Source: Bacteroidetes bacterium HLUCCA01 (GTDB lineage Bacteria > Bacteroidota > Rhodothermia > Balneolales > HLUCCA01). From it: a stretch of 64,000 nt of DNA. The DNA lies in assembly GCA_001314545.1 (NCBI GenBank), contig LIHN01000001.1, positions 526,180 through 590,179 of the forward strand, read 5' to 3'. The position numbers and the translations under genes are program-made. Shown here in pieces: positions 1 to 64,000 of this stretch; the first letter of the stretch is position 1; each line of letters opens with the position of its first letter. The notes under the pieces are model-generated. The model worked only from the letters and a program-made list of their open reading frames with translations. It had not been told where the DNA came from and did no database searches.

Positions 1-213
1 CGACTCCGAGGCGATAAGCTCGTTATTCCCGTCGATGTCGCCCCGCACCCGCACCAGCCGGTTGTACAGGTCGACCACTTCCCTGAGGTCACTGTGCTCT
101 TTACTGTATTCGGCAAATTTCTTCTGATTGGCGTATAAATCGGGGTCGCCCAGGGCAACGGTGAGTTCTTCGTAACGGGATTTTAGCTGACGCAGTTTAT
201 GGTCAATATTCAT
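1..213 (-). CDS. prfA: Peptide chain release factor 1, N-terminal part (cut by window edge)
   Basis: The first 71 codons of a release factor that terminates translation at UAA and UAG by entering the ribosomal A site. The visible peptide begins MNIDHKLRQLKSRYEEL and continues with LGDPDLYANQ, KKFAEYSKEH and YNRLVRVRGDI. That is the start of the helical PCRF domain, with the spacing of RF1 rather than RF2. The GGQ and anticodon-like motifs lie beyond the window, so RF1 over RF2 rests on N-terminal resemblance only. The ATG is at 213. The gene is divergent from purK across a 149-bp gap. Confidence 0.8.
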   Translation of the reverse strand, partial: MNIDHKLRQLKSRYEELTVALGDPDLYANQKKFAEYSKEHSDLREVVDLYNRLVRVRGDIDGNNELIASES

Positions 214-362
214 GAAACACGTGTTGATATAGTGAAAACAGCACCCCGCATGCAGGCAAGATAATGGGGCGGATCGCAATGAAAATGCTGAAATCCTCTC
301 AGCTATTCTGTAATTTGCCAAAATAAGAAAATTTAGCTTCACGAATCAGCCCATTCCTTCCC

Positions 363-1523
363 ATGAAACGCTCTCCCCTGCAGGCCGGATTTACCCTCGG
401 ATTCATTGGCGGCGGACAACTGGCACGTATGTCAGCGCTGCAAGCCTTCCGTTTTGGCATGAACATCGCCGTATATGCCACCTCGCACGGTACCGAGCCT
501 GTTGAAATGATGACCCCCCGGGTTTTTCGCGGTGGACTCAACGATGCCAGCCGGCTGCGGGACTTTGCTGCCGCCTGCGATGTGGTCACTCTGGAGAATG
601 AATTTGTGGATTCGGCCGTCCTGCGATCGGTACAGGAGCAAACCGGCACGCCGATTTACCCCTCACCGGAGAGTTTCCGCCTGATTGAAAACAAGCTCAT
701 TGAGAAGCAGACCTTCGAGGCGGCCGGCATTCCGGTTGCTGCGTACCGGCAGATCACAACACCCTCCGATCTGGATGCTTTCGGTTCCGAGCATGGCTGG
801 CCTTATGTGCTGAAATCCGCCAAGGGCGGCTACGATGGGTATGGCAATGCGACGGTCCGGGACAGCGAATCGGCCGTGCAGGCCTGGTCGAAGCTGGGGG
901 GCAGCGATGGTCGGGCGGTGCTGGCCGAAGCTTTCGTGCCTTTTACTATGGAGCTGGCCGTTATGGTGGCGCGGAACGCGACCGGTACGGTGGTGTATCC
1001 CTGCGTTGAATCCATCCAGCAGGGCCATATCTGCAAGGAGATTATTGCCCCGGCCCGGGTGCCGGAGTCGCTTCGGGTGCAGGTTCAGGAACTGGCGGTA
1101 GCCGCTGTGGAGGCCATTGACGGGGTGGGACTGTTTGGTTTTGAGTTTTTCCTCACCCACGACAACCGGATACTGCTGAACGAGTCGGCCCCGCGACCAC
1201 ACAACTCCGGGCATTATACCATCGAAGCCTGTGTGACCAGCCAGTTTGAAAATCACATCCGGGCCGTAACGGGGCTGCCGCTGGGCTCTGCAGCGATGCG
1301 GGTACCTGCTGCGGTGATGGTTAACGTGCTGGGCTCGGTAAACGGACCGGCGCAGGCGGTGGGCGCTGCGGACATTCTGGCAACCCGTGACGCACACCTG
1401 CATATTTACGGCAAATCGGGAAGTCGAACGGGCCGGAAGATGGCCCACCTGACCGTGTTGGGTGCTGATGCCGGGGAAACCCTGGAGCAGGCCCGGAAAC
1501 TTGAACAAACTATCCAAATCTGA
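363..1523 (+). CDS. purK: N5-carboxyaminoimidazole ribonucleotide synthase
   Basis: ATP-grasp enzyme of purine synthesis. It uses ATP and bicarbonate to turn aminoimidazole ribonucleotide into the N5-carboxy form, the substrate of PurE next door. Length is 386 residues, normal for the family. The N-terminal nucleotide-binding fold shows [11 protein letters not shown] (about residues 13-23). The ATP-grasp core spans roughly residues 100-290 and ends in the PurK signature [12 protein letters not shown] (about 271-283), followed by SQFE. The ATG at 363 fits the expected N-terminus; no good Shine-Dalgarno precedes it. purE starts 3 bases after the stop region, so the two genes are one operon. Confidence 0.96.
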
Positions 1524-1525
1524 TT

Positions 1526-2017
1526 ATGGCCTCAAACACCCCGAAAATCGGCATCATCATGGGCAGCGACTCCGACTGGCCGGTTATGCAGCGTGCCGCT
1601 GAAATCTGTGACACCTTCGGCGTACCGTATGAAACACGGGTTGTATCGGCCCATCGAACCCCGGACGATATGGCGGAGTACGCCAAGTCTGCCGCTGGTC
1701 GCGGTCTCCGGGTGATCATTGCCGGGGCGGGGGGAGCGGCTCACCTGCCGGGTATGGTAGCCTCGTACACCACCCTGCCGGTAATCGGTGTTCCGGTTGA
1801 GACCCGGCATCTTAAAGGCATGGACAGTCTGCTGTCTATTGTGCAGATGCCCAGGGGGATTCCGGTAGCTACTGTGGCCATCAGCAACGCAACCAATGCC
1901 GGACTGCTGGCCGTGCGCATTTTGGGTGCTTTTGAGCCCTCTCTGCGGGACAAGCTGGCCGGGTACCATCGCGCCATGGCCGAAGAGTCGCGCGAGAAAA
2001 CACAGAATCTGAAGTAA
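1526..2017 (+). CDS. purE: N5-carboxyaminoimidazole ribonucleotide mutase
   Basis: Moves the carboxyl group of PurK's product from N5 to C4, giving CAIR for purine synthesis. The 163 residues cover the whole small PurE fold. Visible motifs are GSDSD (13-17, nucleotide-phosphate binding), SAHRTP (41-46, substrate binding), [11 protein letters not shown], and the [16 protein letters not shown] block that contains the family signature. The presence of purK immediately upstream marks it as the class I (mutase) type rather than the carboxylase type found without PurK. The gene is convergent with dnaJ, with 137 bp between them. Confidence 0.97.
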
Positions 2018-2093
2018 GGCCCGATCGACCGACCGCGCCGTACATCCCCGGAAAAACCGGACCGCATCTCACCGACCGACCGTAGATCGGCCG

Positions 2094-2149
2094 CAACAGC
2101 CCGGCCCGGTTGCATCACCAACCGAATTCCCGGTCAACAGCCCGGCCCG
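2094..2149. repeat. 15-bp direct repeat between purE and dnaJ
   Basis: The 15-mer CAACAGCCCGGCCCG occurs at 2094-2108 and again at 2135-2149, 41 bp apart start to start, in the purE-dnaJ convergent gap. The same gap contains several GACCGACCG-like runs (about 2025-2085). I see no clear hairpin with a T-run, so a terminator is not supported. Function is unknown. Confidence 0.6.
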
Positions 2150-2154
2150 CTCCC

Positions 2155-3315
2155 CTACGAGAAGGCTTCCTTGATCCGGGTGAAGAACCCTTTATTTTGC
2201 TCATGCTTCTGCGTGGGGTCAAAGTTGCGGGCTGCTTTCAGCTTCTCCAGCAGCTTCTTCTCCTCATCGTTGACCGATTCCGGCATGTACACGTTGACAC
2301 GCACGTACTGGTCGCCGAAACGCTGATTATTCAGGCCCTTGATGCCCTTCTCCCGCATACGCAGCAATTTACCCGGCTGGGTTCCGGCATCCACCCGCAA
2401 TTTGGCCTTGCCTTTGAGCGTAGGCACTTCAATTTCAGTACCCAGAATGGCCTCCGGAACGGAGATATTGGTGTCGTAGTAAATATCATCGCCCTTCCGC
2501 TCGAAAAACTCGTGCTCGGTTTCATCGATGATGACGATGAGATCGCCGGCTTCACCGCCCCGGATCCCTGCATTACCCTGTCCGCGCAGGGTCAGGTAAT
2601 TACCGCGCGCTACGCCGGAGGGGATTTTCACTTTCACGGTTTCCTCGCCTTTCACACGACCTTCACCGCCGCATTTCTTGCATTTGTTCTTGATGGTACG
2701 GCCTTCTCCCCCGCAGGTAGGGCACGGCTGTACATTCACGAATTGCCCGAACATGGTTCGGCTGACCTGCCGCACTTCACCCATGCCGTTACACGTTCCG
2801 CAGGTCATGAAATCAGAGGTCGACTCCGCTCCGGTGCCTTTACAGCTGTCGCATTTCAGGTATTTTTTCACCTTCAGTTTCTTTTCAACACCAAAGGCGA
2901 TGTCTTCCAGGGTGAGCTTGAGGTTGATTTTCATATCGTCTCCGGGCCGGCCGGCGCTGCGCTGGGCGCGCGACTGTCCCCCGCGGCGACCGCCGCCGCC
3001 GAACATATCCTGACCGAAAATATCCCCGAATTGCGAGAAAATGTCTTCCATGGAGAAGCCCTGGAAGTCCGGCTCACGGAATCCGCCGGAGTGCATACCC
3101 TGATGGCCGAACTGATCGTATCGGGCTTTTTTATTCGGGTCCTTGAGTACATCGAAGGCTTCAGCGGCTTCTTTGAAGAGGCGTTCCGCATCCGGATTGT
3201 CTTTGTTTCGGTCCGGATGGTATTCCATGGCCTTTTTGCGGTAGGCCTTTTTGATTTCTTCGGGCGAGGCCGTCTTGGACACGCCAAGTACCTCGTAATA
3301 ATCGCGTTTACTCAT
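2155..3315 (-). CDS. dnaJ: Chaperone protein DnaJ (Hsp40)
   Basis: Co-chaperone that delivers unfolded proteins to DnaK and stimulates its ATPase. It is a full type I DnaJ of 386 residues. The J domain comes first with HPD at 33-35, then a Gly/Phe-rich linker (about 75-120, including GGFREPDFQGF and DMFGGGGRRGG). A zinc region (about 154-225) has four CxxCxGxG repeats: CDSCKGTG, CGTCNGMG, CPTCGGEG and CKKCGGEG. Two substrate-binding C-terminal domains follow. The ATG at 3315 lies 2 bases from the grpE stop, so the gene is translated from the hrcA-grpE-dnaJ transcript. dnaK is not in the window. Confidence 0.98.
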   Translation of the reverse strand: MSKRDYYEVLGVSKTASPEEIKKAYRKKAMEYHPDRNKDNPDAERLFKEAAEAFDVLKDPNKKARYDQFGHQGMHSGGFREPDFQGFSMEDIFSQFGDIFGQDMFGGGGRRGGQSRAQRSAGRPGDDMKINLKLTLEDIAFGVEKKLKVKKYLKCDSCKGTGAESTSDFMTCGTCNGMGEVRQVSRTMFGQFVNVQPCPTCGGEGRTIKNKCKKCGGEGRVKGEETVKVKIPSGVARGNYLTLRGQGNAGIRGGEAGDLIVIIDETEHEFFERKGDDIYYDTNISVPEAILGTEIEVPTLKGKAKLRVDAGTQPGKLLRMREKGIKGLNNQRFGDQYVRVNVYMPESVNDEEKKLLEKLKAARNFDPTQKHEQNKGFFTRIKEAFS

Positions 3316-3317
3316 GA

Positions 3318-3944
3318 TTATTCGCTAACTATGACTTTGGCGTGACGGATTACCTTGTCACCGGCTTTGTAACCCGGTTCAAGAATTTGCAGCACGGTAT
3401 CGGAGGGGGTACCCGCGTCCGGGGCCGACTGACGCATCAGCGCGTCGTGAATGTTCACATCGAAGGGAACTCCGGTTTCCAGAATCGGAACCACCCCGGC
3501 CTCCGCGAGAATACCGCTGAATTTATCGGCTACCATGGAAACCCCCTCCAGAAACGAAGCAGGGATGTCCTGGTCCGCAGCGGCCTGCAGGGTACGCTGG
3601 AGGTCGTCATTGACGGGCAGGAACTTGCGGAGGGCTTCTACTTTGGCTCCTTCCAGAAGCTCCATGCGCTCACGAAGCATGCGCTTTTTGATGTTCTCGA
3701 ACTCGGCTGTTTTCCGCAGCAGGGTGTCTTTGAGGTGGTCAACTTCCTGCTGGAGTACGGCCAGCGGGTCGGCCGGTTCAGCCGGCGGATTCTGCTCGTG
3801 CAAGCCGGCCGCATCCTGCGGGTCTTCCTCACCCGGCACCGGTGTCTGCTGCACCGGATCAGCGGAGACCTCCTCCGGATTCAGGGTGTCTGCCGTGGTA
3901 TCACGGTGCTGTTCTTCGTTTGGGATCGATTCGTTTTTGTTCAT
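3318..3944 (-). CDS. grpE: Nucleotide exchange factor GrpE
   Basis: Releases ADP from DnaK during the chaperone cycle. The 208-residue protein has an acidic, disordered-looking first 60 residues (rich in E, P and D). Then comes a long coiled-coil helix (about 60-110, with EVDHLKDTLLRKTAEFENIKK-type heptads) and the C-terminal beta domain with the motif HDALMRQSAPD and the ending GYKAGDKVIRHAKVIVSE. It sits between hrcA (6-bp gap) and dnaJ (2-bp gap) in a standard heat-shock operon. Confidence 0.96.
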   Translation of the reverse strand: MNKNESIPNEEQHRDTTADTLNPEEVSADPVQQTPVPGEEDPQDAAGLHEQNPPAEPADPLAVLQQEVDHLKDTLLRKTAEFENIKKRMLRERMELLEGAKVEALRKFLPVNDDLQRTLQAAADQDIPASFLEGVSMVADKFSGILAEAGVVPILETGVPFDVNIHDALMRQSAPDAGTPSDTVLQILEPGYKAGDKVIRHAKVIVSE

Positions 3945-3950
3945 AATAGT

Positions 3951-5006
3951 TTAGTAATCGAATTTTGCTTTGTTAAATCGGTTGGCCAGCTGTTCAACGA
4001 GTGCAATCATACGCGGATAATTCATCCGTTTGGGTCCTACCAGTCCGATGGTTCCGGTAACGGAGCCCAGGGTATAGCTGGCAGATACCACACTGCACTG
4101 TTCAATCTGCTGGATATTATGCTCTGAACCGATACGCACGCGTACCTCCGAATCGGATACGCCGCGTTCCTGGTTTTCGAGCAGGTGAATAATCATGTCT
4201 TCATCCTCAATCAGCTCTACGATACTGCGGTACTGACTCAGGTCGCTGAATTCGGGCTGCATGGCGATGTACTCGGCGCCGCCGAAGTGAAACTTGCGTA
4301 CATGCTGGTCTTCAAAGATGGTGTCGGCACTGTCGATGAAAACCCGGACCAGTCCGCTGCGGTCTTCATATTCGTAATCCCGGAGCATGTCTGCGATGTG
4401 GCGGGCGATATCCGAGAGCTTCTGCCCCTGCAGGCGGTCGTTCAGGAAGGCCGAAGCCCGGTCCAGATCGCCCCGGCTGATCTCCGATTCCACTTCAATG
4501 TTCACGGTTTTGGCCAGGCCGCTCTGAATGGTCAGCACGATGAGCAGCCGGGTTGAACTCAGGGAGATAATCTCCAGCTTGTTAAAAATTCCGTTGGCCA
4601 GTTTGGGGGCAACTACAACGGCCAGCAGATTCGACAGGCGGGCCAGCAGGCGGGCTGCGGTAATGACACCATCGTCAATATCGTTGCTGAAACGCGCGGT
4701 AATACGGTCGAGCTGCTGCTGCTCCTGGCGGGTCAGCCGGTCGTAGTGCATCAGGGAGTGCACGTAGAAGCGGTATCCCATATCGGTGGGCACACGACCT
4801 GCCGAGGTGTGCGGGTGGTCCAGGAAGCCTTTGGTTTCCAGGCTGTTCATGGCGTTGCGTACCGTAGCCGAGCTCACATTGAGCTGGTGGTGCGAGACCA
4901 GGGAGCGGGACGCTACCGGACTGGCGGTTTTGATAAAATCCTGAATGATGAACTGCAGCACTTCCTTCTCTCGCTGCGACAGTTCCGGGTATTCCATAAA
5001 ACTCAT
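3951..5006 (-). CDS. hrcA: Heat-inducible transcription repressor HrcA
   Basis: Repressor of class I heat-shock genes in many bacteria; the family binds the CIRCE element with help from GroEL. The length of 351 residues is normal. The N-terminal winged helix (about 1-80) includes LSQREKEVLQFIIQDFI and VSSATVRNAMNSLETKGFLDHPHTSAGRVPTD, which is diagnostic (quoted here in parts). The GAF-like dimer domain ends in GSVTGTIGLVGPKRMNYPRMIALV. The ATG at 5006 fits the N-terminus. The gene leads hrcA-grpE-dnaJ. I could not find a TTAGCACTC-type CIRCE sequence upstream; instead a perfect 15-bp palindrome lies 13 bp before the start codon. Confidence 0.95.
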   Translation of the reverse strand: MSFMEYPELSQREKEVLQFIIQDFIKTASPVASRSLVSHHQLNVSSATVRNAMNSLETKGFLDHPHTSAGRVPTDMGYRFYVHSLMHYDRLTRQEQQQLDRITARFSNDIDDGVITAARLLARLSNLLAVVVAPKLANGIFNKLEIISLSSTRLLIVLTIQSGLAKTVNIEVESEISRGDLDRASAFLNDRLQGQKLSDIARHIADMLRDYEYEDRSGLVRVFIDSADTIFEDQHVRKFHFGGAEYIAMQPEFSDLSQYRSIVELIEDEDMIIHLLENQERGVSDSEVRVRIGSEHNIQQIEQCSVVSASYTLGSVTGTIGLVGPKRMNYPRMIALVEQLANRFNKAKFDY

Positions 5007-5019
5007 GAACGTATCCTGA

Positions 5020-5034
5020 TTACAAGCCTTGTAA
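5020..5034. promoter_or_regulatory. Perfect 7-1-7 palindrome upstream of hrcA (candidate operator)
   Basis: TTACAAG-C-CTTGTAA is a perfect inverted repeat with a 1-base centre, 13 bp before the hrcA ATG and within the 75-bp gap to the upstream glyoxalase-fold gene. The 1-nt spacer and lack of a T-run argue against an RNA terminator, so a dimeric protein-binding site is more likely. Which protein binds is not known from sequence. Confidence 0.45.
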
Positions 5035-5081
5035 AATAACGAATAAATGCGTGAGTTTCATGTGTGCAGGTCAAAGCACCA

Positions 5082-5465
5082 CTACAGCTTTTCGTGGAAT
5101 ATTTCGATGAGGTTGCCGTCCGGATCGGTGATGAACAGAAACCGGCCATTTTTGCGGTTGGCCGGACCTGTTACAATGGAAACATCATTTTCGCGCATGT
5201 AGGCGGCAATTTCGTCGATTTGCTCGGGTTTGGACACCGTAAAACCGAAGTGATCTACCCGATAGTCTTTGGAGGTGTTGTCATAGGCTGTTTCGGCCTC
5301 CACAATTACCAGGGAGTCGGTTCCGATTCGGTATACTGCCATGCTCTGCCCCATCTTTTTTTCCAGGGTAAAACCCAGAATATCAGAGTAAAAGGCCTCA
5401 GCGCGCCTGATATCATTGACGCGGAGGGTGATGTGATTGAGCCCGGTGGCAATAAATGGTTTCAT
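5082..5465 (-). CDS. VOC (glyoxalase/bleomycin-resistance fold) family protein
   Basis: A single-unit vicinal oxygen chelate protein of 127 residues with two beta-alpha-beta-beta-beta modules. Likely metal ligands are H11 (GLNHITLRV), E56 (SLVIVEAE), H72 (VDHFGF) and E121 (DPDGNLIEI), the spacing seen in glyoxalase I-like and dioxygenase members. The motif FITDPDGNLIEIFHE is typical. The exact substrate cannot be told; these proteins include glyoxalases, fosfomycin-resistance enzymes and dioxygenases, and the short length favours a dimeric detoxification-type enzyme. It is on the same strand and 75 bp upstream of hrcA, and divergent from rsmI. Confidence 0.85.
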   Translation of the reverse strand: MKPFIATGLNHITLRVNDIRRAEAFYSDILGFTLEKKMGQSMAVYRIGTDSLVIVEAETAYDNTSKDYRVDHFGFTVSKPEQIDEIAAYMRENDVSIVTGPANRKNGRFLFITDPDGNLIEIFHEKL

Positions 5466-5585
5466 AAATGGGTTTACCCTTAGTTGATAAGCACAACGGT
5501 GCTTAAATTGCTATTTTGATGCGCAGCAGCCTCCGGCCGGTACCCCGTCAGGTTGCAGCGCAAAATCCCTTAAAAATACTACATT

Positions 5586-6269
5586 TTGGCAACTCTGTAC
5601 ATTATTGCTACACCCATCGGAAATCTGGGTGACCTGAGTCCCCGGGCACAGGACGTGCTCCGGCAGGTTGACACGATTGCCTGCGAGGATACCCGGACGT
5701 CCGGCTTCCTGCTCCATCACTTTGAAATCAAAAAACCGCTGCTCTCGTTCCATGCCCATAACGAGCACAAACGCCTGCAGGCCCTCACCGATCTGCTGGA
5801 GAATCAGCAGGATGTGGCCCTGATTTCCGATGCCGGCATGCCGGCCATTTCCGATCCGGGCTTTCTGGCTGTACGACAGGCGCACCGTCTGGGGCACACG
5901 GTAACCGTTGTTCCGGGTCCCAGTGCCGCTATAAGTGCACTGGCCGCCAGCGGCCTGCCCTCCGACCGCTTCTGTTTTGAGGGATTTCTGCCGCAGAAGA
6001 AAGGTCGGCAGACACGCTTGATTCAGCTTCAGGAAGAGAGCCGGACGATGATTTTTTTCGAGAGCCCGTTTCGCATTGTCCGTCTGCTGGATGAACTCAT
6101 CCGGGTAATGGGCACCGACCGGATGGCCTGCTTCGGCCGGGAGCTGACTAAAAAATTCGAGGAAAATCGGCGCGGAACGCTGCAGGAGCTGAAAACCGCA
6201 CTGGAAACCCGTTCCTCGGTGAAGGGCGAGTTCGTGCTCATTGTTGCCGGAAAGGATTATACCGAATGA
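5586..6269 (+). CDS. rsmI: 16S rRNA (cytidine-1402-2'-O)-methyltransferase
   Basis: SAM-dependent methyltransferase that 2'-O-methylates C1402 in the ribosomal decoding centre. The tetrapyrrole-methylase-type fold shows LYIIATPIGNLGD at the N-terminus, CEDTRTSGFLLHHF, LISDAGMPAISDPG, VPGPSAAISALAASGLP and the GEFVLIVAG ending. At 227 residues it lacks the extra C-terminal module of the roughly 286-residue E. coli protein, which is usual in this part of the tree. The start codon is TTG at 5586: an in-frame stop lies at 5571 and there is no ATG or GTG between. Its end overlaps lnt by 4 bases (ATGA). Confidence 0.95.
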   Translation: MATLYIIATPIGNLGDLSPRAQDVLRQVDTIACEDTRTSGFLLHHFEIKKPLLSFHAHNEHKRLQALTDLLENQQDVALISDAGMPAISDPGFLAVRQAHRLGHTVTVVPGPSAAISALAASGLPSDRFCFEGFLPQKKGRQTRLIQLQEESRTMIFFESPFRIVRLLDELIRVMGTDRMACFGRELTKKFEENRRGTLQELKTALETRSSVKGEFVLIVAGKDYTE

Positions 6270-7945
6270 AAGCAGAAACCCAGGCATTCGTTAACCGCGT
6301 GTACGCCTCCAGCTGGTCGTCCGGCATCATGGGCGGACTGCTGATGGCATTGAGTTTCTCCCCTACCGACCTGGCCGTGCTGACCATTCCCGGTTTTATG
6401 CTGTTTATGCGGGCTGCAGACCGCTGCATGACCATGCCTCAGGTCATGTACCTGACCTTCCCCGGATTTTTAATCTGGAATGCCATTACAACCTACTGGC
6501 TGGTTTTCGCCACGGTGCCCGGGGGCATTGCGGCCATTACGGCCAATGCGATTCTCATGACCATTCCCATGGCGTTCATCCACAAGGTCAGGCGGGCCGG
6601 ATTCACTCCGGTGAGTATGGCCCTGATTGTTGCCTCGGTGTGGGTTACCTATGAATTTGCCCACCTGCAGTGGGACCTGGCGTGGCCCTGGCTCGTAGTG
6701 GGCAATGCCTATGCCAACTGGCCGCTGGTCATACAGTATGCCGAAGTAACCGGTTCGCTGGGAATCAGTTTCTGGGTTGTTTTTTCCGCGGCCTTGCTGC
6801 TGCATCCGCGCTACCTTACCACCGAACCCACCCCCGAACAGCTGGTGGCGCGTGCTTTGGGCAAGATTCAGTTCAAAGACAGTGAATTTGTAACCCTTTC
6901 CCGGCATATTCCTTTTTTTCAGCGGTTCAAATGGTCGCACATGCTGGTGATCCTTGCATTGCCTGCCGGATCGCTGGTGTTTTACCTGGCTTACAATCCC
7001 GAACCGGTTTCCACCACGGAGATTGTGGTGGTGCAGCCCAATTATAACAGCTATCTGGATGCCGGCGGCTACCCGGATGCGACCATGGCACTGGAATCAA
7101 TCATCGCGCTTACCGACCAGACCATAACCGACCAGACGGAGGCCGTTTACTGGCCCGAAAATGCCTTGCGGTCGCCGGTTTTCGGCACCCGTGTGCAGTT
7201 CCCGGCCAACCGGCTGCTGCAGCAGACCCGTCAGTGGAATGTACCGGTGATCACCGGCACGAGCTGGTACCACTACTACGAGGATGAAACGTTGCCCCGG
7301 GTATATCGCACCAGCGCCGACGGACGGCATTTCAATGTGTATAACGCCGCCATCGGTTTTTATCCGGACGGCAGGATGTACCAGTACCGCAAAGCCAAGC
7401 TGGTTCCCATCGTAGAGCGCTTCCCGTTTATCAACACCCTGTCTTACTGGAAAAACCCCTGGTTCGACTGGCCGAATTTGTCTGGTTACGGCAGGGGCTA
7501 TGAAACCGTGAACTTCCTGGCCGGCTCACAGACCAGCCCGGCCCTGGTCTGTTACGATTCCGTGTTCCCCGACTGGGTACGCCGGCATGTGCAGGAAGGT
7601 GCCGGGTATGTAACCATCATCACCAACGATGGCTGGTGGGGCGATACCAGCGGTCATGTGCAGCATTTCGATTTTGCCCGCATTCGTGCCATAGAAACCC
7701 GCCGTGCCGTGGTGCGAAGCGCCAACAACGGAATCAGCGGCATGATTGGCCCCAAAGGTGAGGTGCTGGCCCGAACCGATTACTGGGTACGCACGGCCCT
7801 GGTACTGGATGTGCCGGTCTACGAGCGGGAAACCATGTATACCCGGTATGGCGACTGGATCGGGTGGTTTTCCCTTGGGTTGTGTGTGCTGGGCATCATA
7901 TGGATGCCCGTTTACCGGAAGTCATCCAATTTCATTGTGGATTAG
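6266..7945 (+). CDS. lnt: Apolipoprotein N-acyltransferase
   Basis: Inner-membrane enzyme that adds the third acyl chain to the N-terminal cysteine of lipoproteins. The 559 residues comprise several N-terminal membrane segments (within about 20-195), another near 230-250, a periplasmic nitrilase-like domain (about 260-520) and a last membrane segment (about 530-550). The nitrilase-type triad is visible: E298 in YWPENAL, K376 in YRKAKLVP and C429 in ALVCYDS. ITNDGWWGDT and the RAIETRRAVVRSANNGISG block are also family hallmarks. The ATG overlaps the rsmI stop. The gene is convergent with sprA, with only 12 bp between stops. Confidence 0.95.
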   Translation: MKAETQAFVNRVYASSWSSGIMGGLLMALSFSPTDLAVLTIPGFMLFMRAADRCMTMPQVMYLTFPGFLIWNAITTYWLVFATVPGGIAAITANAILMTIPMAFIHKVRRAGFTPVSMALIVASVWVTYEFAHLQWDLAWPWLVVGNAYANWPLVIQYAEVTGSLGISFWVVFSAALLLHPRYLTTEPTPEQLVARALGKIQFKDSEFVTLSRHIPFFQRFKWSHMLVILALPAGSLVFYLAYNPEPVSTTEIVVVQPNYNSYLDAGGYPDATMALESIIALTDQTITDQTEAVYWPENALRSPVFGTRVQFPANRLLQQTRQWNVPVITGTSWYHYYEDETLPRVYRTSADGRHFNVYNAAIGFYPDGRMYQYRKAKLVPIVERFPFINTLSYWKNPWFDWPNLSGYGRGYETVNFLAGSQTSPALVCYDSVFPDWVRRHVQEGAGYVTIITNDGWWGDTSGHVQHFDFARIRAIETRRAVVRSANNGISGMIGPKGEVLARTDYWVRTALVLDVPVYERETMYTRYGDWIGWFSLGLCVLGIIWMPVYRKSSNFIVD

Positions 7946-7957
7946 TACCCGCCGGCG

Positions 7958-10900
7958 TCAGTTCGAGCGGATGGATACAATGACGCTCACCCGTATATCC
8001 TGCGTGGTTCGGGGAAATACGCCGGTCGACTTCGGGATCAGCTGGGAGTAGCGGTACTCCAGATTGGCCTTGACCGATTGGGAAAACTGGTAGCCGATCA
8101 ACGGGGTCACATCGATGCGAATATCACCACGCTCATTCGGGTCCTGCGGGGTGTACAGTACCGGATCCCGCAACGATGGATCAAGTTGCTGACTGAGCAC
8201 TTCGTTGATGTCCTGATTGAGGCGGTAGGTGAGCTGCAGGTTCTCGATGTAGGCTACCGTCAGGCTCATATCAAGGGTATTCTGCAGTCGTGGGAAGAAC
8301 GGAAGAGTGAATCCGCGCTTGGAGAATCGGGCCGTGAAGCGCAGACTGCGGGAGTTGTTTTCAATAACGTTGGTGTTGGCCAGTGAGAAGGACGTAATGC
8401 GGGAACTGCTGTACTGCAGGTCGGTACCCAGACCCGATTTCCAGGTCAGCTGCATACCCAGCAGCGGATTGAATTGCTGTTCTACGTTGATGGTACTGGG
8501 CTGATATTCCGGCCGCTGATCCAGCGCACGGTAGGCTCCGATACTGCGCGATTGTTCGGTTCCGAAATCGGGATTGAACTGCCAGCCCAGACGGTATCGG
8601 CCGGTATACACATGGCTGAGCGTAGCCCGGTTCAGATAGCGTTCCAGAAACGGTATGCGTTTCTCCCATCCGGTCCAGGTTACGCGCCAGTTCGGCAACG
8701 GGAATGCACTGAAACCCAGCGAACCTCGCCCTTGCTGCGACATACTCACGTAGGAACGGCGGAAGTCTTCCTGCATGGCTGTTGTACCGAGCACAACCCG
8801 CCGGTCTTCGTTACGGTCTGTGATTTCCGAGGTGCCATCCATGTCATCAAAGGCGGTCTGCAGGTGGCGGCGGAAAAAATCGGTGTAACCGCCTCCAAAA
8901 GCCCAGACCGAAGAGGCTACATTACCGTTCTGATTTTCCTGGGCTGTGATGTTGTCGATGCCGGCTGTGAGGGTATTCTGGGTTGTATTGTCCCAGGAGT
9001 TGGACCAGTCCAGGGCAACCGTGATTTCGCGGACGGGCTGCAGGGTACCGCGCAGGTTGATGGCATCGGACGTGCGTATCGACTGGTTCAGCGGCAGGGT
9101 CACATCCTGGGAAGGACTGCGGATGAGCTGGGATTCATCGATTCGACTGGAAAGTCCGATCCGGTAGCCGAAGTCCGGCGAATAGCGCTCTTCATCAAAG
9201 GCCGACCAAAGGGATGAACCCCCGACGTACCCCTGCTGGGCTGCCTGAACCGAATGGGAATAGGTCATGTCCAGGCTCTGCAGACTCAATACAGACAGGA
9301 GCATGCGCCGGCCGTAAAATTCGGCCTGGTCGGCCAGGGACCGGGTTTCGGGTTCTACTGCAGGCTGGGCTTGCTGCTGGCGCTGCCGACCACGCCGGGC
9401 GCCGATGGCAACGGGTTCTTCCTCCTGCTCTGGCTGGTCGGCGGCAGCTCGCTGTTCACGTTCCTGCTGACGGCGTTGTCGCTCCCGGTTACGCTGTTGC
9501 TCGCGCGAACGTCGTTCGGCTTCATCGGCACGGAATGCCTTGTCGTAGATCGGTATTTTTCGCAACAGATCCTGAAATCGTATCGACGGATTCTGATCCA
9601 GGGAGAACTGGTTGGTCAGATTGGCTCCGAGTCCGGACCCCAGCGCGCTGTTGGTCCACCGGAACCCGCCCCGGTAGGATGCCGAATAGTTCAACCATCG
9701 CAGCGACTCAAACTTATTCAGGCGGGGTCGCCAGGTGGCCGTAAAATTCTCGTTATAATCACTGCGACGAGGCCGTACTTCGGAGTCGCTGAGGACGTCG
9801 CCCAGCACGTCAAACGAATCACGGATGGTGAAGTTATTGGAGTCAGGGATGGTGTCCTGGGCGATGAGGGCCAGATCCTGATTGGTGGTATTGGAGTAGG
9901 TCAGACTCACCACGGACAGCACGTTGTAATTGATGCTGAAATTGTTGGAGAAGGTAAAGTTGTGCTGCTGACGGAACTGGGATGGATTATTGTCGAACTC
10001 CCGGGTAGCACTCTCACCGTAGGTACGATTCAGGGTAGCACTGGACGTGATGGAGCTGGGCAGATAGGCAAACTGCAGTTCATCCAAATAGCGTAACACC
10101 GGTGTATCCGACAAAAACCCAAAGGGCCGTACTGTTCGCACGTTACGCACATTTAAGTTGTAATTCACCCCGGTGGTGTAGTTCCAGTTATCGTTGAACT
10201 CGGTGCGGAAGTCGCGCTCATTTCGGGTGTTGTAGACGTAACTCAGCCGGATATTATCCAGGGTGTACTGAGCCAGGGGTGTTCGGGAGAACCGTTTGGA
10301 AATATTGGACAGATTGATGGAGTAACTTTCACTGAAGGTCTGGATTTCACGGAGCTTGGCTGCTATCTGGGCATCTTTTTCCGCGTCGGAGAGCAACTCA
10401 TTGGCACGTACCGCGCGCTGGAAGTCTTCAAAGCGGATATCCCCCTCTCTGGGCAGGAAACGCGGCGTCTGGGTGTTGCGGCGGGCCGACAGCGTCACGG
10501 GAATGTTCCAGCCGAACCGCTCGGGAATAAACCGGTGCATGTTGACCGTTCCGGTCAGGTCGTAGCTGGTGCGGTCGAAGTTCTGGCGGTTACCCAGCTG
10601 GGAATCAATGCTGCCGAAACCATCCGTGCTCCGATTCAGTGTGGCACTGACGTTGGCAAAATCAGCCAGAACAACCTGAGAGCGCACGTTGGCGGCCCAG
10701 CCCGACTGATCTTCAAAGCCGGAAACACGGAGTTCATTGACCCACACTTCCGCATCCAGGGAGGGCACCCCGGCATACTGCAGCCCTGCCCTGTTCTGGG
10801 CTTCCGGTGCATAGGGATTCCGGATTCCTATTCCGATTTCGGTGATTCGGTTCAATGACGGTTCCCCCACCACCGCCAGGATGGTACCGGCAGGTGCATT

Positions 10901-13900
10901 ACGCACAATATCAGAGCGTTCAAACGGCTTTGAGGGATCGGCCTGAAGGTCGTTGCGCAGCTGCTTTAACTCATTGAGGGCGCCCAGAATGAGGTTCATG
11001 CTGTTTTCACCGGGTAACCAGATAGCGTCCAGATCTTCCTGAACGCCGCCCACTCCGGGCGAGAAATTGTGCAGGGTATCGGTGGGAGTGATGGGCTGAC
11101 GGTACTCGTAATAGTTGTTCTCCACGTCACTACCCAGCCGGACCACCAGTTCGATGTCGTCCCGGTTGGAGTACCCCTCCCCGTGCACAAACATCCGCAT
11201 ATTTGAGTAGTTGGTCAGGTTCAGGCCGGTCGGGTACACCCGTTTCATCAGGCGAACATCGCCGGCACGCAAATCCTCAACCCGCATGAGCAGGGACTGC
11301 TCATTGGCCAGGACTTCCTGCTGCTGCCCGCGGTTGACCGAGCGGATAGCACCTTCCGGAACCCGGTACGGGACCGGTCTTCGGTTCGAGTTCTCTTCAA
11401 TATTGATGGTGGCGACCTCGAAAATGGTATTGGTATTCCCCTGATTGCCCACTTCCTCCGCCTTGCGCCACTGATTCCCGACCAGTTCCAGGGTGGCAAA
11501 CCGCATGGTGAAGGGCTGTCGATATCCGGTCATCCACATACGGATGTGGGTGACACGCTCCAGGTTTTCAATATTGCCAACCCGCTCAATGAAATCGCGC
11601 AGGGGTATCTGCACCTGATACCACCGGTTCCACTGCTCCTCTCCGTCAACTTTGTCGATGATGTAGTTATCGCCGATCTGAAGCGCTGTAGTATCCGCCG
11701 GATTGAAGGAAACCCGATACTGAAAAAAGGCATTTTCGGTGTTCACGAAGGCCGGATTGATGAGTCCCTCCGAATCAGGGCGGTTGGTCACGGCCCGCTG
11801 CCCTTCACCGGACTGCGCGTTGCCCTCGTGAAAGCCGAACATGCGATGGAAGCGCTGATGCAGGGGCAGATCGCGAACCTCCGGACTGTCAAAATACACG
11901 AAATCGTCTCCGGACGGATCGGCTTCAATGCGCGCCAGCATTTCGGGCTCGTCGATGTAAAGGGCCCGCATCTGCTGTAGAAAATCAGCAAAGAGCACCG
12001 TCTCGTTCAGCCCGTCAATGCCGCCGGTGTTCGGCGCACCGTCCAGTCCCACATCTTCCAGGGCGATGGTTTCCTGGGAAAACTGGCCGTCCAGATCGGG
12101 AATATTGCGGTAAATATAGGATCGGCCCGCCTGGTCAGGCCGCAGATTACCGCTTCGCTCGGCAAGACCATCTTCGGTGTTGTTCTCGTTGTTGGGAATC
12201 ACATCTTCGGTAATCACCCCGATGTCAAAGTATATAACCCCGTCGTAATCGGCGAAGTCCTGACCGGTGGGCTGGCGACCATCCGGCAGAATGGGCTGCA
12301 CCCAGAATTCAAGGAACTCAATGTTATTTTGCGTCAGGTCATCCAGTCCGCTTGGCAGGGTAGCCGTGAAACCACCCCACATTTCCTCCGGACGGTCCTC
12401 CAGGAAGTCTTTGAGTGCCGGATTGTAGTTGTAGGGTCCTCGCTTGGTCGGATCGTAATGAATGTCGAGCGTTTGCAGGATGTTGTCCTGGGTGAGTACG
12501 TCCCGGTCAGGGAATACATCGGTGACCTGAACCGGCAGCGACTCGACGGTACGGGCAGCATCGGTGATACGCCCCAGACTGACCGGTATGGTGTACCAGG
12601 AGAACTTGGCTCTGAGGTCACTGCGCTGGCTGCGCGAGGGAATGGATTGGTCGGCGTTGACCATATCGGCATCCAGTGCGGGCAGGGCAAACGGAGCGGC
12701 CGCGAGGTTCCACCGGCCCGGACTTAAAAACGATACCGAATTCTTCGAGCCTTCGAAATCGTCAATGAACGAGACACCAAGCTCCTCGTCCGGGTAGAGA
12801 ATACCGCGATCGATGGCGCGCTGAACGGCGTTGGTCTGGGCTACACCCGGACGAATCTGAGCGAACTCTCCGGTAAAGGAGATACTGGACTCGGCCCGGG
12901 TCTGTAGCAGGGGTATGCGGTCGATGGCGCGGGTGAGCCAGGGAGCATCAAACTCAGCCCGGGCATCAAAGCCCAGTACCGCGTTGTTGATGGGCTCCTC
13001 TCCCACCGGAATTTTATCCTGCAGGGGACGGTCGCGCTGGCGGAAGTACGTACTGCCCAGTTGAATATCCGGGCTGAGGGTGTATTCAGCTCGAAGACCG
13101 GTAAACGTAGTTTGCTGAATCTGCAGGAACTGGTTGCTTTCGTAATCAATGCGGATGTCCTGCCCGGGTGCCAGGTAGGTGCGGTTGGTAATCAGGATAT
13201 TACCCAGGGAATAGTCAACCTCGTAATCTAGCCCCTCGGTGAGCTCCCTTCCGTTGGCAGTAACCCTGACGGAGCCTTCAACCAGCTGAAATCCCAGAAA
13301 ATAACTGTCAGACACCCCGCCTTTTGACGTACCCCGGATCCGGTAGATGTTATTTTTTGAACTGTTGGCTGCATTGTTGCGCGTGGTGGTGTACAGCTCG
13401 GTAAAGGCCAGCCGTTCAATAGCCTCTTCACGCTCCGATGCCGGCAGCTGCGATGCATTCAGAATGTCAATAATGCGCTGGCCGAATGGCTCCAGATACG
13501 GGAATACAATACGACCGTCGCGCGAATTCAGGGTTCCGGTTCCGAAGTCAATTTGATTGTCGGCCCCCACCTGCCCCTGTGAACCAACCCGGTCAAGCCC
13601 CAGATCCTGCAGCAAAATGTTGGCAAGGCCCGGCAGACTGAACTGCTCCTGGGTTCCCTGGGTGTAGAAAATATTCAGATCCAGCCCGTCACTGGTCAGG
13701 TTGGTGGTGTTCAGCGAGTACACGTTCCGCATCGTCAGCGGCCAGGCTCTGGAACTGGGCGTCAGGCCGATGGGTCGCAGCAGTTTGAGAAACAACCGCT
13801 GCGTATCACCCTGGTTTACATCGCCCACATAAATAATCTGGTTGGTTTGCGGATCACGGTAGGAAAAGCTCACCGCCAGGGCTTGTCTGGAATTCAGCGG

Positions 13901-15460
13901 AGATGACAGGGATATATAACCCAGGGCCTCGTCCAGCGTGTAGTCAACGCCTTCGCGCAGAGGCACGAAGATACCGGAGGCAAACTCATCGGCCGATACG
14001 CCTAAATCATCGGCTGAAATACTTGCCGATTCAGGCCGGAACTGATCGATGGTGGCGTCATCGAAGGGGTCATCGGATTCGTCGGGCGGCAGAAATTGTC
14101 CGCCGAATTGCCGGGTTCCGTAGTCGAGCAGGGCAACGGCCGTACGCTGACCTTCCTGCGGGGAGAGGGTTTCATTGAGTACCCAGACTTCAATGTTGGT
14201 AATATTGAACAGGCGACGGGTGAGGGTCGGGTCGGAAAGATTGTTTTCAAACTCCTGGCGGGCAAAGAAATCCAGAAAGAAGTGGCGGTTGTCTTCATAG
14301 GCGTTGGGACGGATGTCAATCTGCTGATCGGTGGAGCCGCCGGAGACGGTCTGCGATTCAGAATTACCTTCCTGCTGGGATACAATACCCGTCAGCTCCA
14401 GGGGACCCATCTGAAACCGGGATTTAATGCCGAAAAGGGCGCCACCCCCTCTGACCAGAGAGTTTCCGGTATCCATGGATACGTTTCCGAGTTCTACGGA
14501 TTGCAGAATTTCATCTTCGTAGCCGGTGTAGACGATGCTCACTCGGTTTTCAAAGTCGAAGGTACGCTCGGTGTCCCAGTCGGTGCGGATGTTCAGCTTG
14601 TCGCCGATGGTACCCTGTATGTTGAGCCGCAGGTTCTGGTTGAAGGTAGGATCAATGCGCCGCTGCTGATCGGGCGGCACGGCGGGATCTTCGGTTTCCT
14701 GGATAGATACGCCCAGGTTCATGTTGGCATTGCCTGTTACGCGCAGGTTGACTTCGGGTCGACCAAAAATGGTGGTAAATGCCGAACGCTGGCCTCCGGG
14801 GATGTTGATTCTGAAATCCAGCAACCCTCGCTGCAGGTCTTGTCGTCGTTGGGATTCCTGCACGATGCGCGCCCAGTTATCCTGCTTGCCGCGCTGCCGC
14901 TCCCGGATCAGATACTCCTGCAGGCTGAGCTCGACCGGGTAGCCGAGGGTTATCCCCCCCAGTTCACGTCGCAGGGTGTAATTGCCCAGGCTGTCGCGCT
15001 CGGTGACAACCTGCATATCCCGCAACGGGATTTCAGCAAGCCGCGAGCGCGTGCGGGTGATGCGAAGCGGAGAGTAGGTGTGCTTCGGACCCGGAATAAA
15101 CCGGGCAGACGTACTATCTGCCGTCGTTGCGGTTGTATCGGACGGGGTTGACGTAGTGTCTGAAACTGCCTGAGCTGGTTGAGGCAGGGCCAGGGTGTCT
15201 GCGTGCAGGGACTCCGTGCGGGGCTGTTGCAGGGCTATCAACGCCCCTGCCGGACCAGTTTGTGTGCCCGGATCAACGGCGAGGCTGACTGTATCATGCT
15301 CCCGGGCAACGTCCGACAGACCGCCGGAGGGGTCCGTCAATAGCGCTGCAGGGACATAAAGACTGCCTGAAGCCTGTACATGGGTCGGCAACACAACACA
15401 TCCTGCCACAATTACCACACACAGGGCAGTAAACGTACGTACGAGCTGCAAAGAGAGCAA
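7958..15460 (-). CDS. sprA: SprA, type IX secretion system outer-membrane translocon
   Basis: A giant beta-barrel pore of 2,500 residues that exports proteins across the outer membrane in type IX secretion and gliding systems. A signal peptide is visible (LVRTFTALCVVIVAGC to about residue 31). The N-terminal half carries SprA-typical blocks: LNIQGTIGDKLNIRTDWD, YEDEILQSVELGNVSM, SLVRGGGALFGIKSRFQMG and FLDFFARQEFE. The C-terminal half is a long run of amphipathic beta strands. The first codon is TTG at 15460; an in-frame stop lies 15 bases upstream and no ATG is available before the signal peptide. A charged low-complexity insertion occupies about residues 1975-2037. No other T9SS gene is in the window. 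Confidence 0.93.
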   Translation of the reverse strand: MLSLQLVRTFTALCVVIVAGCVVLPTHVQASGSLYVPAALLTDPSGGLSDVAREHDTVSLAVDPGTQTGPAGALIALQQPRTESLHADTLALPQPAQAVSDTTSTPSDTTATTADSTSARFIPGPKHTYSPLRITRTRSRLAEIPLRDMQVVTERDSLGNYTLRRELGGITLGYPVELSLQEYLIRERQRGKQDNWARIVQESQRRQDLQRGLLDFRINIPGGQRSAFTTIFGRPEVNLRVTGNANMNLGVSIQETEDPAVPPDQQRRIDPTFNQNLRLNIQGTIGDKLNIRTDWDTERTFDFENRVSIVYTGYEDEILQSVELGNVSMDTGNSLVRGGGALFGIKSRFQMGPLELTGIVSQQEGNSESQTVSGGSTDQQIDIRPNAYEDNRHFFLDFFARQEFENNLSDPTLTRRLFNITNIEVWVLNETLSPQEGQRTAVALLDYGTRQFGGQFLPPDESDDPFDDATIDQFRPESASISADDLGVSADEFASGIFVPLREGVDYTLDEALGYISLSSPLNSRQALAVSFSYRDPQTNQIIYVGDVNQGDTQRLFLKLLRPIGLTPSSRAWPLTMRNVYSLNTTNLTSDGLDLNIFYTQGTQEQFSLPGLANILLQDLGLDRVGSQGQVGADNQIDFGTGTLNSRDGRIVFPYLEPFGQRIIDILNASQLPASEREEAIERLAFTELYTTTRNNAANSSKNNIYRIRGTSKGGVSDSYFLGFQLVEGSVRVTANGRELTEGLDYEVDYSLGNILITNRTYLAPGQDIRIDYESNQFLQIQQTTFTGLRAEYTLSPDIQLGSTYFRQRDRPLQDKIPVGEEPINNAVLGFDARAEFDAPWLTRAIDRIPLLQTRAESSISFTGEFAQIRPGVAQTNAVQRAIDRGILYPDEELGVSFIDDFEGSKNSVSFLSPGRWNLAAAPFALPALDADMVNADQSIPSRSQRSDLRAKFSWYTIPVSLGRITDAARTVESLPVQVTDVFPDRDVLTQDNILQTLDIHYDPTKRGPYNYNPALKDFLEDRPEEMWGGFTATLPSGLDDLTQNNIEFLEFWVQPILPDGRQPTGQDFADYDGVIYFDIGVITEDVIPNNENNTEDGLAERSGNLRPDQAGRSYIYRNIPDLDGQFSQETIALEDVGLDGAPNTGGIDGLNETVLFADFLQQMRALYIDEPEMLARIEADPSGDDFVYFDSPEVRDLPLHQRFHRMFGFHEGNAQSGEGQRAVTNRPDSEGLINPAFVNTENAFFQYRVSFNPADTTALQIGDNYIIDKVDGEEQWNRWYQVQIPLRDFIERVGNIENLERVTHIRMWMTGYRQPFTMRFATLELVGNQWRKAEEVGNQGNTNTIFEVATINIEENSNRRPVPYRVPEGAIRSVNRGQQQEVLANEQSLLMRVEDLRAGDVRLMKRVYPTGLNLTNYSNMRMFVHGEGYSNRDDIELVVRLGSDVENNYYEYRQPITPTDTLHNFSPGVGGVQEDLDAIWLPGENSMNLILGALNELKQLRNDLQADPSKPFERSDIVRNAPAGTILAVVGEPSLNRITEIGIGIRNPYAPEAQNRAGLQYAGVPSLDAEVWVNELRVSGFEDQSGWAANVRSQVVLADFANVSATLNRSTDGFGSIDSQLGNRQNFDRTSYDLTGTVNMHRFIPERFGWNIPVTLSARRNTQTPRFLPREGDIRFEDFQRAVRANELLSDAEKDAQIAAKLREIQTFSESYSINLSNISKRFSRTPLAQYTLDNIRLSYVYNTRNERDFRTEFNDNWNYTTGVNYNLNVRNVRTVRPFGFLSDTPVLRYLDELQFAYLPSSITSSATLNRTYGESATREFDNNPSQFRQQHNFTFSNNFSINYNVLSVVSLTYSNTTNQDLALIAQDTIPDSNNFTIRDSFDVLGDVLSDSEVRPRRSDYNENFTATWRPRLNKFESLRWLNYSASYRGGFRWTNSALGSGLGANLTNQFSLDQNPSIRFQDLLRKIPIYDKAFRADEAERRSREQQRNRERQRRQQEREQRAAADQPEQEEEPVAIGARRGRQRQQQAQPAVEPETRSLADQAEFYGRRMLLSVLSLQSLDMTYSHSVQAAQQGYVGGSSLWSAFDEERYSPDFGYRIGLSSRIDESQLIRSPSQDVTLPLNQSIRTSDAINLRGTLQPVREITVALDWSNSWDNTTQNTLTAGIDNITAQENQNGNVASSVWAFGGGYTDFFRRHLQTAFDDMDGTSEITDRNEDRRVVLGTTAMQEDFRRSYVSMSQQGRGSLGFSAFPLPNWRVTWTGWEKRIPFLERYLNRATLSHVYTGRYRLGWQFNPDFGTEQSRSIGAYRALDQRPEYQPSTINVEQQFNPLLGMQLTWKSGLGTDLQYSSSRITSFSLANTNVIENNSRSLRFTARFSKRGFTLPFFPRLQNTLDMSLTVAYIENLQLTYRLNQDINEVLSQQLDPSLRDPVLYTPQDPNERGDIRIDVTPLIGYQFSQSVKANLEYRYSQLIPKSTGVFPRTTQDIRVSVIVSIRSN

Positions 15461-15750
15461 AAACGTGATATTTCAGGTTATCGGATTGAAAAATATGCTG
15501 TTCAGCAACATCGTAACGTTATGCAATAGGCAATATATTTGGTGATTATGCCGGGAAAACCCGAAATTCGTGCATATCATGCTAAACTAAAGAAATTCTG
15601 CGAAAACAAGGTAAAATTTTACACGACTTGTTTGTTACCCGGTCTGCATTGTACCAGGACGGTAAAGCGGCATTTCCCGCCCATTTTGCAAAATCCCCGA
15701 ATACAACCAACCCGTTCAGATTCTGGTAATCCATCCATTTCCGGCCAACC
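15461..15750. other. Intergenic region between sprA and lptF (divergent)
   Basis: This 290-bp AT-richer gap must hold the promoters of both sprA (minus) and lptF (plus). The only promoter-like string I can support is TATATTTG at 15534-15541, an exact match to the Bacteroidota -7 consensus TAnnTTTG on the plus strand. No TTG lies at the usual distance upstream of it. A small TAACGTTA palindrome sits near 15513-15520. No gene is evident; the 91-residue open frame at 15539-15814 has no protein-like character and runs into lptF. Confidence 0.4.
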
Positions 15751-17199
15751 ATGCTCAACACGCTGCAACGCGATATCCTTAAAAAACACATCGGACCGTT
15801 CCTGTTCTCGCTGATCACGATATTGTTTTTACTGTTGCTGCAGTTTTTGATGCTGCATATTGACAAACTGGTGGGCAAGGGTCTGGATCCGCTGATAATT
15901 CTGGAACTGATTGCCTATCAGCTGGCCTATATGCTGGTGCTGGCGGCGCCCATGTCTGTGCTGGTTGCTACCCTTATGGCCTACGGTCGTTTTGCCGAAC
16001 TCAGTGAACTCACGGCAATAAAAGCTGCTGGCGTCACGCCCCTGCAGCTCATGAAACCCGTGCTGTTCAGCGCTGCCCTGCTTGGGGTTTTTCTGGGCTG
16101 GTTCTCCAACAGTGTATTGCCGGAGGCGAATTTCAAGGCCCGTTCCCTTTTTCTGGATATACGCATGAAAAAACCCGGGTTCGACCTGGAGTCGAATATC
16201 TTCTACGATGGCATCGAGGGGTATACGTTTCTGGCGCGTGACTTATCCGAACAATCCGACTCCATGCTCAGTGTGACCATCTACCAGGAAGCAACAGCCA
16301 CGCGCGACCAGGCGGTAATTACGGCCGAGCTGGGTATCCTCAGCAGTGATGAACGGTCGTATTCGCTGGTACTCGACCTGTACAACGGCTCGGTACATCG
16401 TGTGCTACCTGACTCCCGCAACGTAACCCGCCGGTTCGAAGAAAGCCAGTTTGAACGACAGCAAATCCGGTTTGACCTCAGCGACATGGCGTTCTCACGT
16501 ACCAATCCGGATGTCAGACGCAGAGACGACCGCACCATGACGGCGCAGGCAATGCGCGTGGTTGCCGACAGCCTTAAGGGTGAAATTCAGGCCGAATTCG
16601 ACCGGCTCATTGATTACAGTCCGGCAGTAAAACTTCTTACCGAAGGTCCGGCCCACCTGCCGGCCAGAACATCACGATCCATCCGGACCGTGTATGACAC
16701 TACCGACTATGCCGCCGACATGGTGGTTCACCCTCCCGTTGAGGATGCCCCCTGGCAAACCCTGCATTACCTGAGCGACAACGAGTCGCAGCAGCGTATC
16801 CTGCAGGAAGCCGCCAATGCATACCGTGCATTGCAGTCGAACCTGACCGGAGCCCGTACCAACCACGAGTGGCGCAGTGAACGGGTAGCTCAGTTCGAGG
16901 TCGAAATCATAAAAAAAATAGCTATTCCCTTCGGTTGCATCGTCTTTGTACTTATCGGAGCTCCCCTCGGCATGCTCACCCGAAAGGGTAATCTGGGTGT
17001 GAATGTCGTAATCAGTGCCATACTGTTCACCTACTACTGGATCAGCATCATTCAGGGTGAGAAACTGGCCGACCGGCTGATTGTCACGCCGTTTGCGGGG
17101 ATGTGGTTCGGCAATATCACCCTGGGAGTGCTGGGTATGATCTTGCTCATAAGGGTTACCAGCGAAAAACGGTTACGGGATTTGTGGAGCAGGTTATGA
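15751..17199 (+). CDS. lptF: LptF/LptG family permease (YjgP/YjgQ), larger paralogue with insertion
   Basis: Membrane subunit of the LptB2FG transporter, which extracts lipopolysaccharide from the inner membrane and feeds it to LptC/LptA. Three N-terminal membrane segments lie within about 12-110 and three C-terminal ones within about 385-470, with a periplasmic jellyroll between (about 120-260). TAIKAAGVTPLQLMKPV matches the coupling region conserved in YjgP/YjgQ proteins. The 482 residues exceed the usual 360 or so because of about 120 extra residues (about 265-385) before the last membrane bundle. Calling this copy F and the next one G is a convention. It overlaps the next gene by 4 bases (ATGA). 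Confidence 0.88.
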   Translation: MLNTLQRDILKKHIGPFLFSLITILFLLLLQFLMLHIDKLVGKGLDPLIILELIAYQLAYMLVLAAPMSVLVATLMAYGRFAELSELTAIKAAGVTPLQLMKPVLFSAALLGVFLGWFSNSVLPEANFKARSLFLDIRMKKPGFDLESNIFYDGIEGYTFLARDLSEQSDSMLSVTIYQEATATRDQAVITAELGILSSDERSYSLVLDLYNGSVHRVLPDSRNVTRRFEESQFERQQIRFDLSDMAFSRTNPDVRRRDDRTMTAQAMRVVADSLKGEIQAEFDRLIDYSPAVKLLTEGPAHLPARTSRSIRTVYDTTDYAADMVVHPPVEDAPWQTLHYLSDNESQQRILQEAANAYRALQSNLTGARTNHEWRSERVAQFEVEIIKKIAIPFGCIVFVLIGAPLGMLTRKGNLGVNVVISAILFTYYWISIIQGEKLADRLIVTPFAGMWFGNITLGVLGMILLIRVTSEKRLRDLWSRL

Positions 17200-18281
17200 T
17201 TGGCAACAGAACAGACCGCTTTATCCTGCTACGACTGCTTCTGATTACCACACTGGTACTGGTAATGCTGATTTTTATCTATGTGATCGTCGATTTTTCT
17301 GAGAACAGCGACGATTTCACCGACCGGGGAGCTGCGATGGCGGAAATTTGGGGCAACTACTACCTGCAGTACATCCCCGAAATCATCCGGCTGGTAACTC
17401 CCGCAGCCGTTTTCACGGCAACCCTGCTGGTGTTGGGTAAAATGGCGCAACAGCTGGAGGTGACGGCCCTGAAAGCTGCCGGCGTGAGCCTGTACCGCCT
17501 GAGTGTCCCCTTCCTGCTTTTCGCCCTGGCCGCTGCGTCAACACTTGCCTGGATGGATGCGAAGGTCGTTCCGGACGCGAACAAGGTCCGCATCGAATTT
17601 GAACGAACCTACCTCATGTCACGGTCGGACCGGATTGACCGGAGCCGAATTTTCAGGCAGGAATCGGAAAATACCATTCTGGCGGTGAATTATTACCTTC
17701 CCAGCGACTCCATCGCCTATCGTACACAATTGATTTCATTTGAGCACGGTCGGGTAAAACAGGTGATTGAATCCGGCAGAATGGAATGGCGCGAGGATAT
17801 CCCTGGCTGGGCTATGTTTTCTTCGGTTGTCCGAACCTTCGATGAATATGGTTACACCGAAGAAAGTATTGCACGCAAGGACACGGTGCTGAATATCAGA
17901 CCGCGCGACCTGTCCAGAACCACATCGGATGTATACCTGATGCGCTATGCGGAAGTGCTTGATTATCTTGAATCCCTGGAACGCATCGGCGCGGGCGACC
18001 TTGAATTGCCCCGGGTACAGTTCTACGGCAAGCTGGCCTACCCCCTGTCTGTCATCGTCATAACCATACTGGGTGTGGCTATTGCCTCGGTGCGCCGGCA
18101 GGGAGGGACCGGACTCATCCTGGGTACCGGACTGGGGATTATGTTTGCGTATCTGGCCCTGATGAAGCTGGCTGAACCCTTCGGTGTAGCCGGCACGATT
18201 GATCCGCTGACCGCTGTAATGCTGCCGCACGCAATTTTTGCCGTCATTGCCGTCGGAGCCCTGGTTGCTGCCAAAAAATAG
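17196..18281 (+). CDS. lptG: LptF/LptG family permease (YjgP/YjgQ), second subunit
   Basis: Partner membrane subunit of the lipopolysaccharide exporter. I start it at the ATG at 17196, which overlaps the preceding stop; the open frame extends upstream to 17103 but would then overlap lptF by about 100 bases. That gives 361 residues, the normal size. Membrane segments are near 12-32, 60-80 and 100-118, then a periplasmic beta-jellyroll, then three segments from about 275 to the end. TALKAAGVSLYRLSVPFLLF is the conserved coupling motif, and the last third has VITILGVAIASVRRQGG and LGTGLGIMFAYLALMKLAEPFG (family-typical). Confidence 0.88.
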   Translation: MIGNRTDRFILLRLLLITTLVLVMLIFIYVIVDFSENSDDFTDRGAAMAEIWGNYYLQYIPEIIRLVTPAAVFTATLLVLGKMAQQLEVTALKAAGVSLYRLSVPFLLFALAAASTLAWMDAKVVPDANKVRIEFERTYLMSRSDRIDRSRIFRQESENTILAVNYYLPSDSIAYRTQLISFEHGRVKQVIESGRMEWREDIPGWAMFSSVVRTFDEYGYTEESIARKDTVLNIRPRDLSRTTSDVYLMRYAEVLDYLESLERIGAGDLELPRVQFYGKLAYPLSVIVITILGVAIASVRRQGGTGLILGTGLGIMFAYLALMKLAEPFGVAGTIDPLTAVMLPHAIFAVIAVGALVAAKK

Positions 18282-18441
18282 CGGTTTTCACTTTTTCAAT
18301 GTGCAGGTCGCGGCCTGTCCGGGCAACTCAGTGCGCAGACACCGGGTGAATCGGATGGTAAGCCGCCTCCATTAACGGTGAAAGCCCCAACCCAACGCCA
18401 TCAGCCCGGTAACCATCCGCGAATTGCCAACCCGTATAAAC

Positions 18442-18750
18442 TCAGGCTTCCGGAATGGGTCCCCGGTAATTGAATGACAAGTCGGGTTTGTCTTTGGTAT
18501 CAATAACACCGTTCTGCTCCTCGTAGCGATTCAGGTTATCGGCCAGGGCACCGGAAAGTCGCTTGGCATGGTCGGGTGTCAGAATAATGCGTTTGACCAC
18601 TTTAGACTTGGGCAGACCCGGCATCACAGTGATGAAATCCAGCACAAATTCGGAGGCTGAATGCGTGATCATGACCAGATTGGCGTACGTACCGGTAGCC
18701 TCCTCGGATGGAAGCTCGATTTCAAGCTGTTTCTTCTTTTGTTGTTCCAT
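18442..18750 (-). CDS. DUF3467 family protein
   Basis: A 102-residue cytosolic protein of a conserved but uncharacterised family. The recognisable parts are the N-terminal LEIELPSEEATGTYANLVM, then THSASEFVLDFITVMPG, and the RIILTPDHAKRLSGALADN helix. Family members occur widely in Bacteroidota-like and other bacteria; no biochemical role is established to my knowledge. It lies 14 bp downstream of the cystathionine beta-synthase gene on the same strand, so it is probably co-transcribed. The pairing alone does not show a functional link. Confidence 0.85.
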   Translation of the reverse strand: MEQQKKKQLEIELPSEEATGTYANLVMITHSASEFVLDFITVMPGLPKSKVVKRIILTPDHAKRLSGALADNLNRYEEQNGVIDTKDKPDLSFNYRGPIPEA

Positions 18751-18764
18751 GCTGCTTTTCCTTG

Positions 18765-20159
18765 TTATGCTTCCTGTTTTACGGTTGATAAGACCTGTAT
18801 CAGATCACTTTTTGTGATGATGGCATCGCCGCCGGCAAGGCCCTGAACAACCACGGCTCCGGTACTCCGGTCAAATAGCTTGCTGATTTCATGAACCCGG
18901 GTATCAGCGTTAACCATGGGGAACGGTTTTTCCATAACCTCACCTATCAGCGCATCCCCGCCCGAGGGCTGGGTCAGCATCAGATTCAGGATACGGTTTT
19001 CAGAAAGACTTCCCACGTAGGTTTTTCCATCCGTAACCACCAGCTGGGATACATTCTCGTTCTGCATGATTTCAATGGCCTTATGCAGAAGATCACCGGT
19101 GTTCACGCAGAGCAAACCAGACGACTTCCCGTCGGTTTTCCGACCAACTACATCGGCTGCGCACAGCGAGGTGCCCTCCCCGAGGAAACCGTTGGCATGC
19201 ATCCACTCATCATTATAGATTTTGGAAACGTACCGGGTACCACTGTCGGGCAGCAGGACCACCACCACATCATCAGGGCCCAGTTTGTTGGTTCGCACAT
19301 ACTCCAGGGCTCCCCAGACAGCAGCGCCGCATGATCCCCCCACAAATAAAGCTTCCCGGCGGGCCAGTGCCCGTGTGGTCAGCAAAGCATCCCGGTCAGA
19401 TACCTGCACTACCGCATCAACATAGCTGAAATCGATGTTGGCAGGGATAATATCCTCACCAATCCCCTCGGTCAGATACGGGGCAATTTTCGATTTGTCG
19501 AACTCGCCGGTTTCAAAGTAGGATTTATATACCGACCCGACCGAGTCAACACCCACAATTTTCACATCCGGGTTCTTTTCCTTAAGATATTTTGCTGTCC
19601 CTGTGATGGTTCCGCCGGTCCCCATGCCCGCCACAAAATGTGTTATCCTGCCTTCAGTCTGCTCCCAGATTTCAGGGCCGGTCGACTCATAATGTGCCTG
19701 ATAATTGCTCAGATTATCGTACTGATTGGGATACCAGGAATTTGGGATTTCCTCACTGAGCCTGCGGGCAACCGAATAATAGCTGCGCGGATCGTCCGGC
19801 TCTACGTTGGTCGGACAGATACGAACCTCGGCGCCCAGCGCCCGCAAAAGGTTGACCTTTTCCATGCTCTGCTTGTCGGTGGTGGTAAAAACACATTGAT
19901 ACCCCTTCACCACGGCCGCCAGGGCAAGTCCCATACCCGTATTACCCGAGGTTCCTTCAATGATGGTCCCTCCCGGCTTGATGAGTCCCTTTTGTTCTGC
20001 ATCTTCCAGCATTTTTACGGCAATACGATCTTTCACACTCTGCCCCGGGTTGAAATATTCTACCTTGGCCAGCACCGTGGCGTCGATACCCTCCGTAAGG
20101 ACATTAAGCTTTATCAGCGGCGTATTTCCGATAGTTTCAAGGATGGATGAATACCACAT
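18765..20159 (-). CDS. cbs: Cystathionine beta-synthase with C-terminal CBS-domain pair
   Basis: PLP enzyme that condenses serine with homocysteine to give cystathionine. The catalytic domain (about 1-325) has the cysteine-synthase fold: K43 in PGQSVKDRIA is the PLP lysine, GTSGNTGMGLALA binds substrate, and GTGGTITGT (about 178-186) holds the PLP phosphate. LLPDSGTRYVSKIYNDEW is characteristic of cystathionine beta-synthase rather than plain cysteine synthase. Two CBS repeats follow (about 335-464), usually a regulatory ligand-binding module. The ATG at 20159 gives the family start MWYSSILETIGNTPL. O-acetylserine-dependent activity cannot be excluded. Confidence 0.93.
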   Translation of the reverse strand: MWYSSILETIGNTPLIKLNVLTEGIDATVLAKVEYFNPGQSVKDRIAVKMLEDAEQKGLIKPGGTIIEGTSGNTGMGLALAAVVKGYQCVFTTTDKQSMEKVNLLRALGAEVRICPTNVEPDDPRSYYSVARRLSEEIPNSWYPNQYDNLSNYQAHYESTGPEIWEQTEGRITHFVAGMGTGGTITGTAKYLKEKNPDVKIVGVDSVGSVYKSYFETGEFDKSKIAPYLTEGIGEDIIPANIDFSYVDAVVQVSDRDALLTTRALARREALFVGGSCGAAVWGALEYVRTNKLGPDDVVVVLLPDSGTRYVSKIYNDEWMHANGFLGEGTSLCAADVVGRKTDGKSSGLLCVNTGDLLHKAIEIMQNENVSQLVVTDGKTYVGSLSENRILNLMLTQPSGGDALIGEVMEKPFPMVNADTRVHEISKLFDRSTGAVVVQGLAGGDAIITKSDLIQVLSTVKQEA

Positions 20160-20368
20160 GTAATCTTGTTAGTTAAATTGAAATCCAGTTCAATGACTCA
20201 CCGGACGTTATTTCCGGTCAATCGCTTATTTTGGTCGAAAAATAGGCATTTCAGCGCACTATTCCGGTCACTTTTACTGTGAGTTTTGTTTATTTTCCTG
20301 CCGTTCACACACCTTCGATTCAAAAACAGTATCTTTACCGTATCAACATCCAACTCTGAAAACGGCTT

Positions 20369-20644
20369 ATGTTCCTGCCCCATCGCAAACCCAAAGACTA
20401 TGACTGCGGCTATAACCTGGACCTGATGGTCGAGGCACTGCCCCGTATTCAAGACCTTGAAGAACGCATAGCCTATGCCAATCGCATCGTAGGGCTCATC
20501 AAACAAAGCCATATAAACTGGGTCGATCCGCAGGGAAACAGCCGGCAGGCCTGGGACCATTTCTTCGAAATGGCCACCTACCACCCCGAAGACTACGGCA
20601 TCCACAACCCTTATGTAACCGGTGCTCCCGACGAAGCACGGTAA
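20369..20644 (+). CDS. DUF4290-like protein
   Basis: A 91-residue protein with the look of the Bacteroidota-specific DUF4290 family: YDCGYNLDLMVEALPRIQD, then EERIAYANRIVGLIKQ and a RQAWDHFFEMATYHPEDYG block, compared with the family pattern of EER...DHLF...S. It is shorter than most family members as I remember them. Function is unknown. It lies 65 bp upstream of menF on the same strand and could be the first gene of that transcript; the gap holds nested inverted repeats. Confidence 0.6.
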   Translation: MFLPHRKPKDYDCGYNLDLMVEALPRIQDLEERIAYANRIVGLIKQSHINWVDPQGNSRQAWDHFFEMATYHPEDYGIHNPYVTGAPDEAR

Positions 20645-20658
20645 GGCTGAAAAAGAAT

Positions 20659-20720
20659 AATTGAGTAGCTTTTAATGAACTTTCAATTTATATTGAAAGT
20701 TATAGTAGCATGACTCAATT
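20659..20720. promoter_or_regulatory. Nested inverted repeats overlapping the menF start codon
   Basis: Outer arms AATTGAGT (20659-20666) and ACTCAATT (20713-20720) flank an inner perfect hairpin, AACTTTCAAT (20678-20687) and ATTGAAAGTT (20692-20701) with a 4-base loop. The right outer arm covers menF codons 2-4, just after the ATG at 20710. It could act as an operator, an RNA fold that limits translation of menF, or a weak transcription end for the upstream gene. No T-run follows, so a terminator is least likely. Confidence 0.45.
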
Positions 20721-22215
20721 ACATAAAATGCCTCAACAAATACAAAAGAAGGGTGGTGAGAACGCACCGTCCGGCGATCTGATTGATCTGTTGTTTGAAG
20801 ATGGTGAACTGGAAGCAACGTTCAATGCCGCCTGCCAGCAGGCCGCACTGGAGGAAGAGTCCCGGCTGGTCACTATTACGATACCCTTCGAACAGATTGA
20901 TCCGCTTGCCGCACTGGAGCTCCTCGGCCGAAAACAGGATTTTCAATATTTCTGGGAACATCCTGATGAAAAGCTCTCCATAGCCGCCGGTCACCAGATA
21001 GCACGGATACGATCGAATCACCGCGACCGCTTCAATCTTGTCAAGAAACAGATTCAGGACTGGAAGTCGCGCACATTCTCGTTTTCCACACTTACCCACA
21101 GCCTGGCCGGACTTCATTTTCTGGGCGGATTTTCCTTTCAGGACCAACCCCAGGAGCACCATTGGAAAGCCTTCGGTACCGCTTTGTTTGTTATTCCGGA
21201 GTGGCTGGTAATACGCGATGGTGAGCTTTCGCTGTTCACCCTGACTGTTGAGGTGACGCCGGGCAATGTAGCTGCGCGCTACCTCGACCCCGTACGGGAT
21301 CGCCTGAAAACTATCATGGAACAGGTGCGTGGCTTTTCGCGCAATGAATGTCCTCAGTCAGGCCGGTCTAACACCGATCATGGTTTTTACACTGTACGCT
21401 CTTCTGACTACGCTGAAAAAGCCTGGAAACAAGCCATAACGCAGGCAAAACAGCGAATTCATCGGGATGAATTCAAGAAAATTGTACTGGCGCGCGAAGT
21501 CCAGCTCACTTTTACCCGAACACCGGAAGCCACGCAGATGCTCAACTATCTGCGCAACGAGTATCCTACCTGCTACACGTTTATGATCCGGGTGAACGAT
21601 GAGCTCATTTTCCTGGGATCTACACCGGAAAAACTTGTTGCGCTCAGAGCCTCGTTCATTCTTACCGACGGACTTGCCGGAACCATTTCCCGCGGCAAGA
21701 CGGCCTCCGAAGACACCATTCTTGAGCGTCAGCTGCTGGCCAGCGACAAAGACCGCAGCGAGCATGGTTTTGTGGTTGAAGCGATAGAGAAGCGCCTTCG
21801 AACGCTCACACACAATCTGTATCACCCCCCGAAACCGGGAATTCGCAAATATCCGAATGTCCAGCATTTGTACACCCCCATCACGGCAAGTCTGAACGAT
21901 GACGTCTCACCGCTAGACATTGTGGAAAAACTGCATCCTACACCGGCTGTCGGTGGATTTCCGCGGGAGCTTACCGTGCAGCACATCCAGTCACTGGAAC
22001 AATTCGACCGCGGCTGGTACGCCGGACCGGTAGGATGGATTAACACCAGCGGCCGGGGCGAATTCTGCGTAGCAATCCGCAGCGGAATTCTGTTGAATAA
22101 CCAGGCCCGGTTTTTCGCGGGATGCGGCATCGTGGCCGACTCCGATCCCCAAAGTGAATGGGAAGAAACCAACCTGAAACTCATCCCTATGATGTCGGCT
22201 CTGAAACATGCCTGA
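20710..22215 (+). CDS. menF: Isochorismate synthase (menaquinone-specific)
   Basis: Converts chorismate to isochorismate, the first step of menaquinone synthesis. It is 501 residues long with a variable N-terminal half and the chorismate-binding domain in the last 270. Motifs in order: EFKKIVLAREVQLTF, FLGSTPEKLVAL, LTDGLAGTISRGK, LHPTPAVGGFPRE, GWYAGPVGWI and AGCGIVADSDPQSEWEET, the last with the metal-binding glutamates. menD begins 8 bases before the stop, so the men genes are translationally linked. The alternative of an anthranilate or aminodeoxychorismate synthase is ruled out by the LHPTPAVGG pattern and the gene neighbourhood. Confidence 0.95.
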   Translation: MTQLHKMPQQIQKKGGENAPSGDLIDLLFEDGELEATFNAACQQAALEEESRLVTITIPFEQIDPLAALELLGRKQDFQYFWEHPDEKLSIAAGHQIARIRSNHRDRFNLVKKQIQDWKSRTFSFSTLTHSLAGLHFLGGFSFQDQPQEHHWKAFGTALFVIPEWLVIRDGELSLFTLTVEVTPGNVAARYLDPVRDRLKTIMEQVRGFSRNECPQSGRSNTDHGFYTVRSSDYAEKAWKQAITQAKQRIHRDEFKKIVLAREVQLTFTRTPEATQMLNYLRNEYPTCYTFMIRVNDELIFLGSTPEKLVALRASFILTDGLAGTISRGKTASEDTILERQLLASDKDRSEHGFVVEAIEKRLRTLTHNLYHPPKPGIRKYPNVQHLYTPITASLNDDVSPLDIVEKLHPTPAVGGFPRELTVQHIQSLEQFDRGWYAGPVGWINTSGRGEFCVAIRSGILLNNQARFFAGCGIVADSDPQSEWEETNLKLIPMMSALKHA

Positions 22216-23950
22216 CTCCCTGAACCATATTTTCAGCGAACCGGCCAACCTGGCCACAGCCTGGAGTGCCTTTTTTACAAATGAGCTGTATCGGTGCGGA
22301 CTGCGCCATGCGGTAATATCTCCCGGTTCCCGCTCCACCCCCCTGACGCTGGCAATGGCTGCACATCCGCACATACAAACGCATGTAGTGCTGGATGAAC
22401 GCTCAGCCGGTTTCATGGCCCTGGGGATCGGAAAAGCAAGCGGCCGGCCGGCCGCACTCATCTGCACATCGGGTACCGCCGTTGCCAACTACTACCCCGC
22501 CGTTGTTGAAGCACGCATGTCGGGTGTACCGCTGCTGGTTCTGAGTGCAGACCGACCGCCGGCGTTGCGTCAGGTTGGAGCCAATCAGGCGATCCGACAG
22601 CAAGGAATCTTCGGCAGCTATACTGTATTTGAGCACGACGCAGGCGAACCGGTTGCCCGGACGGAAGACTTCAGAAGGCTTGAAATTCTGGCCGGACAGG
22701 CCTGGAACAGCAGCATTCATCACGGCGGACCGGCTCAGGTGAATTTCCCGTTCCGAAAACCGCTGGAGCCCACCGCGGCATTTCGTGATTACCTGCCCGG
22801 ACATTACACCGAATCGCTGGAGGCACGCACAGAACCGCTGACCCGGTCGGCCCCGGTTCAGTGGCGACCGCCCGCCGCAGTTTTTCAGACCATCGCACGG
22901 TCGCGTCGACCTGTAATTATTGCCGGAACACTGCCTGCTCACTGCCTCCTCCCTGAAATTCTGGACATGCTGTCCGACGAGGGAATCCCCCTGTTGTGCG
23001 AAGCCGGTGCTTCATCAGGTCGACAGACCGGCGAAGCGTACATTACCGGATTCAATGCCTTTTTACGGAGTGCCTCGGTTCGCGACCGGCTTCAGCCCGA
23101 CCTGATCATTCAGATCGGCCCGGGGCCCTCAGGCAAAGGACTTGAACACTACCTTCGGGAGTACCGCGATATCCCCCGGCTGCATTTTCAAAGCAATGTC
23201 CTATGGGCAGAACCATCCCTGGGCAGCTCGATTACGGTACAGGTACCGGCAAACGCTGAGCTGGTCAGGGTCCCGCTGACCAAATACATTCCGGAAGGCT
23301 GGCTGCGTGATTGGCAAGAAACCAGTCGGGAATACCTCGCACAGCGGGATACGGGCCTTCAGGCGGCATCGGTACTCCGTGACGGGGACGTACACGCCGT
23401 TGTTGCGGCATCATTGACTGCACCGGAAACGGTGATGATATCCAATTCCTTCCCCGCCCGCGATGCCGATTTGTTCGCCATGCCGGCCTTTGGCAGGCAT
23501 ACCGTTTTTATGAATCGCGGCGCCAGCGGAATCGACGGGATTACCAGCACGGCTGCAGGACTTTCACTGGCCGGAAGCCAACCTGTTACACTGCTTACAG
23601 GAGACCTGGCCTTCCTGCACGACCTGACCGCCCTGCTGGCCGCACCGGCGTTGCAGCAGGTTTCATTGCGTATACTGGTCATCAACAACCAGGGAGGACA
23701 AATTTTCAGGATGCTGCCCGTATATGAGCCATCAGACTGGTACACCCGGCTGTTCGAGACCCCGCAGCATGTTGACTTCGCGGCGCTTGGGAAGGGATTC
23801 GGCGTTCAGACCTCGGAAGTTACAACGGCATCCCAGCTGCAGGTCGCCCTGGAACAACCCAGAAAAAACGGCATCGAAATCATCATCTGCCATACCCATC
23901 CGGATGAATCCATGCATCAACGCAGGGACCTGTGGAATGCCTGGAACTGA
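22208..23950 (+). CDS. menD: SEPHCHC synthase, thiamine-diphosphate dependent
   Basis: Joins isochorismate with the succinic semialdehyde unit from 2-oxoglutarate to give SEPHCHC. The 580 residues show the three-part thiamine-diphosphate enzyme layout. The N-terminal part has VISPGSRSTPLTLAMA, HVVLDERSAGFMALG with the cofactor-activating glutamate, ICTSGTAVANYYPAVVEA and LSADRPPALRQVGANQAIRQ. The C-terminal cofactor domain has NRGASGIDGITSTAAGLS and LLTGDLAFLHDLTALL, then NNQGGQIF. It overlaps menF by 8 bases and is followed by menH after 36 bp. Confidence 0.96.
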   Translation: MPDSLNHIFSEPANLATAWSAFFTNELYRCGLRHAVISPGSRSTPLTLAMAAHPHIQTHVVLDERSAGFMALGIGKASGRPAALICTSGTAVANYYPAVVEARMSGVPLLVLSADRPPALRQVGANQAIRQQGIFGSYTVFEHDAGEPVARTEDFRRLEILAGQAWNSSIHHGGPAQVNFPFRKPLEPTAAFRDYLPGHYTESLEARTEPLTRSAPVQWRPPAAVFQTIARSRRPVIIAGTLPAHCLLPEILDMLSDEGIPLLCEAGASSGRQTGEAYITGFNAFLRSASVRDRLQPDLIIQIGPGPSGKGLEHYLREYRDIPRLHFQSNVLWAEPSLGSSITVQVPANAELVRVPLTKYIPEGWLRDWQETSREYLAQRDTGLQAASVLRDGDVHAVVAASLTAPETVMISNSFPARDADLFAMPAFGRHTVFMNRGASGIDGITSTAAGLSLAGSQPVTLLTGDLAFLHDLTALLAAPALQQVSLRILVINNQGGQIFRMLPVYEPSDWYTRLFETPQHVDFAALGKGFGVQTSEVTTASQLQVALEQPRKNGIEIIICHTHPDESMHQRRDLWNAWN

Positions 23951-23986
23951 CACCCACCCCACCGATTTGATGTACCTGCACGGTTT

Positions 23987-24841
23987 ATGAACTGCGTTGA
24001 GCTTACATACGAGCTGCCCGATGGTGTACACTACCGCGTTTGTACCTATCAGCCGGAATCGGGTCCCGGCGACAAGCTCCCTGTGGTAATGCTGCACGGC
24101 TTTGCGGGATCATCGGATTCGTTCAGCCACATTGCACCGGGTTTAAACAGAACGGTGGTGGCCGTTGACCTGCTTGGTCACGGTGGATCTACCCCTGCTG
24201 CCGATCCCGCCCGTTACCACGTTGAACGTCAGCTTGATGACCTGACACACCTGCTGAACGGTATCCATCAGGCTGGGCAGGGATATCATCTGATGGGCTA
24301 TAGTATGGGCGGAAGACTGGCCATGCGACTGGCTTTGCGGAAGCCGGCCGGCCTGAAATCACTGGCTATCGAGAGCAGCAGTCCGGGTATCACGCTGAAA
24401 AGCGAGCGTGAACAGCGCCGGAAACGCGACCATCAGCTGGCAGCACGGATTCGTTCAAATATGCACACATTTTTTGCAGGCTGGAACCGACTGCCCCTGT
24501 TTCAGTCGCCGGATGATGCCCCTGCAGAAGTACGTAAGCATTTTGAAGAACTGCAGCTTAAGAACACTCCCGCCGCCCTGGCTGCCAACCTGGAGGGCTT
24601 CGGTGCCGGAAACCTGAATCCCGTACACCAGGAACTTACTGCATTATCCATCCCGTTTACCGCCATAACCGGTTCGCTGGACGCTGCATACACCGATCTG
24701 TGGGCGGCGCTTCGACCAGCCATTTCCGCCATGCAGCACATCGTAATAGCCGGGGCCGGTCATCGGGTGCATTTAGACAAACCCGATGCGTATATTCAAC
24801 AACTTAATCAATTTCTAACCAACGCAGAACCTTCGCTATGA
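23987..24841 (+). CDS. menH: SHCHC synthase, alpha/beta hydrolase fold
   Basis: Removes pyruvate from SEPHCHC to give SHCHC in menaquinone synthesis. The 284-residue alpha/beta hydrolase has the oxyanion segment [11 protein letters not shown] (36-46), the nucleophile elbow GYSMGGR with S106, the acid D232 in GSLDAAY and H259 in [19 protein letters not shown] is also typical of MenH. Position between menD and menB decides the assignment, since sequence alone cannot separate MenH from other small hydrolases. The ATG is at 23987; the end overlaps menB by 4 bases. Confidence 0.9.
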
Positions 24842-25665
24842 ACTGGAAAACCGTAAAAGAGTACGAAGACATTACCTACAAAAAAGCCGACGGTATCGCC
24901 CGTATCGCATTTAACCGACCTGAAATCCGCAACGCCTTCCGGCCAAAAACCATTTTCGAGATGTTTGAGGCCTTCCTGGATGCACGCGAAGACACCTCCA
25001 TCGGTTGTGTGCTGCTGACCGGAGAAGGACCGGCAAAGGACGGCAAATATGCATTCTGTTCCGGCGGCGACCAGAAAATTCGCGGTGACGCCGGATACAT
25101 AGCCGATGATGGCATTCCCAGGCTGAACGTGCTGGAGCTCCAGCGGTTAATCCGAAGCATGCCCAAACCGGTGATTGCCCTGGTTGCCGGGTATGCCATA
25201 GGCGGCGGACATGTACTGCATGTTATCTGCGATCTGACCATTGCGGCCGATAATGCGATTTTCGGCCAGACCGGTCCGAAGGTCGGCAGTTTTGACGGTG
25301 GTTTCGGGTCCAGCTACCTGGCATCCATCGTGGGTCAGAAAAAAGCCCGTGAAATCTGGTATCTGTGCCGGCAGTACAACGCTACGGAAGCCCTGGAAAT
25401 GGGCCTGGTGAATACCGTAGTTCCGGTCGACCAGCTTGAGGAGGAAGGCATAAAATGGGCGCAGGAAATCCTGGAAAAAAGCCCCATCGCCATCCGGTGC
25501 CTGAAATCGGCCTTCAATGCCGATACCGACGGACAGGCTGGTATACAGGAGCTCGCCGGAAATGCCACCATGCTCTATTATATGAGCGAGGAAGGCCAGG
25601 AAGGGAAAAAAGCATATCTGGAAAAGCGGAAGCCTGATTTCAGGAAGTATCCATGGCTGCCCTGA
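24838..25665 (+). CDS. menB: 1,4-dihydroxy-2-naphthoyl-CoA synthase
   Basis: Crotonase-fold enzyme that cyclises o-succinylbenzoyl-CoA. The 275 residues include [30 protein letters not shown] (oxyanion hole), [20 protein letters not shown] and [15 protein letters not shown]. In that last block the Q and G are the positions tied to bicarbonate use in E. coli-type MenB. The C-terminus [13 protein letters not shown] is strongly conserved in MenB and distinguishes it from enoyl-CoA hydratases. It is the last gene of menFDHB; menC, menE and menA are not in the window. Confidence 0.97.
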
Positions 25666-25705
25666 CCGGGTTCAGGCTGTGCCGGATGTCTAAAGCAAAC
25701 CTGCG

Positions 25706-25728
25706 CTGCCCGTCGGGCTGACGGGCAG
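25706..25728. terminator. Strong hairpin between convergent menB and lipoprotein genes
   Basis: CTGCCCGTC-GGGCT-GACGGGCAG is a perfect 9-bp GC-rich stem with a 5-base loop, 41 bp after menB and about 97 bp after the opposing lipoprotein gene. No T-run follows on either strand, so it is a terminator candidate by position and stem strength only. Confidence 0.45.
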
Positions 25729-25824
25729 ATGCCTCCCTGTTGCCCTTGCTTCCATGAAATCCATACAGAAGCTGCCGGACTTCCCGGTTAGTACGTACCG
25801 GTCAACCTTTCCGTTACGGCCCTG

Positions 25825-26292
25825 TCACCCGGGCATTTGAAGAAAAAATACATTCGAGCGGTTATGCAGGGAGGAATCGGGTTCCGGATTTACCGTTCCC
25901 GCCATATACAGCGCAATCCGGTAGGGAGCATCCAGATCAAAACCTCTAGGAACATCGAAGTTCAGCGGCAGCTCAAGTTCTGAAGCACTCCGGGGACCAA
26001 TCTCCACGCGTATCTGATTGAAAGAGCGACAAATATCACGCACTACCGTAGATTCCGTGCCATCTTCATCGACCTGCAGCAGTGCAAAACGGTATGATCG
26101 CGGTCCGCATCGACGTACATAAACCGCCTCGCCTCCCGGATTCGTCACCGTAATCCGGGCCGTGTCGCCAAGTGCATAGCTTTCACGGTCGGTCTGAATA
26201 CGCAAGGTCTCATCCTCATGGAAAACCGTTTCGCAGGCAACCAACAGGGCCAGCACACCCGCAACAAAGACCATTCGGGTTAATTGAGCCAC
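25825..26292 (-). CDS. Putative lipoprotein, unknown function
   Basis: A 155-residue predicted exported lipoprotein. The lipobox LLVAC puts the modified cysteine at residue 20 if translation starts at the GTG at 26292; that start includes an arginine in the n-region but overlaps tspO by 13 bases. An ATG at 26274, just after the tspO stop, is the other choice but leaves only 13 residues before the cysteine with no positive charge. The mature part looks like an all-beta immunoglobulin-like domain (RIQTDRESYALGDTARITVTN, LELPLNFDVPRG, YRIALYMAGTV). I do not recognise a named family. Confidence 0.7.
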   Translation of the reverse strand: MAQLTRMVFVAGVLALLVACETVFHEDETLRIQTDRESYALGDTARITVTNPGGEAVYVRRCGPRSYRFALLQVDEDGTESTVVRDICRSFNQIRVEIGPRSASELELPLNFDVPRGFDLDAPYRIALYMAGTVNPEPDSSLHNRSNVFFLQMPG

Positions 26293-26756
26293 CAGACCGC
26301 TCCGTTAAGCATGGTTGCGAAGGTTACCCAAAGCAGATAGGGTATCTGCAGAAGCCCGGCCACCGGTCGGACCCGGTAAAATTGAATGATCATGCCCAGG
26401 ATAAAAAACCAGAGGATGACAATATCAACGAGAGCGATGCCCGGACTCCTGAAATAGAAAAACAGAAAACTCCAGGCGAAATTCAGAACCAGGGTAACGC
26501 CATACACATCCAGTCCAATCTTTCGTTCGGCCGAGGCCGGCCTGATGAAAACCAGGTAGGATGAAACCCCCATCAGGACGTACAGCAACGTCCACACCGG
26601 CCCGAAAAGCCAGTTCGGCGGACTAAAAAACGGCTTCTCCAGTCCGGCATACCAGGTCGTCACACTGGTGGCTGTAGCCATGCTCGCTGTTACGCCTACC
26701 AGCACCGGCAGCAGCAGGAAAGCGACAAAAATGCCGGTTGATTTCAGTTTATCCAT
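26280..26756 (-). CDS. tspO: TspO/MBR (translocator protein) family membrane protein
   Basis: Small five-helix membrane protein that binds porphyrins and other ligands; bacterial members affect tetrapyrrole handling and stress responses. The 158 residues contain the family hallmarks WYAGLEKPFFSPPNWLFGP and VWTLLYVLMG, then LNFAWSFLFF, and the C-terminal PYLLWVTFATMLNGAVWWLN. The ATG at 26756 gives a short cytosolic start before the first helix. The lipoprotein gene overlaps or directly follows its stop. Ligand and role in this organism are not deducible. Confidence 0.93.
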   Translation of the reverse strand: MDKLKSTGIFVAFLLLPVLVGVTASMATATSVTTWYAGLEKPFFSPPNWLFGPVWTLLYVLMGVSSYLVFIRPASAERKIGLDVYGVTLVLNFAWSFLFFYFRSPGIALVDIVILWFFILGMIIQFYRVRPVAGLLQIPYLLWVTFATMLNGAVWWLN

Positions 26757-26816
26757 TTGTTTTCAGATTTATACACGGGTACACGACCCAAAGCAGTTTC
26801 CGATTATTGATTCGCG

Positions 26817-26833
26817 TTCAGCCGATGGCTGAA
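26817..26833. other. Short hairpin between ltaE and tspO
   Basis: TTCAGCC-GAT-GGCTGAA is a perfect 7-bp stem with a 3-base loop in the 103-bp gap after ltaE and before tspO (both minus strand). No T-run follows. It may mark the end of the upstream transcript or be part of the tspO control region; I cannot choose. Confidence 0.3.
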
Positions 26834-26859
26834 ACCGTACTCCAAAGTAAGAAAAGTTT

Positions 26860-27888
26860 TCAGGAAAACAGGGATTCAAATACGGATTTGACCCGTGCAA
26901 GATCGTCATCGCTTACCTGAAAATGAAATACTGCACGGATGGTATCCGGTCCGAAAGGCACCATTCCGACCCCGTTTTCACTGAGTCTATGCAGCACATC
27001 CTGAACCGTTCCCTGCTTCACATCGAACAGCACAATGTTGGTATGAACCCGGGCCGGATCCACCGAAAATGCCTCGAAACCATTCAAAAACGCGGCCAGT
27101 TCACGTGCCCTGCGATGATCTTCGCTGAGAAGGGGCAGGTGGTGTTTGAGCGCATAGGCCGCAGCTGAGGCAAGAACGCCAACCTGGCGCATCCCTCCTC
27201 CCCACATCTTTCGTTTGCGCAGGATGTCGCCCCGCAGGGACCGGCTGCTCAGCACCATGGATCCAACCGGGGCGCCCAGCGCCTTGCTGAAACAAACCGA
27301 TATGGTATCGGCAACCTCGCCAAATACCTTGTAATCAATGCCTGAGGCGGTGGATGCATTCCAGATCCGGGCACCATCAATATGCAGCGCTACACCCTTT
27401 TGTCGGGCGAGGGCCGCGATACTGCGCAGGGCCGGCTCGCTGTAAAACGCCCCTCCGCCCTTGTTGGTGGTGTTCTCCAGAGCGACAATGCTGGTGCGGG
27501 GGTCCCAGTCGTTATGGCCCCGGAACCCGGTTTCAATCTGATCGGCACGCAGGATACCCTGCTCGCCCTGCAACAGGGCAAATTGTATCCCCGAAAGGAA
27601 GGGTCCGGCAGCCGATTCATAGTTGTAGATGTGCGCGGTGCGGTCGCAGATGACTTCATCGCCGGGTCTGGACTGCACATTCAGGGCCAGCTGGTTGCCC
27701 ATAGTACCGCTTGGAACAAATACACCCGACTCCATGCCGAACATGGCGGCAACTTCTTCCTGAAACGCATTGACGGTGGGATCCTCCCGGAAGACATCGT
27801 CACCCACTTCGGCCTCATACATGGCCTTGCGCATCCCCTCGGTTGGACGGGTAACGGTATCGCTGCGTAAATCGATAAAGTTTTTCAT
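26860..27888 (-). CDS. ltaE: Low-specificity L-threonine aldolase
   Basis: PLP enzyme that splits L-threonine or allo-threonine into glycine and acetaldehyde. The 342 residues begin with the family signature FIDLRSDTVTRPTEGMRKAM, followed by GDDVFREDPTVNAFQEEVA, VPSGTMGNQLAL, HIDGARIWNAS (D171 contacts the PLP ring) and SVCFSKALGAPVGS with the PLP lysine K202. RKMWGGGMRQVG is also conserved. The ATG overlaps the stop of the upstream dehydrogenase gene by 4 bases, so the two are co-translated. Stereospecificity cannot be told from sequence. Confidence 0.94.
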   Translation of the reverse strand: MKNFIDLRSDTVTRPTEGMRKAMYEAEVGDDVFREDPTVNAFQEEVAAMFGMESGVFVPSGTMGNQLALNVQSRPGDEVICDRTAHIYNYESAAGPFLSGIQFALLQGEQGILRADQIETGFRGHNDWDPRTSIVALENTTNKGGGAFYSEPALRSIAALARQKGVALHIDGARIWNASTASGIDYKVFGEVADTISVCFSKALGAPVGSMVLSSRSLRGDILRKRKMWGGGMRQVGVLASAAAYALKHHLPLLSEDHRRARELAAFLNGFEAFSVDPARVHTNIVLFDVKQGTVQDVLHRLSENGVGMVPFGPDTIRAVFHFQVSDDDLARVKSVFESLFS

Positions 27889-28742
27889 TTGGAATAGGTG
27901 TAGAAGCCCTGACCGGTTTTATCGCCCAGCTTGCCGGCGTCAACCATTTTGACCAGCAACGGACAAGGACGATATTTCGGGTCTTTAAAACCGTCATACA
28001 GTACATTCATGATGGCAAGGCACACATCCAGACCGATAAAGTCGGCCAGTCGGAGCGGTCCCATCGGGTGCGCCATACCCAGCTTCATAACCTCATCCAC
28101 GGCCTGGGGAGTTGCTACACCTTCGTAGACGCAGTAAATCGCCTCATTGATCATGGGCATGAGCACACGGTTTGACACAAATCCGGGATAATCCTGAACT
28201 TCAACCGGTGTTTTACCCATCTGTTCGGCAAGATTGCGGACAGCCTGGTAAACCTGCTGGTCAGTTTCGTACCCGCGGACAATCTCAACGAGTTTCATGA
28301 CAGGTACGGGATTGAAAAAATGCATACCGATTACCTGCCGGGGACGGCTGGTCACCGCAGCCAGCCTGGTGATGGATATGGAGGAGGTATTGGAAGCCAG
28401 AATGGCGTGATCCGGAGCGTGCTGGTCGGCCCGGGTGAAAATGGACTGTTTCAGCTCGAAATTCTCGGTAATGGCTTCTATAATCAGATCGGAAGCGGCG
28501 GCGGCGGCAGGCAAGTCGGTGGTCAGATTGATGCGTTCAAGGGTCTTTGCCTGATCATCGACCGTAATTTTCTGCTTAGCCACCATCCGGGTCAGGTTTT
28601 TTTCGATGGTTGCCCTCGCCCGGTCCAGGTACGATTGCTGGATGTCGACCAGGTTCACGGTAAATCCGCTCATCGCGGCTACATGGGCAATTCCGTTACC
28701 CATAGTTCCGCCCCCAACGACGGTAATGGTTTGTATGTGCAT
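27885..28742 (-). CDS. hbd: 3-hydroxyacyl-CoA (3-hydroxybutyryl-CoA) dehydrogenase
   Basis: NAD(P)-dependent oxidation or reduction of 3-hydroxyacyl-CoA. I choose the ATG at 28742 (285 residues) over a TTG two codons upstream, as it gives the family start MHIQTITVVGGGTMGNGIA with the dinucleotide-binding glycines at 10-15. Other motifs: LIIEAITENFELKQ, ASNTSSISITRLA and GMHFFNPVPVMKLVEIV, which carries the catalytic histidine. DYPGFVSNRVLMPMINEAI and LGMAHPMGPLRLADFIGLD follow. The single NAD domain plus one C-terminal domain fits the stand-alone Hbd type, not the FadB fusion. It precedes ltaE by a 4-base overlap. Confidence 0.94.
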   Translation of the reverse strand: MHIQTITVVGGGTMGNGIAHVAAMSGFTVNLVDIQQSYLDRARATIEKNLTRMVAKQKITVDDQAKTLERINLTTDLPAAAAASDLIIEAITENFELKQSIFTRADQHAPDHAILASNTSSISITRLAAVTSRPRQVIGMHFFNPVPVMKLVEIVRGYETDQQVYQAVRNLAEQMGKTPVEVQDYPGFVSNRVLMPMINEAIYCVYEGVATPQAVDEVMKLGMAHPMGPLRLADFIGLDVCLAIMNVLYDGFKDPKYRPCPLLVKMVDAGKLGDKTGQGFYTYSK

Positions 28743-28802
28743 AATCAACTCAGCGTTTAAAATTTAAGATTGCTCTTGCCCGGTTGCCGGACGCGTTCCA
28801 GG

Positions 28803-30167
28803 TCAGGGAGTAAAAAACGATTCGCGCAGGAACCGGTCTACGATTTCATCGGCCTGCTCACGTTTGCGGATCAACCGGTCATTGCCCTGATCATCGATCA
28901 GTATTTCTGTGGGAAGTGAACGGCGGTTGTAGTTGGAGGCCATGGTCATTCCATAGGCTCCGGCATCACAGAGAGCGAGCAGGTCGCCGGAGTGGGTCTG
29001 CGGCAGCATCCGGTCTTCGGCCAGAATGTCACCGGTTTCACAGATGTTACCGGCGATGGTATACTCTTCGGCTGACGGTTCTGCGGCACGGGTTACGTTT
29101 ACCACGGCATGGTACGACTCATACATCGCGGGCCGAAGCAGGTGGTTGAACCCGGTATCGGTTCCCAGAAAGGTGATCCGGCCCTGATCCTTCACCGTAT
29201 TTACACGCGTTAGCAGCAATCCGGCCGGAGCTACAACCCATCGACCCGGTTCAAAATGAAAAACCAACGCTCCATTCCGCCGGTCCAGCTCCTCAGCCAA
29301 CAGCGGATGGGCTGCCTGTGCAAATTCCTGTATGGAAAAGGGATGCTCATTTTCACGATATGGGATAGGGAAGCCTCCGCCAAAGTTAATCCGCTGCAGA
29401 TCGGGCAGGGCCCGGCCAATATCCAGCAGTACTTTCATGGCCTGGGTCAGATTCTGCGGTCTTTGTATACCGCTGCCGATGTGAATATGAAGACCGGTAA
29501 TTTTTACCCCATGCGAGGCGGCCATGGCCACGGCCTCGGGAATCAGGTCCAGACGAATTCCGAATTTGCTGTCGCGGTTTCCGGTATCCACCTTGGCATG
29601 ATGTCCATCACCAATTTGCGGATTAACCCGGATGGAGCACTCCGAAGTATGTGGTAAGCGGGCGAACTGTTCAAGCCTGGAAAACGAGCCGATATTCAGA
29701 ATCACACCGGCATCAACGGCGGCCAGCATCTCCTGGTCGGTCATGTTATTTTCAGTATAGAATATGCGGTCGGGCCGCTGGCCTGTTTTTACGGACAGCA
29801 GCACCTCCTCATAGCTTACCGTGTCGAAGCCGAATCCCTCTTCCCGGATCAGGTTGAGAATATGCGGATTATCGTTGGCTTTGATGGCATACAGCCACGA
29901 GACCGGCAGGTCCGGGAAGGCCGCAGCAAGGGTCTGGCACCGCTGGCGGATGATGGAACTGCTGTAGACATACAAGGGCGTACCGTAGGTTTCGGCCAGC
30001 GCTTCAAGCTTTTCAGCAGGGGCAATAAGTTTGGGAGAAATCAAGGGAATGATGTGTGTTAGAGATGGTTCGTTGGTCAGATTGTCATTACCTTTACCGT
30101 TTGGCTTACCGGACAAACCCGGCGTTTGCAGCACCCGGAAGCCAGATTCGATACGGCAGGTTTTCAA
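28803..30167 (-). CDS. lysA: Diaminopimelate decarboxylase
   Basis: Last step of lysine synthesis: decarboxylates meso-diaminopimelate. A fold-III PLP barrel with K96 in YAIKANDNP as the PLP lysine (long numbering). HIHIGSGIQ, NFGGGFPIPY and FEPGRWVVAPAG follow, and the substrate-binding ICETGDILAEDR and CDAGAYGMTMASNYNRR. The open frame has no ATG before the core. The TTG at 30167 gives 454 residues with an odd 40-residue leader, and a second TTG at 30044 gives about 413 and a start closer to family norm. I report the longer form but the shorter may be right. Confidence 0.92.
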   Translation of the reverse strand: MKTCRIESGFRVLQTPGLSGKPNGKGNDNLTNEPSLTHIIPLISPKLIAPAEKLEALAETYGTPLYVYSSSIIRQRCQTLAAAFPDLPVSWLYAIKANDNPHILNLIREEGFGFDTVSYEEVLLSVKTGQRPDRIFYTENNMTDQEMLAAVDAGVILNIGSFSRLEQFARLPHTSECSIRVNPQIGDGHHAKVDTGNRDSKFGIRLDLIPEAVAMAASHGVKITGLHIHIGSGIQRPQNLTQAMKVLLDIGRALPDLQRINFGGGFPIPYRENEHPFSIQEFAQAAHPLLAEELDRRNGALVFHFEPGRWVVAPAGLLLTRVNTVKDQGRITFLGTDTGFNHLLRPAMYESYHAVVNVTRAAEPSAEEYTIAGNICETGDILAEDRMLPQTHSGDLLALCDAGAYGMTMASNYNRRSLPTEILIDDQGNDRLIRKREQADEIVDRFLRESFFTP

Positions 30168-30226
30168 ACGTGGAATTTGTCTGAGAAAATACCAAAATAG
30201 AACCTAAAACGAAGGGGCATTTCGCA

Positions 30227-32668
30227 ATGATCAAGTCCTTGCTCAGAGGAGCGCTGTTACTGGTACTGGTAGTCATCGGAATAGTGTCTGTGGCCGTTTA
30301 CTGGACCCTGTACCGGCCCGTACTTCCTTATGATACCACGGTGAACCTGCAGGGTCTGGAAAGCGAGGTTGCCATCTACTGGGATGAGTATGGTGTTCCC
30401 TCCCTGCATACCGACTCCATGAGCGATATGTACCGGGCTCTGGGATGGCTGCATGCCCGCGACCGCCTGTGGCAAATGACCGTAGCTCAGCTTTTTACCG
30501 AAGGTCGCTTTGCCGAATTTCTGGGCGAGGATGCCCTCGAACTGGATCGATTCAGCCGAACCGTCGGATTCTGGCGCATAGCCGGTGAGCTGGAAGCCCG
30601 GCAGAGTCCGCAAACCATGGCCTACCTGCAGGCCTATAGTGACGGTGTCAACCAGTTTGTCCGCGACCATGAAAAATCGCTGCCCGTAGAATTCAGCCTT
30701 GTGGGTATTCATCCGCCCGAGTGGACACCGCGTCACAGCCTGGCCCTCTCCCGTTTATTGGGATGGGAACTGAATGTCTCCTGGTGGACCAAGGTCATGC
30801 TGGGTTACCTGCAGAACTACATCGATGAAGCCACCCTTCGCGAGCTCTTCCCCACCTGGGAGCCCGGAGCTCCCCGAAATCTGGATCCGGCAGCAACCCG
30901 GCAGCTGCTGACATCTGCGATGGTACCACTGCTGCAAACCGACATGGACGCTCGGTCACGGATCGGCAACCAGGGAAGCCACATCGGCTCGAACGCCTGG
31001 GTATCTGCCGGCAGCAAAACCTCAACCGGATACCCCCTGCTCGCCGGCGATCCGCACCTGGGACTGGATATGCCCGGAAAATGGTACGAGGTCCATCTGC
31101 ATGTCAACGGAAAACACCTCTCGGGAGCCACCATCGCCGGAATTCCCGCTGTAATTATGGGACAGAACGAAGAGCTGGCCTGGACGTTCACCGCGCTGAT
31201 GGGCGATGATACCGACTTCTACCGCGAGCTGGTACATCCCGGGGATTCTTCGCGCTACGCCCTTGAAATCAACCAATCCGACACAACCTGGGCCCGGTTT
31301 CAAACCATTCGTGAGGTCATTAGCCTTCAAGACGGCCCGGAAGTACTGCACACTGTGCGACAAACCCAAAACGGTCCGGTTATCAATGATATCTACCCCA
31401 ATCAGGAACTGGTATCCGGTGAGCTGATCAGCATGCGCTGGGCAGGCTTTGAGGCCACCGGTGAACTGGAAGCCCTCATGCGTCTGGGCTGGTCGACCGA
31501 CATGGCCGGTTTTCAGCAGACACTTGAAGACTTCGGGGTTCCGGCACTCAACATCATGTATGCCGACCGCACCGGGAATATCGCGATGTTCACGGCAGCC
31601 CACCTGCCCGTTCGCCGTCAACCAACCCTGCTGCTTCGCGAAGGCTGGAATCCCGCACACCGGTGGACATCCTTCATTCCCCGTTCACATCTGCCCCGGG
31701 TAATCAATCCCCCGTCCGGGTTCATCGCCAATGCCAACAATCCGGTCGTCAGCGACAACTACCCCTACTACCTAACCGCTTTCTGGGAGCCGGATTCGCG
31801 GATACGCCGCATCACCGATGTCCTTAGCAGCAGCGAGCTGCATACCCCGGATCTATTTATGGAGCTGCAGAACGATGTCTATTCGAACCAGGCTGCCGAC
31901 CTGCTGCCCGTTATACTGCCGGTACTGGAGACTGGTAATGACGGACGGTTTGACACCATTCTGCCCTACCTGAAAAACTGGGACTACCGGTACACTACCA
32001 CCGCAACAGCCGCCTCCCTGTACGAACTCTTTTTCCTGAATTTTGTGGAACTGGCCTTCAAACCCTACCTGGGTGAAGCCGCTTACCAAAATTTCATACG
32101 CCTTGAAAACTTTCCCGTACGGGTTACCACGCGCATGCTGCGCAATGGTTCGGTTTGGCTGCGCGATCAGAACGGCGATACCGCCTACCGGGACTCCCTG
32201 ATAGTTCAGGCCATGGACATAACCCGTCAGCGACTGACAAGAGAGTTCGGAGCTGATCCGGCCGGCTGGCAATGGGGCAACCTGCACACCGTTACCTTCT
32301 CTCCCATCATTTTCCGCGAGGCAGCGGCTGATTCAACAGCACCCCTTGTGCTGAAATCCATCGTCCAGACCCTTCTGAGTAAAGGTCCCTACCCGGTTGG
32401 CGGTCATGCGATGAGCGTAAATAATACGCAATACAGCTGGGAACAACCTTTTGCTCAAATACTGGGCGCCTCCATACGCCGGATTGTGGACCTGGGTGAA
32501 CCCGGACGGTCGCTGTCGGTACTGCCTACCGGTCAGTCGGGGCACGCACTTTCACCGCACTTCGGCGACCAAACAGATTTGTGGATATCCGGCAAATACC
32601 GCATCTTACAACATTACGATTTCACTACAGACGCCGTTCAGCGAAGAACGACAATACTCAAACCATAA
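30227..32668 (+). CDS. Penicillin acylase family protein (Ntn hydrolase)
   Basis: An 813-residue precursor of the penicillin amidase family, enzymes that cut amide bonds of penicillins, acyl-homoserine lactones or related N-acyl compounds. An N-terminal membrane anchor or signal (about 7-28) is followed by the alpha-chain region with WLHARDRLWQMTVAQLF. The conserved cleavage site and nucleophile come next, S255 in IGSNAWVSAGSKT, then LLAGDPHLGL and GATIAGIPAVIMGQNEELAW. Autocatalytic cleavage before S255 is expected from the family. The natural substrate cannot be told. A kinase gene starts 5 bp later, giving an operon of at least five genes. Confidence 0.92.
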   Translation: MIKSLLRGALLLVLVVIGIVSVAVYWTLYRPVLPYDTTVNLQGLESEVAIYWDEYGVPSLHTDSMSDMYRALGWLHARDRLWQMTVAQLFTEGRFAEFLGEDALELDRFSRTVGFWRIAGELEARQSPQTMAYLQAYSDGVNQFVRDHEKSLPVEFSLVGIHPPEWTPRHSLALSRLLGWELNVSWWTKVMLGYLQNYIDEATLRELFPTWEPGAPRNLDPAATRQLLTSAMVPLLQTDMDARSRIGNQGSHIGSNAWVSAGSKTSTGYPLLAGDPHLGLDMPGKWYEVHLHVNGKHLSGATIAGIPAVIMGQNEELAWTFTALMGDDTDFYRELVHPGDSSRYALEINQSDTTWARFQTIREVISLQDGPEVLHTVRQTQNGPVINDIYPNQELVSGELISMRWAGFEATGELEALMRLGWSTDMAGFQQTLEDFGVPALNIMYADRTGNIAMFTAAHLPVRRQPTLLLREGWNPAHRWTSFIPRSHLPRVINPPSGFIANANNPVVSDNYPYYLTAFWEPDSRIRRITDVLSSSELHTPDLFMELQNDVYSNQAADLLPVILPVLETGNDGRFDTILPYLKNWDYRYTTTATAASLYELFFLNFVELAFKPYLGEAAYQNFIRLENFPVRVTTRMLRNGSVWLRDQNGDTAYRDSLIVQAMDITRQRLTREFGADPAGWQWGNLHTVTFSPIIFREAAADSTAPLVLKSIVQTLLSKGPYPVGGHAMSVNNTQYSWEQPFAQILGASIRRIVDLGEPGRSLSVLPTGQSGHALSPHFGDQTDLWISGKYRILQHYDFTTDAVQRRTTILKP

Positions 32669-32673
32669 CACTA

Positions 32674-33579
32674 ATGGAAGTTTGGCTCGGCATTGACGCG
32701 AGTGGATCCCGTTCGGTTTTACTCGCTGTAGACAGCGCAATGAATATCATTCACAAAGAGCAGGGCGGCGCACTCCACGCACGCATGATGAAACTGGACG
32801 ACCAGGTTTCGGGAACGCTGTTGCTGATTGAAAACTTTGCCAGCCGGCACAAAAACGCTGAAATTAAAGGTCTGTGTATCGGGATTGCCGGTGGTGGCCG
32901 GGAAGTGGAGCAGAATCTGCTTCGCACTGAGCTGGAAAAATTCTATCCCGATTTCCCCATTTTAGTCACCTCGGATGCCCATGTTGCCCACGCAGAAGCG
33001 TTCAAAAACGGCGATGGAATCCTGATTATCACCGGTACGGGCAGTATTGTGCTCGGTCGCAAAAACAAACGATGGGACCGGGCCGGGGGATACGGTTTTC
33101 TGATTGGCGATCCGGCCGGGGGATACCGCATGGGCCAGGAATCTTTGTATGCTATTTGTACTGCCATGGACGGGGGACGGTCAACGGCCATGGAGGATAT
33201 CATCCGTGAGCGCTTCTCCATCGGGTCGCGCGAAGACCTCATCCTGAAAATCTATGACAATACCATTGCCCCGGCGGAGGTAGCTCCGCTCCTGCTGGAA
33301 GCGGCTGAACAGGGTGACGACATTGCCCGCCATATCATTACCGATAATTGTACCAAGCTCGCCTCGCAGGTAGCACTCGCCTCGGAAACACTGCAATACA
33401 CCGTCACGCCCGTGTGTGTAATCGGTTCCTTATTTGAAAATACCTACTTCCGTGATATACTCACATCCTGCCTGGTTGACGCTCTGGGCGATATTAAATG
33501 GATTCACAATATCAACGAACCGGCGATGGGGGCCTGCCGGCTGATTATCAGCAACGCGAAATCCGTAGCGGTACAATAA
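32674..33579 (+). CDS. BadF/BcrA-type ATPase, GlcNAc/MurNAc kinase-like
   Basis: A 301-residue member of the actin-like sugar kinase group that includes N-acetylglucosamine kinase and the GlcNAc/MurNAc kinase MurK. I start it at the ATG at 32674, 5 bp after the acylase stop; the frame is open further upstream but overlaps that gene. Motifs: LGIDASGSRSVLLAVD (phosphate 1), LCIGIAGGGRE, VTSDAHVAHAEAF, IITGTGSIVLGR (phosphate 2), GGYGFLIGDPAGGYRMG and VIGSLFEN. An amino-sugar substrate is inferred mainly from the GH3 gene 95 bp downstream, which would release GlcNAc. Confidence 0.82.
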   Translation: MEVWLGIDASGSRSVLLAVDSAMNIIHKEQGGALHARMMKLDDQVSGTLLLIENFASRHKNAEIKGLCIGIAGGGREVEQNLLRTELEKFYPDFPILVTSDAHVAHAEAFKNGDGILIITGTGSIVLGRKNKRWDRAGGYGFLIGDPAGGYRMGQESLYAICTAMDGGRSTAMEDIIRERFSIGSREDLILKIYDNTIAPAEVAPLLLEAAEQGDDIARHIITDNCTKLASQVALASETLQYTVTPVCVIGSLFENTYFRDILTSCLVDALGDIKWIHNINEPAMGACRLIISNAKSVAVQ

Positions 33580-33593
33580 TTGGTTTGCGGGAG

Positions 33594-33620
33594 GCGTGAT
33601 CCCTGACGATACGCTTTTTT
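33594..33620 (+). terminator. Possible weak terminator after the sugar kinase gene
   Basis: GCGT(G) at 33594-33598 can pair with (T)ACGC at 33610-33614, directly followed by six T's (33615-33620). The stem is only 5 bp with one G-T pair and a 12-base loop, so the call is weak. If real, it would attenuate read-through into the GH3-beta-lactamase gene. Confidence 0.3.
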
Positions 33621-33674
33621 CTGCGTTCATGTGTGTCTGAACGATGAAACTACACTTCTGAACTTATCCTTTAT

Positions 33675-36629
33675 ATGCAACATCCACACAGACCTTTCCG
33701 GAGAAAGGTATTGCTGTCTGCTATCTTACTGGTTCTGGCCAGTGTAACCATCGCTGCCATTGCACGCTTTCAGTATGAAACACCTTTGCCGCTGAGATCG
33801 GCAAATACGATGCAGGTTGTGCCGGAAACCAGTGAGCGAACCTATGTAAACGAACAGGTGCCGGCGGAGCGTGTGGTCTCCGCTGTGGATCTCGATTCGT
33901 TGATAGCCGGCCTGTCCCCCCGTGAGAAACTGGCACAGCTGGTAGTAGTCTGGGCCCATGGGCGGTACCACAGCAATGACTCCGGGTATCTGGATGAATT
34001 AAACCATCTGGTAGCCGTTGAAGGTATAGGCGGACTTATGTTTTCCCGTGGTAATATCTATGATCAGGCTCTGCTGACCAATAAACTGCAGTCCGTTGCA
34101 CCAATTCCCCTGTGGATCACACAAGACATGGAGTTCGGAGCGGCAATGCGTGTTAATGCAGCTACCCGTATCACCCCGGCTATGGGCGTAGCCGCCACGG
34201 GAAATGAAATGCACGCATGGCAGAAAGGTCGCATTACCGCCCTGGAGGCCAAAGCGCTTGGTGTGCATCAGATTTTTGCTCCTGTAGCCGATATCAATAA
34301 CAATCCGGATAACCCGGTAATTAATACCCGTTCCTTTTCCGAAGATCCCCATAAGGTTGCGCAATACGCAACTGCGTTTATCCATGGGGTACAGTCAACC
34401 GGTCTCATGGCCACGGTCAAGCATTTTCCGGGTCATGGCGATACCAACGTCGACTCACACTACGCACTCCCCGTCCTTTCGCTCAGCTGGGAACGCCTGA
34501 ATGAGTTTGAGCTCAGCCCGTTCAGAGCAGCCATACAGGCCGGTGTAGGGAGCGTAATGAGCGCACATATTGCTTTCCCGGAGCTTGCCGAAGAGCCGCG
34601 AAGGCCCGGCACACTCAGCCCGGCTATGCTGAACGGTGTACTGCGGGACTCCCTTGGGTTTGAGGGCCTCATCGTCACAGATGCCCTGGAAATGCGGGGT
34701 ATATCGGCCAATTATCGTCCCGGTGAAGCGCTGATTATGGCAATACAGGCCGGTGCTGACATCTTACTGGCGCCGCGCAATGTACTGCACGCACTGGATG
34801 AGGCCGAAAAAGCCCTGCGAAACGGCGATTTGTCTATGGAGCAGGTCGACCGTGCCCTGAACCGGTTTCTGTCGGTCAAGCGCCAGTATGGTCTGTTTGA
34901 AGCAGCTCCTGTGGATCTCAACGCTATTGACGCCCACATCGCGACACGACCGAATCTGGCTGCAGCCGCAGCCATCGCCCGTGAATCGCTGACCTTGCTT
35001 AAGAATGAGCGTTCGGTCCTGCCTCTGCAATCCGACGCTCAGCGCATCCATATCATCAGTGTAACCAATGCCACGCAGGACCGGGCCGGAGGTGAGCTGG
35101 AACGGTTTATGCGCAGATACTCCAGGCAGGTCGGCAGTGACGGGCTGGATATGCGAAGTACCCGTGAGGATGTTGTACGGGCAGTGCGCAACGCCCGACG
35201 GGCTGATGTGGTTATCCTGGCCCTTCCTACTTCGGTTGGAGGACACCTGCGCAGTAACCATCCAGCCCTTGAAAACGGTCTTTTCCGCCAGCTTCAGCAG
35301 CTCCCACGGCCGGTCGTAGCCGCTGTTTTCGGAAACCCGTATATCCTGGAAGAAGTGGCTTTCGCACGTGCCCACGTGCTGGGCTGGGCCGCCACGGAGG
35401 GCCAGTATGAAGCTTTTGCACATGCCGCTTTTGGTGCGTCGGCTTTTACCGGCACGCTGCCGGTATCCATTGGTTCTATGTACGAGCGCGGCAGAGGGTA
35501 CTATCTGCCGAAAATCAAACTCCGGGCTGACCTGCCTGAAAGTGCCGGATTACACAGCGATAGTTTACGTCAGATCGACCAGATTGTCCGTCAGGCCATT
35601 GAACGTGAGGTATTCCCGGGGGCCAGCGTTGCCGTTGTCAGCGATGGCGTGCTGGTTTACAACAAAAGTTACGGTTACCATACCTATGACAAATTAGTAC
35701 CTGTTGAAAATGATCATGTGTTCGACCTTGCTTCCATCACCAAGGTTATGGCCACAACGCTGGCTTCCATGAAACTTGTAGATGAAGGACGACTGCAACT
35801 GGATCAGCCGGTCGCCAATTTTTTTCCGGAATTCGCCGTTGACGACAAAGCCGGAATTACAATCCGACATCTGTTGCTGCATACCTCCGGGCTGCCCGCC
35901 TTCCGGGTTTATGTTGATTCCATACAATCGCGTGAACCACTCATACAGGCCATACTCAACGAACCGCTGATTAACACCCCCGGGGAGGTCTATGTGTACA
36001 GCGATCTCGGCATGATTACGCTGGCCCTGATTATCGAGCAGATAACCGGCACCGACCTGAACTCCTATCTGCAGGAAACAATATATGGCCCCCTCGGGCT
36101 GTCGCGAACTACCTTCAATGCACACCAGCTCGGAGAACAGGTATTGCAGGAGGTCCTCCCTACGGAAATCGATACCGTTTTCCGTAATGCTGAAATCCGC
36201 GGCTATGTACATGATGAACGGGCTTACTACCTGGACGGTGTTGCAGGCCACGCCGGCTTGTTTTCAACGTCTGAGGAGCTCGCTGTACTGGTTCAGCTGC
36301 TCATCGATAAAGGCACATACGGCGGCGTTCGGATGTTCAGTGAGGCCGTTGCAGACACCTTCACCGCACGCCAACCACCACTGGACCGCCGGGGACTCGG
36401 GTTTGACGCTAAATCACTGACCGGGTTTACAAGCGCCGGCCAACGCTCCGGTTCACAGACATACGGGCATCTCGGTTTTACCGGAACCAGTTTCTGGATT
36501 GATCCGGAAACGAAAACCGGTGTAATTTTGCTTACCAACAGAACCTATCCTTACCGGGGTGAAACCTCGGGAATTGCCCGCGTCAGGGCAGCCGTTGCGG
36601 ATGCAGTATTTGGAAGTTATATACAATGA
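33675..36629 (+). CDS. GH3 beta-N-acetylhexosaminidase fused to a class C beta-lactamase-like domain
   Basis: A 984-residue predicted envelope protein with a signal or anchor (about 10-30) and three parts. A GH3 barrel (about 70-410) has the NagZ-type catalytic loop KHFPGHGDTNVDSHYALP (K249, H250) and nucleophile D336 in VTDALEMRG. A GH3 second domain follows (about 430-625). A serine beta-lactamase or DD-peptidase-like domain (about 640-980) has SxxK at S687-K690 (ASITKV), Y775-S776-D777 in place of YxN, and HLGFTG as the KTG-like box. The GH3 part should release GlcNAc from muropeptides. The C-terminal part may act on stem peptides or esters; true beta-lactamase activity is doubtful. Such fusions are known in Bacteroidota. 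Confidence 0.92.
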   Translation: MQHPHRPFRRKVLLSAILLVLASVTIAAIARFQYETPLPLRSANTMQVVPETSERTYVNEQVPAERVVSAVDLDSLIAGLSPREKLAQLVVVWAHGRYHSNDSGYLDELNHLVAVEGIGGLMFSRGNIYDQALLTNKLQSVAPIPLWITQDMEFGAAMRVNAATRITPAMGVAATGNEMHAWQKGRITALEAKALGVHQIFAPVADINNNPDNPVINTRSFSEDPHKVAQYATAFIHGVQSTGLMATVKHFPGHGDTNVDSHYALPVLSLSWERLNEFELSPFRAAIQAGVGSVMSAHIAFPELAEEPRRPGTLSPAMLNGVLRDSLGFEGLIVTDALEMRGISANYRPGEALIMAIQAGADILLAPRNVLHALDEAEKALRNGDLSMEQVDRALNRFLSVKRQYGLFEAAPVDLNAIDAHIATRPNLAAAAAIARESLTLLKNERSVLPLQSDAQRIHIISVTNATQDRAGGELERFMRRYSRQVGSDGLDMRSTREDVVRAVRNARRADVVILALPTSVGGHLRSNHPALENGLFRQLQQLPRPVVAAVFGNPYILEEVAFARAHVLGWAATEGQYEAFAHAAFGASAFTGTLPVSIGSMYERGRGYYLPKIKLRADLPESAGLHSDSLRQIDQIVRQAIEREVFPGASVAVVSDGVLVYNKSYGYHTYDKLVPVENDHVFDLASITKVMATTLASMKLVDEGRLQLDQPVANFFPEFAVDDKAGITIRHLLLHTSGLPAFRVYVDSIQSREPLIQAILNEPLINTPGEVYVYSDLGMITLALIIEQITGTDLNSYLQETIYGPLGLSRTTFNAHQLGEQVLQEVLPTEIDTVFRNAEIRGYVHDERAYYLDGVAGHAGLFSTSEELAVLVQLLIDKGTYGGVRMFSEAVADTFTARQPPLDRRGLGFDAKSLTGFTSAGQRSGSQTYGHLGFTGTSFWIDPETKTGVILLTNRTYPYRGETSGIARVRAAVADAVFGSYIQ

Positions 36630-37330
36630 CAAGCTGGAAAACCTTACTGAACCGATCCTATGTACCCTACAGCAGGTCGCCACGGGCCTGCGCCGTCGTA
36701 GGACAATCCGGCAGCATCTATTACGGAGTCCGCATCGAAAGCGCCTCCTTCCCGCTGACCATTACCGAGTATCAGTGTAGTATTTTTTCGTGCTTGTCGA
36801 CCGGAGACAAACCGGTGCGCCTGCTGCTTCCGGCAGATTCGCCAGCGGTGCCTGCCTTGTGGACCGATACCTACAAGCTGGATGTCCGGTTTGCCGGGGA
36901 ACTGCCCGACCTGCCCGCAGGTGTTGTCCAGCTTGAGGGAGAATTGGATATCGCGTCAAAGCTGAAATCCTTGCAGGAATACTGCGTTGTGGGTGAAAGT
37001 AAATTCCCGGTTGCCTGCGTAATCAAAACCGGGCAGGGCCGATTTATTTCCGGGGTGAACGTTGAACTCAATGATTGGCAGGCTGGCCTGTGTGCGGAAC
37101 GTATTGCCCTGGCGAAGGCTCTGGCTTCAGGAGTGAGTACGTTTCACGAAATCCATATTACGGCAGCCAAAGGCGATTTCATAAGTCCCTGCGGGGCATG
37201 TCGGCAGGTACTCGTTGAGCATATGCCCTATCAAAAGGTAGTACTCTACCACCCCGACGGAACGATGTCGGAGCACACGCCAGCCGGCTTGTTGCCTAAT
37301 TTCTTCAATGGAAAATCCATCATAAGTTAA
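36626..37330 (+). CDS. cdd: Two-domain cytidine deaminase with degenerate N-terminal copy
   Basis: Deaminates cytidine or deoxycytidine. The C-terminal domain (about 105-234) has all zinc-site residues of the CAE-type enzyme: C156 and catalytic E158 in GLCAERIAL, and C189 and C192 in SPCGACRQV, with the same 33-residue spacing as the B. subtilis enzyme. The N-terminal region (about 1-100) resembles a second deaminase fold (SYVPYSRSPRACAVVG, YGVRIESASFPLT). It has ITEY where LCAE should be and no PCxxC, so it is probably catalytically dead. E. coli CDA has the opposite order, active domain first. The ATG overlaps the upstream stop (ATGA). Confidence 0.85.
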   Translation: MTSWKTLLNRSYVPYSRSPRACAVVGQSGSIYYGVRIESASFPLTITEYQCSIFSCLSTGDKPVRLLLPADSPAVPALWTDTYKLDVRFAGELPDLPAGVVQLEGELDIASKLKSLQEYCVVGESKFPVACVIKTGQGRFISGVNVELNDWQAGLCAERIALAKALASGVSTFHEIHITAAKGDFISPCGACRQVLVEHMPYQKVVLYHPDGTMSEHTPAGLLPNFFNGKSIIS

Positions 37331-37337
37331 TTCTTCC

Positions 37338-38003
37338 ATGCTTACCTATCTGGCGGCTATCGATTATCAGAACCTTGATAATCCACTGTTTCTCAAGTCT
37401 TTTGCCGAAGCAGCCAAACAAGTGAAAATTAAAAGGGCGGTCATCGTGCATGCAGACAGCGATTACACCGAGCGACTCATTCAAACCGGAATGATGCGCG
37501 AGGATGCCGTTAAGCGCAGTATGCAGGATTTAAATCACCGTTTGGTGAGTTTTTTCGCCGACTTCGGACTGGCCTGTATCGGTATTAACGGATTTCAGCG
37601 GGGCACAGTGCGTCTGTCGTCTGAGGGCGAACTTGCCGTTGACAAGGCGTTCATGCAGCGACTGCCCGAGGGTACGGTTACCGTGCTTTCTGCCCTGGTA
37701 AAGGGGCCAGACGGAGAACCTGTTGCCGTCAGACTCAGTGAGCTGCTCCACGCCGTCCGCCAGCAGTTGAATGCGGAGCAAACCTGCATATTTACCCTGG
37801 ATGCCGCTGACCAAATCATCACAAAAAGCCACAATAACCCCGAAATTGAGCTCACATTCTCACAAATAATGGGTTCTTCTTTGTCAGATAAGATTCCCTC
37901 CGAATTCATTGATCATCCAGTGGAATCAACTCTGTGCAAACCATTAATTAACAACAGCTTAAATAAATTCTCCAGCCTCGCCAAAATCATAAACAATGCT
38001 TGA
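37338..38003 (+). CDS. Unrecognised protein, possible degenerate amino-acid-kinase fold
   Basis: A 221-residue protein I cannot name with confidence. The order of segments resembles acetylglutamate kinase: a strand-helix start (TYLAAIDYQNLDNPLFLKSF), RAVIVHADSDYTERLIQTGM where kinases have VHGGGP, and then NHRLVSFFADFGLACIGINGFQ. VTVLSALVKGPDGEPVAVRL and a CIFTLDAADQII strand come next. The glycine-rich phosphate motifs are missing, so ATP use is doubtful. It starts 7 bp after the deaminase gene and ends the operon; a terminator-like hairpin follows. The kinase resemblance is a by-eye inference. Confidence 0.55.
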   Translation: MLTYLAAIDYQNLDNPLFLKSFAEAAKQVKIKRAVIVHADSDYTERLIQTGMMREDAVKRSMQDLNHRLVSFFADFGLACIGINGFQRGTVRLSSEGELAVDKAFMQRLPEGTVTVLSALVKGPDGEPVAVRLSELLHAVRQQLNAEQTCIFTLDAADQIITKSHNNPEIELTFSQIMGSSLSDKIPSEFIDHPVESTLCKPLINNSLNKFSSLAKIINNA

Positions 38004-38024
38004 CATCAGGGGTATCTGAGAGGT

Positions 38025-38061
38025 AAAACCGGCGTTAAAACCCAAAAAAATCGGTTTTTTT
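38025..38061 (+). terminator. Probable rho-independent terminator after the operon
   Basis: AAAACCG (38025-38031) pairs with CGGTTTT (38052-38058) across a 20-base loop, and the T-run continues to 38061. It lies 21 bp after the last gene of the 30.2-38.0 kb operon and before the histone promoter. The long loop weakens the call. Confidence 0.4.
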
Positions 38062-38083
38062 CATTAAATTTTGACTCAGACGC

Positions 38084-38112
38084 TTGACTGAGGCGAACTC
38101 TTTAGGTAGTTT
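38084..38112 (+). promoter_or_regulatory. Candidate promoter of the histone-like gene
   Basis: TTGACT (38084-38089) is separated by exactly 17 bases from TAGTTT (38107-38112), a fair sigma-70-like pair. Transcription would begin near 38119, leaving a leader of about 58 bases that contains the Shine-Dalgarno-like GGAG at 38167-38170. TTGACTCAG and TTGACTGAG also form a direct repeat at 38071 and 38084. Confidence 0.4.
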
Positions 38113-38176
38113 CTTGCTGGTGCGCAACCTATTGCGTTCTCTCTTGTACCTTAACAATCAAATAACGGAGTTTAAT

Positions 38177-38350
38177 ATGAGTCGATTTGCAGAAGTTAAA
38201 AGTCTTGTTGATTCACTGGAAGGTGATATGGACAAATTCTACAACAAAGGCAACAAAACTGCTGGTACCCGCGCCCGCAAGACCCTGCAGGATCTGAAAA
38301 AAATTGCACAAGAAATCCGCGTTGAAATTCAGGAAAAGAAAAACGACTGA
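38177..38350 (+). CDS. Histone H1-like (Hc1-type) DNA-binding protein
   Basis: A 57-residue lysine-rich helical protein of the histone H1-like family found in Bacteroidota-type and chlamydial genomes; members coat and compact DNA. The sequence runs MSRFAEVKSLVDSLEGDMD, KFYNKGNKTAGTRARK and then LQDLKKIAQEIRVEIQEKKND, matching the short Bacteroidota form without the long AKK tail. I start at the ATG at 38177, not the upstream frame at 38084. GGAG (38167-38170) lies 6 bases before this ATG, one of the few convincing Shine-Dalgarno sites in the window and consistent with high expression. A hairpin with flanking A and T runs follows. Confidence 0.85.
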   Translation: MSRFAEVKSLVDSLEGDMDKFYNKGNKTAGTRARKTLQDLKKIAQEIRVEIQEKKND

Positions 38351-38379
38351 TACGCCTTTCGTCTTGTCGTAGCAACTAT

Positions 38380-38409
38380 AAAAAAAGCCACCATGAAGTG
38401 GCTTTTTTT
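38380..38409. terminator. Bidirectional rho-independent terminator (histone / M42 peptidase)
   Basis: A7-GCCAC-CATGAA-GTGGC-T7 forms a symmetric hairpin flanked by A and T tracts, so it can stop transcription from both sides. It lies 29 bp after the histone-like gene and, on the other strand, beyond the M42 peptidase stop. A second, imperfect copy lies in the adjacent tandem repeat with a 12-T run. Confidence 0.85.
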
Positions 38410-38553
38410 ATGCCGGTCAGTTCAGCAAATTAAACTGCTGGTCGGAGTTGAGTGACAGCACGAAGGCTACCATGAAGTGGCTTTTTTTTTTTTATGCCGG
38501 TCAGTTCAGCAAATTAAACCGCTGGTCGGAGTTGAGTGACAGCACGAAGGCCA
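38391..38553. repeat. Tandem duplication of terminator arm plus peptidase 3' end
   Basis: Copy A (38391-38469, 79 bp) and copy B (38470-38553, 84 bp) are head-to-tail and nearly identical. They differ by T7 versus T12, ACTGC versus ACCGC, and GGCTA versus GGCCA. Copy B contains the real 3' end of the M42 peptidase gene (last residues and TGA at 38501-38503). Copy A carries a decoy version of the same 3' end, with the stop at 38417-38419 and one Arg-to-Gln change. Each copy carries the GAAGTGGC hairpin arm. Confidence 0.9.
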
Positions 38554-39580
38554 CCATCAGGTGAGAAAGTCTGAATATGTCACTCAGTGAGGCGGTTTCT
38601 ACCGGAGAATGCATATATCGCAAGGGCAGGCTGGTCAGTGCACTGGGTATCCCCTGACGGGTAAAAAAGATACTGTCTGTGTCGGTACCGGTGCGTACAC
38701 TGCTGGCCTCATGCTGGATCGTAATGTCGTTTTTATGGGCCACATCCACCAGCTGTCGTACCACCAGCGGATGAGAAGACGAGCCGTGTGTTACCGCCGG
38801 TCCACCTCCCAGCAGAACCCGGCCATGTTCCTTTTGATTTATTCCCGGGGTATCTGTGGCATGGGTTACATCGGTCACCAGCGCCACATCCGGCATAAGC
38901 CTGTAGCTCATCATGCGTGCTCCAAACCCTCCGATTTCCTCCTGGACCGCATTCAATGCCAGAACATTCACCTTCAGTTCCTGCCTGCGGGCTGCAAGCT
39001 GCGCAAACGCCCGGGCAATGATAAATCCACCGATACGGTTGTCCAGCGCCCTGCCGGCAATCAGATCGTCTGACAGGTACTCAAAATCATCACAGTAGGT
39101 AATGGGATCCCCCACGGTCACCATCGCCCCGGCCTCTTCCCGGTCGGATGCACCGATATCTACAAATAAGTCCTTCCAGCCGGCCGCTTTCGTATTTTCC
39201 CGATCCTGCAGGTGGATGGCAGTATGTCCGATGATTCCGGTAACCAGACCGTTTGCGGTATGGATGAACACTTTACGGGCACGGGCTATGGTGGGATCAC
39301 TGCCGCCGATACGTTGGATCCACAGGAACCCCTGCTCATCAATATGCTGTACCACCATACCGATTTCGTCACAATGCGCCTCCAGCATCACGGTAATGGC
39401 CTCCTCGCTGACCTGCAGTCCCGCGGCGGCAGACCCATAGGCATCGGTCACGGTGTGATCGGCCAGTTCCTTCATGTATTGAAGCCAGACGTGCTGTCCT
39501 GCCTGCTCATATCCTGTAGGACTGGGTGTGATGAGTAATTTTTCCAGAAATTGATGCTCGTCAGGGGTAAGTTTATCCAT
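38501..39580 (-). CDS. M42 family metallopeptidase (FrvX-like aminopeptidase)
   Basis: Di-zinc aminopeptidase of the M42/TET family, forming large cytosolic shells that trim peptides. The 359 residues carry the metal and catalytic residues: H69 and D71 in LEAHCDEIG, D in GRALDNRIGG (about 182), the EE pair in NAVQEEIGGFGA (about 214), D in VTDVTHATD (about 237) and H in RYMHSPVE (about 325). THGSSSHP and TGTDTDSIFFTRQGIP are also typical. Its last 17 codons lie in copy B of the tandem duplication, so a second copy of the tail follows the stop. The exact peptide preference cannot be told. Confidence 0.92.
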   Translation of the reverse strand: MDKLTPDEHQFLEKLLITPSPTGYEQAGQHVWLQYMKELADHTVTDAYGSAAAGLQVSEEAITVMLEAHCDEIGMVVQHIDEQGFLWIQRIGGSDPTIARARKVFIHTANGLVTGIIGHTAIHLQDRENTKAAGWKDLFVDIGASDREEAGAMVTVGDPITYCDDFEYLSDDLIAGRALDNRIGGFIIARAFAQLAARRQELKVNVLALNAVQEEIGGFGARMMSYRLMPDVALVTDVTHATDTPGINQKEHGRVLLGGGPAVTHGSSSHPLVVRQLVDVAHKNDITIQHEASSVRTGTDTDSIFFTRQGIPSALTSLPLRYMHSPVETASLSDIFRLSHLMVAFVLSLNSDQRFNLLN

Positions 39581-39684
39581 GAATCGCGGGTATTAAATGC
39601 GGGGTTGTTTGCAGGTTAAATAGTACTAAGCTTACCTCATAATAGCCAAAGAAAACTGTATATTGGCTGTTCAGCGAGGAAAAC

Positions 39685-40941
39685 ATGGATAAACGCACCC
39701 ACTATAAAATATTTACGGATCCCATACACGGTTTTATCACCGTACCCAAGGGCCTGGTTCTCAAGCTGGTGGACCACGCCTATGTACAAAGACTTCGCCG
39801 GATCCGGCAGCTCGGTCTGGGCTATCTGGTTTTCCCCGGGTCCGAGCATTCCCGCTTTTCCCATGCTATCGGGGCGCTGGGCCTTATGCAACGGGCCGTC
39901 AACAGCCTTCGCGAGAAAGACACTACCATCACCCGCGCTGAGCACGAAGCCGTACTGATTGGCATACTGCTGCACGATATTGGACACGGCCCGTTCTCAC
40001 ACACCCTTGAACGGACCATTATCCGTGATTTCCACCATGAAATGATGACCCTGGCACTGATGCGCAGGCTTAATGAGGAGTTTGACGGCGCCCTGAGCAT
40101 GGCGATTGATATTTTTACGGGCCAGTACCCCAAATCCTTTCTGCATCAGCTCATCTCCTCTCAGCTGGACATGGACCGGCTGGACTACCTCAAACGAGAC
40201 AGCATCTACACCGGGGTAAATGAGGGCACCGTCGGCACCGACCGAATCATTAAAACCATGCGTGTTTTTCAGGGGAATGTGGTTATTGAAAGCAAAGGTA
40301 TCTACGCAGTTGAAAATTACATAACCGCCCGACGACTCATGTACATGCAGGTGTATCAGCATAAAACTGTTCTGAGCGCCGACAAACTGCTGGAAGCCAT
40401 TTTCAAAAGGGTCAGGGACCTGCTGGGCGAGGGTATGAACCTCTTTACAGCATCACCCGCGCTGGAATTTTTCCTGAAAAAACAACCTACCGCAAAAAAA
40501 GGACTTACCGCAAGTGTCATCGCTTCCTACCTGGAAATTGATGATAACGACGTACTGCTTTCCATTAAATACTGGCAGAAATCCCGCGACAAAATTCTGG
40601 CTGATCTGTGTCACAGGTTTCTTAACCGCCGTTTTTTCCGCACTACCTTCTCCAAAAAACCAGCAACACCGGCTGCCCGCGATGAACTCACGGAAAAAAC
40701 CCGGGAAGTCCTGAAAAAAAACGGGTTACCGCATAGCGAACGCGATGCAGGCTACTATCTGTTCTTCGACGAACTCATCAACGAGGCCTACCGCTATAAA
40801 AGCGAGGGAATATGGATCCTGCAAGACCCATCCACCGCTGTTGAGTTTTCCCGCGCCAGCGAGACCGGCAATATCAGTGCACTCACAAAAGCCGTTGTCA
40901 AACCCTACAGCGTTCATCTGAAAGAGCTGGACATGGGATGA
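39685..40941 (+). CDS. HD-domain phosphohydrolase (COG1078, SAMHD1/dGTPase-like)
   Basis: A 418-residue protein of the HD family related to dNTP triphosphohydrolases. The start FTDPIHGFITV is diagnostic. R57 and H60 in EHSRFSHAIG, the H97-D98 pair in LLHDIGHGPFSH, and the QLDMDRLDYLKRDS block (160-173) supply the metal-binding H...HD...D set. The family cleaves dNTPs or related nucleotides; substrate is not certain. The ATG is at 39685. The stop overlaps the next gene by 4 bases (ATGA), tying it to the FecR-like gene, an unusual partner. Confidence 0.9.
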   Translation: MDKRTHYKIFTDPIHGFITVPKGLVLKLVDHAYVQRLRRIRQLGLGYLVFPGSEHSRFSHAIGALGLMQRAVNSLREKDTTITRAEHEAVLIGILLHDIGHGPFSHTLERTIIRDFHHEMMTLALMRRLNEEFDGALSMAIDIFTGQYPKSFLHQLISSQLDMDRLDYLKRDSIYTGVNEGTVGTDRIIKTMRVFQGNVVIESKGIYAVENYITARRLMYMQVYQHKTVLSADKLLEAIFKRVRDLLGEGMNLFTASPALEFFLKKQPTAKKGLTASVIASYLEIDDNDVLLSIKYWQKSRDKILADLCHRFLNRRFFRTTFSKKPATPAARDELTEKTREVLKKNGLPHSERDAGYYLFFDELINEAYRYKSEGIWILQDPSTAVEFSRASETGNISALTKAVVKPYSVHLKELDMG

Positions 40942-42176
40942 AACAGGTTGAATACCCCATAGTTCAGATCCTCACAGTCCTCTCTGTGGTGCTGATTGGG
41001 TGGATCATCTACTCCCCCAATCGTTTCTTTACCGAACTACAGGCCGATACCGTTACCGTGCACGCAGTTACCGGCGAAATTGTCCGTGAAAACGGTCAGC
41101 CCGTGCTGCCGGGTCAACCCGTTGAAATCGGTCAGGTACTTACCTCCACGGGAAGTAGTCACGAACTTATACTACAGCTGTCAGAGCGCTCCTTCATGCA
41201 CCTGTACGGCGAATTTCAGCTGGGGTATACCCGGTTGGAGGGATATCGTCTTCCCGTATTCAGTCTGAGTTATGGATGGATCAATGTGAAACGCCATCTC
41301 AACGATTTGCGCGTTGCTGCCGTTCTGCAAACGCCACAGGGTACCGCAGACCTCACGTCAAACCAGTCAGCCCGATTCAGACACCCCTACATTGAACTCT
41401 TCGGGCTGGTAACGCGTGAATCCGTTTCAATGGCCGTTCCCAACGGTCCCGTTACCTGGGAAGAAGAAGCAGGGGCTATCCAAATCCTGTCCGGACAGGT
41501 CTTCCGCAAAGACCACGCACGAAGCACAGTGCAACTGCTGGACACCCCACCTGCCCCGGCCATTGGAAGTCCGGAAGTTGAAGATTTTAATTTTTTACCC
41601 GGCGAGCTGGTCCGTGGTTTTACCATGACCTGGCGTGCCGACTCCCTCACACAGAGCTACCTGGTTCGCATTGAGGAACAATCAACAGCCATACCCGTGC
41701 TGCAACAGAGCGTGGAGAATACCGCATTCAGTGTAAGCGGTCTGGGCGAGGGTGAATTCATGCTGCGCGTTGGCAGCGTTACACAAAATTTCGGCGTAAG
41801 CCGCTGGTCAGACGCCCTGCCTTTCACCGTCAGCGGCCGAAGCGATGAGGATATCCGCTGTACCGACGCTGCTTTTCAGGCCGGATTGGTTACCTCAGGA
41901 AGTCACCGCTTTATGCGGGGTTGTATTCCCCCGGGTGATGCCGTCCATGCTGGCGTCTATGCCAAAGCCGATGTCTGGTACCTCCAGTCTGCGCCGAGCG
42001 GAATAGGCGCTGTTCCCGAACAGGACGGTTACTGGGAGGTAGTGGTGAGTGAAGCCTCAGAATACTATGTTATCGTGATGCCAGACACCTTGCTCTTTGA
42101 GCCGGTTATCCGGGAACTTCAAACCACCGGGGCAGTTTATCATACCCCTGTAACCCAAAGCAACCCAACGCCATGA
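40938..42176 (+). CDS. FecR-like domain protein, membrane anchored
   Basis: A 412-residue protein with one N-terminal membrane segment (about 8-26) and a FecR-like all-beta domain (about 35-175). In that domain HAVTGEIVRENGQPVLPG, IGQVLTSTGSSHELILQL and VLQTPQGTADLTSNQSARF show the typical layout. A second beta-rich part (about 205-305) looks fibronectin-like (YLVRIEEQ, FMLRVGSV, SRWSDALPFTV). In other bacteria FecR domains sense signals in the periplasm, but many stand-alone copies have no known role. It overlaps both neighbours by 4 bases, so HD, FecR-like and TPR/barrel genes are one operon. Confidence 0.75.
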   Translation: MKQVEYPIVQILTVLSVVLIGWIIYSPNRFFTELQADTVTVHAVTGEIVRENGQPVLPGQPVEIGQVLTSTGSSHELILQLSERSFMHLYGEFQLGYTRLEGYRLPVFSLSYGWINVKRHLNDLRVAAVLQTPQGTADLTSNQSARFRHPYIELFGLVTRESVSMAVPNGPVTWEEEAGAIQILSGQVFRKDHARSTVQLLDTPPAPAIGSPEVEDFNFLPGELVRGFTMTWRADSLTQSYLVRIEEQSTAIPVLQQSVENTAFSVSGLGEGEFMLRVGSVTQNFGVSRWSDALPFTVSGRSDEDIRCTDAAFQAGLVTSGSHRFMRGCIPPGDAVHAGVYAKADVWYLQSAPSGIGAVPEQDGYWEVVVSEASEYYVIVMPDTLLFEPVIRELQTTGAVYHTPVTQSNPTP

Positions 42177-43525
42177 GAATTGCTGTGTGCCTGTGCGTAC
42201 TTATCCTGTTTTCAGCTCCGGCGATGTTGCAATCACAACATACCGGCATCCCTTCACCTGAATACGCAGACTCCCTGTTCGAAGCCGGCCAGCACGATCA
42301 GGCCCTCATCGCCTATAATCGTCTGCTTGAAATTGAATCGGATAACTACCTTTATCTATTCCGTGCCGGACTGCTCCATGCATGGACCGGCAGGTACGTC
42401 CGCGCAGAGGAACTCCTGAGCGAACTCTTCGCTCAAAACCCCGCGGACCTGGATGTCGGAACAACACTGATTCGGGTTATCAGTTGGCAAAACCGGTTTG
42501 AAGAGGCCCTCAACATGACGGAAACCCTCCTGTCACAGTCGCCCTTTAATGAAAATCTCCGGGCTCTTCAGGTACAGCTTACCTTCTGGAACGGGCAGCC
42601 CGGCAAAGCAAACCGCATGGCCGATGCCCTGCTTCAGGATTTCCCAAACAACACCACCGCCACACAGGTCAAAGCATCCATTCGACAGTCGATGCAGCCG
42701 CTTTCCATAACTTCGTACGCCCGACCCTGGGATGTTGACAATACCCGGATTCACAGCCTTACGCAGTTTGTACAGTCCGGCATTAGGCCCGGGACCTTTT
42801 TGCACGTTCGTGCCGCGTATTCACTGGCTGAAAACACCTTTACTACACAGGATGCGCGGGTTTGGCAAACCAGTCTGGGTGTACGACAACAGCTGCAGGC
42901 CCACTGGTGGCTGCGCGCAGAGCTGGGCGTATCCGGCAACGATGAACAAACGCTTGGTTTCGCACCTGCAACCTCCGTACAGTTCATACGGGGTGAGGTG
43001 GCCGCAACCCTGGCGCTGGCACGCTACCCGATTACCGACACCCCCCTGCTGATCAGCCAGGCCCTGTATCTGACCGAATCCACATTGGTCGGGAACTATG
43101 CAACGGGTCCTCATGAAATAAACGGACGGATTATCACAGGATGGCTTTCTGATTCAAATCGCCGATTCCTGCTTTCCGGATCCTATGCCTGGCAAACCAG
43201 ATTGGGCAATATGACCTACACGCCGGGATTTGTGGGTGAGTACCGTTCGTTCAGCGCAGCGGGAGCCGGCTACTTTGCACCGGAATGGCAGTACTGGACG
43301 TCTGTCCGGCAGCAGGTTCGCTACGATGAAAATGCACCCTTTTTCGGTGAGCTTACCCTGGATACGGGTCTTCAGCAATTCAAACCCGTTCATCCCCGGC
43401 ATCATTACGTCCAGAATCATCATATCCGGATGCAGAGAACATGCCGCCTCAAACCCGTCAATGCCGTTATTCCTGGTAGTAACATCATATCCCTCCTTGA
43501 TGAGCTTATACTCAACCAGCTTTGA
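42173..43525 (+). CDS. TPR plus outer-membrane beta-barrel protein, 3' end lost at a junction
   Basis: A signal peptide (about 1-22) is followed by TPR-like repeats (about 28-170: ADSLFEAGQHDQALIAYNRL, LFRAGLLHAWTGRYVRAEEL) and a YaiO/PgaA-like beta-barrel region (about 175-403) of alternating aromatic strands ending LTLDTGLQQF. From about residue 404 the frame no longer encodes this protein. The last 48 codons are the exact antisense of a response-regulator gene (HHYVQNHHIRM mirrors HPDMMILDVMMP). I infer the original gene was longer and lost its end near 43360-43385. It may still be translated to the stop at 43525 but probably makes a defective barrel. Confidence 0.7.
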   Translation: MRIAVCLCVLILFSAPAMLQSQHTGIPSPEYADSLFEAGQHDQALIAYNRLLEIESDNYLYLFRAGLLHAWTGRYVRAEELLSELFAQNPADLDVGTTLIRVISWQNRFEEALNMTETLLSQSPFNENLRALQVQLTFWNGQPGKANRMADALLQDFPNNTTATQVKASIRQSMQPLSITSYARPWDVDNTRIHSLTQFVQSGIRPGTFLHVRAAYSLAENTFTTQDARVWQTSLGVRQQLQAHWWLRAELGVSGNDEQTLGFAPATSVQFIRGEVAATLALARYPITDTPLLISQALYLTESTLVGNYATGPHEINGRIITGWLSDSNRRFLLSGSYAWQTRLGNMTYTPGFVGEYRSFSAAGAGYFAPEWQYWTSVRQQVRYDENAPFFGELTLDTGLQQFKPVHPRHHYVQNHHIRMQRTCRLKPVNAVIPGSNIISLLDELILNQL

Positions 43526-43570
43526 TATACTTGGATTGTCCTCTACCAGTAAAATCTTCTGTTTTTCCAA
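43154..43570 (-). pseudogene. Response regulator receiver fragment, truncated at the same junction
   Basis: Only the first 68 codons (43570 down to about 43367) are a receiver domain: KILLVEDNPSISKLVEYKLI and LHPDMMILDVMMPGMNGFELLKT, with phospho-acceptor D54. The second half, which should contain the conserved Thr/Ser and Lys and any output domain, is missing; the frame runs on to 43154 through antisense of the beta-barrel gene. The start is TTG at 43570, with an in-frame stop 15 bases upstream. It would be the third gene after two hybrid kinases on this strand, 62 bp after the nearer one. Confidence 0.8.
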
Positions 43571-43632
43571 TTTGATAGAACCTTATTTTACAAAAAATAC
43601 ACGCGCAGGCAATAATACAAAAAATTAGCGAC

Positions 43633-44778
43633 TTACGTGTCTAACGGCAGCAAGATCATGAACGTACTGCCTTCCCCTTCACGGGAATTAACATCAATAA
43701 CGCCGCTGTGAACTTCAACATAACGTTTGACTATAGGCATACCCAGTCCGGTACCCACCTCCCCGTCCGTTCCGGGTCGCTGATGGTCTCCCATTTTGTC
43801 AAAGAGCCGAGGCAGCATGGTTTCAGGAATACCAATTCCGGTATCCTGGACCTGAATGAATGCAAAACCCGGGAAGTCGTCATTGAGCTCCGTTGAAATT
43901 GTAATGGCTCCCTGTGAGGGAGTGAATTTTATAGCATTCGAAATCAAATTGCCAAATACCTGCGAAATCTTGGATTTATCCAGCATGAGCGGGGGTACAT
44001 CCGGACTGTGATGCAGTTCAAAAGTCACATTTTTATTCTTGGCTGCCGGCGCATGAATGGTCATAACCTCGTTAATCAACGCTCCCAGATCTGTGTGAAC
44101 CCGGTTTAGTTTGATTGAGTTAGACTCGATGATGGCAATATCCAGCATATCATTGACCATGTGGAGCAGCCGTTTTGCAGAAACATCAACAAGTTCCAGC
44201 ATGGTTTCCAGCTCTTCGGGAGAATCAACCGGCTCACTGCGAAGCAGGTCTACAATCCCAATGATTCCACCGAGAGGATTGCGCATGTCATGGCTTAACA
44301 CACTGAGCACTTCATCCTTTTCGTTATTCAGTTTTTGCAGATGTTCCTGCTTTTCCTGAAGCTGGTGAATGTAGGCTTCTTTCTCATGCTGAAGCTCACG
44401 CAGCGACAGATGCAGCTCCATGCGGGCCAATACCTCCTGCTGCTGAAACGGTTTGGTTATGTAGTCTACCCCGCCAGACTCAAACGCCCTTAACTTAGAT
44501 TCAGTATCACTCAGAGCCGACAGAAAAATGACCGGGATTTCATTCCATCGTGGTACCGACTTAAGCTGCCGTGTGGTCTCGAAACCATCCATTTCGGGCA
44601 TCATGACATCCATGAGAATCAGGTCGGGTTCACGGCGCTCCAGCATTTTTAAGGCATCTTTACCATTAAATGCGGCCATAACCGAGTACCCTGCATCCCG
44701 CAGCATCTGCGACAAAACCTGCACATTCTGCTGCGTATCATCGACCACAAGAATAGACTTCTTTTCGGAACTTCCCAT
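43633..44778 (-). CDS. Receiver-histidine kinase hybrid
   Basis: A 381-residue cytosolic signalling protein with the order receiver, coiled coil, HisKA, HATPase. The receiver (about 8-125) has the DD pair in VVDDTQQN, phospho-acceptor D57 in LILMDVMMPEMDG and K109 in DYITKPF. A coiled coil (about 125-155) leads to H163 in VLSHDMRNPLGG. The ATPase shows FGNLISNAIKFTP, VQDTGIGIP and GTGLGMPIVKRY. There is no membrane segment, so its input is probably phosphorylation by an upstream kinase, likely the hybrid kinase 28 bp upstream. The ATG is at 44778. Confidence 0.93.
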   Translation of the reverse strand: MGSSEKKSILVVDDTQQNVQVLSQMLRDAGYSVMAAFNGKDALKMLERREPDLILMDVMMPEMDGFETTRQLKSVPRWNEIPVIFLSALSDTESKLRAFESGGVDYITKPFQQQEVLARMELHLSLRELQHEKEAYIHQLQEKQEHLQKLNNEKDEVLSVLSHDMRNPLGGIIGIVDLLRSEPVDSPEELETMLELVDVSAKRLLHMVNDMLDIAIIESNSIKLNRVHTDLGALINEVMTIHAPAAKNKNVTFELHHSPDVPPLMLDKSKISQVFGNLISNAIKFTPSQGAITISTELNDDFPGFAFIQVQDTGIGIPETMLPRLFDKMGDHQRPGTDGEVGTGLGMPIVKRYVEVHSGVIDVNSREGEGSTFMILLPLDT

Positions 44779-44806
44779 CCATCATATAGTTAAAATTGAT
44801 AACCTG

Positions 44807-47770
44807 TCATGCGTTCAATAGCCGCTTTGCTACATTGGACATTAAAAACAAATCGAAATCACGAACTACTTTGTCGATGAGTACTTTAAGCGCCTCGTAC
44901 TGACCTTCCCCAAGGTGATTATCGGCAAAATCGCTCAAACCATCAACATCCTGTATTACCAGTAGGTCGGTGATTATCTGACGGAGTTCTTCAGGCAGAG
45001 CCTCTACATGACGCACCAGCGCAGTGGTATCATCTTCCGGCACGCTGATATCGCCACCATCAGAAAGTACCTCTTTATATTCAAAAGTTACACCGGCATT
45101 TACATGAAGTGACCGGAGTAAATCGGGTTCCTTGAAGGGTTTCAGGATATAATCCGTAAAACCGGCTTTAATAAGTGCATCACGTTTGTCGTCAAATCCA
45201 CTGGCGGTGAGCGCAATGACCGCTACCGTTTTGCCCCGGGGCATTTTCCGGATTAACGACATAGCCTTCACACCGTCCATGACAGGCATGATAATATCCA
45301 TTATGACAACATCAAATTCTTGCCGGGAGAACAAATCAACAGCCTGCTGCCCGTCAGCCGCCTCGGATATGCTGGCACCAACACGCTCCAGCAGCAGACG
45401 AACTACCGTCCGGTTCAGGTCTACATCGTCAACCACAAGCACACGAAACGGCCTGGGAGAGGCAATCGTTTTTACGCGTGTGAACTTGTCGGCTTTTTTA
45501 CCGGTAGGATGTTCTACAATTTGCATTGGCACCGCAAAACCGAATAAAGCGCCCTGACCGAGTACACTTCGGACGGTGACATCCCCGCCCATGAGATTAA
45601 CTATCCGTTTCGTTATAGCCAGCCCCAGACCGGTTCCCTTGATATCCGAGTTCTTAGCCTGCTGAAACGGTTCAAATACCAGATGGAGGTCGTCTTCGGG
45701 TATGCCCCTTCCCGTATCTTCCACCTCCACGCTTATAAGTTGATCACGGGTACCGGTTGATGTGTTGTCAGTGAGTGAAAAACGAACCGAGACATGACCC
45801 TGATCGGTAAATTTCACGGCATTACCAATCAAGTTTATAAGAACTTGTGAAAATTTGGACTGATCGATCTGTACAGCAGGATTAATTTCAGGATCCACGG
45901 ACACCCGCAGGTCGACCCCTTTTGATGCTGCTTTCAGCCGAAACATTTCCACCACATCCCGGATGATTTCGTGGAGATCTGCCGGTTCGTTTTGAAGTTC
46001 CATTCTGGAGGCTTCAATCTTGGAAATATCCAGAATGTCGTTGATCATCGTGAGCAGGTGGTTACCACTTCGGTACATATTGTCTACATATCCGCGGTGA
46101 ACCTCGCTGACGGTCGGGTCGTTGGTCATAATCTGCGCATAGCCCAGTATGGCATTGAGCGGCGTGCGCAGTTCATGGGTAATCCGGGCCAGAAAAGCCG
46201 ACTTAGCCTGATTGGCGTCTTCGGCCGCTTTTCGGGCACTGACCAGCTCATCAATTCGCTCAGCTACCAAAATAACACCGTTGCGGGAACCATCTTCATT
46301 TCCCCAGGGATGAATGGCCAGACGCAGGTAGATCACATTATGTTCGTCCAGACGAAGCTCTTCCTCAGCGATATGCAGAACCTCTCCCTGAAGGCCCCGA
46401 TAGCATAAGTCCTGCCAGTGCGAGGGGAGCTTCTGGTAGATTTCAAAGAGCTTTTTACCGGTAAGTTTGATCCGGCCCGGTCCGTACGACTGCACCCAGG
46501 TTTTGCTGTAAACCACGAATCGCAGGTCGTGATCAAGGATTGCCATAGGCACCGGAGCGTTGTTAACCACTTCCCCCAGCAGCTCCCGTTCACTGTCGAG
46601 CTGTTTTTTGATCTCCATCTGTGTGGTCACATCCCTGGCAACAACAAAAATAATTTCCTGATCGCGCTGAACAATTCTGTTGGCTGTAATTTCAACGGTT
46701 AATCGCATCCCGTCTTTACACCTCCAGGTGCGCCGGTCAAGAACACTCTCACCGTCTTCGATGACACGATCGATGTAGGCCGTAATATCCTGCATGGAGT
46801 GATCCACAAAATCGGCCATTTTCAGATTAAGTGCCTCATCGCGTGTGTAGCCCAGCAGCCTGCAGAACGCTTCATTTACGTCTGTGATAGCATACGTAGC
46901 CGGATTCATCATGTAAATGGCTTCAACAGAACTTTGGATGGCGGTGCGATAGCGTTCTTCGGAGTCGCGGTAGGCCTGTTCGGCGAGTTTACGCTCGGTA
47001 ACATCGGTTATAATACCATCTATGCGAGGATTCTGTGGATCGGATACTACCCAGGCACGATCGCGCAGCCATTTGATATCACCTTTGGGGGTAATGAGCC
47101 GATATTCGGCCTCAGCATACCCCTTTTTACGAAGCTCATGGGTAGCCATCTCCAGTTTATGCAAATCACCACCATGAACCATTTTCTTCCAGGAGACCGT
47201 TTTATTGCGGAAATCCTCCTCATTCATGTCAAATACCAGGCGCGTTGCCTTGTTGACATACAGAATATCACGGGTTCTGGAGTCCATGGAATACACCACA
47301 TCATCAATGCTGGATAATACCGCATCCAGTCTGACTTCTGCGGCAGCAAGGGTATTCTCAATGACGATGCGCTCGGAAATGTCCCGGAGTTGTACCAGTT
47401 TCACCTGTCCGCCGGAAGCGGCGTCTGGCATCAGAGAAATATGCTCGGAAATATAGATGCCCGATCCATCCTCGCAGATATGCTCGGCATCTGTGCCGGA
47501 AGTCAGTTGCCAGTTACCCGATTTCCCACGGTCTTTAGGTGCCAGCAGTATATCGGCATGCTGACCCAGAACCGAATCCGGCTTATACCCATACAGTTTG
47601 GTGAAGGAAGGGTTTGCAAATAACACACGATTTTCATCATCCAGCAAAAGAACCGCATCTTGCAGATGTGCAACAATGCCCGATAGAAGATGTGTATGAT
47701 TTTTACTCAGAGCCACGAATTCGGATTTCAGAAGAGTTAAGCTACTGTGCCTGCCAGCAATCAGGCGCAC
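44807..47770 (-). CDS. Multi-PAS hybrid histidine kinase
   Basis: A 987-residue cytosolic kinase with no clear membrane helix. Four PAS units are visible: about 30-135 (AVLLLDDENRVLFANPSFTKLYGY), 145-260, 270-385 and 400-505. HisKA follows with H532 in ARITHELRTPLNAILGY, then HATPase with LINLIGNAVKFT, VEDTGRGIP and GTGLGLAITKR. A receiver has phospho-acceptor D825 in VVIMDIIMPVMDG and the lysine in DYILKPF, and a roughly 65-residue helical tail closes the protein. The GTG at 47770 is the longest start; others downstream are possible. It lies 28 bp from the next kinase gene, suggesting a phosphorelay. Confidence 0.9.
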   Translation of the reverse strand: MRLIAGRHSSLTLLKSEFVALSKNHTHLLSGIVAHLQDAVLLLDDENRVLFANPSFTKLYGYKPDSVLGQHADILLAPKDRGKSGNWQLTSGTDAEHICEDGSGIYISEHISLMPDAASGGQVKLVQLRDISERIVIENTLAAAEVRLDAVLSSIDDVVYSMDSRTRDILYVNKATRLVFDMNEEDFRNKTVSWKKMVHGGDLHKLEMATHELRKKGYAEAEYRLITPKGDIKWLRDRAWVVSDPQNPRIDGIITDVTERKLAEQAYRDSEERYRTAIQSSVEAIYMMNPATYAITDVNEAFCRLLGYTRDEALNLKMADFVDHSMQDITAYIDRVIEDGESVLDRRTWRCKDGMRLTVEITANRIVQRDQEIIFVVARDVTTQMEIKKQLDSERELLGEVVNNAPVPMAILDHDLRFVVYSKTWVQSYGPGRIKLTGKKLFEIYQKLPSHWQDLCYRGLQGEVLHIAEEELRLDEHNVIYLRLAIHPWGNEDGSRNGVILVAERIDELVSARKAAEDANQAKSAFLARITHELRTPLNAILGYAQIMTNDPTVSEVHRGYVDNMYRSGNHLLTMINDILDISKIEASRMELQNEPADLHEIIRDVVEMFRLKAASKGVDLRVSVDPEINPAVQIDQSKFSQVLINLIGNAVKFTDQGHVSVRFSLTDNTSTGTRDQLISVEVEDTGRGIPEDDLHLVFEPFQQAKNSDIKGTGLGLAITKRIVNLMGGDVTVRSVLGQGALFGFAVPMQIVEHPTGKKADKFTRVKTIASPRPFRVLVVDDVDLNRTVVRLLLERVGASISEAADGQQAVDLFSRQEFDVVIMDIIMPVMDGVKAMSLIRKMPRGKTVAVIALTASGFDDKRDALIKAGFTDYILKPFKEPDLLRSLHVNAGVTFEYKEVLSDGGDISVPEDDTTALVRHVEALPEELRQIITDLLVIQDVDGLSDFADNHLGEGQYEALKVLIDKVVRDFDLFLMSNVAKRLLNA

Positions 47771-47838
47771 AGCAAATTAACTATAAAAAGCTTAATCTTT
47801 CGTGTTAATACCCCCGGACAGACCGATTGAACAACAAT

Positions 47839-48306
47839 TTAACTGCGTTTATATTCCAAAAAGGTGTACCCCTCGTGAATCTCCCGTGCCTGCTCAACCC
47901 ACACTGAACCAAGTTGATGACGATATTCCGGAAAAAAAACATCTCCATCGTGCATGCCCTCAACCAGGGTGACGTACATATAGGTGCAGTTCTCCAGTAA
48001 TTGCCTGTAAATTTCGCCTCCGCCTATTACAAAGACCTTATCCTCTTCCTTCAATGCCTGAAGGGCTTTGTCAATGGCATCATAGCACTCAATACCGGGA
48101 TAATGGCCTGACGTAAGGACAACGTTTCGCCGATTGGGAAGCGGTTTACGACCAATTTCTTCAAAAACTTTCCGTCCCATGAGAATTGGATATCCTGTGG
48201 TCACCCGCTTGAAATGACGCAGGTCTTCAGGAATGTGCCAGGGCAGACCGCCATCCCGGCCTATGAGCAGATTTTCGTCATGTGCTACGATGGCAATAAG
48301 CTGCAT
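47839..48306 (-). CDS. folA: Dihydrofolate reductase
   Basis: Reduces dihydrofolate to tetrahydrofolate with NADPH, regenerating the cofactor consumed by thymidylate synthase. The 155 residues carry LIGRDGGLPWHIPEDLRHFK, where the W-x-x-x-x-D motif holds the active-site acid. PILMGRKVFEEIG, NVVLTSG and KVFVIGGGEIYRQLL follow, all standard for type I DHFR. Its ATG overlaps the thyA stop by one base (TAATG), so the pair is translationally coupled. Confidence 0.97.
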   Translation of the reverse strand: MQLIAIVAHDENLLIGRDGGLPWHIPEDLRHFKRVTTGYPILMGRKVFEEIGRKPLPNRRNVVLTSGHYPGIECYDAIDKALQALKEEDKVFVIGGGEIYRQLLENCTYMYVTLVEGMHDGDVFFPEYRHQLGSVWVEQAREIHEGYTFLEYKRS

Positions 48307-49154
48307 TACACGGCAACCTCAAATCGAATGGGTGGATGCGGATTGTACCCCTCGAGGGTAAAATCATCCAGGGTGAGGTCATCAACAGGCTTCGGATTTA
48401 TTTTGAGAACCGGTAATGGTCGGGGCTCACGGGTCAGCTGCTCTTTGAGTCCATCCACATGGTTAACATAGATGTGGGCGTCTACAATGGTATGGGCGAA
48501 AGTGCCCGGCTGCAGGCCAACTTCCTGGGCAATGGCCATGGTCAACGCTGAATAACATGCCAGATTGAATGGAATTCCCAGTGCAATATCGCCCGAACGC
48601 TGGGTAAGATGGCAGTTTAGTTTTCCGTTAGCAACATTGAAAATGAACATCACATGACACGGTGGCAACGCCATACGCGAGAGCAGCCCCGGATGCCAGG
48701 CGCTGATAACAATACGCCTGCTTTCCGGATTGTTTTTCAGCATATCAATTGCCTGCTGAATCTGATCCACTTCCCGTACGACCATAGCCTGACTGGTGAT
48801 ATTTCCGGCATCCCCTTCCATAGAAACTTCCTCGGTATCTGCGTACGGAAAACGCCGCCACATAACCGGATAAATAGGACCGACGTGACCGTCATCGCGT
48901 GCCCAGGCATCCCAGATATGGCAGTTATTTTCATCCCGCAGCCACCGGATATGATCCTCCCCCCTCAGATACCAGAGCAGTTCCAGAATCACGGACCGGA
49001 AAAACACTTTTTTCGTGGTCAGTAATGGAAAGCCCTCCGATAAATCTACCTTGTAGGATTCCGCAAAACTGGATAGGGTATCTGTACCTGTACGATTCGT
49101 TTTGTGAACGCCGTTTTCAAGAACGCGTTTTACCAGATCGTGATACTGTTTCAT
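48306..49154 (-). CDS. thyA: Thymidylate synthase
   Basis: Makes dTMP from dUMP with methylene-tetrahydrofolate. At 282 residues it is slightly longer than E. coli ThyA (264). Motifs: KTNRTGTDTLSSF (phosphate-binding Arg), LLTTKKVFFRSVILELLWYL, the catalytic C166 in MALPPCHVMF, LTQRSGDIALGIPFNLACYS and DAHIYVNHVDGLKEQL. The ATG at 49154 fits. folA follows with a one-base overlap; ilvE lies 24 bp upstream on the same strand. Confidence 0.98.
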   Translation of the reverse strand: MKQYHDLVKRVLENGVHKTNRTGTDTLSSFAESYKVDLSEGFPLLTTKKVFFRSVILELLWYLRGEDHIRWLRDENNCHIWDAWARDDGHVGPIYPVMWRRFPYADTEEVSMEGDAGNITSQAMVVREVDQIQQAIDMLKNNPESRRIVISAWHPGLLSRMALPPCHVMFIFNVANGKLNCHLTQRSGDIALGIPFNLACYSALTMAIAQEVGLQPGTFAHTIVDAHIYVNHVDGLKEQLTREPRPLPVLKINPKPVDDLTLDDFTLEGYNPHPPIRFEVAV

Positions 49155-49178
49155 CGTTTTACAAGGATGGGTTCAGAG

Positions 49179-50246
49179 TTAAATTAACGTGCACCAGTCG
49201 GCCGGATCTTCCACACTACCGTGATGAATGCCTGTGAGTGTATCGTACAGACGCTGTGCCAGTTCACCCATTTGTTCCTGCTTCATGTCAATACTTCTGC
49301 CCTGATGATGAATGAAACCTACAGGGGAGACTACTGCAGCCGTTCCCGTGGCAAATATCTCCTGCAGTACGCCACGGTCCCTGGCTTCAAAAACTTCATC
49401 GATGCTGATCTTTCGCTGTTCTACCGGTATACCCCAGCTGCCAGCCAGATACATGGTTGAATCGCGGGTAATACCCGGCAAGATCGTCCCCTCAAGAGGT
49501 GGCGTTATCAGGGTACCGTCAATCAGGAAGAAAATATTGGAGGTGCCAACTTCTTCCACGTATTTCTGCTCAAAAGCATCCAACCAGAGCACCTGAGCAT
49601 ATCCTTCCTGGGCGGCCAGGGCATTGGGCTGCATGGTAGCGGCATAGTTGCCGGGCACCTTGGCCTCACCGGTTCCGCCCTTCACGGCCCTGACGTACTG
49701 CGGATAGGTTGTCAGCCGGATGGGTTTGATTCCCTCGGCGTAGTAGTTGCCAACAGGACTCGTAATCACCATGTACCGATAGTTACGGGCCACGCGAACA
49801 CCCAGAAATTCATCGGAAGCAAAAATAAATGGTCGCAGGTACAAGGACTTGTAGGTATCCTGAGGTACCCAGTTACGGTCAATATCAACCAGCTGTTTGA
49901 TCGACTCTTCAAAGACCTCACGGGATACATGAGCAATGTTCATACGGTCACACGACCGGATAAAACGCTGATAGTGGGCATCCAGCCTGAAAATATTAAT
50001 CTTACCTCCCGCATACCGAAATGCTTTCATCCCCTCAAAGACCGCCTGACCGTAATGCAGCACACTGAACGAGGGATCTAATGAGATAGCACCGTATGGA
50101 AGGATGCGACCCGCATCCCACCCGCCGTCCCGGTAACGACTTTCAAACATGTGGTCGGCGAAGGTGTCTCCAAATCGAAGGTTAGAAAAGTCAGTTGCCT
50201 CAAGTTTTGAGGATGTTGTTCTCTCAACAGAAAATTTTACAGCCAT
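49179..50246 (-). CDS. ilvE: Branched-chain amino acid aminotransferase
   Basis: PLP enzyme of fold type IV that interconverts leucine, isoleucine and valine with their keto acids. The 355 residues match the longer, eukaryote-like BCAT type: FSVLHYGQAVFEGMKAFR, YLRPFIFASDEFLGV, and GGTGEAKVPGNYAA with PLP lysine K196. QVLWLDAFEQKYVEEVGTSN and LEGTILPGITRDS follow. The ATG is at 50246. It sits 71 bp downstream of rnc in the same direction; a hairpin in that gap may separate the transcripts. Confidence 0.96.
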   Translation of the reverse strand: MAVKFSVERTTSSKLEATDFSNLRFGDTFADHMFESRYRDGGWDAGRILPYGAISLDPSFSVLHYGQAVFEGMKAFRYAGGKINIFRLDAHYQRFIRSCDRMNIAHVSREVFEESIKQLVDIDRNWVPQDTYKSLYLRPFIFASDEFLGVRVARNYRYMVITSPVGNYYAEGIKPIRLTTYPQYVRAVKGGTGEAKVPGNYAATMQPNALAAQEGYAQVLWLDAFEQKYVEEVGTSNIFFLIDGTLITPPLEGTILPGITRDSTMYLAGSWGIPVEQRKISIDEVFEARDRGVLQEIFATGTAAVVSPVGFIHHQGRSIDMKQEQMGELAQRLYDTLTGIHHGSVEDPADWCTLI

Positions 50247-50280
50247 TGGAATTCCGGATTATCCTGCAGTTACGTTTATA

Positions 50281-50307
50281 TCGCGAAAAGTACTGAGATT
50301 TTTGCGA
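50281..50307. terminator. Possible hairpin between rnc and ilvE
   Basis: TCGC-G-AAAA (50281-50289) can pair with TTTTGCGA (50300-50307) around a 10-base loop, with one bulged G. It lies just after the rnc stop on the minus strand. There is no separate T-run, so it may be a weak terminator or a processing site. Confidence 0.3.
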
Positions 50308-50317
50308 TGAACCCAAC

Positions 50318-51091
50318 TTATTGTGGCTGTGAGTCTGTCTTTTCCGTAGCACGCTGCAGCATTTTCAAGGTCTGGTCGGCGGCCAGTTGCTCTGCTTTTT
50401 TCTTGTTTTTCCCGGTTCCTCTTCCATATCGCTCTTCCCCGAGTATGACCACAATGTCAAAAGTGCGGTCGTGATCGGGACCTGTCAGTGACTCAACATG
50501 ATAAACAGGAGCCGGCAGTTTTTTAGACTGGGCGTACTCCAGTAATATACTCTTGTAGTTATCTCTTTTTTGCTCAAGCAGCTCCAGATCTACGTTATCC
50601 AAAATAAGATCACGCACAAAATCTGTGGCTGCCTTATACCCGCTATCTTTATACAAAGCACCCACCATAGCCTCGAAAATATCGGCCAGAACACTGGTAC
50701 TGTACTGAATTCCCTGATCTTTTACCCGATCACCGACCTCTATAATATCAGCCAGATGCAGCCTTTGTGAAAACTTGGCGAGGGTTTCACCTTTGACGAT
50801 GCGCGAACGCATCTGGGTCATGAATCCTTCATTGCGTGTAGCAAATCGTTCGAAAATAATTTCGGTTACGATTAAATCCAGAACCGCATCGCCCAGAAAC
50901 TCCAGCTGTTCGTACGATTCGTTATGCCTCATATTGGACTCAACCAGCTTGGAGCGGTGCCTTAATGCACGCAGGAAAAGCTGAGGCTGACTGACCGGAT
51001 GTCCGGTCAGTTCCTCTATATAGCTGATTTTTTTTCTGGAAACTTCATCCAGTTGACGTTTTTTCAACCAGGACTGAAGACTCCTGATCAT
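50318..51091 (-). CDS. rnc: Ribonuclease III
   Basis: Cuts double-stranded RNA, including rRNA precursors. The 257 residues have an N-terminal nuclease domain (about 20-170) with the signature YEQLEFLGDAVLDLIVTEII and the later catalytic DIFEAMVGALYKDSGY. A C-terminal double-stranded-RNA-binding domain (about 180-250) includes ILLEYAQSKKLPAPVYHV and GRGTGKNKKKAEQLAADQTL. It starts 2 bp after the fabF stop, giving the common fabF-rnc order. Confidence 0.97.
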   Translation of the reverse strand: MIRSLQSWLKKRQLDEVSRKKISYIEELTGHPVSQPQLFLRALRHRSKLVESNMRHNESYEQLEFLGDAVLDLIVTEIIFERFATRNEGFMTQMRSRIVKGETLAKFSQRLHLADIIEVGDRVKDQGIQYSTSVLADIFEAMVGALYKDSGYKAATDFVRDLILDNVDLELLEQKRDNYKSILLEYAQSKKLPAPVYHVESLTGPDHDRTFDIVVILGEERYGRGTGKNKKKAEQLAADQTLKMLQRATEKTDSQPQ

Positions 51092-51093
51092 AC

Positions 51094-52338
51094 TTAACCC
51101 ACGTACTTTTTAAATACAATGGAAGTATTATGTCCGCCAAAACCAAAGGCATTGTTTATGGCGAAGTCTACTTTCCTTTCCACAGCAGTATTAAACGTAT
51201 AATTCAAATCACACTGCGGATCAGGCGTAGTAAAGTTGATTGTAGGCGGTACTTTATCGTGCTTCACAGCCATTATGGTTGCCAGCGATTCAGCGGCACC
51301 GGCGGCTCCGAGCATATGACCGGTCATTGACTTGGTGGAGTTCAGGTTGATATTGTATGCGTGGTCACCAAATACTTTCTTAATCGAATTGGTCTCTGCA
51401 ACGTCTCCAAGTGGTGTTGCCGTACCGTGCATATTAATATGATCAATCTGTTCGGGTTGAAGCCCGGCCGCTTCCAGAGCGGAATGCATGGCCAGGATTA
51501 CTCCATTGCCATTTGGATCGGGTGCTGTAATATGGTAGGCATCTGCAGAGAAACCATACCCGCCGATTTCAGCATATATCGTAGCTCCCCTCGCAAGGGC
51601 AGATTCCAGAGATTCGAGTACGAGGATACCCGCACCCTCACCCAGGACAAAACCATCGCGTGTGGCATCAAACGGTCGTGACGCCGTCTCGGGTTCGTCA
51701 TTTCGGGTCGACATAGCTTTCAGTGCGTTGAAACCCGCTACCCCCATTTCAAACACAGGCGCTTCCGTACCACCACATACCGCGTAATCAGCTGTACCGT
51801 ACTTCACGGCATCATAAGCCAACCCAATGTTGTGAGATCCGGTAGCGCAGGCAGAAACAGCGCAGAAATTCGGCCCCCTGAAACCATACTTAATAGACAC
51901 ATGCCCGGCGGCAATATCAGGAATCAGCATGGGGATGAAGAAAGGGGAAACCCCTCTGGGTCCCCTTTCCGCAAACTCCAGGCATTGTCTGTAAAATACT
52001 TCAAATCCCCCAATACCCGTACCAACAAGTACCGCAACACGGTTCTTGTCGATCTGGTCAAGTTCCAGTTTTGAATCATTGATGGCTTCTTCAGCTGCAA
52101 TGAGCGCGTACTGAGTAAACTTGTCAAGTCGGCGGGCTTCCTTCGCCGGAAAATAATCGGTCGGATTATAGTTATCTATCTGACCGGCAAATTTTGTCGG
52201 GAAGTCAGTTACATCGAAATGTGTAATCGGTCGTGCTCCGCTGGTACCTTTGATGAGATTATCCCAGAATTCTGAGACCGTCTTTCCTAAAGGTGTTATG
52301 GAGCCTAATCCGGTTACAACAACTCTTCTTGGGGTCAT
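51094..52338 (-). CDS. fabF: 3-oxoacyl-[acyl-carrier-protein] synthase II
   Basis: Condensing enzyme that elongates fatty acyl-ACP with malonyl-ACP. The 414 residues have the Cys-His-His triad: C164 in VSACATGSHNIG, a histidine in NMHGTATPLGD (about 304) and another in SMTGHMLGAAG (about 341), spaced as in E. coli FabF. RRVVVTGLGSITPLG is the usual N-terminus. The ATG at 52338 is 22 bp after acpP. Confidence 0.97.
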   Translation of the reverse strand: MTPRRVVVTGLGSITPLGKTVSEFWDNLIKGTSGARPITHFDVTDFPTKFAGQIDNYNPTDYFPAKEARRLDKFTQYALIAAEEAINDSKLELDQIDKNRVAVLVGTGIGGFEVFYRQCLEFAERGPRGVSPFFIPMLIPDIAAGHVSIKYGFRGPNFCAVSACATGSHNIGLAYDAVKYGTADYAVCGGTEAPVFEMGVAGFNALKAMSTRNDEPETASRPFDATRDGFVLGEGAGILVLESLESALARGATIYAEIGGYGFSADAYHITAPDPNGNGVILAMHSALEAAGLQPEQIDHINMHGTATPLGDVAETNSIKKVFGDHAYNINLNSTKSMTGHMLGAAGAAESLATIMAVKHDKVPPTINFTTPDPQCDLNYTFNTAVERKVDFAINNAFGFGGHNTSIVFKKYVG

Positions 52339-52360
52339 TTTAGGTAAGTTAGAGCGTAAA

Positions 52361-52600
52361 TTAAGCGATTTTTTCAGTGAGATACTGAACGGCAGAACCT
52401 ACCGTAGAGATGTTTTCGGCATCTTCATCAGGAATACTGATTTCAAATTCTTTCTCAAATTCCATAATCAGCTCTACAGTGTCGAGCGAATCAGCTCCAA
52501 GATCATTGGTGAAATTAGCTTCCATCGTAACGTCAGCTTCATCTACACCAAGTTTGTCAACGATAATCGCTTTTACTTTAGCTTCGATATCTTTTGCCAT
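52361..52600 (-). CDS. acpP: Acyl carrier protein
   Basis: Carries growing acyl chains on a 4'-phosphopantetheine arm. The 79 acidic residues include the attachment serine S38 in [19 protein letters not shown] and the usual four-helix layout. It lies between fabG (95 bp upstream) and fabF (22 bp downstream). The 95-bp gap is the largest in the fab cluster and holds a good sigma-70-like promoter with a palindrome, consistent with separate high expression of this abundant protein. Confidence 0.98.
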
Positions 52601-52640
52601 GGTTTGTTTATTTAGTTGTTTGGTTGAGTGAATGAATTTC

Positions 52641-52685
52641 GCATGTCAGACATGCTATAATAACAAGTATGTTAGCCTTACGCAA
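52641..52685 (-). promoter_or_regulatory. acpP promoter with overlapping 7-1-7 palindrome
   Basis: On the minus strand, TTGCGT (52685-52680) is followed after 17 bases by TATTAT (52662-52657), preceded by TG to form an extended -10 (TGTTATTAT). Immediately downstream is a perfect palindrome GCATGTC-N-GACATGC (52641-52655), which would cover the transcription start. The arrangement looks like a strong promoter with an operator. Confidence 0.55.
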
Positions 52686-52695
52686 AAAAAGCAAT

Positions 52696-53445
52696 TTACA
52701 TCGCCATGCCACCGTCAACATGCAGTACCGCGCCGGTAACGTAGGCAGATGCATCACTGGCCAGGTATTGAACGGCCATGGCGATATCTTCAGGATTTCC
52801 GGGCTTACCCATTGGTATTGCACTATTTATGGCCTGAAGTGTTGCCTCATTGAGTTTATCGGTCATGTCCGTTGTGATGTATCCGGGTGCAACCAGGTTG
52901 ACCCGTACATTCCGGGTGGCAAGTTCTTTGGCCAGCGACTTGGTGAAGCCGATCATGCCCGCCTTGGAAGCCGAGTAATTGGTCTGTCCGGCGTTACCGG
53001 AAACACCTACAACGGAACCAATGTTGATGACAGAACCGGCACGTTGTTTCATCATCGGACGAACAACTGCTTTTGAGTAATTGAATACGCTTTTAAGGTT
53101 GGTTTCAATGACATCGTCCCATTGTTCTTCGCTCATGCGCATGATCAGGGTGTCTTTGGTAATACCGGCATTGTTCACCAGAATGTCCAGCCTGCCCCAG
53201 GCCTTAACAAGTTCATTGACCACTTCTTCAGCACGCGTCCCGCTCACTGCATCAGCTTGAAAAATCATTGCTTTTCTGCCCATCGCAACCAGTTGTGCCT
53301 GAACATCTTTGGCTGCATCTTCCGAGCGTGCGTAGGTAAGGGCTACATCCGCTCCGGCAGCACCCAGGGCAAGCGCGATGGCTTTACCAATTCCTCTGCT
53401 GGCTCCGGTGACCAGACAGGTTTTACCTTCGAGGGAAAAAGACAT
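52696..53445 (-). CDS. fabG: 3-oxoacyl-[acyl-carrier-protein] reductase
   Basis: NADPH-dependent ketoreductase of fatty-acid elongation. It is a 249-residue classical short-chain dehydrogenase: VTGASRGIGKAIAL (cofactor glycines 14-20), NNAGITKD (91-98), and the catalytic S144, Y157 and K161 in NIGSVVGVSGNAGQTNYSAS followed by K. VAPGYITTDMTDKL and the C-terminus YVTGAVLHVDGGMAM are typical of FabG. It lies 10 bp after fabD. Confidence 0.97.
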   Translation of the reverse strand: MSFSLEGKTCLVTGASRGIGKAIALALGAAGADVALTYARSEDAAKDVQAQLVAMGRKAMIFQADAVSGTRAEEVVNELVKAWGRLDILVNNAGITKDTLIMRMSEEQWDDVIETNLKSVFNYSKAVVRPMMKQRAGSVINIGSVVGVSGNAGQTNYSASKAGMIGFTKSLAKELATRNVRVNLVAPGYITTDMTDKLNEATLQAINSAIPMGKPGNPEDIAMAVQYLASDASAYVTGAVLHVDGGMAM

Positions 53446-53455
53446 GGTGTTCTCC

Positions 53456-54343
53456 TTATTGATAACCGTTTAATTCAACATCTTTGAGTGTCCGCTTCAC
53501 CAGGCCCTGCAGCACATTACCCGGTCCGATTTCGGTAAAGTTGCGCAATCCATCTTCAAACATATTCTGAAGGGTGTGTGTCCAGCGAACCGGATTAAGA
53601 AGCTGATCGAGCATATTGCTTCGGATAATCTCCGGGTCTGTGGTCGGGCGGGCCGTGAAATTGGCATATACCGGGCAAAAAGGCGTGCTTATCCGAAGGG
53701 TTTCCAGACTATTTTTTAGTCCGTCATAGGCTGGTTGCATCAGTGGAGAGTGAAACGCTCCGCTGACCGGCAGCTTTCGGGCCAGTTTACAGCCCCGGGC
53801 TTTAAGTTGATCAATGGCCCTGTCAATGGCTGCTTCGCTTCCGGAAATAACCAACTGACCCGGGCAGTTATAATTTGCAGGTACAACCTGCTCGTCGGGG
53901 GTTGATACAGTGGCACAGATTTCCTCAACCTGCTCATCAGCAAGCCCAATAACGGCAGCCATAGAACCGGGATTATCCATTCCGGCCTGCTGCATCAGCT
54001 GACCTCGTTTGCGCACAATCAGGAGTGCATCCTCAAAACGAAGTGCTCCACATGCTGTCAGAGCGGAAAACTCGCCCAGGCTGTGTCCAGCTACGGCATC
54101 AGGACGGATGTCAAGATTGCTATATAGCGCCACGGAGTGCAGGAAAATAGCCGGTTGTGTGTATTCGGTCTGCCGAAGCATTTCGTCAGGACCGTCAAAC
54201 ATAATTTCTGACAGCGAAAACCCTAGCACCTCATCGGCCGCAGTAAACATATCCTTTACTTTCTGCGACGACGCTACGGCCTCTTTACCCATCCCTACAA
54301 ATTGTGATCCCTGACCCGGGAAAATACAGGCTAAGTTACCCAT
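53456..54343 (-). CDS. fabD: Malonyl-CoA:ACP transacylase
   Basis: Loads malonyl groups onto ACP. I start it at the ATG at 54343 (295 residues), giving MGNLACIFPGQGSQFVGMG; a TTG three codons upstream overlaps the fabH junction and is less likely. The nucleophile is S88 in VAGHSLGEFSAL. The catalytic histidine is in VSGAFHSPLM (about 198), and the QLLNPVRWT block near the end is conserved. It lies 10 bp after fabH and 10 bp before fabG. Confidence 0.96.
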   Translation of the reverse strand: MGNLACIFPGQGSQFVGMGKEAVASSQKVKDMFTAADEVLGFSLSEIMFDGPDEMLRQTEYTQPAIFLHSVALYSNLDIRPDAVAGHSLGEFSALTACGALRFEDALLIVRKRGQLMQQAGMDNPGSMAAVIGLADEQVEEICATVSTPDEQVVPANYNCPGQLVISGSEAAIDRAIDQLKARGCKLARKLPVSGAFHSPLMQPAYDGLKNSLETLRISTPFCPVYANFTARPTTDPEIIRSNMLDQLLNPVRWTHTLQNMFEDGLRNFTEIGPGNVLQGLVKRTLKDVELNGYQ

Positions 54344-54353
54344 AGGTATCAAA

Positions 54354-55340
54354 TTACCATTTCAGATACAGCGACCCGGCCGTGAACCCGCCACCGAATG
54401 CCGACAGTATCAGATTATCACCACGTTGCAATTTGTCTTTCCAGTCATACAGACACAGCGGAATGGTAGCCGCGGTGGTGTTGCCATAAAACTGGATATT
54501 AGACATCACTTTATCATTACCAACCCCCATACGCCGGGCAGTAGCATCAATAATGCGCTGATTAGCCTGATGCGGTACCAACCAGGCTACATCCCCGGGT
54601 GCGAGCTGATTACGCTCCATAATTTCAAGGGAGATGTCGGCCATTGCTTCGGTAGCTTTTTTAAAAACGGTCTTACCGTCCTGTGTGATATAATGCATGC
54701 GGGCTTCAACAGTTGCATGACTGGATGGATAACGACTGCCTCCCCCTTTCATGCAAAGCAGCTCATCTTCGTCACCATCGCAGCGCTGAATGAAGTCCAT
54801 CACACCGGTACCATCGGTCGTTCCCTCGAGAAGTACCGCGCCGGCTCCGTCACCAAAAATTATGCAGGTCGCGCGGTCGGTATAGTCAATGATGGAGCTC
54901 ATTTTATCCGCACCTATGACCAGCACACGCTTATACCGGCCACTCTCAATCATCATCGCACCGGTCGACAGGGCATAAACAAAACCGGAACATGCTGCGA
55001 GGATATCATAGCCAAACGCATTCACAGCGCCGAGTCGTTTTTGAACGAGGCAGGCTGTTGCCGGGAACATATAGTCCGGAGTAACGGTGGCAACAATTAC
55101 GGCATTTACGCTTTCGGGGTCGACATTTGCAGCCTGAAGGGCCTCTTTTGCCGCTTCAACTGCCATATACGAGGTAGCTTTTTCCGGATCCTTGAGAATG
55201 CGGCGTTCGGATATGCCCGTTCGGGTTCGGATCCACTCGTCGTTAGTTTCAACAAGTTTTTCAAGATCAGCGTTGGTCAGTTTGTCATCGGGCAGATAAT
55301 GCCCGACGGAAACGATTCGCGCTTTGAGAGCAGAAGACAT
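54354..55340 (-). CDS. fabH: 3-oxoacyl-[acyl-carrier-protein] synthase III
   Basis: Starts fatty-acid synthesis by condensing acetyl- or branched acyl-CoA with malonyl-ACP. The 328 residues have C117 in DILAACSGFVYAL, a histidine in VPHQANQRIIDA and an asparagine in YGNTTAATIPL. The N-terminal TNDEWIRTRTGISERRI is diagnostic. Primer preference (acetyl or branched) cannot be read directly. It lies 11 bp after plsX. Confidence 0.97.
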   Translation of the reverse strand: MSSALKARIVSVGHYLPDDKLTNADLEKLVETNDEWIRTRTGISERRILKDPEKATSYMAVEAAKEALQAANVDPESVNAVIVATVTPDYMFPATACLVQKRLGAVNAFGYDILAACSGFVYALSTGAMMIESGRYKRVLVIGADKMSSIIDYTDRATCIIFGDGAGAVLLEGTTDGTGVMDFIQRCDGDEDELLCMKGGGSRYPSSHATVEARMHYITQDGKTVFKKATEAMADISLEIMERNQLAPGDVAWLVPHQANQRIIDATARRMGVGNDKVMSNIQFYGNTTAATIPLCLYDWKDKLQRGDNLILSAFGGGFTAGSLYLKW

Positions 55341-55351
55341 AGGTGTTATTT

Positions 55352-56338
55352 TCAGTTCAGATAAGATACAATCTTATCGTTTACCTGATGTTCAACCATT
55401 TTGACTGCGTTGAAAATCATATTCTTTATGGCCAGTGGTGTACTGCCACCATGGCCAACAAGGCTCACTCCATTTACACCCAGGAAGGGTACACCACCCA
55501 CGGCCTGGTAGTCGAAGGGAGCAAGCGCCTGCTTAAGTACACCCAATGCGGGTTTGATAGAGTCAGCCGAAAGGCTGCTGCTCTGTGCGGCCTGCTGAAT
55601 GAGCAGCTGCAGCGCAGCGGGAATAGATTCCCCGAATTTCAGCAGCATGTTGCCGGTAAATCCGTCACAAACATAAACATCGGCCTTGCCGAACAAAATA
55701 TCCCGGCCTTCGATGTTACCGACAAATCTCGGGTGATTCTTGAGAAGCTCGTGGGCTTTTCGGATGATTTCAGTACCCTTTTCTTCCTCTTCTCCCACGT
55801 TAAGAAGACCGATTCGCGGCTCTTCGACACCCATAACCTCACGTGCATATACCTCGCCCATTTTGGCGAACTGAACCAGAAATTCAGGTTTGACTTCCAG
55901 ATTGGCTCCCACATCAACCATCAGACGGAACCCTTTTGTAGTCGGATAAACGGTAGAAATGGTGGGTCGGAGTACTCCCTGGAGGCGACCCAAAATAAAG
56001 GCCGATGCAGCAAGCAGTGCTCCGGTATTGCCGGCACTGACAAAAGCATCACATTGCTTTCTGGCATGCAGGGTCAGCCCTACCGGTATGGATGCCTGGG
56101 GCTTGTTTTTAACGGCTTGTGCCGGGGCATCATCCATGGTAATAATGTCAGGTGCATTAAATACCTGTACACGATCGCCCGTGTACCCTTGCTTGCTGAG
56201 CTCCTCGCGGCATACCTGTTCGGGACCTATTAACAGAATTGTAATGTCCGGATTTTCCTGTACAGCCTGGATAGCTCCGGCTACAGGGTTTTGAGGGTAA
56301 TGGTCACCGCCAACGGCATCAACAGCAATAGTAATCAT
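55352..56338 (-). CDS. plsX: Phosphate acyltransferase PlsX
   Basis: Converts acyl-ACP to acyl-phosphate for phospholipid synthesis. The 328 residues begin ITIAVDAVGGDHYPQNPVAGA, followed by DAFVSAGNTGALLAASAFIL, VDVGANLEVKPEFLVQFAKMG and VCDGFTGNMLLKFGE, all conserved in PlsX. The ATG is at 56338. It lies between rpmF and fabH in the classic rpmF-plsX-fabH-fabD order. Confidence 0.97.
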   Translation of the reverse strand: MITIAVDAVGGDHYPQNPVAGAIQAVQENPDITILLIGPEQVCREELSKQGYTGDRVQVFNAPDIITMDDAPAQAVKNKPQASIPVGLTLHARKQCDAFVSAGNTGALLAASAFILGRLQGVLRPTISTVYPTTKGFRLMVDVGANLEVKPEFLVQFAKMGEVYAREVMGVEEPRIGLLNVGEEEEKGTEIIRKAHELLKNHPRFVGNIEGRDILFGKADVYVCDGFTGNMLLKFGESIPAALQLLIQQAAQSSSLSADSIKPALGVLKQALAPFDYQAVGGVPFLGVNGVSLVGHGGSTPLAIKNMIFNAVKMVEHQVNDKIVSYLN

Positions 56339-56361
56339 TGTATTAAATGATAATACCTGAG

Positions 56362-56541
56362 TTATGATTTAACTTCGAGAACCTGCCGGCCGCGGTAGTA
56401 TCCGCAGGCACCGCAAGCTGTATGCATTTTGTGCACCGCGCCGCAGTTTGAACAGGTAGCCAGCGTAACCGCATCAATTTTATGATGGGTTCTGCGTTTG
56501 TCACGGCGTGACTTGGATGTCTTACGTTTAGGATGTGCCAT
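56362..56541 (-). CDS. rpmF: 50S ribosomal protein L32
   Basis: A 59-residue ribosomal protein at the exit region of the large subunit. It begins MAHPKRKTSKSRRDKRRTHH and carries a four-cysteine zinc ribbon: C30 and C33 in CSNC, C43 and C46 in CGAC. It ends GYYRGRQVLEVKS. The ATG at 56541 and TAA ending at 56362 were read by hand. Its place between the DUF177 gene (9 bp) and plsX (23 bp) is the usual one in bacteria. Confidence 0.97.
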   Translation of the reverse strand: MAHPKRKTSKSRRDKRRTHHKIDAVTLATCSNCGAVHKMHTACGACGYYRGRQVLEVKS

Positions 56542-56550
56542 TGCTAAAAA

Positions 56551-57057
56551 TTAGTTTTTGCTGGAATTGTCTTTGAGTGCCCGAAGTGCCTCCCAACGTG
56601 GGTCTATGGCATTGCGTTCACCCTCAACATGGTTAAAGTCTTGTAAATTACCGTATTCATCGTAATAATCCGGATGAATTCTGCGTACCGGCACAGACAA
56701 CAACACCGTGTCTCTTACCTCGGCTGCTATATCCAGTATATTGGCCGAAAACTCAAGGCGACGTACCGCTGTCTGTTCGTCTTCTGATTCAAAATCAGCC
56801 GACTCTTTGAACAATACACTATAATCACCACGAAGCGGCGACCAAAAATCCCTCAGGGAGCGGTCACAGCGAAGCTGAACCTCCCCTTCTACAGAAAAAT
56901 CAACTTCAATCATTGCCTCCCTGCGAATAAACTGAATTTCAACTACCAGATCGCGCAAGGCAAATTCGGCAATGTCCAGTTCATCTGCTGTTAGAAACAC
57001 CCTGGATTGCGATGAACCTTTGGGTAATTCGTTGATTCTGAATTGAAGCTTATTCAT
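56551..57057 (-). CDS. DUF177 (YceD) family protein
   Basis: A 168-residue member of the YceD/DUF177 family, which in other bacteria and plants is linked to 23S rRNA accumulation. The recognisable features are the central LRCDRSLRDFWSPL region (the family's CxRCL-like site), the acidic block FESEDEQ, the RDTVLLSVPVRRIHPD strand, and the C-terminal IDPRWEALRALKD. It sits directly upstream of rpmF, its standard neighbour. The exact biochemical role is not established. Confidence 0.9.
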   Translation of the reverse strand: MNKLQFRINELPKGSSQSRVFLTADELDIAEFALRDLVVEIQFIRREAMIEVDFSVEGEVQLRCDRSLRDFWSPLRGDYSVLFKESADFESEDEQTAVRRLEFSANILDIAAEVRDTVLLSVPVRRIHPDYYDEYGNLQDFNHVEGERNAIDPRWEALRALKDNSSKN

Positions 57058-57097
57058 AGTGTATAGCCTACAAAAATACTATAAATTCCACCTAAAC

Positions 57098-57757
57098 TCA
57101 AGAATTAGAAAAAAGACCGAACATTCGTTGCTCAATGAGTGAAATTACGGCACCCAGGTCTTCCTTATCATTGACGAAATCCAGCTTATCGGTTTCAATA
57201 ACCAGCTTTTCGTACGGATAGCGGTCAATCCAATCTTCATAGAGTACGTTAAGCCGCTCCAGGTAATCGATCCGGATGGAACTTTCATAATCGCGGCCCC
57301 GCTGCTGTATCTGACGTACGAGGGTGGGCACATTGGCTTTCAGGTAAATCAGCAAATCGGGCGGACGCAGATAGTCACTCATTTCAGTGAACAAAGCACG
57401 GTAATTCTGAAAATCGCGCTCGCTCATCAGGTTCATTTCATACAGGTTCCGGGCAAATATTTCAACGTCTTCGTAGATAGTCCGATCCTGAATGAAACTT
57501 TGGCGGTCACCAAACATCTCCTTCTGGTTGCGGAACCGTGCGGAGAGGAAATAAATCTGCAGATTAAAACTCCATCGCCTCATATCTTCATAGAAATCAG
57601 GCAGGTAGGGATTGTCATCTACCGACTCATAATAAGCCCTCCACTTGAAATGACGCGAGAGAAGCCCCGTCAATGAAGATTTTCCGGCGCCGATATTTCC
57701 GGCAAGGGCGATGTAACGGAAGGTATCTGTATGCGCATTTACATTGGTCGCATCCAT
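57098..57757 (-). CDS. Deoxynucleoside kinase family protein
   Basis: Phosphorylates deoxynucleosides for nucleotide salvage (deoxyadenosine, deoxyguanosine or deoxycytidine kinase type). The 219 residues have the P-loop at 20-27 (GNIGAGKSS), YESVDDNPYLPDFYEDMRRW for base binding, and QDRTIYEDVEIFA, the DRS-like motif. The lid-type arginines lie in RQIQQRGRDYESSI. Substrate specificity cannot be read from sequence. The ATG overlaps the pgi stop by one base. Confidence 0.92.
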   Translation of the reverse strand: MDATNVNAHTDTFRYIALAGNIGAGKSSLTGLLSRHFKWRAYYESVDDNPYLPDFYEDMRRWSFNLQIYFLSARFRNQKEMFGDRQSFIQDRTIYEDVEIFARNLYEMNLMSERDFQNYRALFTEMSDYLRPPDLLIYLKANVPTLVRQIQQRGRDYESSIRIDYLERLNVLYEDWIDRYPYEKLVIETDKLDFVNDKEDLGAVISLIEQRMFGLFSNS

Positions 57758-59052
57758 CAGGCATTTTCCTTTCCGAGAAGCTTGAACATGGCTTTTTTGT
57801 AGTCCTCAACTCCGGGCTGATCAAATGGATTCTCACCCAGATTGTACACATAGACGGCTGTTGCCAGTTCGAAGAAGAAGATGAGTGCTCCCAGCGATGA
57901 CTCCGAAACTTCCGGTATATGCAGACTTATGACCGGAACGCCCCCCTCATGGTGTGCCTGTCGGGTACCCTGATAGGCTTTTGTATTAATATCATGAACA
58001 GAACGACCCGCAAGGTAGTTCAATCCGTCATAGTTATCATCATCGTAAGGCAATATCGCATCTGAATGTGTTTTATCAACAACCAGGAACGTTTCCAGCA
58101 TATTCCGTTCACCATCCTGTACCATCTGGCCGAGACTGTGAAGATCGGTTGAGTACGCATGCACCGCAGGGTACAATCCTTTATGGTTTTTACCTTCACT
58201 TTCTCCGGTTAGCTGCTGCATCCAGCCCCCGAACGACTTCAGCGCAGGTTCGAAGCTGGCATTGATATCAATCCGATACCCCGCCGTATACAATGCGTGG
58301 CGTATAGCCGTGTACTTCAGCAGGGTTTCAGGGTCGCTGCTCACACGTTCATATTCAGATACAGCGCCGTAAAACAATTCACGGACGTCCAGACCGGCAA
58401 CGGCGATGGGAAGCAACCCGACGGGAGTCAGTACGGAGAACCTTCCTCCGATGTCATCGGGGAGTACAAATTTACGATAGCCTTCAGCCTGGATGATTTT
58501 ATTGAGCGCTCCCCCACCGGCGCTGGTAGTAGCCGTTATGCGCCTGGCAGCCTCCGGTCCATAGGTCTGTTTCATCCAGTCACGCAGTATACGGAAGGCC
58601 AGTGCGGTCTCGGTTGTGGTTCCCGATTTTGAAATCACATTCAGGTACACACTTTTGGGTTTGCCTTCCCGGTTTGGCTGTGACAAATAGGCTGCCAGTT
58701 CATTCAGATACCGGGCGCTCATGTGATGGCCGGCGTACACGATTTCAGGACCCTTACCCGGAAAAAAAGGACCCAGTGCATCAATGACGGCCCGGGCGCC
58801 CAGATACGAGCCGCCGATACCACACACGATGAACACATCGGCATCCTCCCTGATCGTTCGTGCCAGTTGCTCAATTTCTCCCAAAAGTGCGTCATTGGGA
58901 GATTTGACGATATCCACCCATCCGGTCCACTCCGGACCCTTACCCGTTTTATTGAAGACATCCTGCAATGAGGCCTTGCTCGTATGCAGTGCGTGCTCCA
59001 GACTTTCTGCCTGAACAAAAGTTTCAGCAGAAGTTGTATTCAGTTTAATCAT
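57757..59052 (-). CDS. pgi: Glucose-6-phosphate isomerase
   Basis: Interconverts glucose-6-phosphate and fructose-6-phosphate. At 431 residues it is the shorter Bacillus-like form, not the roughly 550-residue E. coli form. Motifs: VCGIGGSYLGARAVIDAL, VISKSGTTTETALAFRIL, TTSAGGGALNKI, DDIGGRFSVLTPVGLLPIA and QGTRQAHHEGGVPVI with the catalytic region. It lies one base after pfkA and overlaps the kinase gene by one base, grouping upper glycolysis with deoxynucleoside salvage. Confidence 0.96.
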   Translation of the reverse strand: MIKLNTTSAETFVQAESLEHALHTSKASLQDVFNKTGKGPEWTGWVDIVKSPNDALLGEIEQLARTIREDADVFIVCGIGGSYLGARAVIDALGPFFPGKGPEIVYAGHHMSARYLNELAAYLSQPNREGKPKSVYLNVISKSGTTTETALAFRILRDWMKQTYGPEAARRITATTSAGGGALNKIIQAEGYRKFVLPDDIGGRFSVLTPVGLLPIAVAGLDVRELFYGAVSEYERVSSDPETLLKYTAIRHALYTAGYRIDINASFEPALKSFGGWMQQLTGESEGKNHKGLYPAVHAYSTDLHSLGQMVQDGERNMLETFLVVDKTHSDAILPYDDDNYDGLNYLAGRSVHDINTKAYQGTRQAHHEGGVPVISLHIPEVSESSLGALIFFFELATAVYVYNLGENPFDQPGVEDYKKAMFKLLGKENA

Positions 59053-59053
59053 A

Positions 59054-60031
59054 TCAGCTCAGGGTTTTTGCCAGTTCAAGCAGTTCATAATTGATACTTT
59101 TCTTCTTCGACCAGGTATTCTTGATCGGGGTAATTTTCACCTCGCTGTTTATAACACCGACCATGGCATTAGTATGGCCGTCTACAAGTGCGTTAACAGC
59201 GGCATACCCCAGTCGGCTGGCTAATACTCTGTCACGGGCTGTAGGCGTACCGCCACGTTGAATATGACCCAGAATACAAACCCGCATTTCGTATTTGGAG
59301 TAATCTTCCTTGAGATCCTCACCAAGCTTGAAAGCTCCGCCGGTCTCGCCGCCTTCGGCTACAATAACCAGGCTGCTTCTGCGCTGGGCTCGAAATACTT
59401 CGTTGAGATTGGATTTAATATCATCCAGATCGTTGAGGGTCTCCGGCAGAATGATCAGTTCAGCGCCACTGGCAATACCGGTTTCAAGAGCGATAAACCC
59501 GGCTTCCCGGCCCATTACTTCCACCAGAAACAATCGTTCGTGTGCATCTGCAGTATCACGTATTTTGTCGATGGCTTCCATTGCCGTATTCAGGGCTGTA
59601 TCGTAGCCAATAGTTTCATCGGTTCCGGAAAGGTCGTTATCAATAGTACCCGGAATTCCTACAATCTGAATGCCGTGTTCCTCGTTGAGTTTGGTTGCAC
59701 CCTGGAAGGTACCGTCGCCACCAATAGCCACAAGTGCATCTATACCGGCTTTCCTGATGTTTTCAGCCGCTTTGACACGACCTTCAGGCGACCTGAACTC
59801 CTCGGAGCGGGCAGATTTAAGGATGGTACCTCCCTGCTGGATGATATTGGAGACGGATGAGCTGTCCATATCCACAAAATCCCCTTTTATCATACCCTGA
59901 TATCCGTAGCGAATACCAACTACAGCCAGATCGTTGGCCCGGGCCGTGCGAACAACGGCCCTGACAGCCGCATTCATTCCTGGTGAGTCCCCTCCACTTG
60001 TAAAAACTCCGATTCTTTTGATCGTTTTCAA
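59054..60031 (-). CDS. pfkA: ATP-dependent 6-phosphofructokinase
   Basis: Commits fructose-6-phosphate to glycolysis. The 325 residues carry IGVFTSGGDSPGMNAAVRAV, AIGGDGTFQGATKL (ATP site) and IVGIPGTIDNDLSGTDETIG with the catalytic aspartate. VEVMGREAGFIALE and LGHIQRGGTPTARDRVLASR follow. The residues after GGDG fit the ATP-dependent rather than pyrophosphate-dependent type. The start codon is TTG at 60031: reading upstream in frame I meet a TGA before any ATG. It opens a minus-strand block that continues to rnc and beyond. Confidence 0.96.
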   Translation of the reverse strand: MKTIKRIGVFTSGGDSPGMNAAVRAVVRTARANDLAVVGIRYGYQGMIKGDFVDMDSSSVSNIIQQGGTILKSARSEEFRSPEGRVKAAENIRKAGIDALVAIGGDGTFQGATKLNEEHGIQIVGIPGTIDNDLSGTDETIGYDTALNTAMEAIDKIRDTADAHERLFLVEVMGREAGFIALETGIASGAELIILPETLNDLDDIKSNLNEVFRAQRRSSLVIVAEGGETGGAFKLGEDLKEDYSKYEMRVCILGHIQRGGTPTARDRVLASRLGYAAVNALVDGHTNAMVGVINSEVKITPIKNTWSKKKSINYELLELAKTLS

Positions 60032-60178
60032 TGGTATAAATGTTATGTTTACAGTTTTGTATTTTAAGCCGTTGTTTCAGGCAGGCTACAGGTCAGATAA
60101 CAGCACAATCGTTGAAATAAGCCTTAAAAATGCAGAAAAAACCGTTCACCTGTAAATTTTTTATCACAAAAACTCAGC

Positions 60179-61204
60179 ATGTCGGCAAACGCCACCCAAA
60201 ATACTACTAAATCCGACCAAAATCGAACTGAACCGGTAAAACTGAAAGACATACAGGCCCCCATTGCCGACAGCTTGCTTGAATTCAGAACCTATTTCCG
60301 TAAAGCGGTCAAATCTGACGTTTTTCTGCTCGACCAGCTGGTAGGTTACCTGCTTAAAACCAAAGGTAAGGAGCTTCGTCCTGCCCTGGTGTTTCACACA
60401 GCCCGTATTTGCGGGGGGATTAATGAACGAACCTACATTGCAGCAACCATGATTGAATTGCTGCACACAGCCACCCTGATTCACGATGATGTTGTAGATG
60501 AAGCCGATGAACGCCGTGGTTTGTTGTCTATTAATTACATATGGAAAAACAAGGCCAGTGTTCTGCTGGGAGACTTTTTGCTGGCCAAAGGACTGCTGGT
60601 AGCCCTGAACCGCAACGAATTCGGGTTGCTGAAGGTAGTCTCAGAGGCCGTCCGGAAAATGAGTGAGGGCGAGCTCAGGCAGCTGAAAGCCTCAAAACTG
60701 CAGAACATGACCGAGGAGCGCTATTTCAAAGTCATCTCAGAAAAAACAGCGAGCCTTATATCGGCCTGCTGTGAGTGCGGTGCCGTAAGTGCAACGGACG
60801 ATGAAGCGCAACACGTGGCCTTGCGAAATTTCGGGGAAAATCTGGGCATTGCGTTTCAGGTACGCGATGATCTTTTCGACTACGGTACCGATGATGCCGG
60901 CAAACCGGCTGCCAACGACATTAAAGAGCGGAAGATGACGCTGCCGTTTATCTATGCCCTCTCGCGTGTTCCCTTCTTTAAACGCAGAAGCATGCGCCAG
61001 CTCTACAAGAAAAAGAACAAGTCCGAGGCTGAAATCAACGCTATCATTGCCTTTGTTCAGGAAAACGACGGCATACGCTATGCCCATGCAAAAATGCAGG
61101 AGTATACCCGGAAAGCTCGTGAAAACCTGCAGGTGTTCCCGGTCAGTGCAGAACGCAGTACACTGGAAAGTTTTCTGGATTTCGTAGTAACACGAAAAAA
61201 ATAG
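60179..61204 (+). CDS. Polyprenyl diphosphate synthase (long-chain)
   Basis: Makes the prenyl chain, most likely the menaquinone side chain, by adding isopentenyl units. The 341 residues carry the first aspartate-rich motif D103-D104-x-x-D107 (LIHDDVVDEADERRG), GKELRPALV, and the second motif D230-D231-x-x-D234 (VRDDLFDY). There is no bulky aromatic immediately before the first motif, fitting a long product, but chain length is not certain. The ATG is at 60179. It lies divergent from pfkA (147-bp gap) and 3 bp before the LpxH-like gene. Confidence 0.92.
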   Translation: MSANATQNTTKSDQNRTEPVKLKDIQAPIADSLLEFRTYFRKAVKSDVFLLDQLVGYLLKTKGKELRPALVFHTARICGGINERTYIAATMIELLHTATLIHDDVVDEADERRGLLSINYIWKNKASVLLGDFLLAKGLLVALNRNEFGLLKVVSEAVRKMSEGELRQLKASKLQNMTEERYFKVISEKTASLISACCECGAVSATDDEAQHVALRNFGENLGIAFQVRDDLFDYGTDDAGKPAANDIKERKMTLPFIYALSRVPFFKRRSMRQLYKKKNKSEAEINAIIAFVQENDGIRYAHAKMQEYTRKARENLQVFPVSAERSTLESFLDFVVTRKK

Positions 61205-61207
61205 CCC

Positions 61208-62011
61208 ATGACGGGATGCTCCACCAGCGGAAAAATGCAGCTGCTACATGCGCCGACGGTGTTTGTAAGCGATGTGCATCTGGGTTGCAGCGATGTTCAT
61301 ACCAACGGCCTGCTGGAACGTGATTTTCTGGAATTATTGCGCTGGTGTGAGCGGGAAAACACCCAAATCGTGTTGCTGGGAGACATATTTGACTATTTTA
61401 TGGCATATCCCGGCTACATCCCTGTAATTTCCCGTGCTGTACTGACCTGGTTCGAGGGGTATCACCAAAGAACCGGCGTGAAAACATTGTATGTGACCGG
61501 AAATCACGACAACTGGGACTTCGGGTACTTTGATTCTGTTGGCTTTGATACCGAACATGAATACAGGATACTGCAAACACAGGACGGCCTGCGTGTCATG
61601 ACCTTTCATGGTGATGGTCTGAGTGATCCCGCATTCCGATATCCGCGTCCGATTGTACACCGCCTGCTTCGAAATCGTATGTTTACCACAGGGTTCCAAC
61701 TTTTCACCTCAGGCCGGACCGGTAACGGGGCCATGGAGTGGTTCTCTGCGAGAAGCCGACGTAACGACAACGGCGGGGAGCTGGAAGCAAAAGCACTGGA
61801 CGCAGCAGCCGCTCGATTTCTGAGTGAAAAACGGGCAGAAGTTGTACTTTGCGGCCACCATCATCGGGTACGAAAGCAAAATTTCTCCGGCTTGCAGTAC
61901 ATGAATACCGGCGCCTTTTTTGTTGACCGCTCGGCATGCCTGTACACTAAGGGCGACTTCCGACTCGTTAGATGGGATGGTGCCGTGAAAACGCTGTTGA
62001 CCTTAACATGA
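61208..62011 (+). CDS. lpxH: LpxH-like UDP-2,3-diacylglucosamine pyrophosphatase
   Basis: Calcineurin-fold metallophosphatase expected to make lipid X in lipid A synthesis. The 267 residues show the metal ligands in the order of LpxH: D22 and H24 (SDVHLG), D59 (LLGDIFDYF), N99 and H100 (VTGNHDNWD), a histidine in MTFHGDGL, and the CGHHHR pair. RYPRPIVHRLLRN is like the LpxH lid region. The assignment as LpxH rather than a related phosphatase is likely but not certain. It starts 3 bp after the prenyl synthase gene, and a penicillin-binding protein follows. Confidence 0.85.
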   Translation: MTGCSTSGKMQLLHAPTVFVSDVHLGCSDVHTNGLLERDFLELLRWCERENTQIVLLGDIFDYFMAYPGYIPVISRAVLTWFEGYHQRTGVKTLYVTGNHDNWDFGYFDSVGFDTEHEYRILQTQDGLRVMTFHGDGLSDPAFRYPRPIVHRLLRNRMFTTGFQLFTSGRTGNGAMEWFSARSRRNDNGGELEAKALDAAAARFLSEKRAEVVLCGHHHRVRKQNFSGLQYMNTGAFFVDRSACLYTKGDFRLVRWDGAVKTLLTLT

Positions 62012-62027
62012 TTGAACACGCTGAAGG

Positions 62028-64000
62028 ATGAGTGATAAAAATCCATACAACGACGAATATGAACGGTATCTGAACGATCCGGAATACCGCAAGCAAAAAA
62101 AAGCAGAGCGGGAAGCGAAAAATGCGAATATAAATCGTTCTTCCGGTGCAATCCGAAAACCAAAACCGAATCGCAAACCAGGTAATAGTGAATCGGTTTA
62201 CCGGTTTATGTTTCGCTGGACCGGTATTCTGTTGCTGCTCAGCCTGATTGGCGGTGTTGGTTTTGTCTGGTACCTGCTCCAGGGTCTGCCCTCCATCGAA
62301 GAGCTTGAAAATCCACAAACGGATATAGCATCATTTGTTTTGAGTCGTGATGGTGAAGTACTCGATAAATACTTCACAGAGAACCGGACCTACGTACCCT
62401 ACAACCAGATTTCTCATCACGTCATCGATGCACTCATTGCAGTTGAAGACCACCGTTTTTACGATCACTGGGGCATTGATATGTACCGTACCGCCGCAGT
62501 ACCCATACACCTGCTGCGGGGGAACCTTCAGGGCGGATCCACCATTACACAGCAGCTCGCCCGCAATCTGTACCGGAAGATTGGTCGCCGTGTAACCGTA
62601 GTGCGTAAGCTGCGGGAGATGTTGACCGCCGTACAGATTGAACGGAATTATACCAAGCGTGAAATCCTGGAGATGTATCTGAACACGGTGGAATTCAGCA
62701 ACAGCTCTCACGGGATTGAAGCTGCAGCATTCACACACTATGGAAAATCAGCAGCCGATCTGAATGTAACAGAAGCTGCCACATTGATAGGAAGCCTTAA
62801 CAATCCTACCCTGTTCAATCCCCGAACCCGCAATGAATCTTCAACGCGCAGACGAAATGTGGTTCTCAGTCAGATGGCCCGGCGTGGATTTATCAGTGAA
62901 AATGATTATCTGACTTCCCGGGAAGAACCCATCCTGCTGAACTATAATCCCCCTTTCCGGGCCCGCAGGGAGAGCCGGTATTTCGGGGAGTACATCCGGC
63001 TTCAGATTCAGGACTGGGCCGATGAAAACGGCTACGACTTATTCACAGACGGACTGGTTATTTATACTACCGTAGAATCCAATATGCAACGTATTGCGGA
63101 ACGAGTAGTACGTGACCGCCTGGCCGAACATCAGATTGCTTTTGAGCGGGAGTGGACCTCACCGGGTGGCGATTACATGGATCGGTACTGGGAGCGATTT
63201 CCAACGCACCTTGATCAGTTCCTGGCCGAAACAACGGAATATCAGGCAGCTCTGGCCGAAGGCCGGAATCGTGAAGAAGCCCTGGAGTACCTGAAACAGG
63301 ACGAGGCTTTTGTTGACGAGGTCAAACGCTCGCGTACCCAATTGGAATCCAGCTTTGTTGCGCTGGACCCACGAAATGGTCAGGTTCTGGCCTGGGTTGG
63401 CGGTACCGATTACGGTCGGCGACAGTTCGACCAGGTGTTTATGGCCCGTAAGCAGGTTGGGTCAACATTTAAACCCTTCGTTTATGCTCTGGCCATTGAT
63501 AACGGGTACAAGCCCTACCACCGGTTTTCACGCTACCCCATAAGTTTTATTGACAACCGGAATCAGGTCTGGGACCCGAAAGACGCGACTGTGTCACCCG
63601 GTCCGGAAATGGTATCACTGAGCGAAGGTCTGGCACGGTCTCTGAACAATGTAACGGTACGCTTGCTGCCGGAACTGGCTGGTACGCCGGGAACCAACCG
63701 TCTGGAGGATCTGATGCCGGCCGGTCGGCGAATAGCTGAAATGGCCTATAACCTGGGCGTGCGGACATCGCCCATTCTGACCTACCCGTCTATTGCACTG
63801 GGTACTGCAGAGCTCACACTGCTGGAAATGACCAGCGCCTACAGTACGTTCGCCAATCAGGGTGTTTACATTGAACCCACAGCTGTAACCCGCATCGAAG
63901 ATAAAGCCGGGAATGTGTTGGTAGATTTCTTCCCTCAACAACGCGAAGAGGTAATCAGTCCTGAAACAGCCTATATCATGATCGACATGATGCGCGGTGT
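62028..64000 (+). CDS. Class A penicillin-binding protein 1A, cut by window edge
   Basis: Builds and cross-links peptidoglycan strands. The window holds 657 codons. A charged, lysine-rich cytosolic tail (about 1-60) and one membrane helix (about 64-84) come first. The GT51 transglycosylase follows with catalytic E140 in AVEDHRFYDHWG and GGSTITQQLARNLY. The transpeptidase domain has the nucleophile S479-x-x-K482 (VGSTFKPF) and S538-L-N540 as SxN. The KTG motif lies beyond the end. The ATG at 62028 was read by hand, 16 bp after the LpxH-like gene. Confidence 0.94.
   Translation, partial: MSDKNPYNDEYERYLNDPEYRKQKKAEREAKNANINRSSGAIRKPKPNRKPGNSESVYRFMFRWTGILLLLSLIGGVGFVWYLLQGLPSIEELENPQTDIASFVLSRDGEVLDKYFTENRTYVPYNQISHHVIDALIAVEDHRFYDHWGIDMYRTAAVPIHLLRGNLQGGSTITQQLARNLYRKIGRRVTVVRKLREMLTAVQIERNYTKREILEMYLNTVEFSNSSHGIEAAAFTHYGKSAADLNVTEAATLIGSLNNPTLFNPRTRNESSTRRRNVVLSQMARRGFISENDYLTSREEPILLNYNPPFRARRESRYFGEYIRLQIQDWADENGYDLFTDGLVIYTTVESNMQRIAERVVRDRLAEHQIAFEREWTSPGGDYMDRYWERFPTHLDQFLAETTEYQAALAEGRNREEALEYLKQDEAFVDEVKRSRTQLESSFVALDPRNGQVLAWVGGTDYGRRQFDQVFMARKQVGSTFKPFVYALAIDNGYKPYHRFSRYPISFIDNRNQVWDPKDATVSPGPEMVSLSEGLARSLNNVTVRLLPELAGTPGTNRLEDLMPAGRRIAEMAYNLGVRTSPILTYPSIALGTAELTLLEMTSAYSTFANQGVYIEPTAVTRIEDKAGNVLVDFFPQQREEVISPETAYIMIDMMRG

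Follow-up and report, generated by a model that had tools for sequence, protein, structure and literature searches.

The 64,000-nucleotide stretch of the Bacteroidetes bacterium HLUCCA01 genome analysed here (the window) encodes a cytidine deaminase (CDA) in which two CDA folds lie in a single chain, the first having lost its catalytic residues and the second having retained them. The protein is probably a housekeeping cytidine/deoxycytidine deaminase that forms a pseudo-tetramer from two chains, with the dead half of each chain completing the active site of its partner. Its open reading frame (36626..37330, on the forward strand, as are all features below) encodes 234 amino acids with the dead half first and the active half second. 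The dead N-terminal CDA domain takes up residues 1-92 (36626..36901), which match EfCDA when this half is modelled alone; it is followed by a linker of approximately residues 93-104 (36902..36937), which separates the two modelled domains, and by the active C-terminal CDA domain at residues 105-234 (36938..37327; PF00383, 47.7 bits). The ATG start overlaps the stop of the upstream reading frame (ATGA), which by Pfam encodes a protein with GH3 and beta-lactamase domains (33675..36629), and among 30 loci of the order such a gene adjoins the CDA gene in 21. No pyrimidine-salvage genes were recognised among the neighbours of the CDA gene, and in a protein search of the genome this locus was the sole place found.

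All of the signature residues of a competent CDA are found in one domain, the C-terminal half: F127, N145, E147, C156-A-E158 and P188-C189-G-A-C192. In 77 aligned sequences, which include the window's own protein, both members of the substrate-binding pair N145-V-E147 (37058..37066) are present in 77/77 active halves. The same is true of the catalytic Glu of C156-A157-E158-R159 (37091..37102), where the first column, a zinc ligand, is Cys or His in 77/77 (Cys as tabulated), and of the two zinc ligands in P188-C189-G-A-C192 (37187..37201). In the C-terminal loop, L222-L-P-N-F-F227 (37289..37306), P224 is invariant in alignment A1 and L222, L223 and F227 are conserved at 90% or more, with F227 corresponding to EfCDA F127. 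The preliminary description had credited this domain with the full zinc and catalytic set at a Bacillus-like spacing, and this holds, as the residues can be located and C156 and C189 lie 33 positions apart, just as C53 and C86 do in B. subtilis CDA; Cys53 and Arg56 are named in PDB titles. Structurally the half matches one-domain CDAs at Z ~20, with 30-37% identity among the best structure matches.

The first half has lost this set. In the alignment T47-E48-Y49-Q50 (36764..36775) occupies the C-A-E-R columns, so that the ITEY originally placed at the CAE motif was correct to within one residue; the catalytic Glu is present in 0/77 dead halves, and 3/77 have Cys or His in the first of these columns. 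The required Asn is replaced by R36 and the required Phe by S18, and PCxxC is absent from the N-terminal half, in line with the original reading. Across the aligned sequences Phe, Asn, Glu and both PCxxC cysteines are missing from the dead half in 77/77. Its similarity to CDA is nevertheless well above chance: taken alone, the half matches Pfam PF08211 with an E-value of 4.1e-8 (33.9 bits; cut-off 25) and NCBIfam TIGR01354 with 2.5e-10, under the curated cut-off. The full-length structure model has a pLDDT of 96, and the N-terminal half modelled alone reaches 92.7 and matches EfCDA with a Z of 9.4 over 92 residues. The deaminase fold proposed for this half is borne out, and an arrangement in which residues 1-100 lack such a fold is rejected, because the half modelled by itself matches solved CDAs.

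What the dead half has kept is a different group of residues. Y15 (36668..36670), the loop 1 Tyr corresponding to EfCDA Y23, lies in the Tyr21 column, which is Tyr or Phe in 77/77 dead halves and in 10/77 active ones. Loop 2, E38-S-A40-S-F42 (36737..36751), corresponds at A40 and F42 to EfCDA A48 and F50; position 42, in the Tyr48 column, is Tyr or Phe in 76/77 dead and 0/77 active halves. The residues acting in cis are distributed the other way, with Phe24 in 0 dead and 76 active halves and Asn42, Glu55, Cys86 and Cys89 each in 0 and 77. One-domain CDAs keep each of these seven residues in 33 or 34 of 34 sequences, since a single domain must do both jobs. In E. coli-type enzymes (five gammaproteobacterial sequences) the same split between cis and trans residues is seen with the domain order reversed, at 5/5 in each case. 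The split is imperfect at some sites: position 40 (the A46 column) is Ala or Ser in only 40/77 dead halves, Ala54 is still there in 60/77, and some active halves retain the Tyr21 aromatic. With eight named sites set aside, the two kinds of fused enzyme show no significant resemblance (Spearman 0.23, p 0.13).

In EfCDA the active site takes in Y23, A48 and F50 from one neighbouring subunit and F127 from another (PMC11007441). Read with that account, the 77 sequences show that the dead half retains both of the aromatics expected of a part that completes an adjacent active site. By analogy, Y15 and loop 2 (A40, F42) are expected to enter the neighbouring site, and F227 to enter the site of another active half in the role of EfCDA F127. 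In the proposed enzyme, two of these two-domain chains would pair to give a pseudo-tetramer with the shape of the B. subtilis and E. coli enzymes, serving an ordinary nucleoside-salvage role. Each catalytic site would lie in a C-terminal domain, with zinc held by C156, C189 and C192, E158 acting as the proton shuttle, and F127, N145 and E147 handling the substrate. Loops 1 and 2 of the partner chain's dead domain (Y15, A40, F42) would complete this site, together with F227 of the partner's C-terminal domain. The copies would thus have divided the work after duplication, the dead one keeping the aromatics that act in trans and the active one the residues that act in cis. The dead copy probably persists for the residues that it still contributes to complete its partner's active site.

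Other roles for the dead half are less probable. It could be purely a scaffold for dimerisation or stability with its loops lying outside the active site, and a scaffold role in dimerisation is described for the dead half of the E. coli enzyme (EsCDA-2) in the same source (PMC11007441); however, a scaffold alone does not predict that the Tyr21 and Tyr48 aromatics should survive in the dead half and disappear from the active half at the counts given above, and we consider this unlikely. The dead pocket might instead have been re-used, with R36 and E38 binding a ligand that could be a regulator. Within R36-I-E38 (36731..36739), Arg replaces the substrate-binding Asn beside a retained Glu; it is found in 75/77 dead halves and in no other group (0/77 active halves, 0/34 one-domain CDAs, 0/5 E. 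coli-type halves of either kind), and Glu in the E38 column is likewise present in 75/77 dead halves. However, R36 may simply form a pair with D150, an active-half residue that by analogy would lie in the pocket, and re-use of the pocket appears improbable. In the active half D150-W151 (37073..37078) takes the place of the loop 2 Ser/Ala-Tyr, with Trp in 77/77 and Asp in 58/77 active halves and neither in the other groups, and we propose that this pair plugs the pocket of the dead half. Least probable of all is a compound history of two independent fusions and a mirror-order split of roles, after which the Arg36-Glu38 pocket became a putative ligand or regulatory site left unplugged by Asp150-Trp151.

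The closest known arrangement is that of the two-domain, homodimeric D-CDAs (E. coli Cdd, Vibrio 4eg2, Klebsiella 6k63, Arabidopsis 6l08; TIGR01355), which likewise carry two CDA folds per chain, one of them dead, and, in the five gammaproteobacterial sequences, divide cis and trans residues between the halves alike. Over 193-195 residues the chain as a whole aligns colinearly with the E. coli, Vibrio and Klebsiella enzymes (Z 16.7-17.1, rmsd 3.1-3.5 A), and the halves therefore pack similarly. In D-CDAs the active domain comes first and the dead one second, whereas here the dead domain is first. The active-first order, earlier attributed to E. coli and plants, holds in E. coli K-12 cdd, where it was checked, and Arabidopsis 6l08 fits by sequence matches, with the C-terminal half matching its residues 30-133 and the stronger of two matches of the N-terminal half falling at 202-254. 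The zinc ligands of D-CDAs are His and two Cys (His in 5/5 E. coli-type sequences) in contrast to three Cys here, the E. coli protein has 294 residues as opposed to 234, and the TIGR01355 score of 63.3 bits is below the curated cut-off of 275. The Asn42 column of the dead half holds Arg here and Tyr in the E. coli-type sequences, and among the groups compared the invariant Trp of the active half is found only here. With the homotetrameric T-CDAs (EfCDA, B. subtilis, human; TIGR01354) the C-terminal half shares zinc and catalytic residues, spacing and three Cys ligands, but a T-CDA is one domain of ~130 residues whose subunits lend loop 1 and loop 2 aromatics to a neighbour, and the active half here has lost these. 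In APOBEC3G-type DNA deaminases, too, an inactive domain precedes an active one, and only the C-terminal domain of APOBEC3G is known to deaminate (PMC2646141); these proteins belong to a different family that acts on DNA, and the likeness would be one of layout only.

The reversed order requires no new topology, because the two copies are related by a near-twofold and either may lose its site. The preliminary description proposed a fusion independent of that in E. coli, and this origin is modestly favoured; the trees shift with the motif columns. When 15 active-site and interface columns are removed, the dead half joins its own active half (99/96); grouping dead halves with dead halves is then 9.2 log units worse (p 0.255), and none of the three alternatives tested is rejected. 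With all 67 core columns, the part of the evidence that goes against the proposal, the dead half groups with its E. coli counterpart (99/95), with E. coli dead halves nested among those of Rhodothermia and E. coli active halves among the Rhodothermia active ones at weak support (66/96). In this alignment a tree constrained to unite the two Rhodothermia halves is 22.2 log units worse and falls just short of rejection (p-AU 0.078). A first tree, for which dead halves came from the window's own order alone and which was superseded by a sequence set with both orders, had also joined Rhodothermia and E. coli dead halves (86/89). These groupings would suit a single ancestral fused gene that was rearranged so that the order flipped, for example by tandem copying and then loss of the ends, with the two dead halves homologous, as would the match of the N-terminal half to positions 185-234 of TIGR01355, where that model covers the dead part of E. 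coli-type enzymes. Against this, the same sites have been lost in both dead halves, which is a setting for false grouping, the reduced columns reverse the result, and beyond the class the phylum-sample matches listed are mostly one-domain frames. We regard a shared origin as doubtful and an independent fusion as somewhat more probable than not.

The arrangement is conserved across the class, with a match present in 113/128 genomes of the order and 212/244 of the class. A survey of relatives for domain order found the dead half first and the active half second in 83 of the 84 loci read (L001-L084, the window's own included), the remaining one, L042, having been fetched too short for the N-terminal half. 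The loci were picked as best hits plus spread and not randomly drawn, and L004 is the same gene as L045; 79 passed a first motif filter and 77 a second, with L033, L039, L058, L018 and L043 lost to the motif patterns despite both halves being visible (the start of L043 is garbled). A scan of genome contigs with P0001 returned no relative, and a single consensus query of genome contigs returned at least seven loci. Among the matches listed, six come from Bacteroidota, with Rhodothermia, Rhodothermales or Salinibacteraceae in the record titles of three, and the seventh comes from a Planctomycetota record where the reading frame encodes a one-domain CDA of the ordinary kind. Among these listed matches, in a thin sample of other phyla, a dead-first CDA was found nowhere outside the class. 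Viral contigs gave no relative. Eleven phage records have a match, two of which cover 94% of the query by using two pieces on a single 351-base stretch, which reads as both halves aligned onto one single domain, and 32 plasmid records have a match, with none reaching 80% query coverage. A literature search covering few subscription journals found no paper on a dead-first CDA of this kind among the matches listed.

For annotation, the TIGR01354 cut-off for the one-domain tetramer type (113.65 bits) is passed only because the dead half adds score, with the whole protein at 128.3 bits, summed over two stretches, and the C-terminal half alone at 91.5. If the proposed mechanism is true, a housekeeping enzyme would have retained a pseudo-enzyme half throughout a bacterial class, for a reason that can be read from the residue ledger: what either copy kept is mainly what the other had lost. 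Together with the E. coli type, the Rhodothermia enzyme would then form a mirrored natural pair for the division of labour in duplicated oligomeric enzymes, with which it may be asked whether domain order is a matter of chance.

The open reading frame at 36626-37330 (+) is a real, widely conserved two-domain cytidine deaminase (CDA) in reversed order, with a dead N-terminal half, which lacks the zinc and catalytic residues, placed before an active C-terminal half that keeps them all. It encodes 234 residues, and its ATG start codon shares bases with the stop codon of the ORF before it. The C-terminal half matches PF00383 at 47.7 bits and the N-terminal half by itself matches PF08211 at 33.9 bits (cut-off 25 in both cases), the latter being the Pfam model for the second of the two domains in E. 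coli-type CDAs. The full-length protein scores 128.3 bits against the one-domain NCBIfam model TIGR01354 (cut-off 113.65), which the C-terminal half by itself matches at 91.5 bits, and 63.3 bits against the two-domain model TIGR01355 (cut-off 275). The CDA protein search matched a single locus in the HLUCCA01 genome (98% complete), where TIGR01354 has 2 matches and PF00383 has matches in 3 places, namely the CDA gene, a 175-residue frame that resembles a tRNA adenosine deaminase, and part of a 407-residue frame.

AlphaFold2, run with 53 family members, predicts the full chain with a pLDDT of 96.0 and a pTM of 0.93. In this model the N-terminal half comprises a helix (4-10), two strands (21-26 and 31-35), a helix (48-57), a strand (63-68), a helix (77-83) and a strand (86-89), and the C-terminal half repeats this series before adding an extra strand and a short helix. 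The C-terminal half resembles one-domain CDAs with Z of ~20. Over the full chain, 193-195 residues align in order with the two-domain CDAs of E. coli, Vibrio and Klebsiella (Z 16.7-17.1, rmsd 3.1-3.5 Å), as do 195 with Arabidopsis 6l08 (Z 14.6, rmsd 3.5 Å). The preliminary description had proposed a deaminase fold for the N-terminal half, and this is borne out because the half modelled by itself (pLDDT 92.7) matches the one-domain enzyme EfCDA with Z 9.4 and rmsd 2.9 Å over 92 residues; the top 25 rows of its structure matches are all CDAs, and the best Foldseek rows agree.

Matches were found in 4/4 genomes of the family, 113/128 of the order and 212/244 of the class (taken as Balneolales and Rhodothermia, respectively). 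The dead half comes first in 83 of the 84 loci read (83 distinct genes, including that of the window), so the reversal relative to E. coli suggested from the single gene holds across the loci read, which cover part of the matching genomes; the L042 sequence is too short to show its order, and the start of L043 is garbled. Five members of the order (L032, L034, L038, L040, L041) have a much longer linker between the halves, giving proteins of 265-305 residues vs 234 in HLUCCA01, the length of L038 being counted without a clear start. TIGR01354 has a match in 212 of the 296 genomes sampled from the phylum, and among the matches listed outside the class most are one-domain frames of 130-231 residues. 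Of nine such genomes re-examined, seven match; G412, a member of Bacteroidota outside the class, encodes a 303-residue two-domain CDA in the E. coli order, active then dead (locus L140, 1360-2271).

The two halves divide the residues of the active site between them. In EfCDA, Y23, A48 and F50 from one adjacent subunit are described as enclosing each site together with F127 and L132 from a second one (PMC11007441, section 7). Residues were counted, in B. subtilis numbering, across 77 proteins of the dead-first kind (one dead and one active half each), five E. coli-type enzymes and 34 one-domain CDAs. Positions acting in the half's own site (cis) are lost from the dead halves and kept in the active ones: F24 (0/77 vs 76/77), N42, E55, C86 and C89 (each 0/77 vs 77/77), and Cys or His at position 53 (3/77 vs 77/77). 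Positions reaching into a neighbour's site (trans) show the reverse, with an aromatic residue at Y21 in 77/77 dead and 10/77 active halves, and Tyr or Phe at Y48 in 76/77 and 0/77. One-domain CDAs, which have both roles to fill, keep every one of these positions in 33 or 34/34. The E. coli-type enzymes are split likewise, the active half having the cis positions in 5/5 and Y21 and Y48 in 0/5, and the dead half the cis positions in 0/5 and Y21 and Y48 in 5/5. E44 is retained in every kind of half or enzyme (75/77 or better). Two positions run counter to the split: A46, which reportedly binds via its backbone only, is Ala or Ser in just 40/77 dead and 34/77 active halves, and A54 is still present in 60/77 dead halves. 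The dead-minus-active difference correlates between the Rhodothermia and E. coli kinds over 51 conserved columns (Spearman 0.40, p 0.003). Once eight named sites are left out, the correlation loses significance (Spearman 0.23, p 0.13), and the likeness of the two fused kinds is therefore site-level rather than domain-wide.

Further substitutions suggest that the dead pocket may be plugged. Dead halves carry Arg at the N42 position (75/77), and active halves carry Trp at the Y48 position (77/77), directly preceded by Asp in 58/77. Since loop 2 of the active half would face the dead pocket in the tetramer geometry, W151 and D150 may fill that pocket, with D150 possibly pairing with R36.

The fused kinds could descend from one duplication or from two. 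In a tree built on 67 core columns, Rhodothermia and E. coli dead halves cluster together (99/95), the latter nested inside the former. The active halves of E. coli are placed among those of Rhodothermia, but this is weakly supported (66/96); a constraint joining Rhodothermia dead and active halves is 22.2 log units worse (p-AU 0.078). When 15 cis, trans and neighbouring columns are removed, the Rhodothermia dead and active halves cluster together (99/96). On this reduced set, placing the dead halves with E. coli dead (p 0.255) or E. coli active halves (p 0.21), or the active halves with E. coli active halves (p 0.281), is not rejected. The tree program warned of a low column number. A duplication separate from the E. 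coli-type one is favoured because the columns that carry the dead-with-dead signal are subject to convergent loss, with confidence kept moderate since the two kinds of active half are weakly joined in the 67-column tree.

Gene context, sampled ~1.5 kb either side in 30 loci of the order, says little on function, because a scan of six neighbours of the CDA recognised none as a gene of pyrimidine salvage. Upstream lie a BcrAD_BadFG-family protein (32581-33579) and, just after it, a GH3 glycoside hydrolase with a beta-lactamase-type serine hydrolase domain by Pfam (33675-36629, +), which is beside the CDA in 21/30 loci. The 221-residue protein directly downstream (37338-38003, +; retained in 22/30) yielded nothing notable in Pfam (best E 0.13), and by eye recalls acetylglutamate kinase. 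A small histone H1-like Hc1 protein (PF07432; 38177-38350, +) is near the CDA in 29/30 loci, its start being our chosen reading of an ORF listed from 38084. Elsewhere, the window encodes a 2500-residue ORF with an SprA_N domain (PF14349, 363 bits; 7958-15460, -), a motility/secretion protein, and a 987-residue hybrid sensor kinase with PAS, HisKA, HATPase_c and response-regulator domains (44807-47770, -).

No report of a dead-first CDA of this kind was found in the literature searched, which lay largely outside subscription journals. The enzyme differs from the D-CDA family, the two-domain homodimeric type of E. coli Cdd, in three features, as tested (domain order, zinc ligand set and family-model score), and is thus classed as a variant; it nonetheless appears, by prediction, to work like a D-CDA.

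Follow-up and report, generated by a model that had tools for sequence, protein, structure and literature searches.

In a polysaccharide locus, two convergent genes have very probably been fused by a single deletion of about 4.05–4.1 kb, whose junction lies at positions 43370–43384 of the window (the whole 64-kb stretch of Bacteroidetes bacterium HLUCCA01 DNA that was analysed, on which all positions below are given). This is an ordinary gene-killing deletion, not a new kind of element, and this one event explains two odd open reading frames that overlap on opposite strands.

The plus-strand frame (42173–43525) encodes a signal peptide, TPR and an outer-membrane β-barrel up to residue F403 (position 43381), and is antisense to a receiver gene beyond. 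Its native part (42173–43381, 403 residues, with TPR Pfam matches) was aligned with four full-length homologues from the same family, all of which run on for about 64–75 residues after the equivalent QQF/QQY/QQI motif; the protein of G002, a genome of the same genus, has 485 residues. The window barrel lacks its last 64 residues or so, and 43382–43525 codes for a chimeric tail instead. PDB matches to the TPR part include the protein PA4667 and other TPR proteins. A barrel deprived of its final strands would presumably not assemble.

The minus-strand frame (43154–43570) encodes a receiver for about 67–68 residues and is antisense to the barrel gene thereafter. The native 5' part of this receiver-only response regulator gene (43370–43570) accounts for these 67–68 of approximately 123 residues: the Pfam domain Response_reg is matched over positions 1–66 of 111, compared with 1–110 in the G002 orthologue, and the alignment with the latter (69% identity over its residues 1–67) ends at residue 67 of 123. 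The last 55 or so residues are gone, and 43154–43369 encodes the chimeric tail. The second half of the G002 receiver, read directly, holds a conserved Thr (in LTSK) and a conserved Lys (in GKPF); both are lost in the window, so that the remnant would presumably not function as a receiver. The first-pass annotation had described the plus-strand frame as a TPR/barrel protein to about residue 403 followed by receiver antisense, and the minus-strand frame as a normal receiver for 68 residues followed by barrel antisense, which the above confirms; the interval where it placed both breaks, 43360–43385, is also correct and has been slightly narrowed. The receiver remnant also holds, near the junction, a 17-nt imperfect direct repeat (82%; 43380–43396 and 43449–43465), which probably consists of two similar GFE-type codon runs.

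What lies between the two genes when they are whole is seen in the relatives. Of the 40 related genomes that were searched, four, all from the same family, have clear barrel homologues, and these four also carry the adjacent kinase. In G002, the order on one strand is multi-PAS hybrid histidine kinase (PAS-HK), receiver-histidine kinase, receiver (123 residues), HEAT-repeat protein (365 residues) and PgaC-like family-2 glycosyltransferase (GT2, 862 residues), and these genes converge with barrel, companion and HD-domain genes on the other strand. The order is identical in G004, from the same family, where the barrel and receiver genes are whole and convergent too. In G001 and G003, the pieces of the locus are split over contigs, whose ends agree with the order in G002: in G001, the GT2 gene runs near the end of contig C8, and this end repeats the start of C154, which carries the barrel, while contig C284 of G003 carries the barrel, GT2 and the end of the HEAT gene. 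The earlier proposal that a deletion had joined two convergent genes, removing both 3' ends and the DNA between them, is therefore supported, the intervening DNA being the two complete HEAT and GT2 genes.

Both of these genes are present in all four other members of the family. In the whole genome to which the window belongs (98% complete, 22 contigs), GT2 has no match at E ≤ 1e-5 and HEAT has no match at E ≤ 0.001. The lost end of the barrel has no match elsewhere in this genome either, a weak negative for such a short and divergent query. A translocation or an inversion that relocated these 4 kb within the genome would also cut both genes at one point, but the lack of matches to GT2, HEAT and the barrel end makes it very improbable.

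Orthologues of the sizeable window genes follow one another in the same order in G002 (C13:281846–350291). The running offset between the two sequences changes by −4,090 bp at 43370 and, where the PAS-HK gene begins, by −356 bp, all other steps being of about 150 bp at most; the large step corresponds to about 4.05–4.1 kb, and apart from these steps the window is collinear with G002 over its 64 kb. A random misjoin of two unrelated loci would also cut two genes at a single point. However, the pieces that are joined here correspond to both ends of a single ancestral locus and keep their expected order and orientation, and the collinearity with G002 runs on at both sides, which leaves almost no room for such a misjoin.

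At the junction itself (43370–43384, CTTCAGCAATTCAAA), the native stretches of the barrel and receiver genes overlap, by nine bases that are firm (43373–43381) and by fifteen at the maximum. The fifteen bases encode LQQFK when read in the barrel frame and FELLK in that of the receiver, where G002 has FELLE; the core of nine fits both genes, QQF on the plus strand and ELL on the minus strand, and is a candidate short direct repeat. The motif G-x-Q-Q is invariant in the five barrel homologues. The two sites of G002 that are equivalent to the breakpoints match at 8 of 12 bases, a score that 0.33% of all site pairs reach, and those of G004 match at 7 of 12 bases, as do 2.2% of the pairs or better. 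The support that these matches give to a short repeat is soft and is no proof, since the antisense of FELL often encodes QQF. Neither inverted repeats nor tRNAs were found at the junction, hence there is no sign of an integrated element.

Spontaneous deletions between short direct repeats arise in bacteria by RecA-independent slippage or annealing. The present case shares with them the clean loss of a few kb at once and a short junction stretch that fits both sides; it differs from them in that the original repeats are deduced from related genomes and from proteins instead of being read in a parent sequence. The deletion would have taken place in vivo and probably involved slippage or annealing at direct repeats of 9–15 bp, one located in the QQF codons of the barrel gene and the other antisense to the FELL codons of the receiver gene; it would have taken GT2 and HEAT whole, together with the 3' ends of the barrel and receiver genes.

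Another hypothesis, which the first-pass annotation had already named as its main alternative in the form of an assembly join, is that the 4 kb are present in the organism and that the junction results from a local assembly collapse, a strain-mixture consensus or an amplification chimera, the small contig that carries them having been left out. The assembly comprises 22 contigs and may, like those of its close relatives, be a metagenome bin, which is compatible with this idea. On the contrary, the join falls within 9–15 bp of shared sequence, and usual assembly overlaps are longer than that; the 64 kb contain no N letters and no other disturbance of about 4 kb in size; and none of the 22 contigs carries GT2 or HEAT. 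We consider such an artefact to be unlikely.

The age of the event bears on the same question. We looked for accelerated decay of the remnants and did not see it: they evolve no faster than in the relatives, since for the barrel, receiver and kinase remnants the amino-acid and nonsynonymous distances do not exceed those between G001 and G002 (synonymous sites are saturated, so that selection ratios are unusable). The absence of decay implies that the event is recent on this scale, or else that it is an artefact of assembly or of strain mixture, any of which would give this result.

Regarding the neighbouring genes, the HD-domain protein gene on the side of the barrel (39685–40941, plus strand; Pfam HD) is intact and is 82% identical to that of G002. 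HD homologues are found in many Balneolales, and among those loci the barrel adjoins HD only in G002, G001 and G004, in a scan of genome contigs that may have left out the window's own records. The conserved companion gene 5' of the barrel (40938–42176, plus strand) has syntenic orthologues in the same three genomes; a Pfam search with it gave no match, and "FecR-like" is a label given by eye.

On the other side, upstream of the cut receiver, the receiver-histidine kinase gene (43633–44778, minus strand) is intact, while the PAS-HK gene (44807–47770, minus strand) lacks the N-terminal 118 or so residues of its orthologues. The N-terminal receiver-like domain is kept in G001, G002, G003 and G004 and is absent in the window (47700–47840), which makes a second loss, of about 0.36 kb, within the same cluster as the deletion of about 4 kb. 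This second loss fits with relaxed selection on the locus. Ahead of the PAS-HK gene, G001, G003 and G004 carry a GAF-like gene (L143 from 1365 onward, L144 from 5579 onward and L021 16946–18145), which is absent in G002 and in the window.

The sequences indicate that the locus is a synthase-dependent exopolysaccharide locus. As in the systems based on PgaA and PgaC, the export porin and the synthase of poly-β-1,6-GlcNAc, a GT2 synthase adjoins a TPR/outer-membrane barrel; unlike in these systems, they are accompanied by kinases, a lone receiver and a HEAT protein. The best NCBIfam match of the lost GT2 is PgaC_IcaA, with 147.7 bits, far below the equivalog cut-off of 422.3, and its resemblance to cellulose synthase is weaker. 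That of the barrel is PgaA, with 41.4 bits for the G002 protein and 31.2 bits for the window remnant, again far below the cut-off of 366.65. Judged by these scores, this putative exopolysaccharide locus is not a Pga member. The module may have made and exported an exopolysaccharide by means of a PgaC/BcsA-like synthase and a PgaA-like TPR-barrel exporter, under the control of the kinases and the receiver. Since the synthase, the last barrel strands and half of the receiver are lost, the module would be without function, and the locus is most likely dead in the window genome.

Last, we note that the receiver, HEAT and PgaC-like GT2 genes are also adjacent in other families of the order (G013 C1, G016 C1, G006 C5, G010 C11, G011 C10 and G020 C325), which means that this module is conserved beyond the genus. 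A literature search retrieved no paper on such a module, judging by titles. In G001, the PAS-HK, histidine kinase and receiver genes have one in-frame stop each (TGA, TAA and TAG; L143 3530 and 6328, and L054 at the receiver codon FE*L), whereas the reading frames of HEAT, GT2, barrel and HD are uninterrupted. We set aside a parallel inactivation in G001, because the same assembly seems, by eye, to hold stops in other conserved genes. We tentatively raise the possibility that the Balneolales have a conserved, apparently undescribed exopolysaccharide module whose PgaC-like synthase would be controlled through protein contact, and not at the level of transcription, by a lone receiver and a membrane HEAT-repeat protein encoded directly before it, and that this genus may be losing the module (by large deletions here, by in-frame stops in three regulator genes in G001).

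The minus-strand frame should not be annotated as a short receiver, nor the plus-strand frame as a short barrel protein: what the window very probably holds is a natural knock-out of a conserved receiver–HEAT–glycosyltransferase module.
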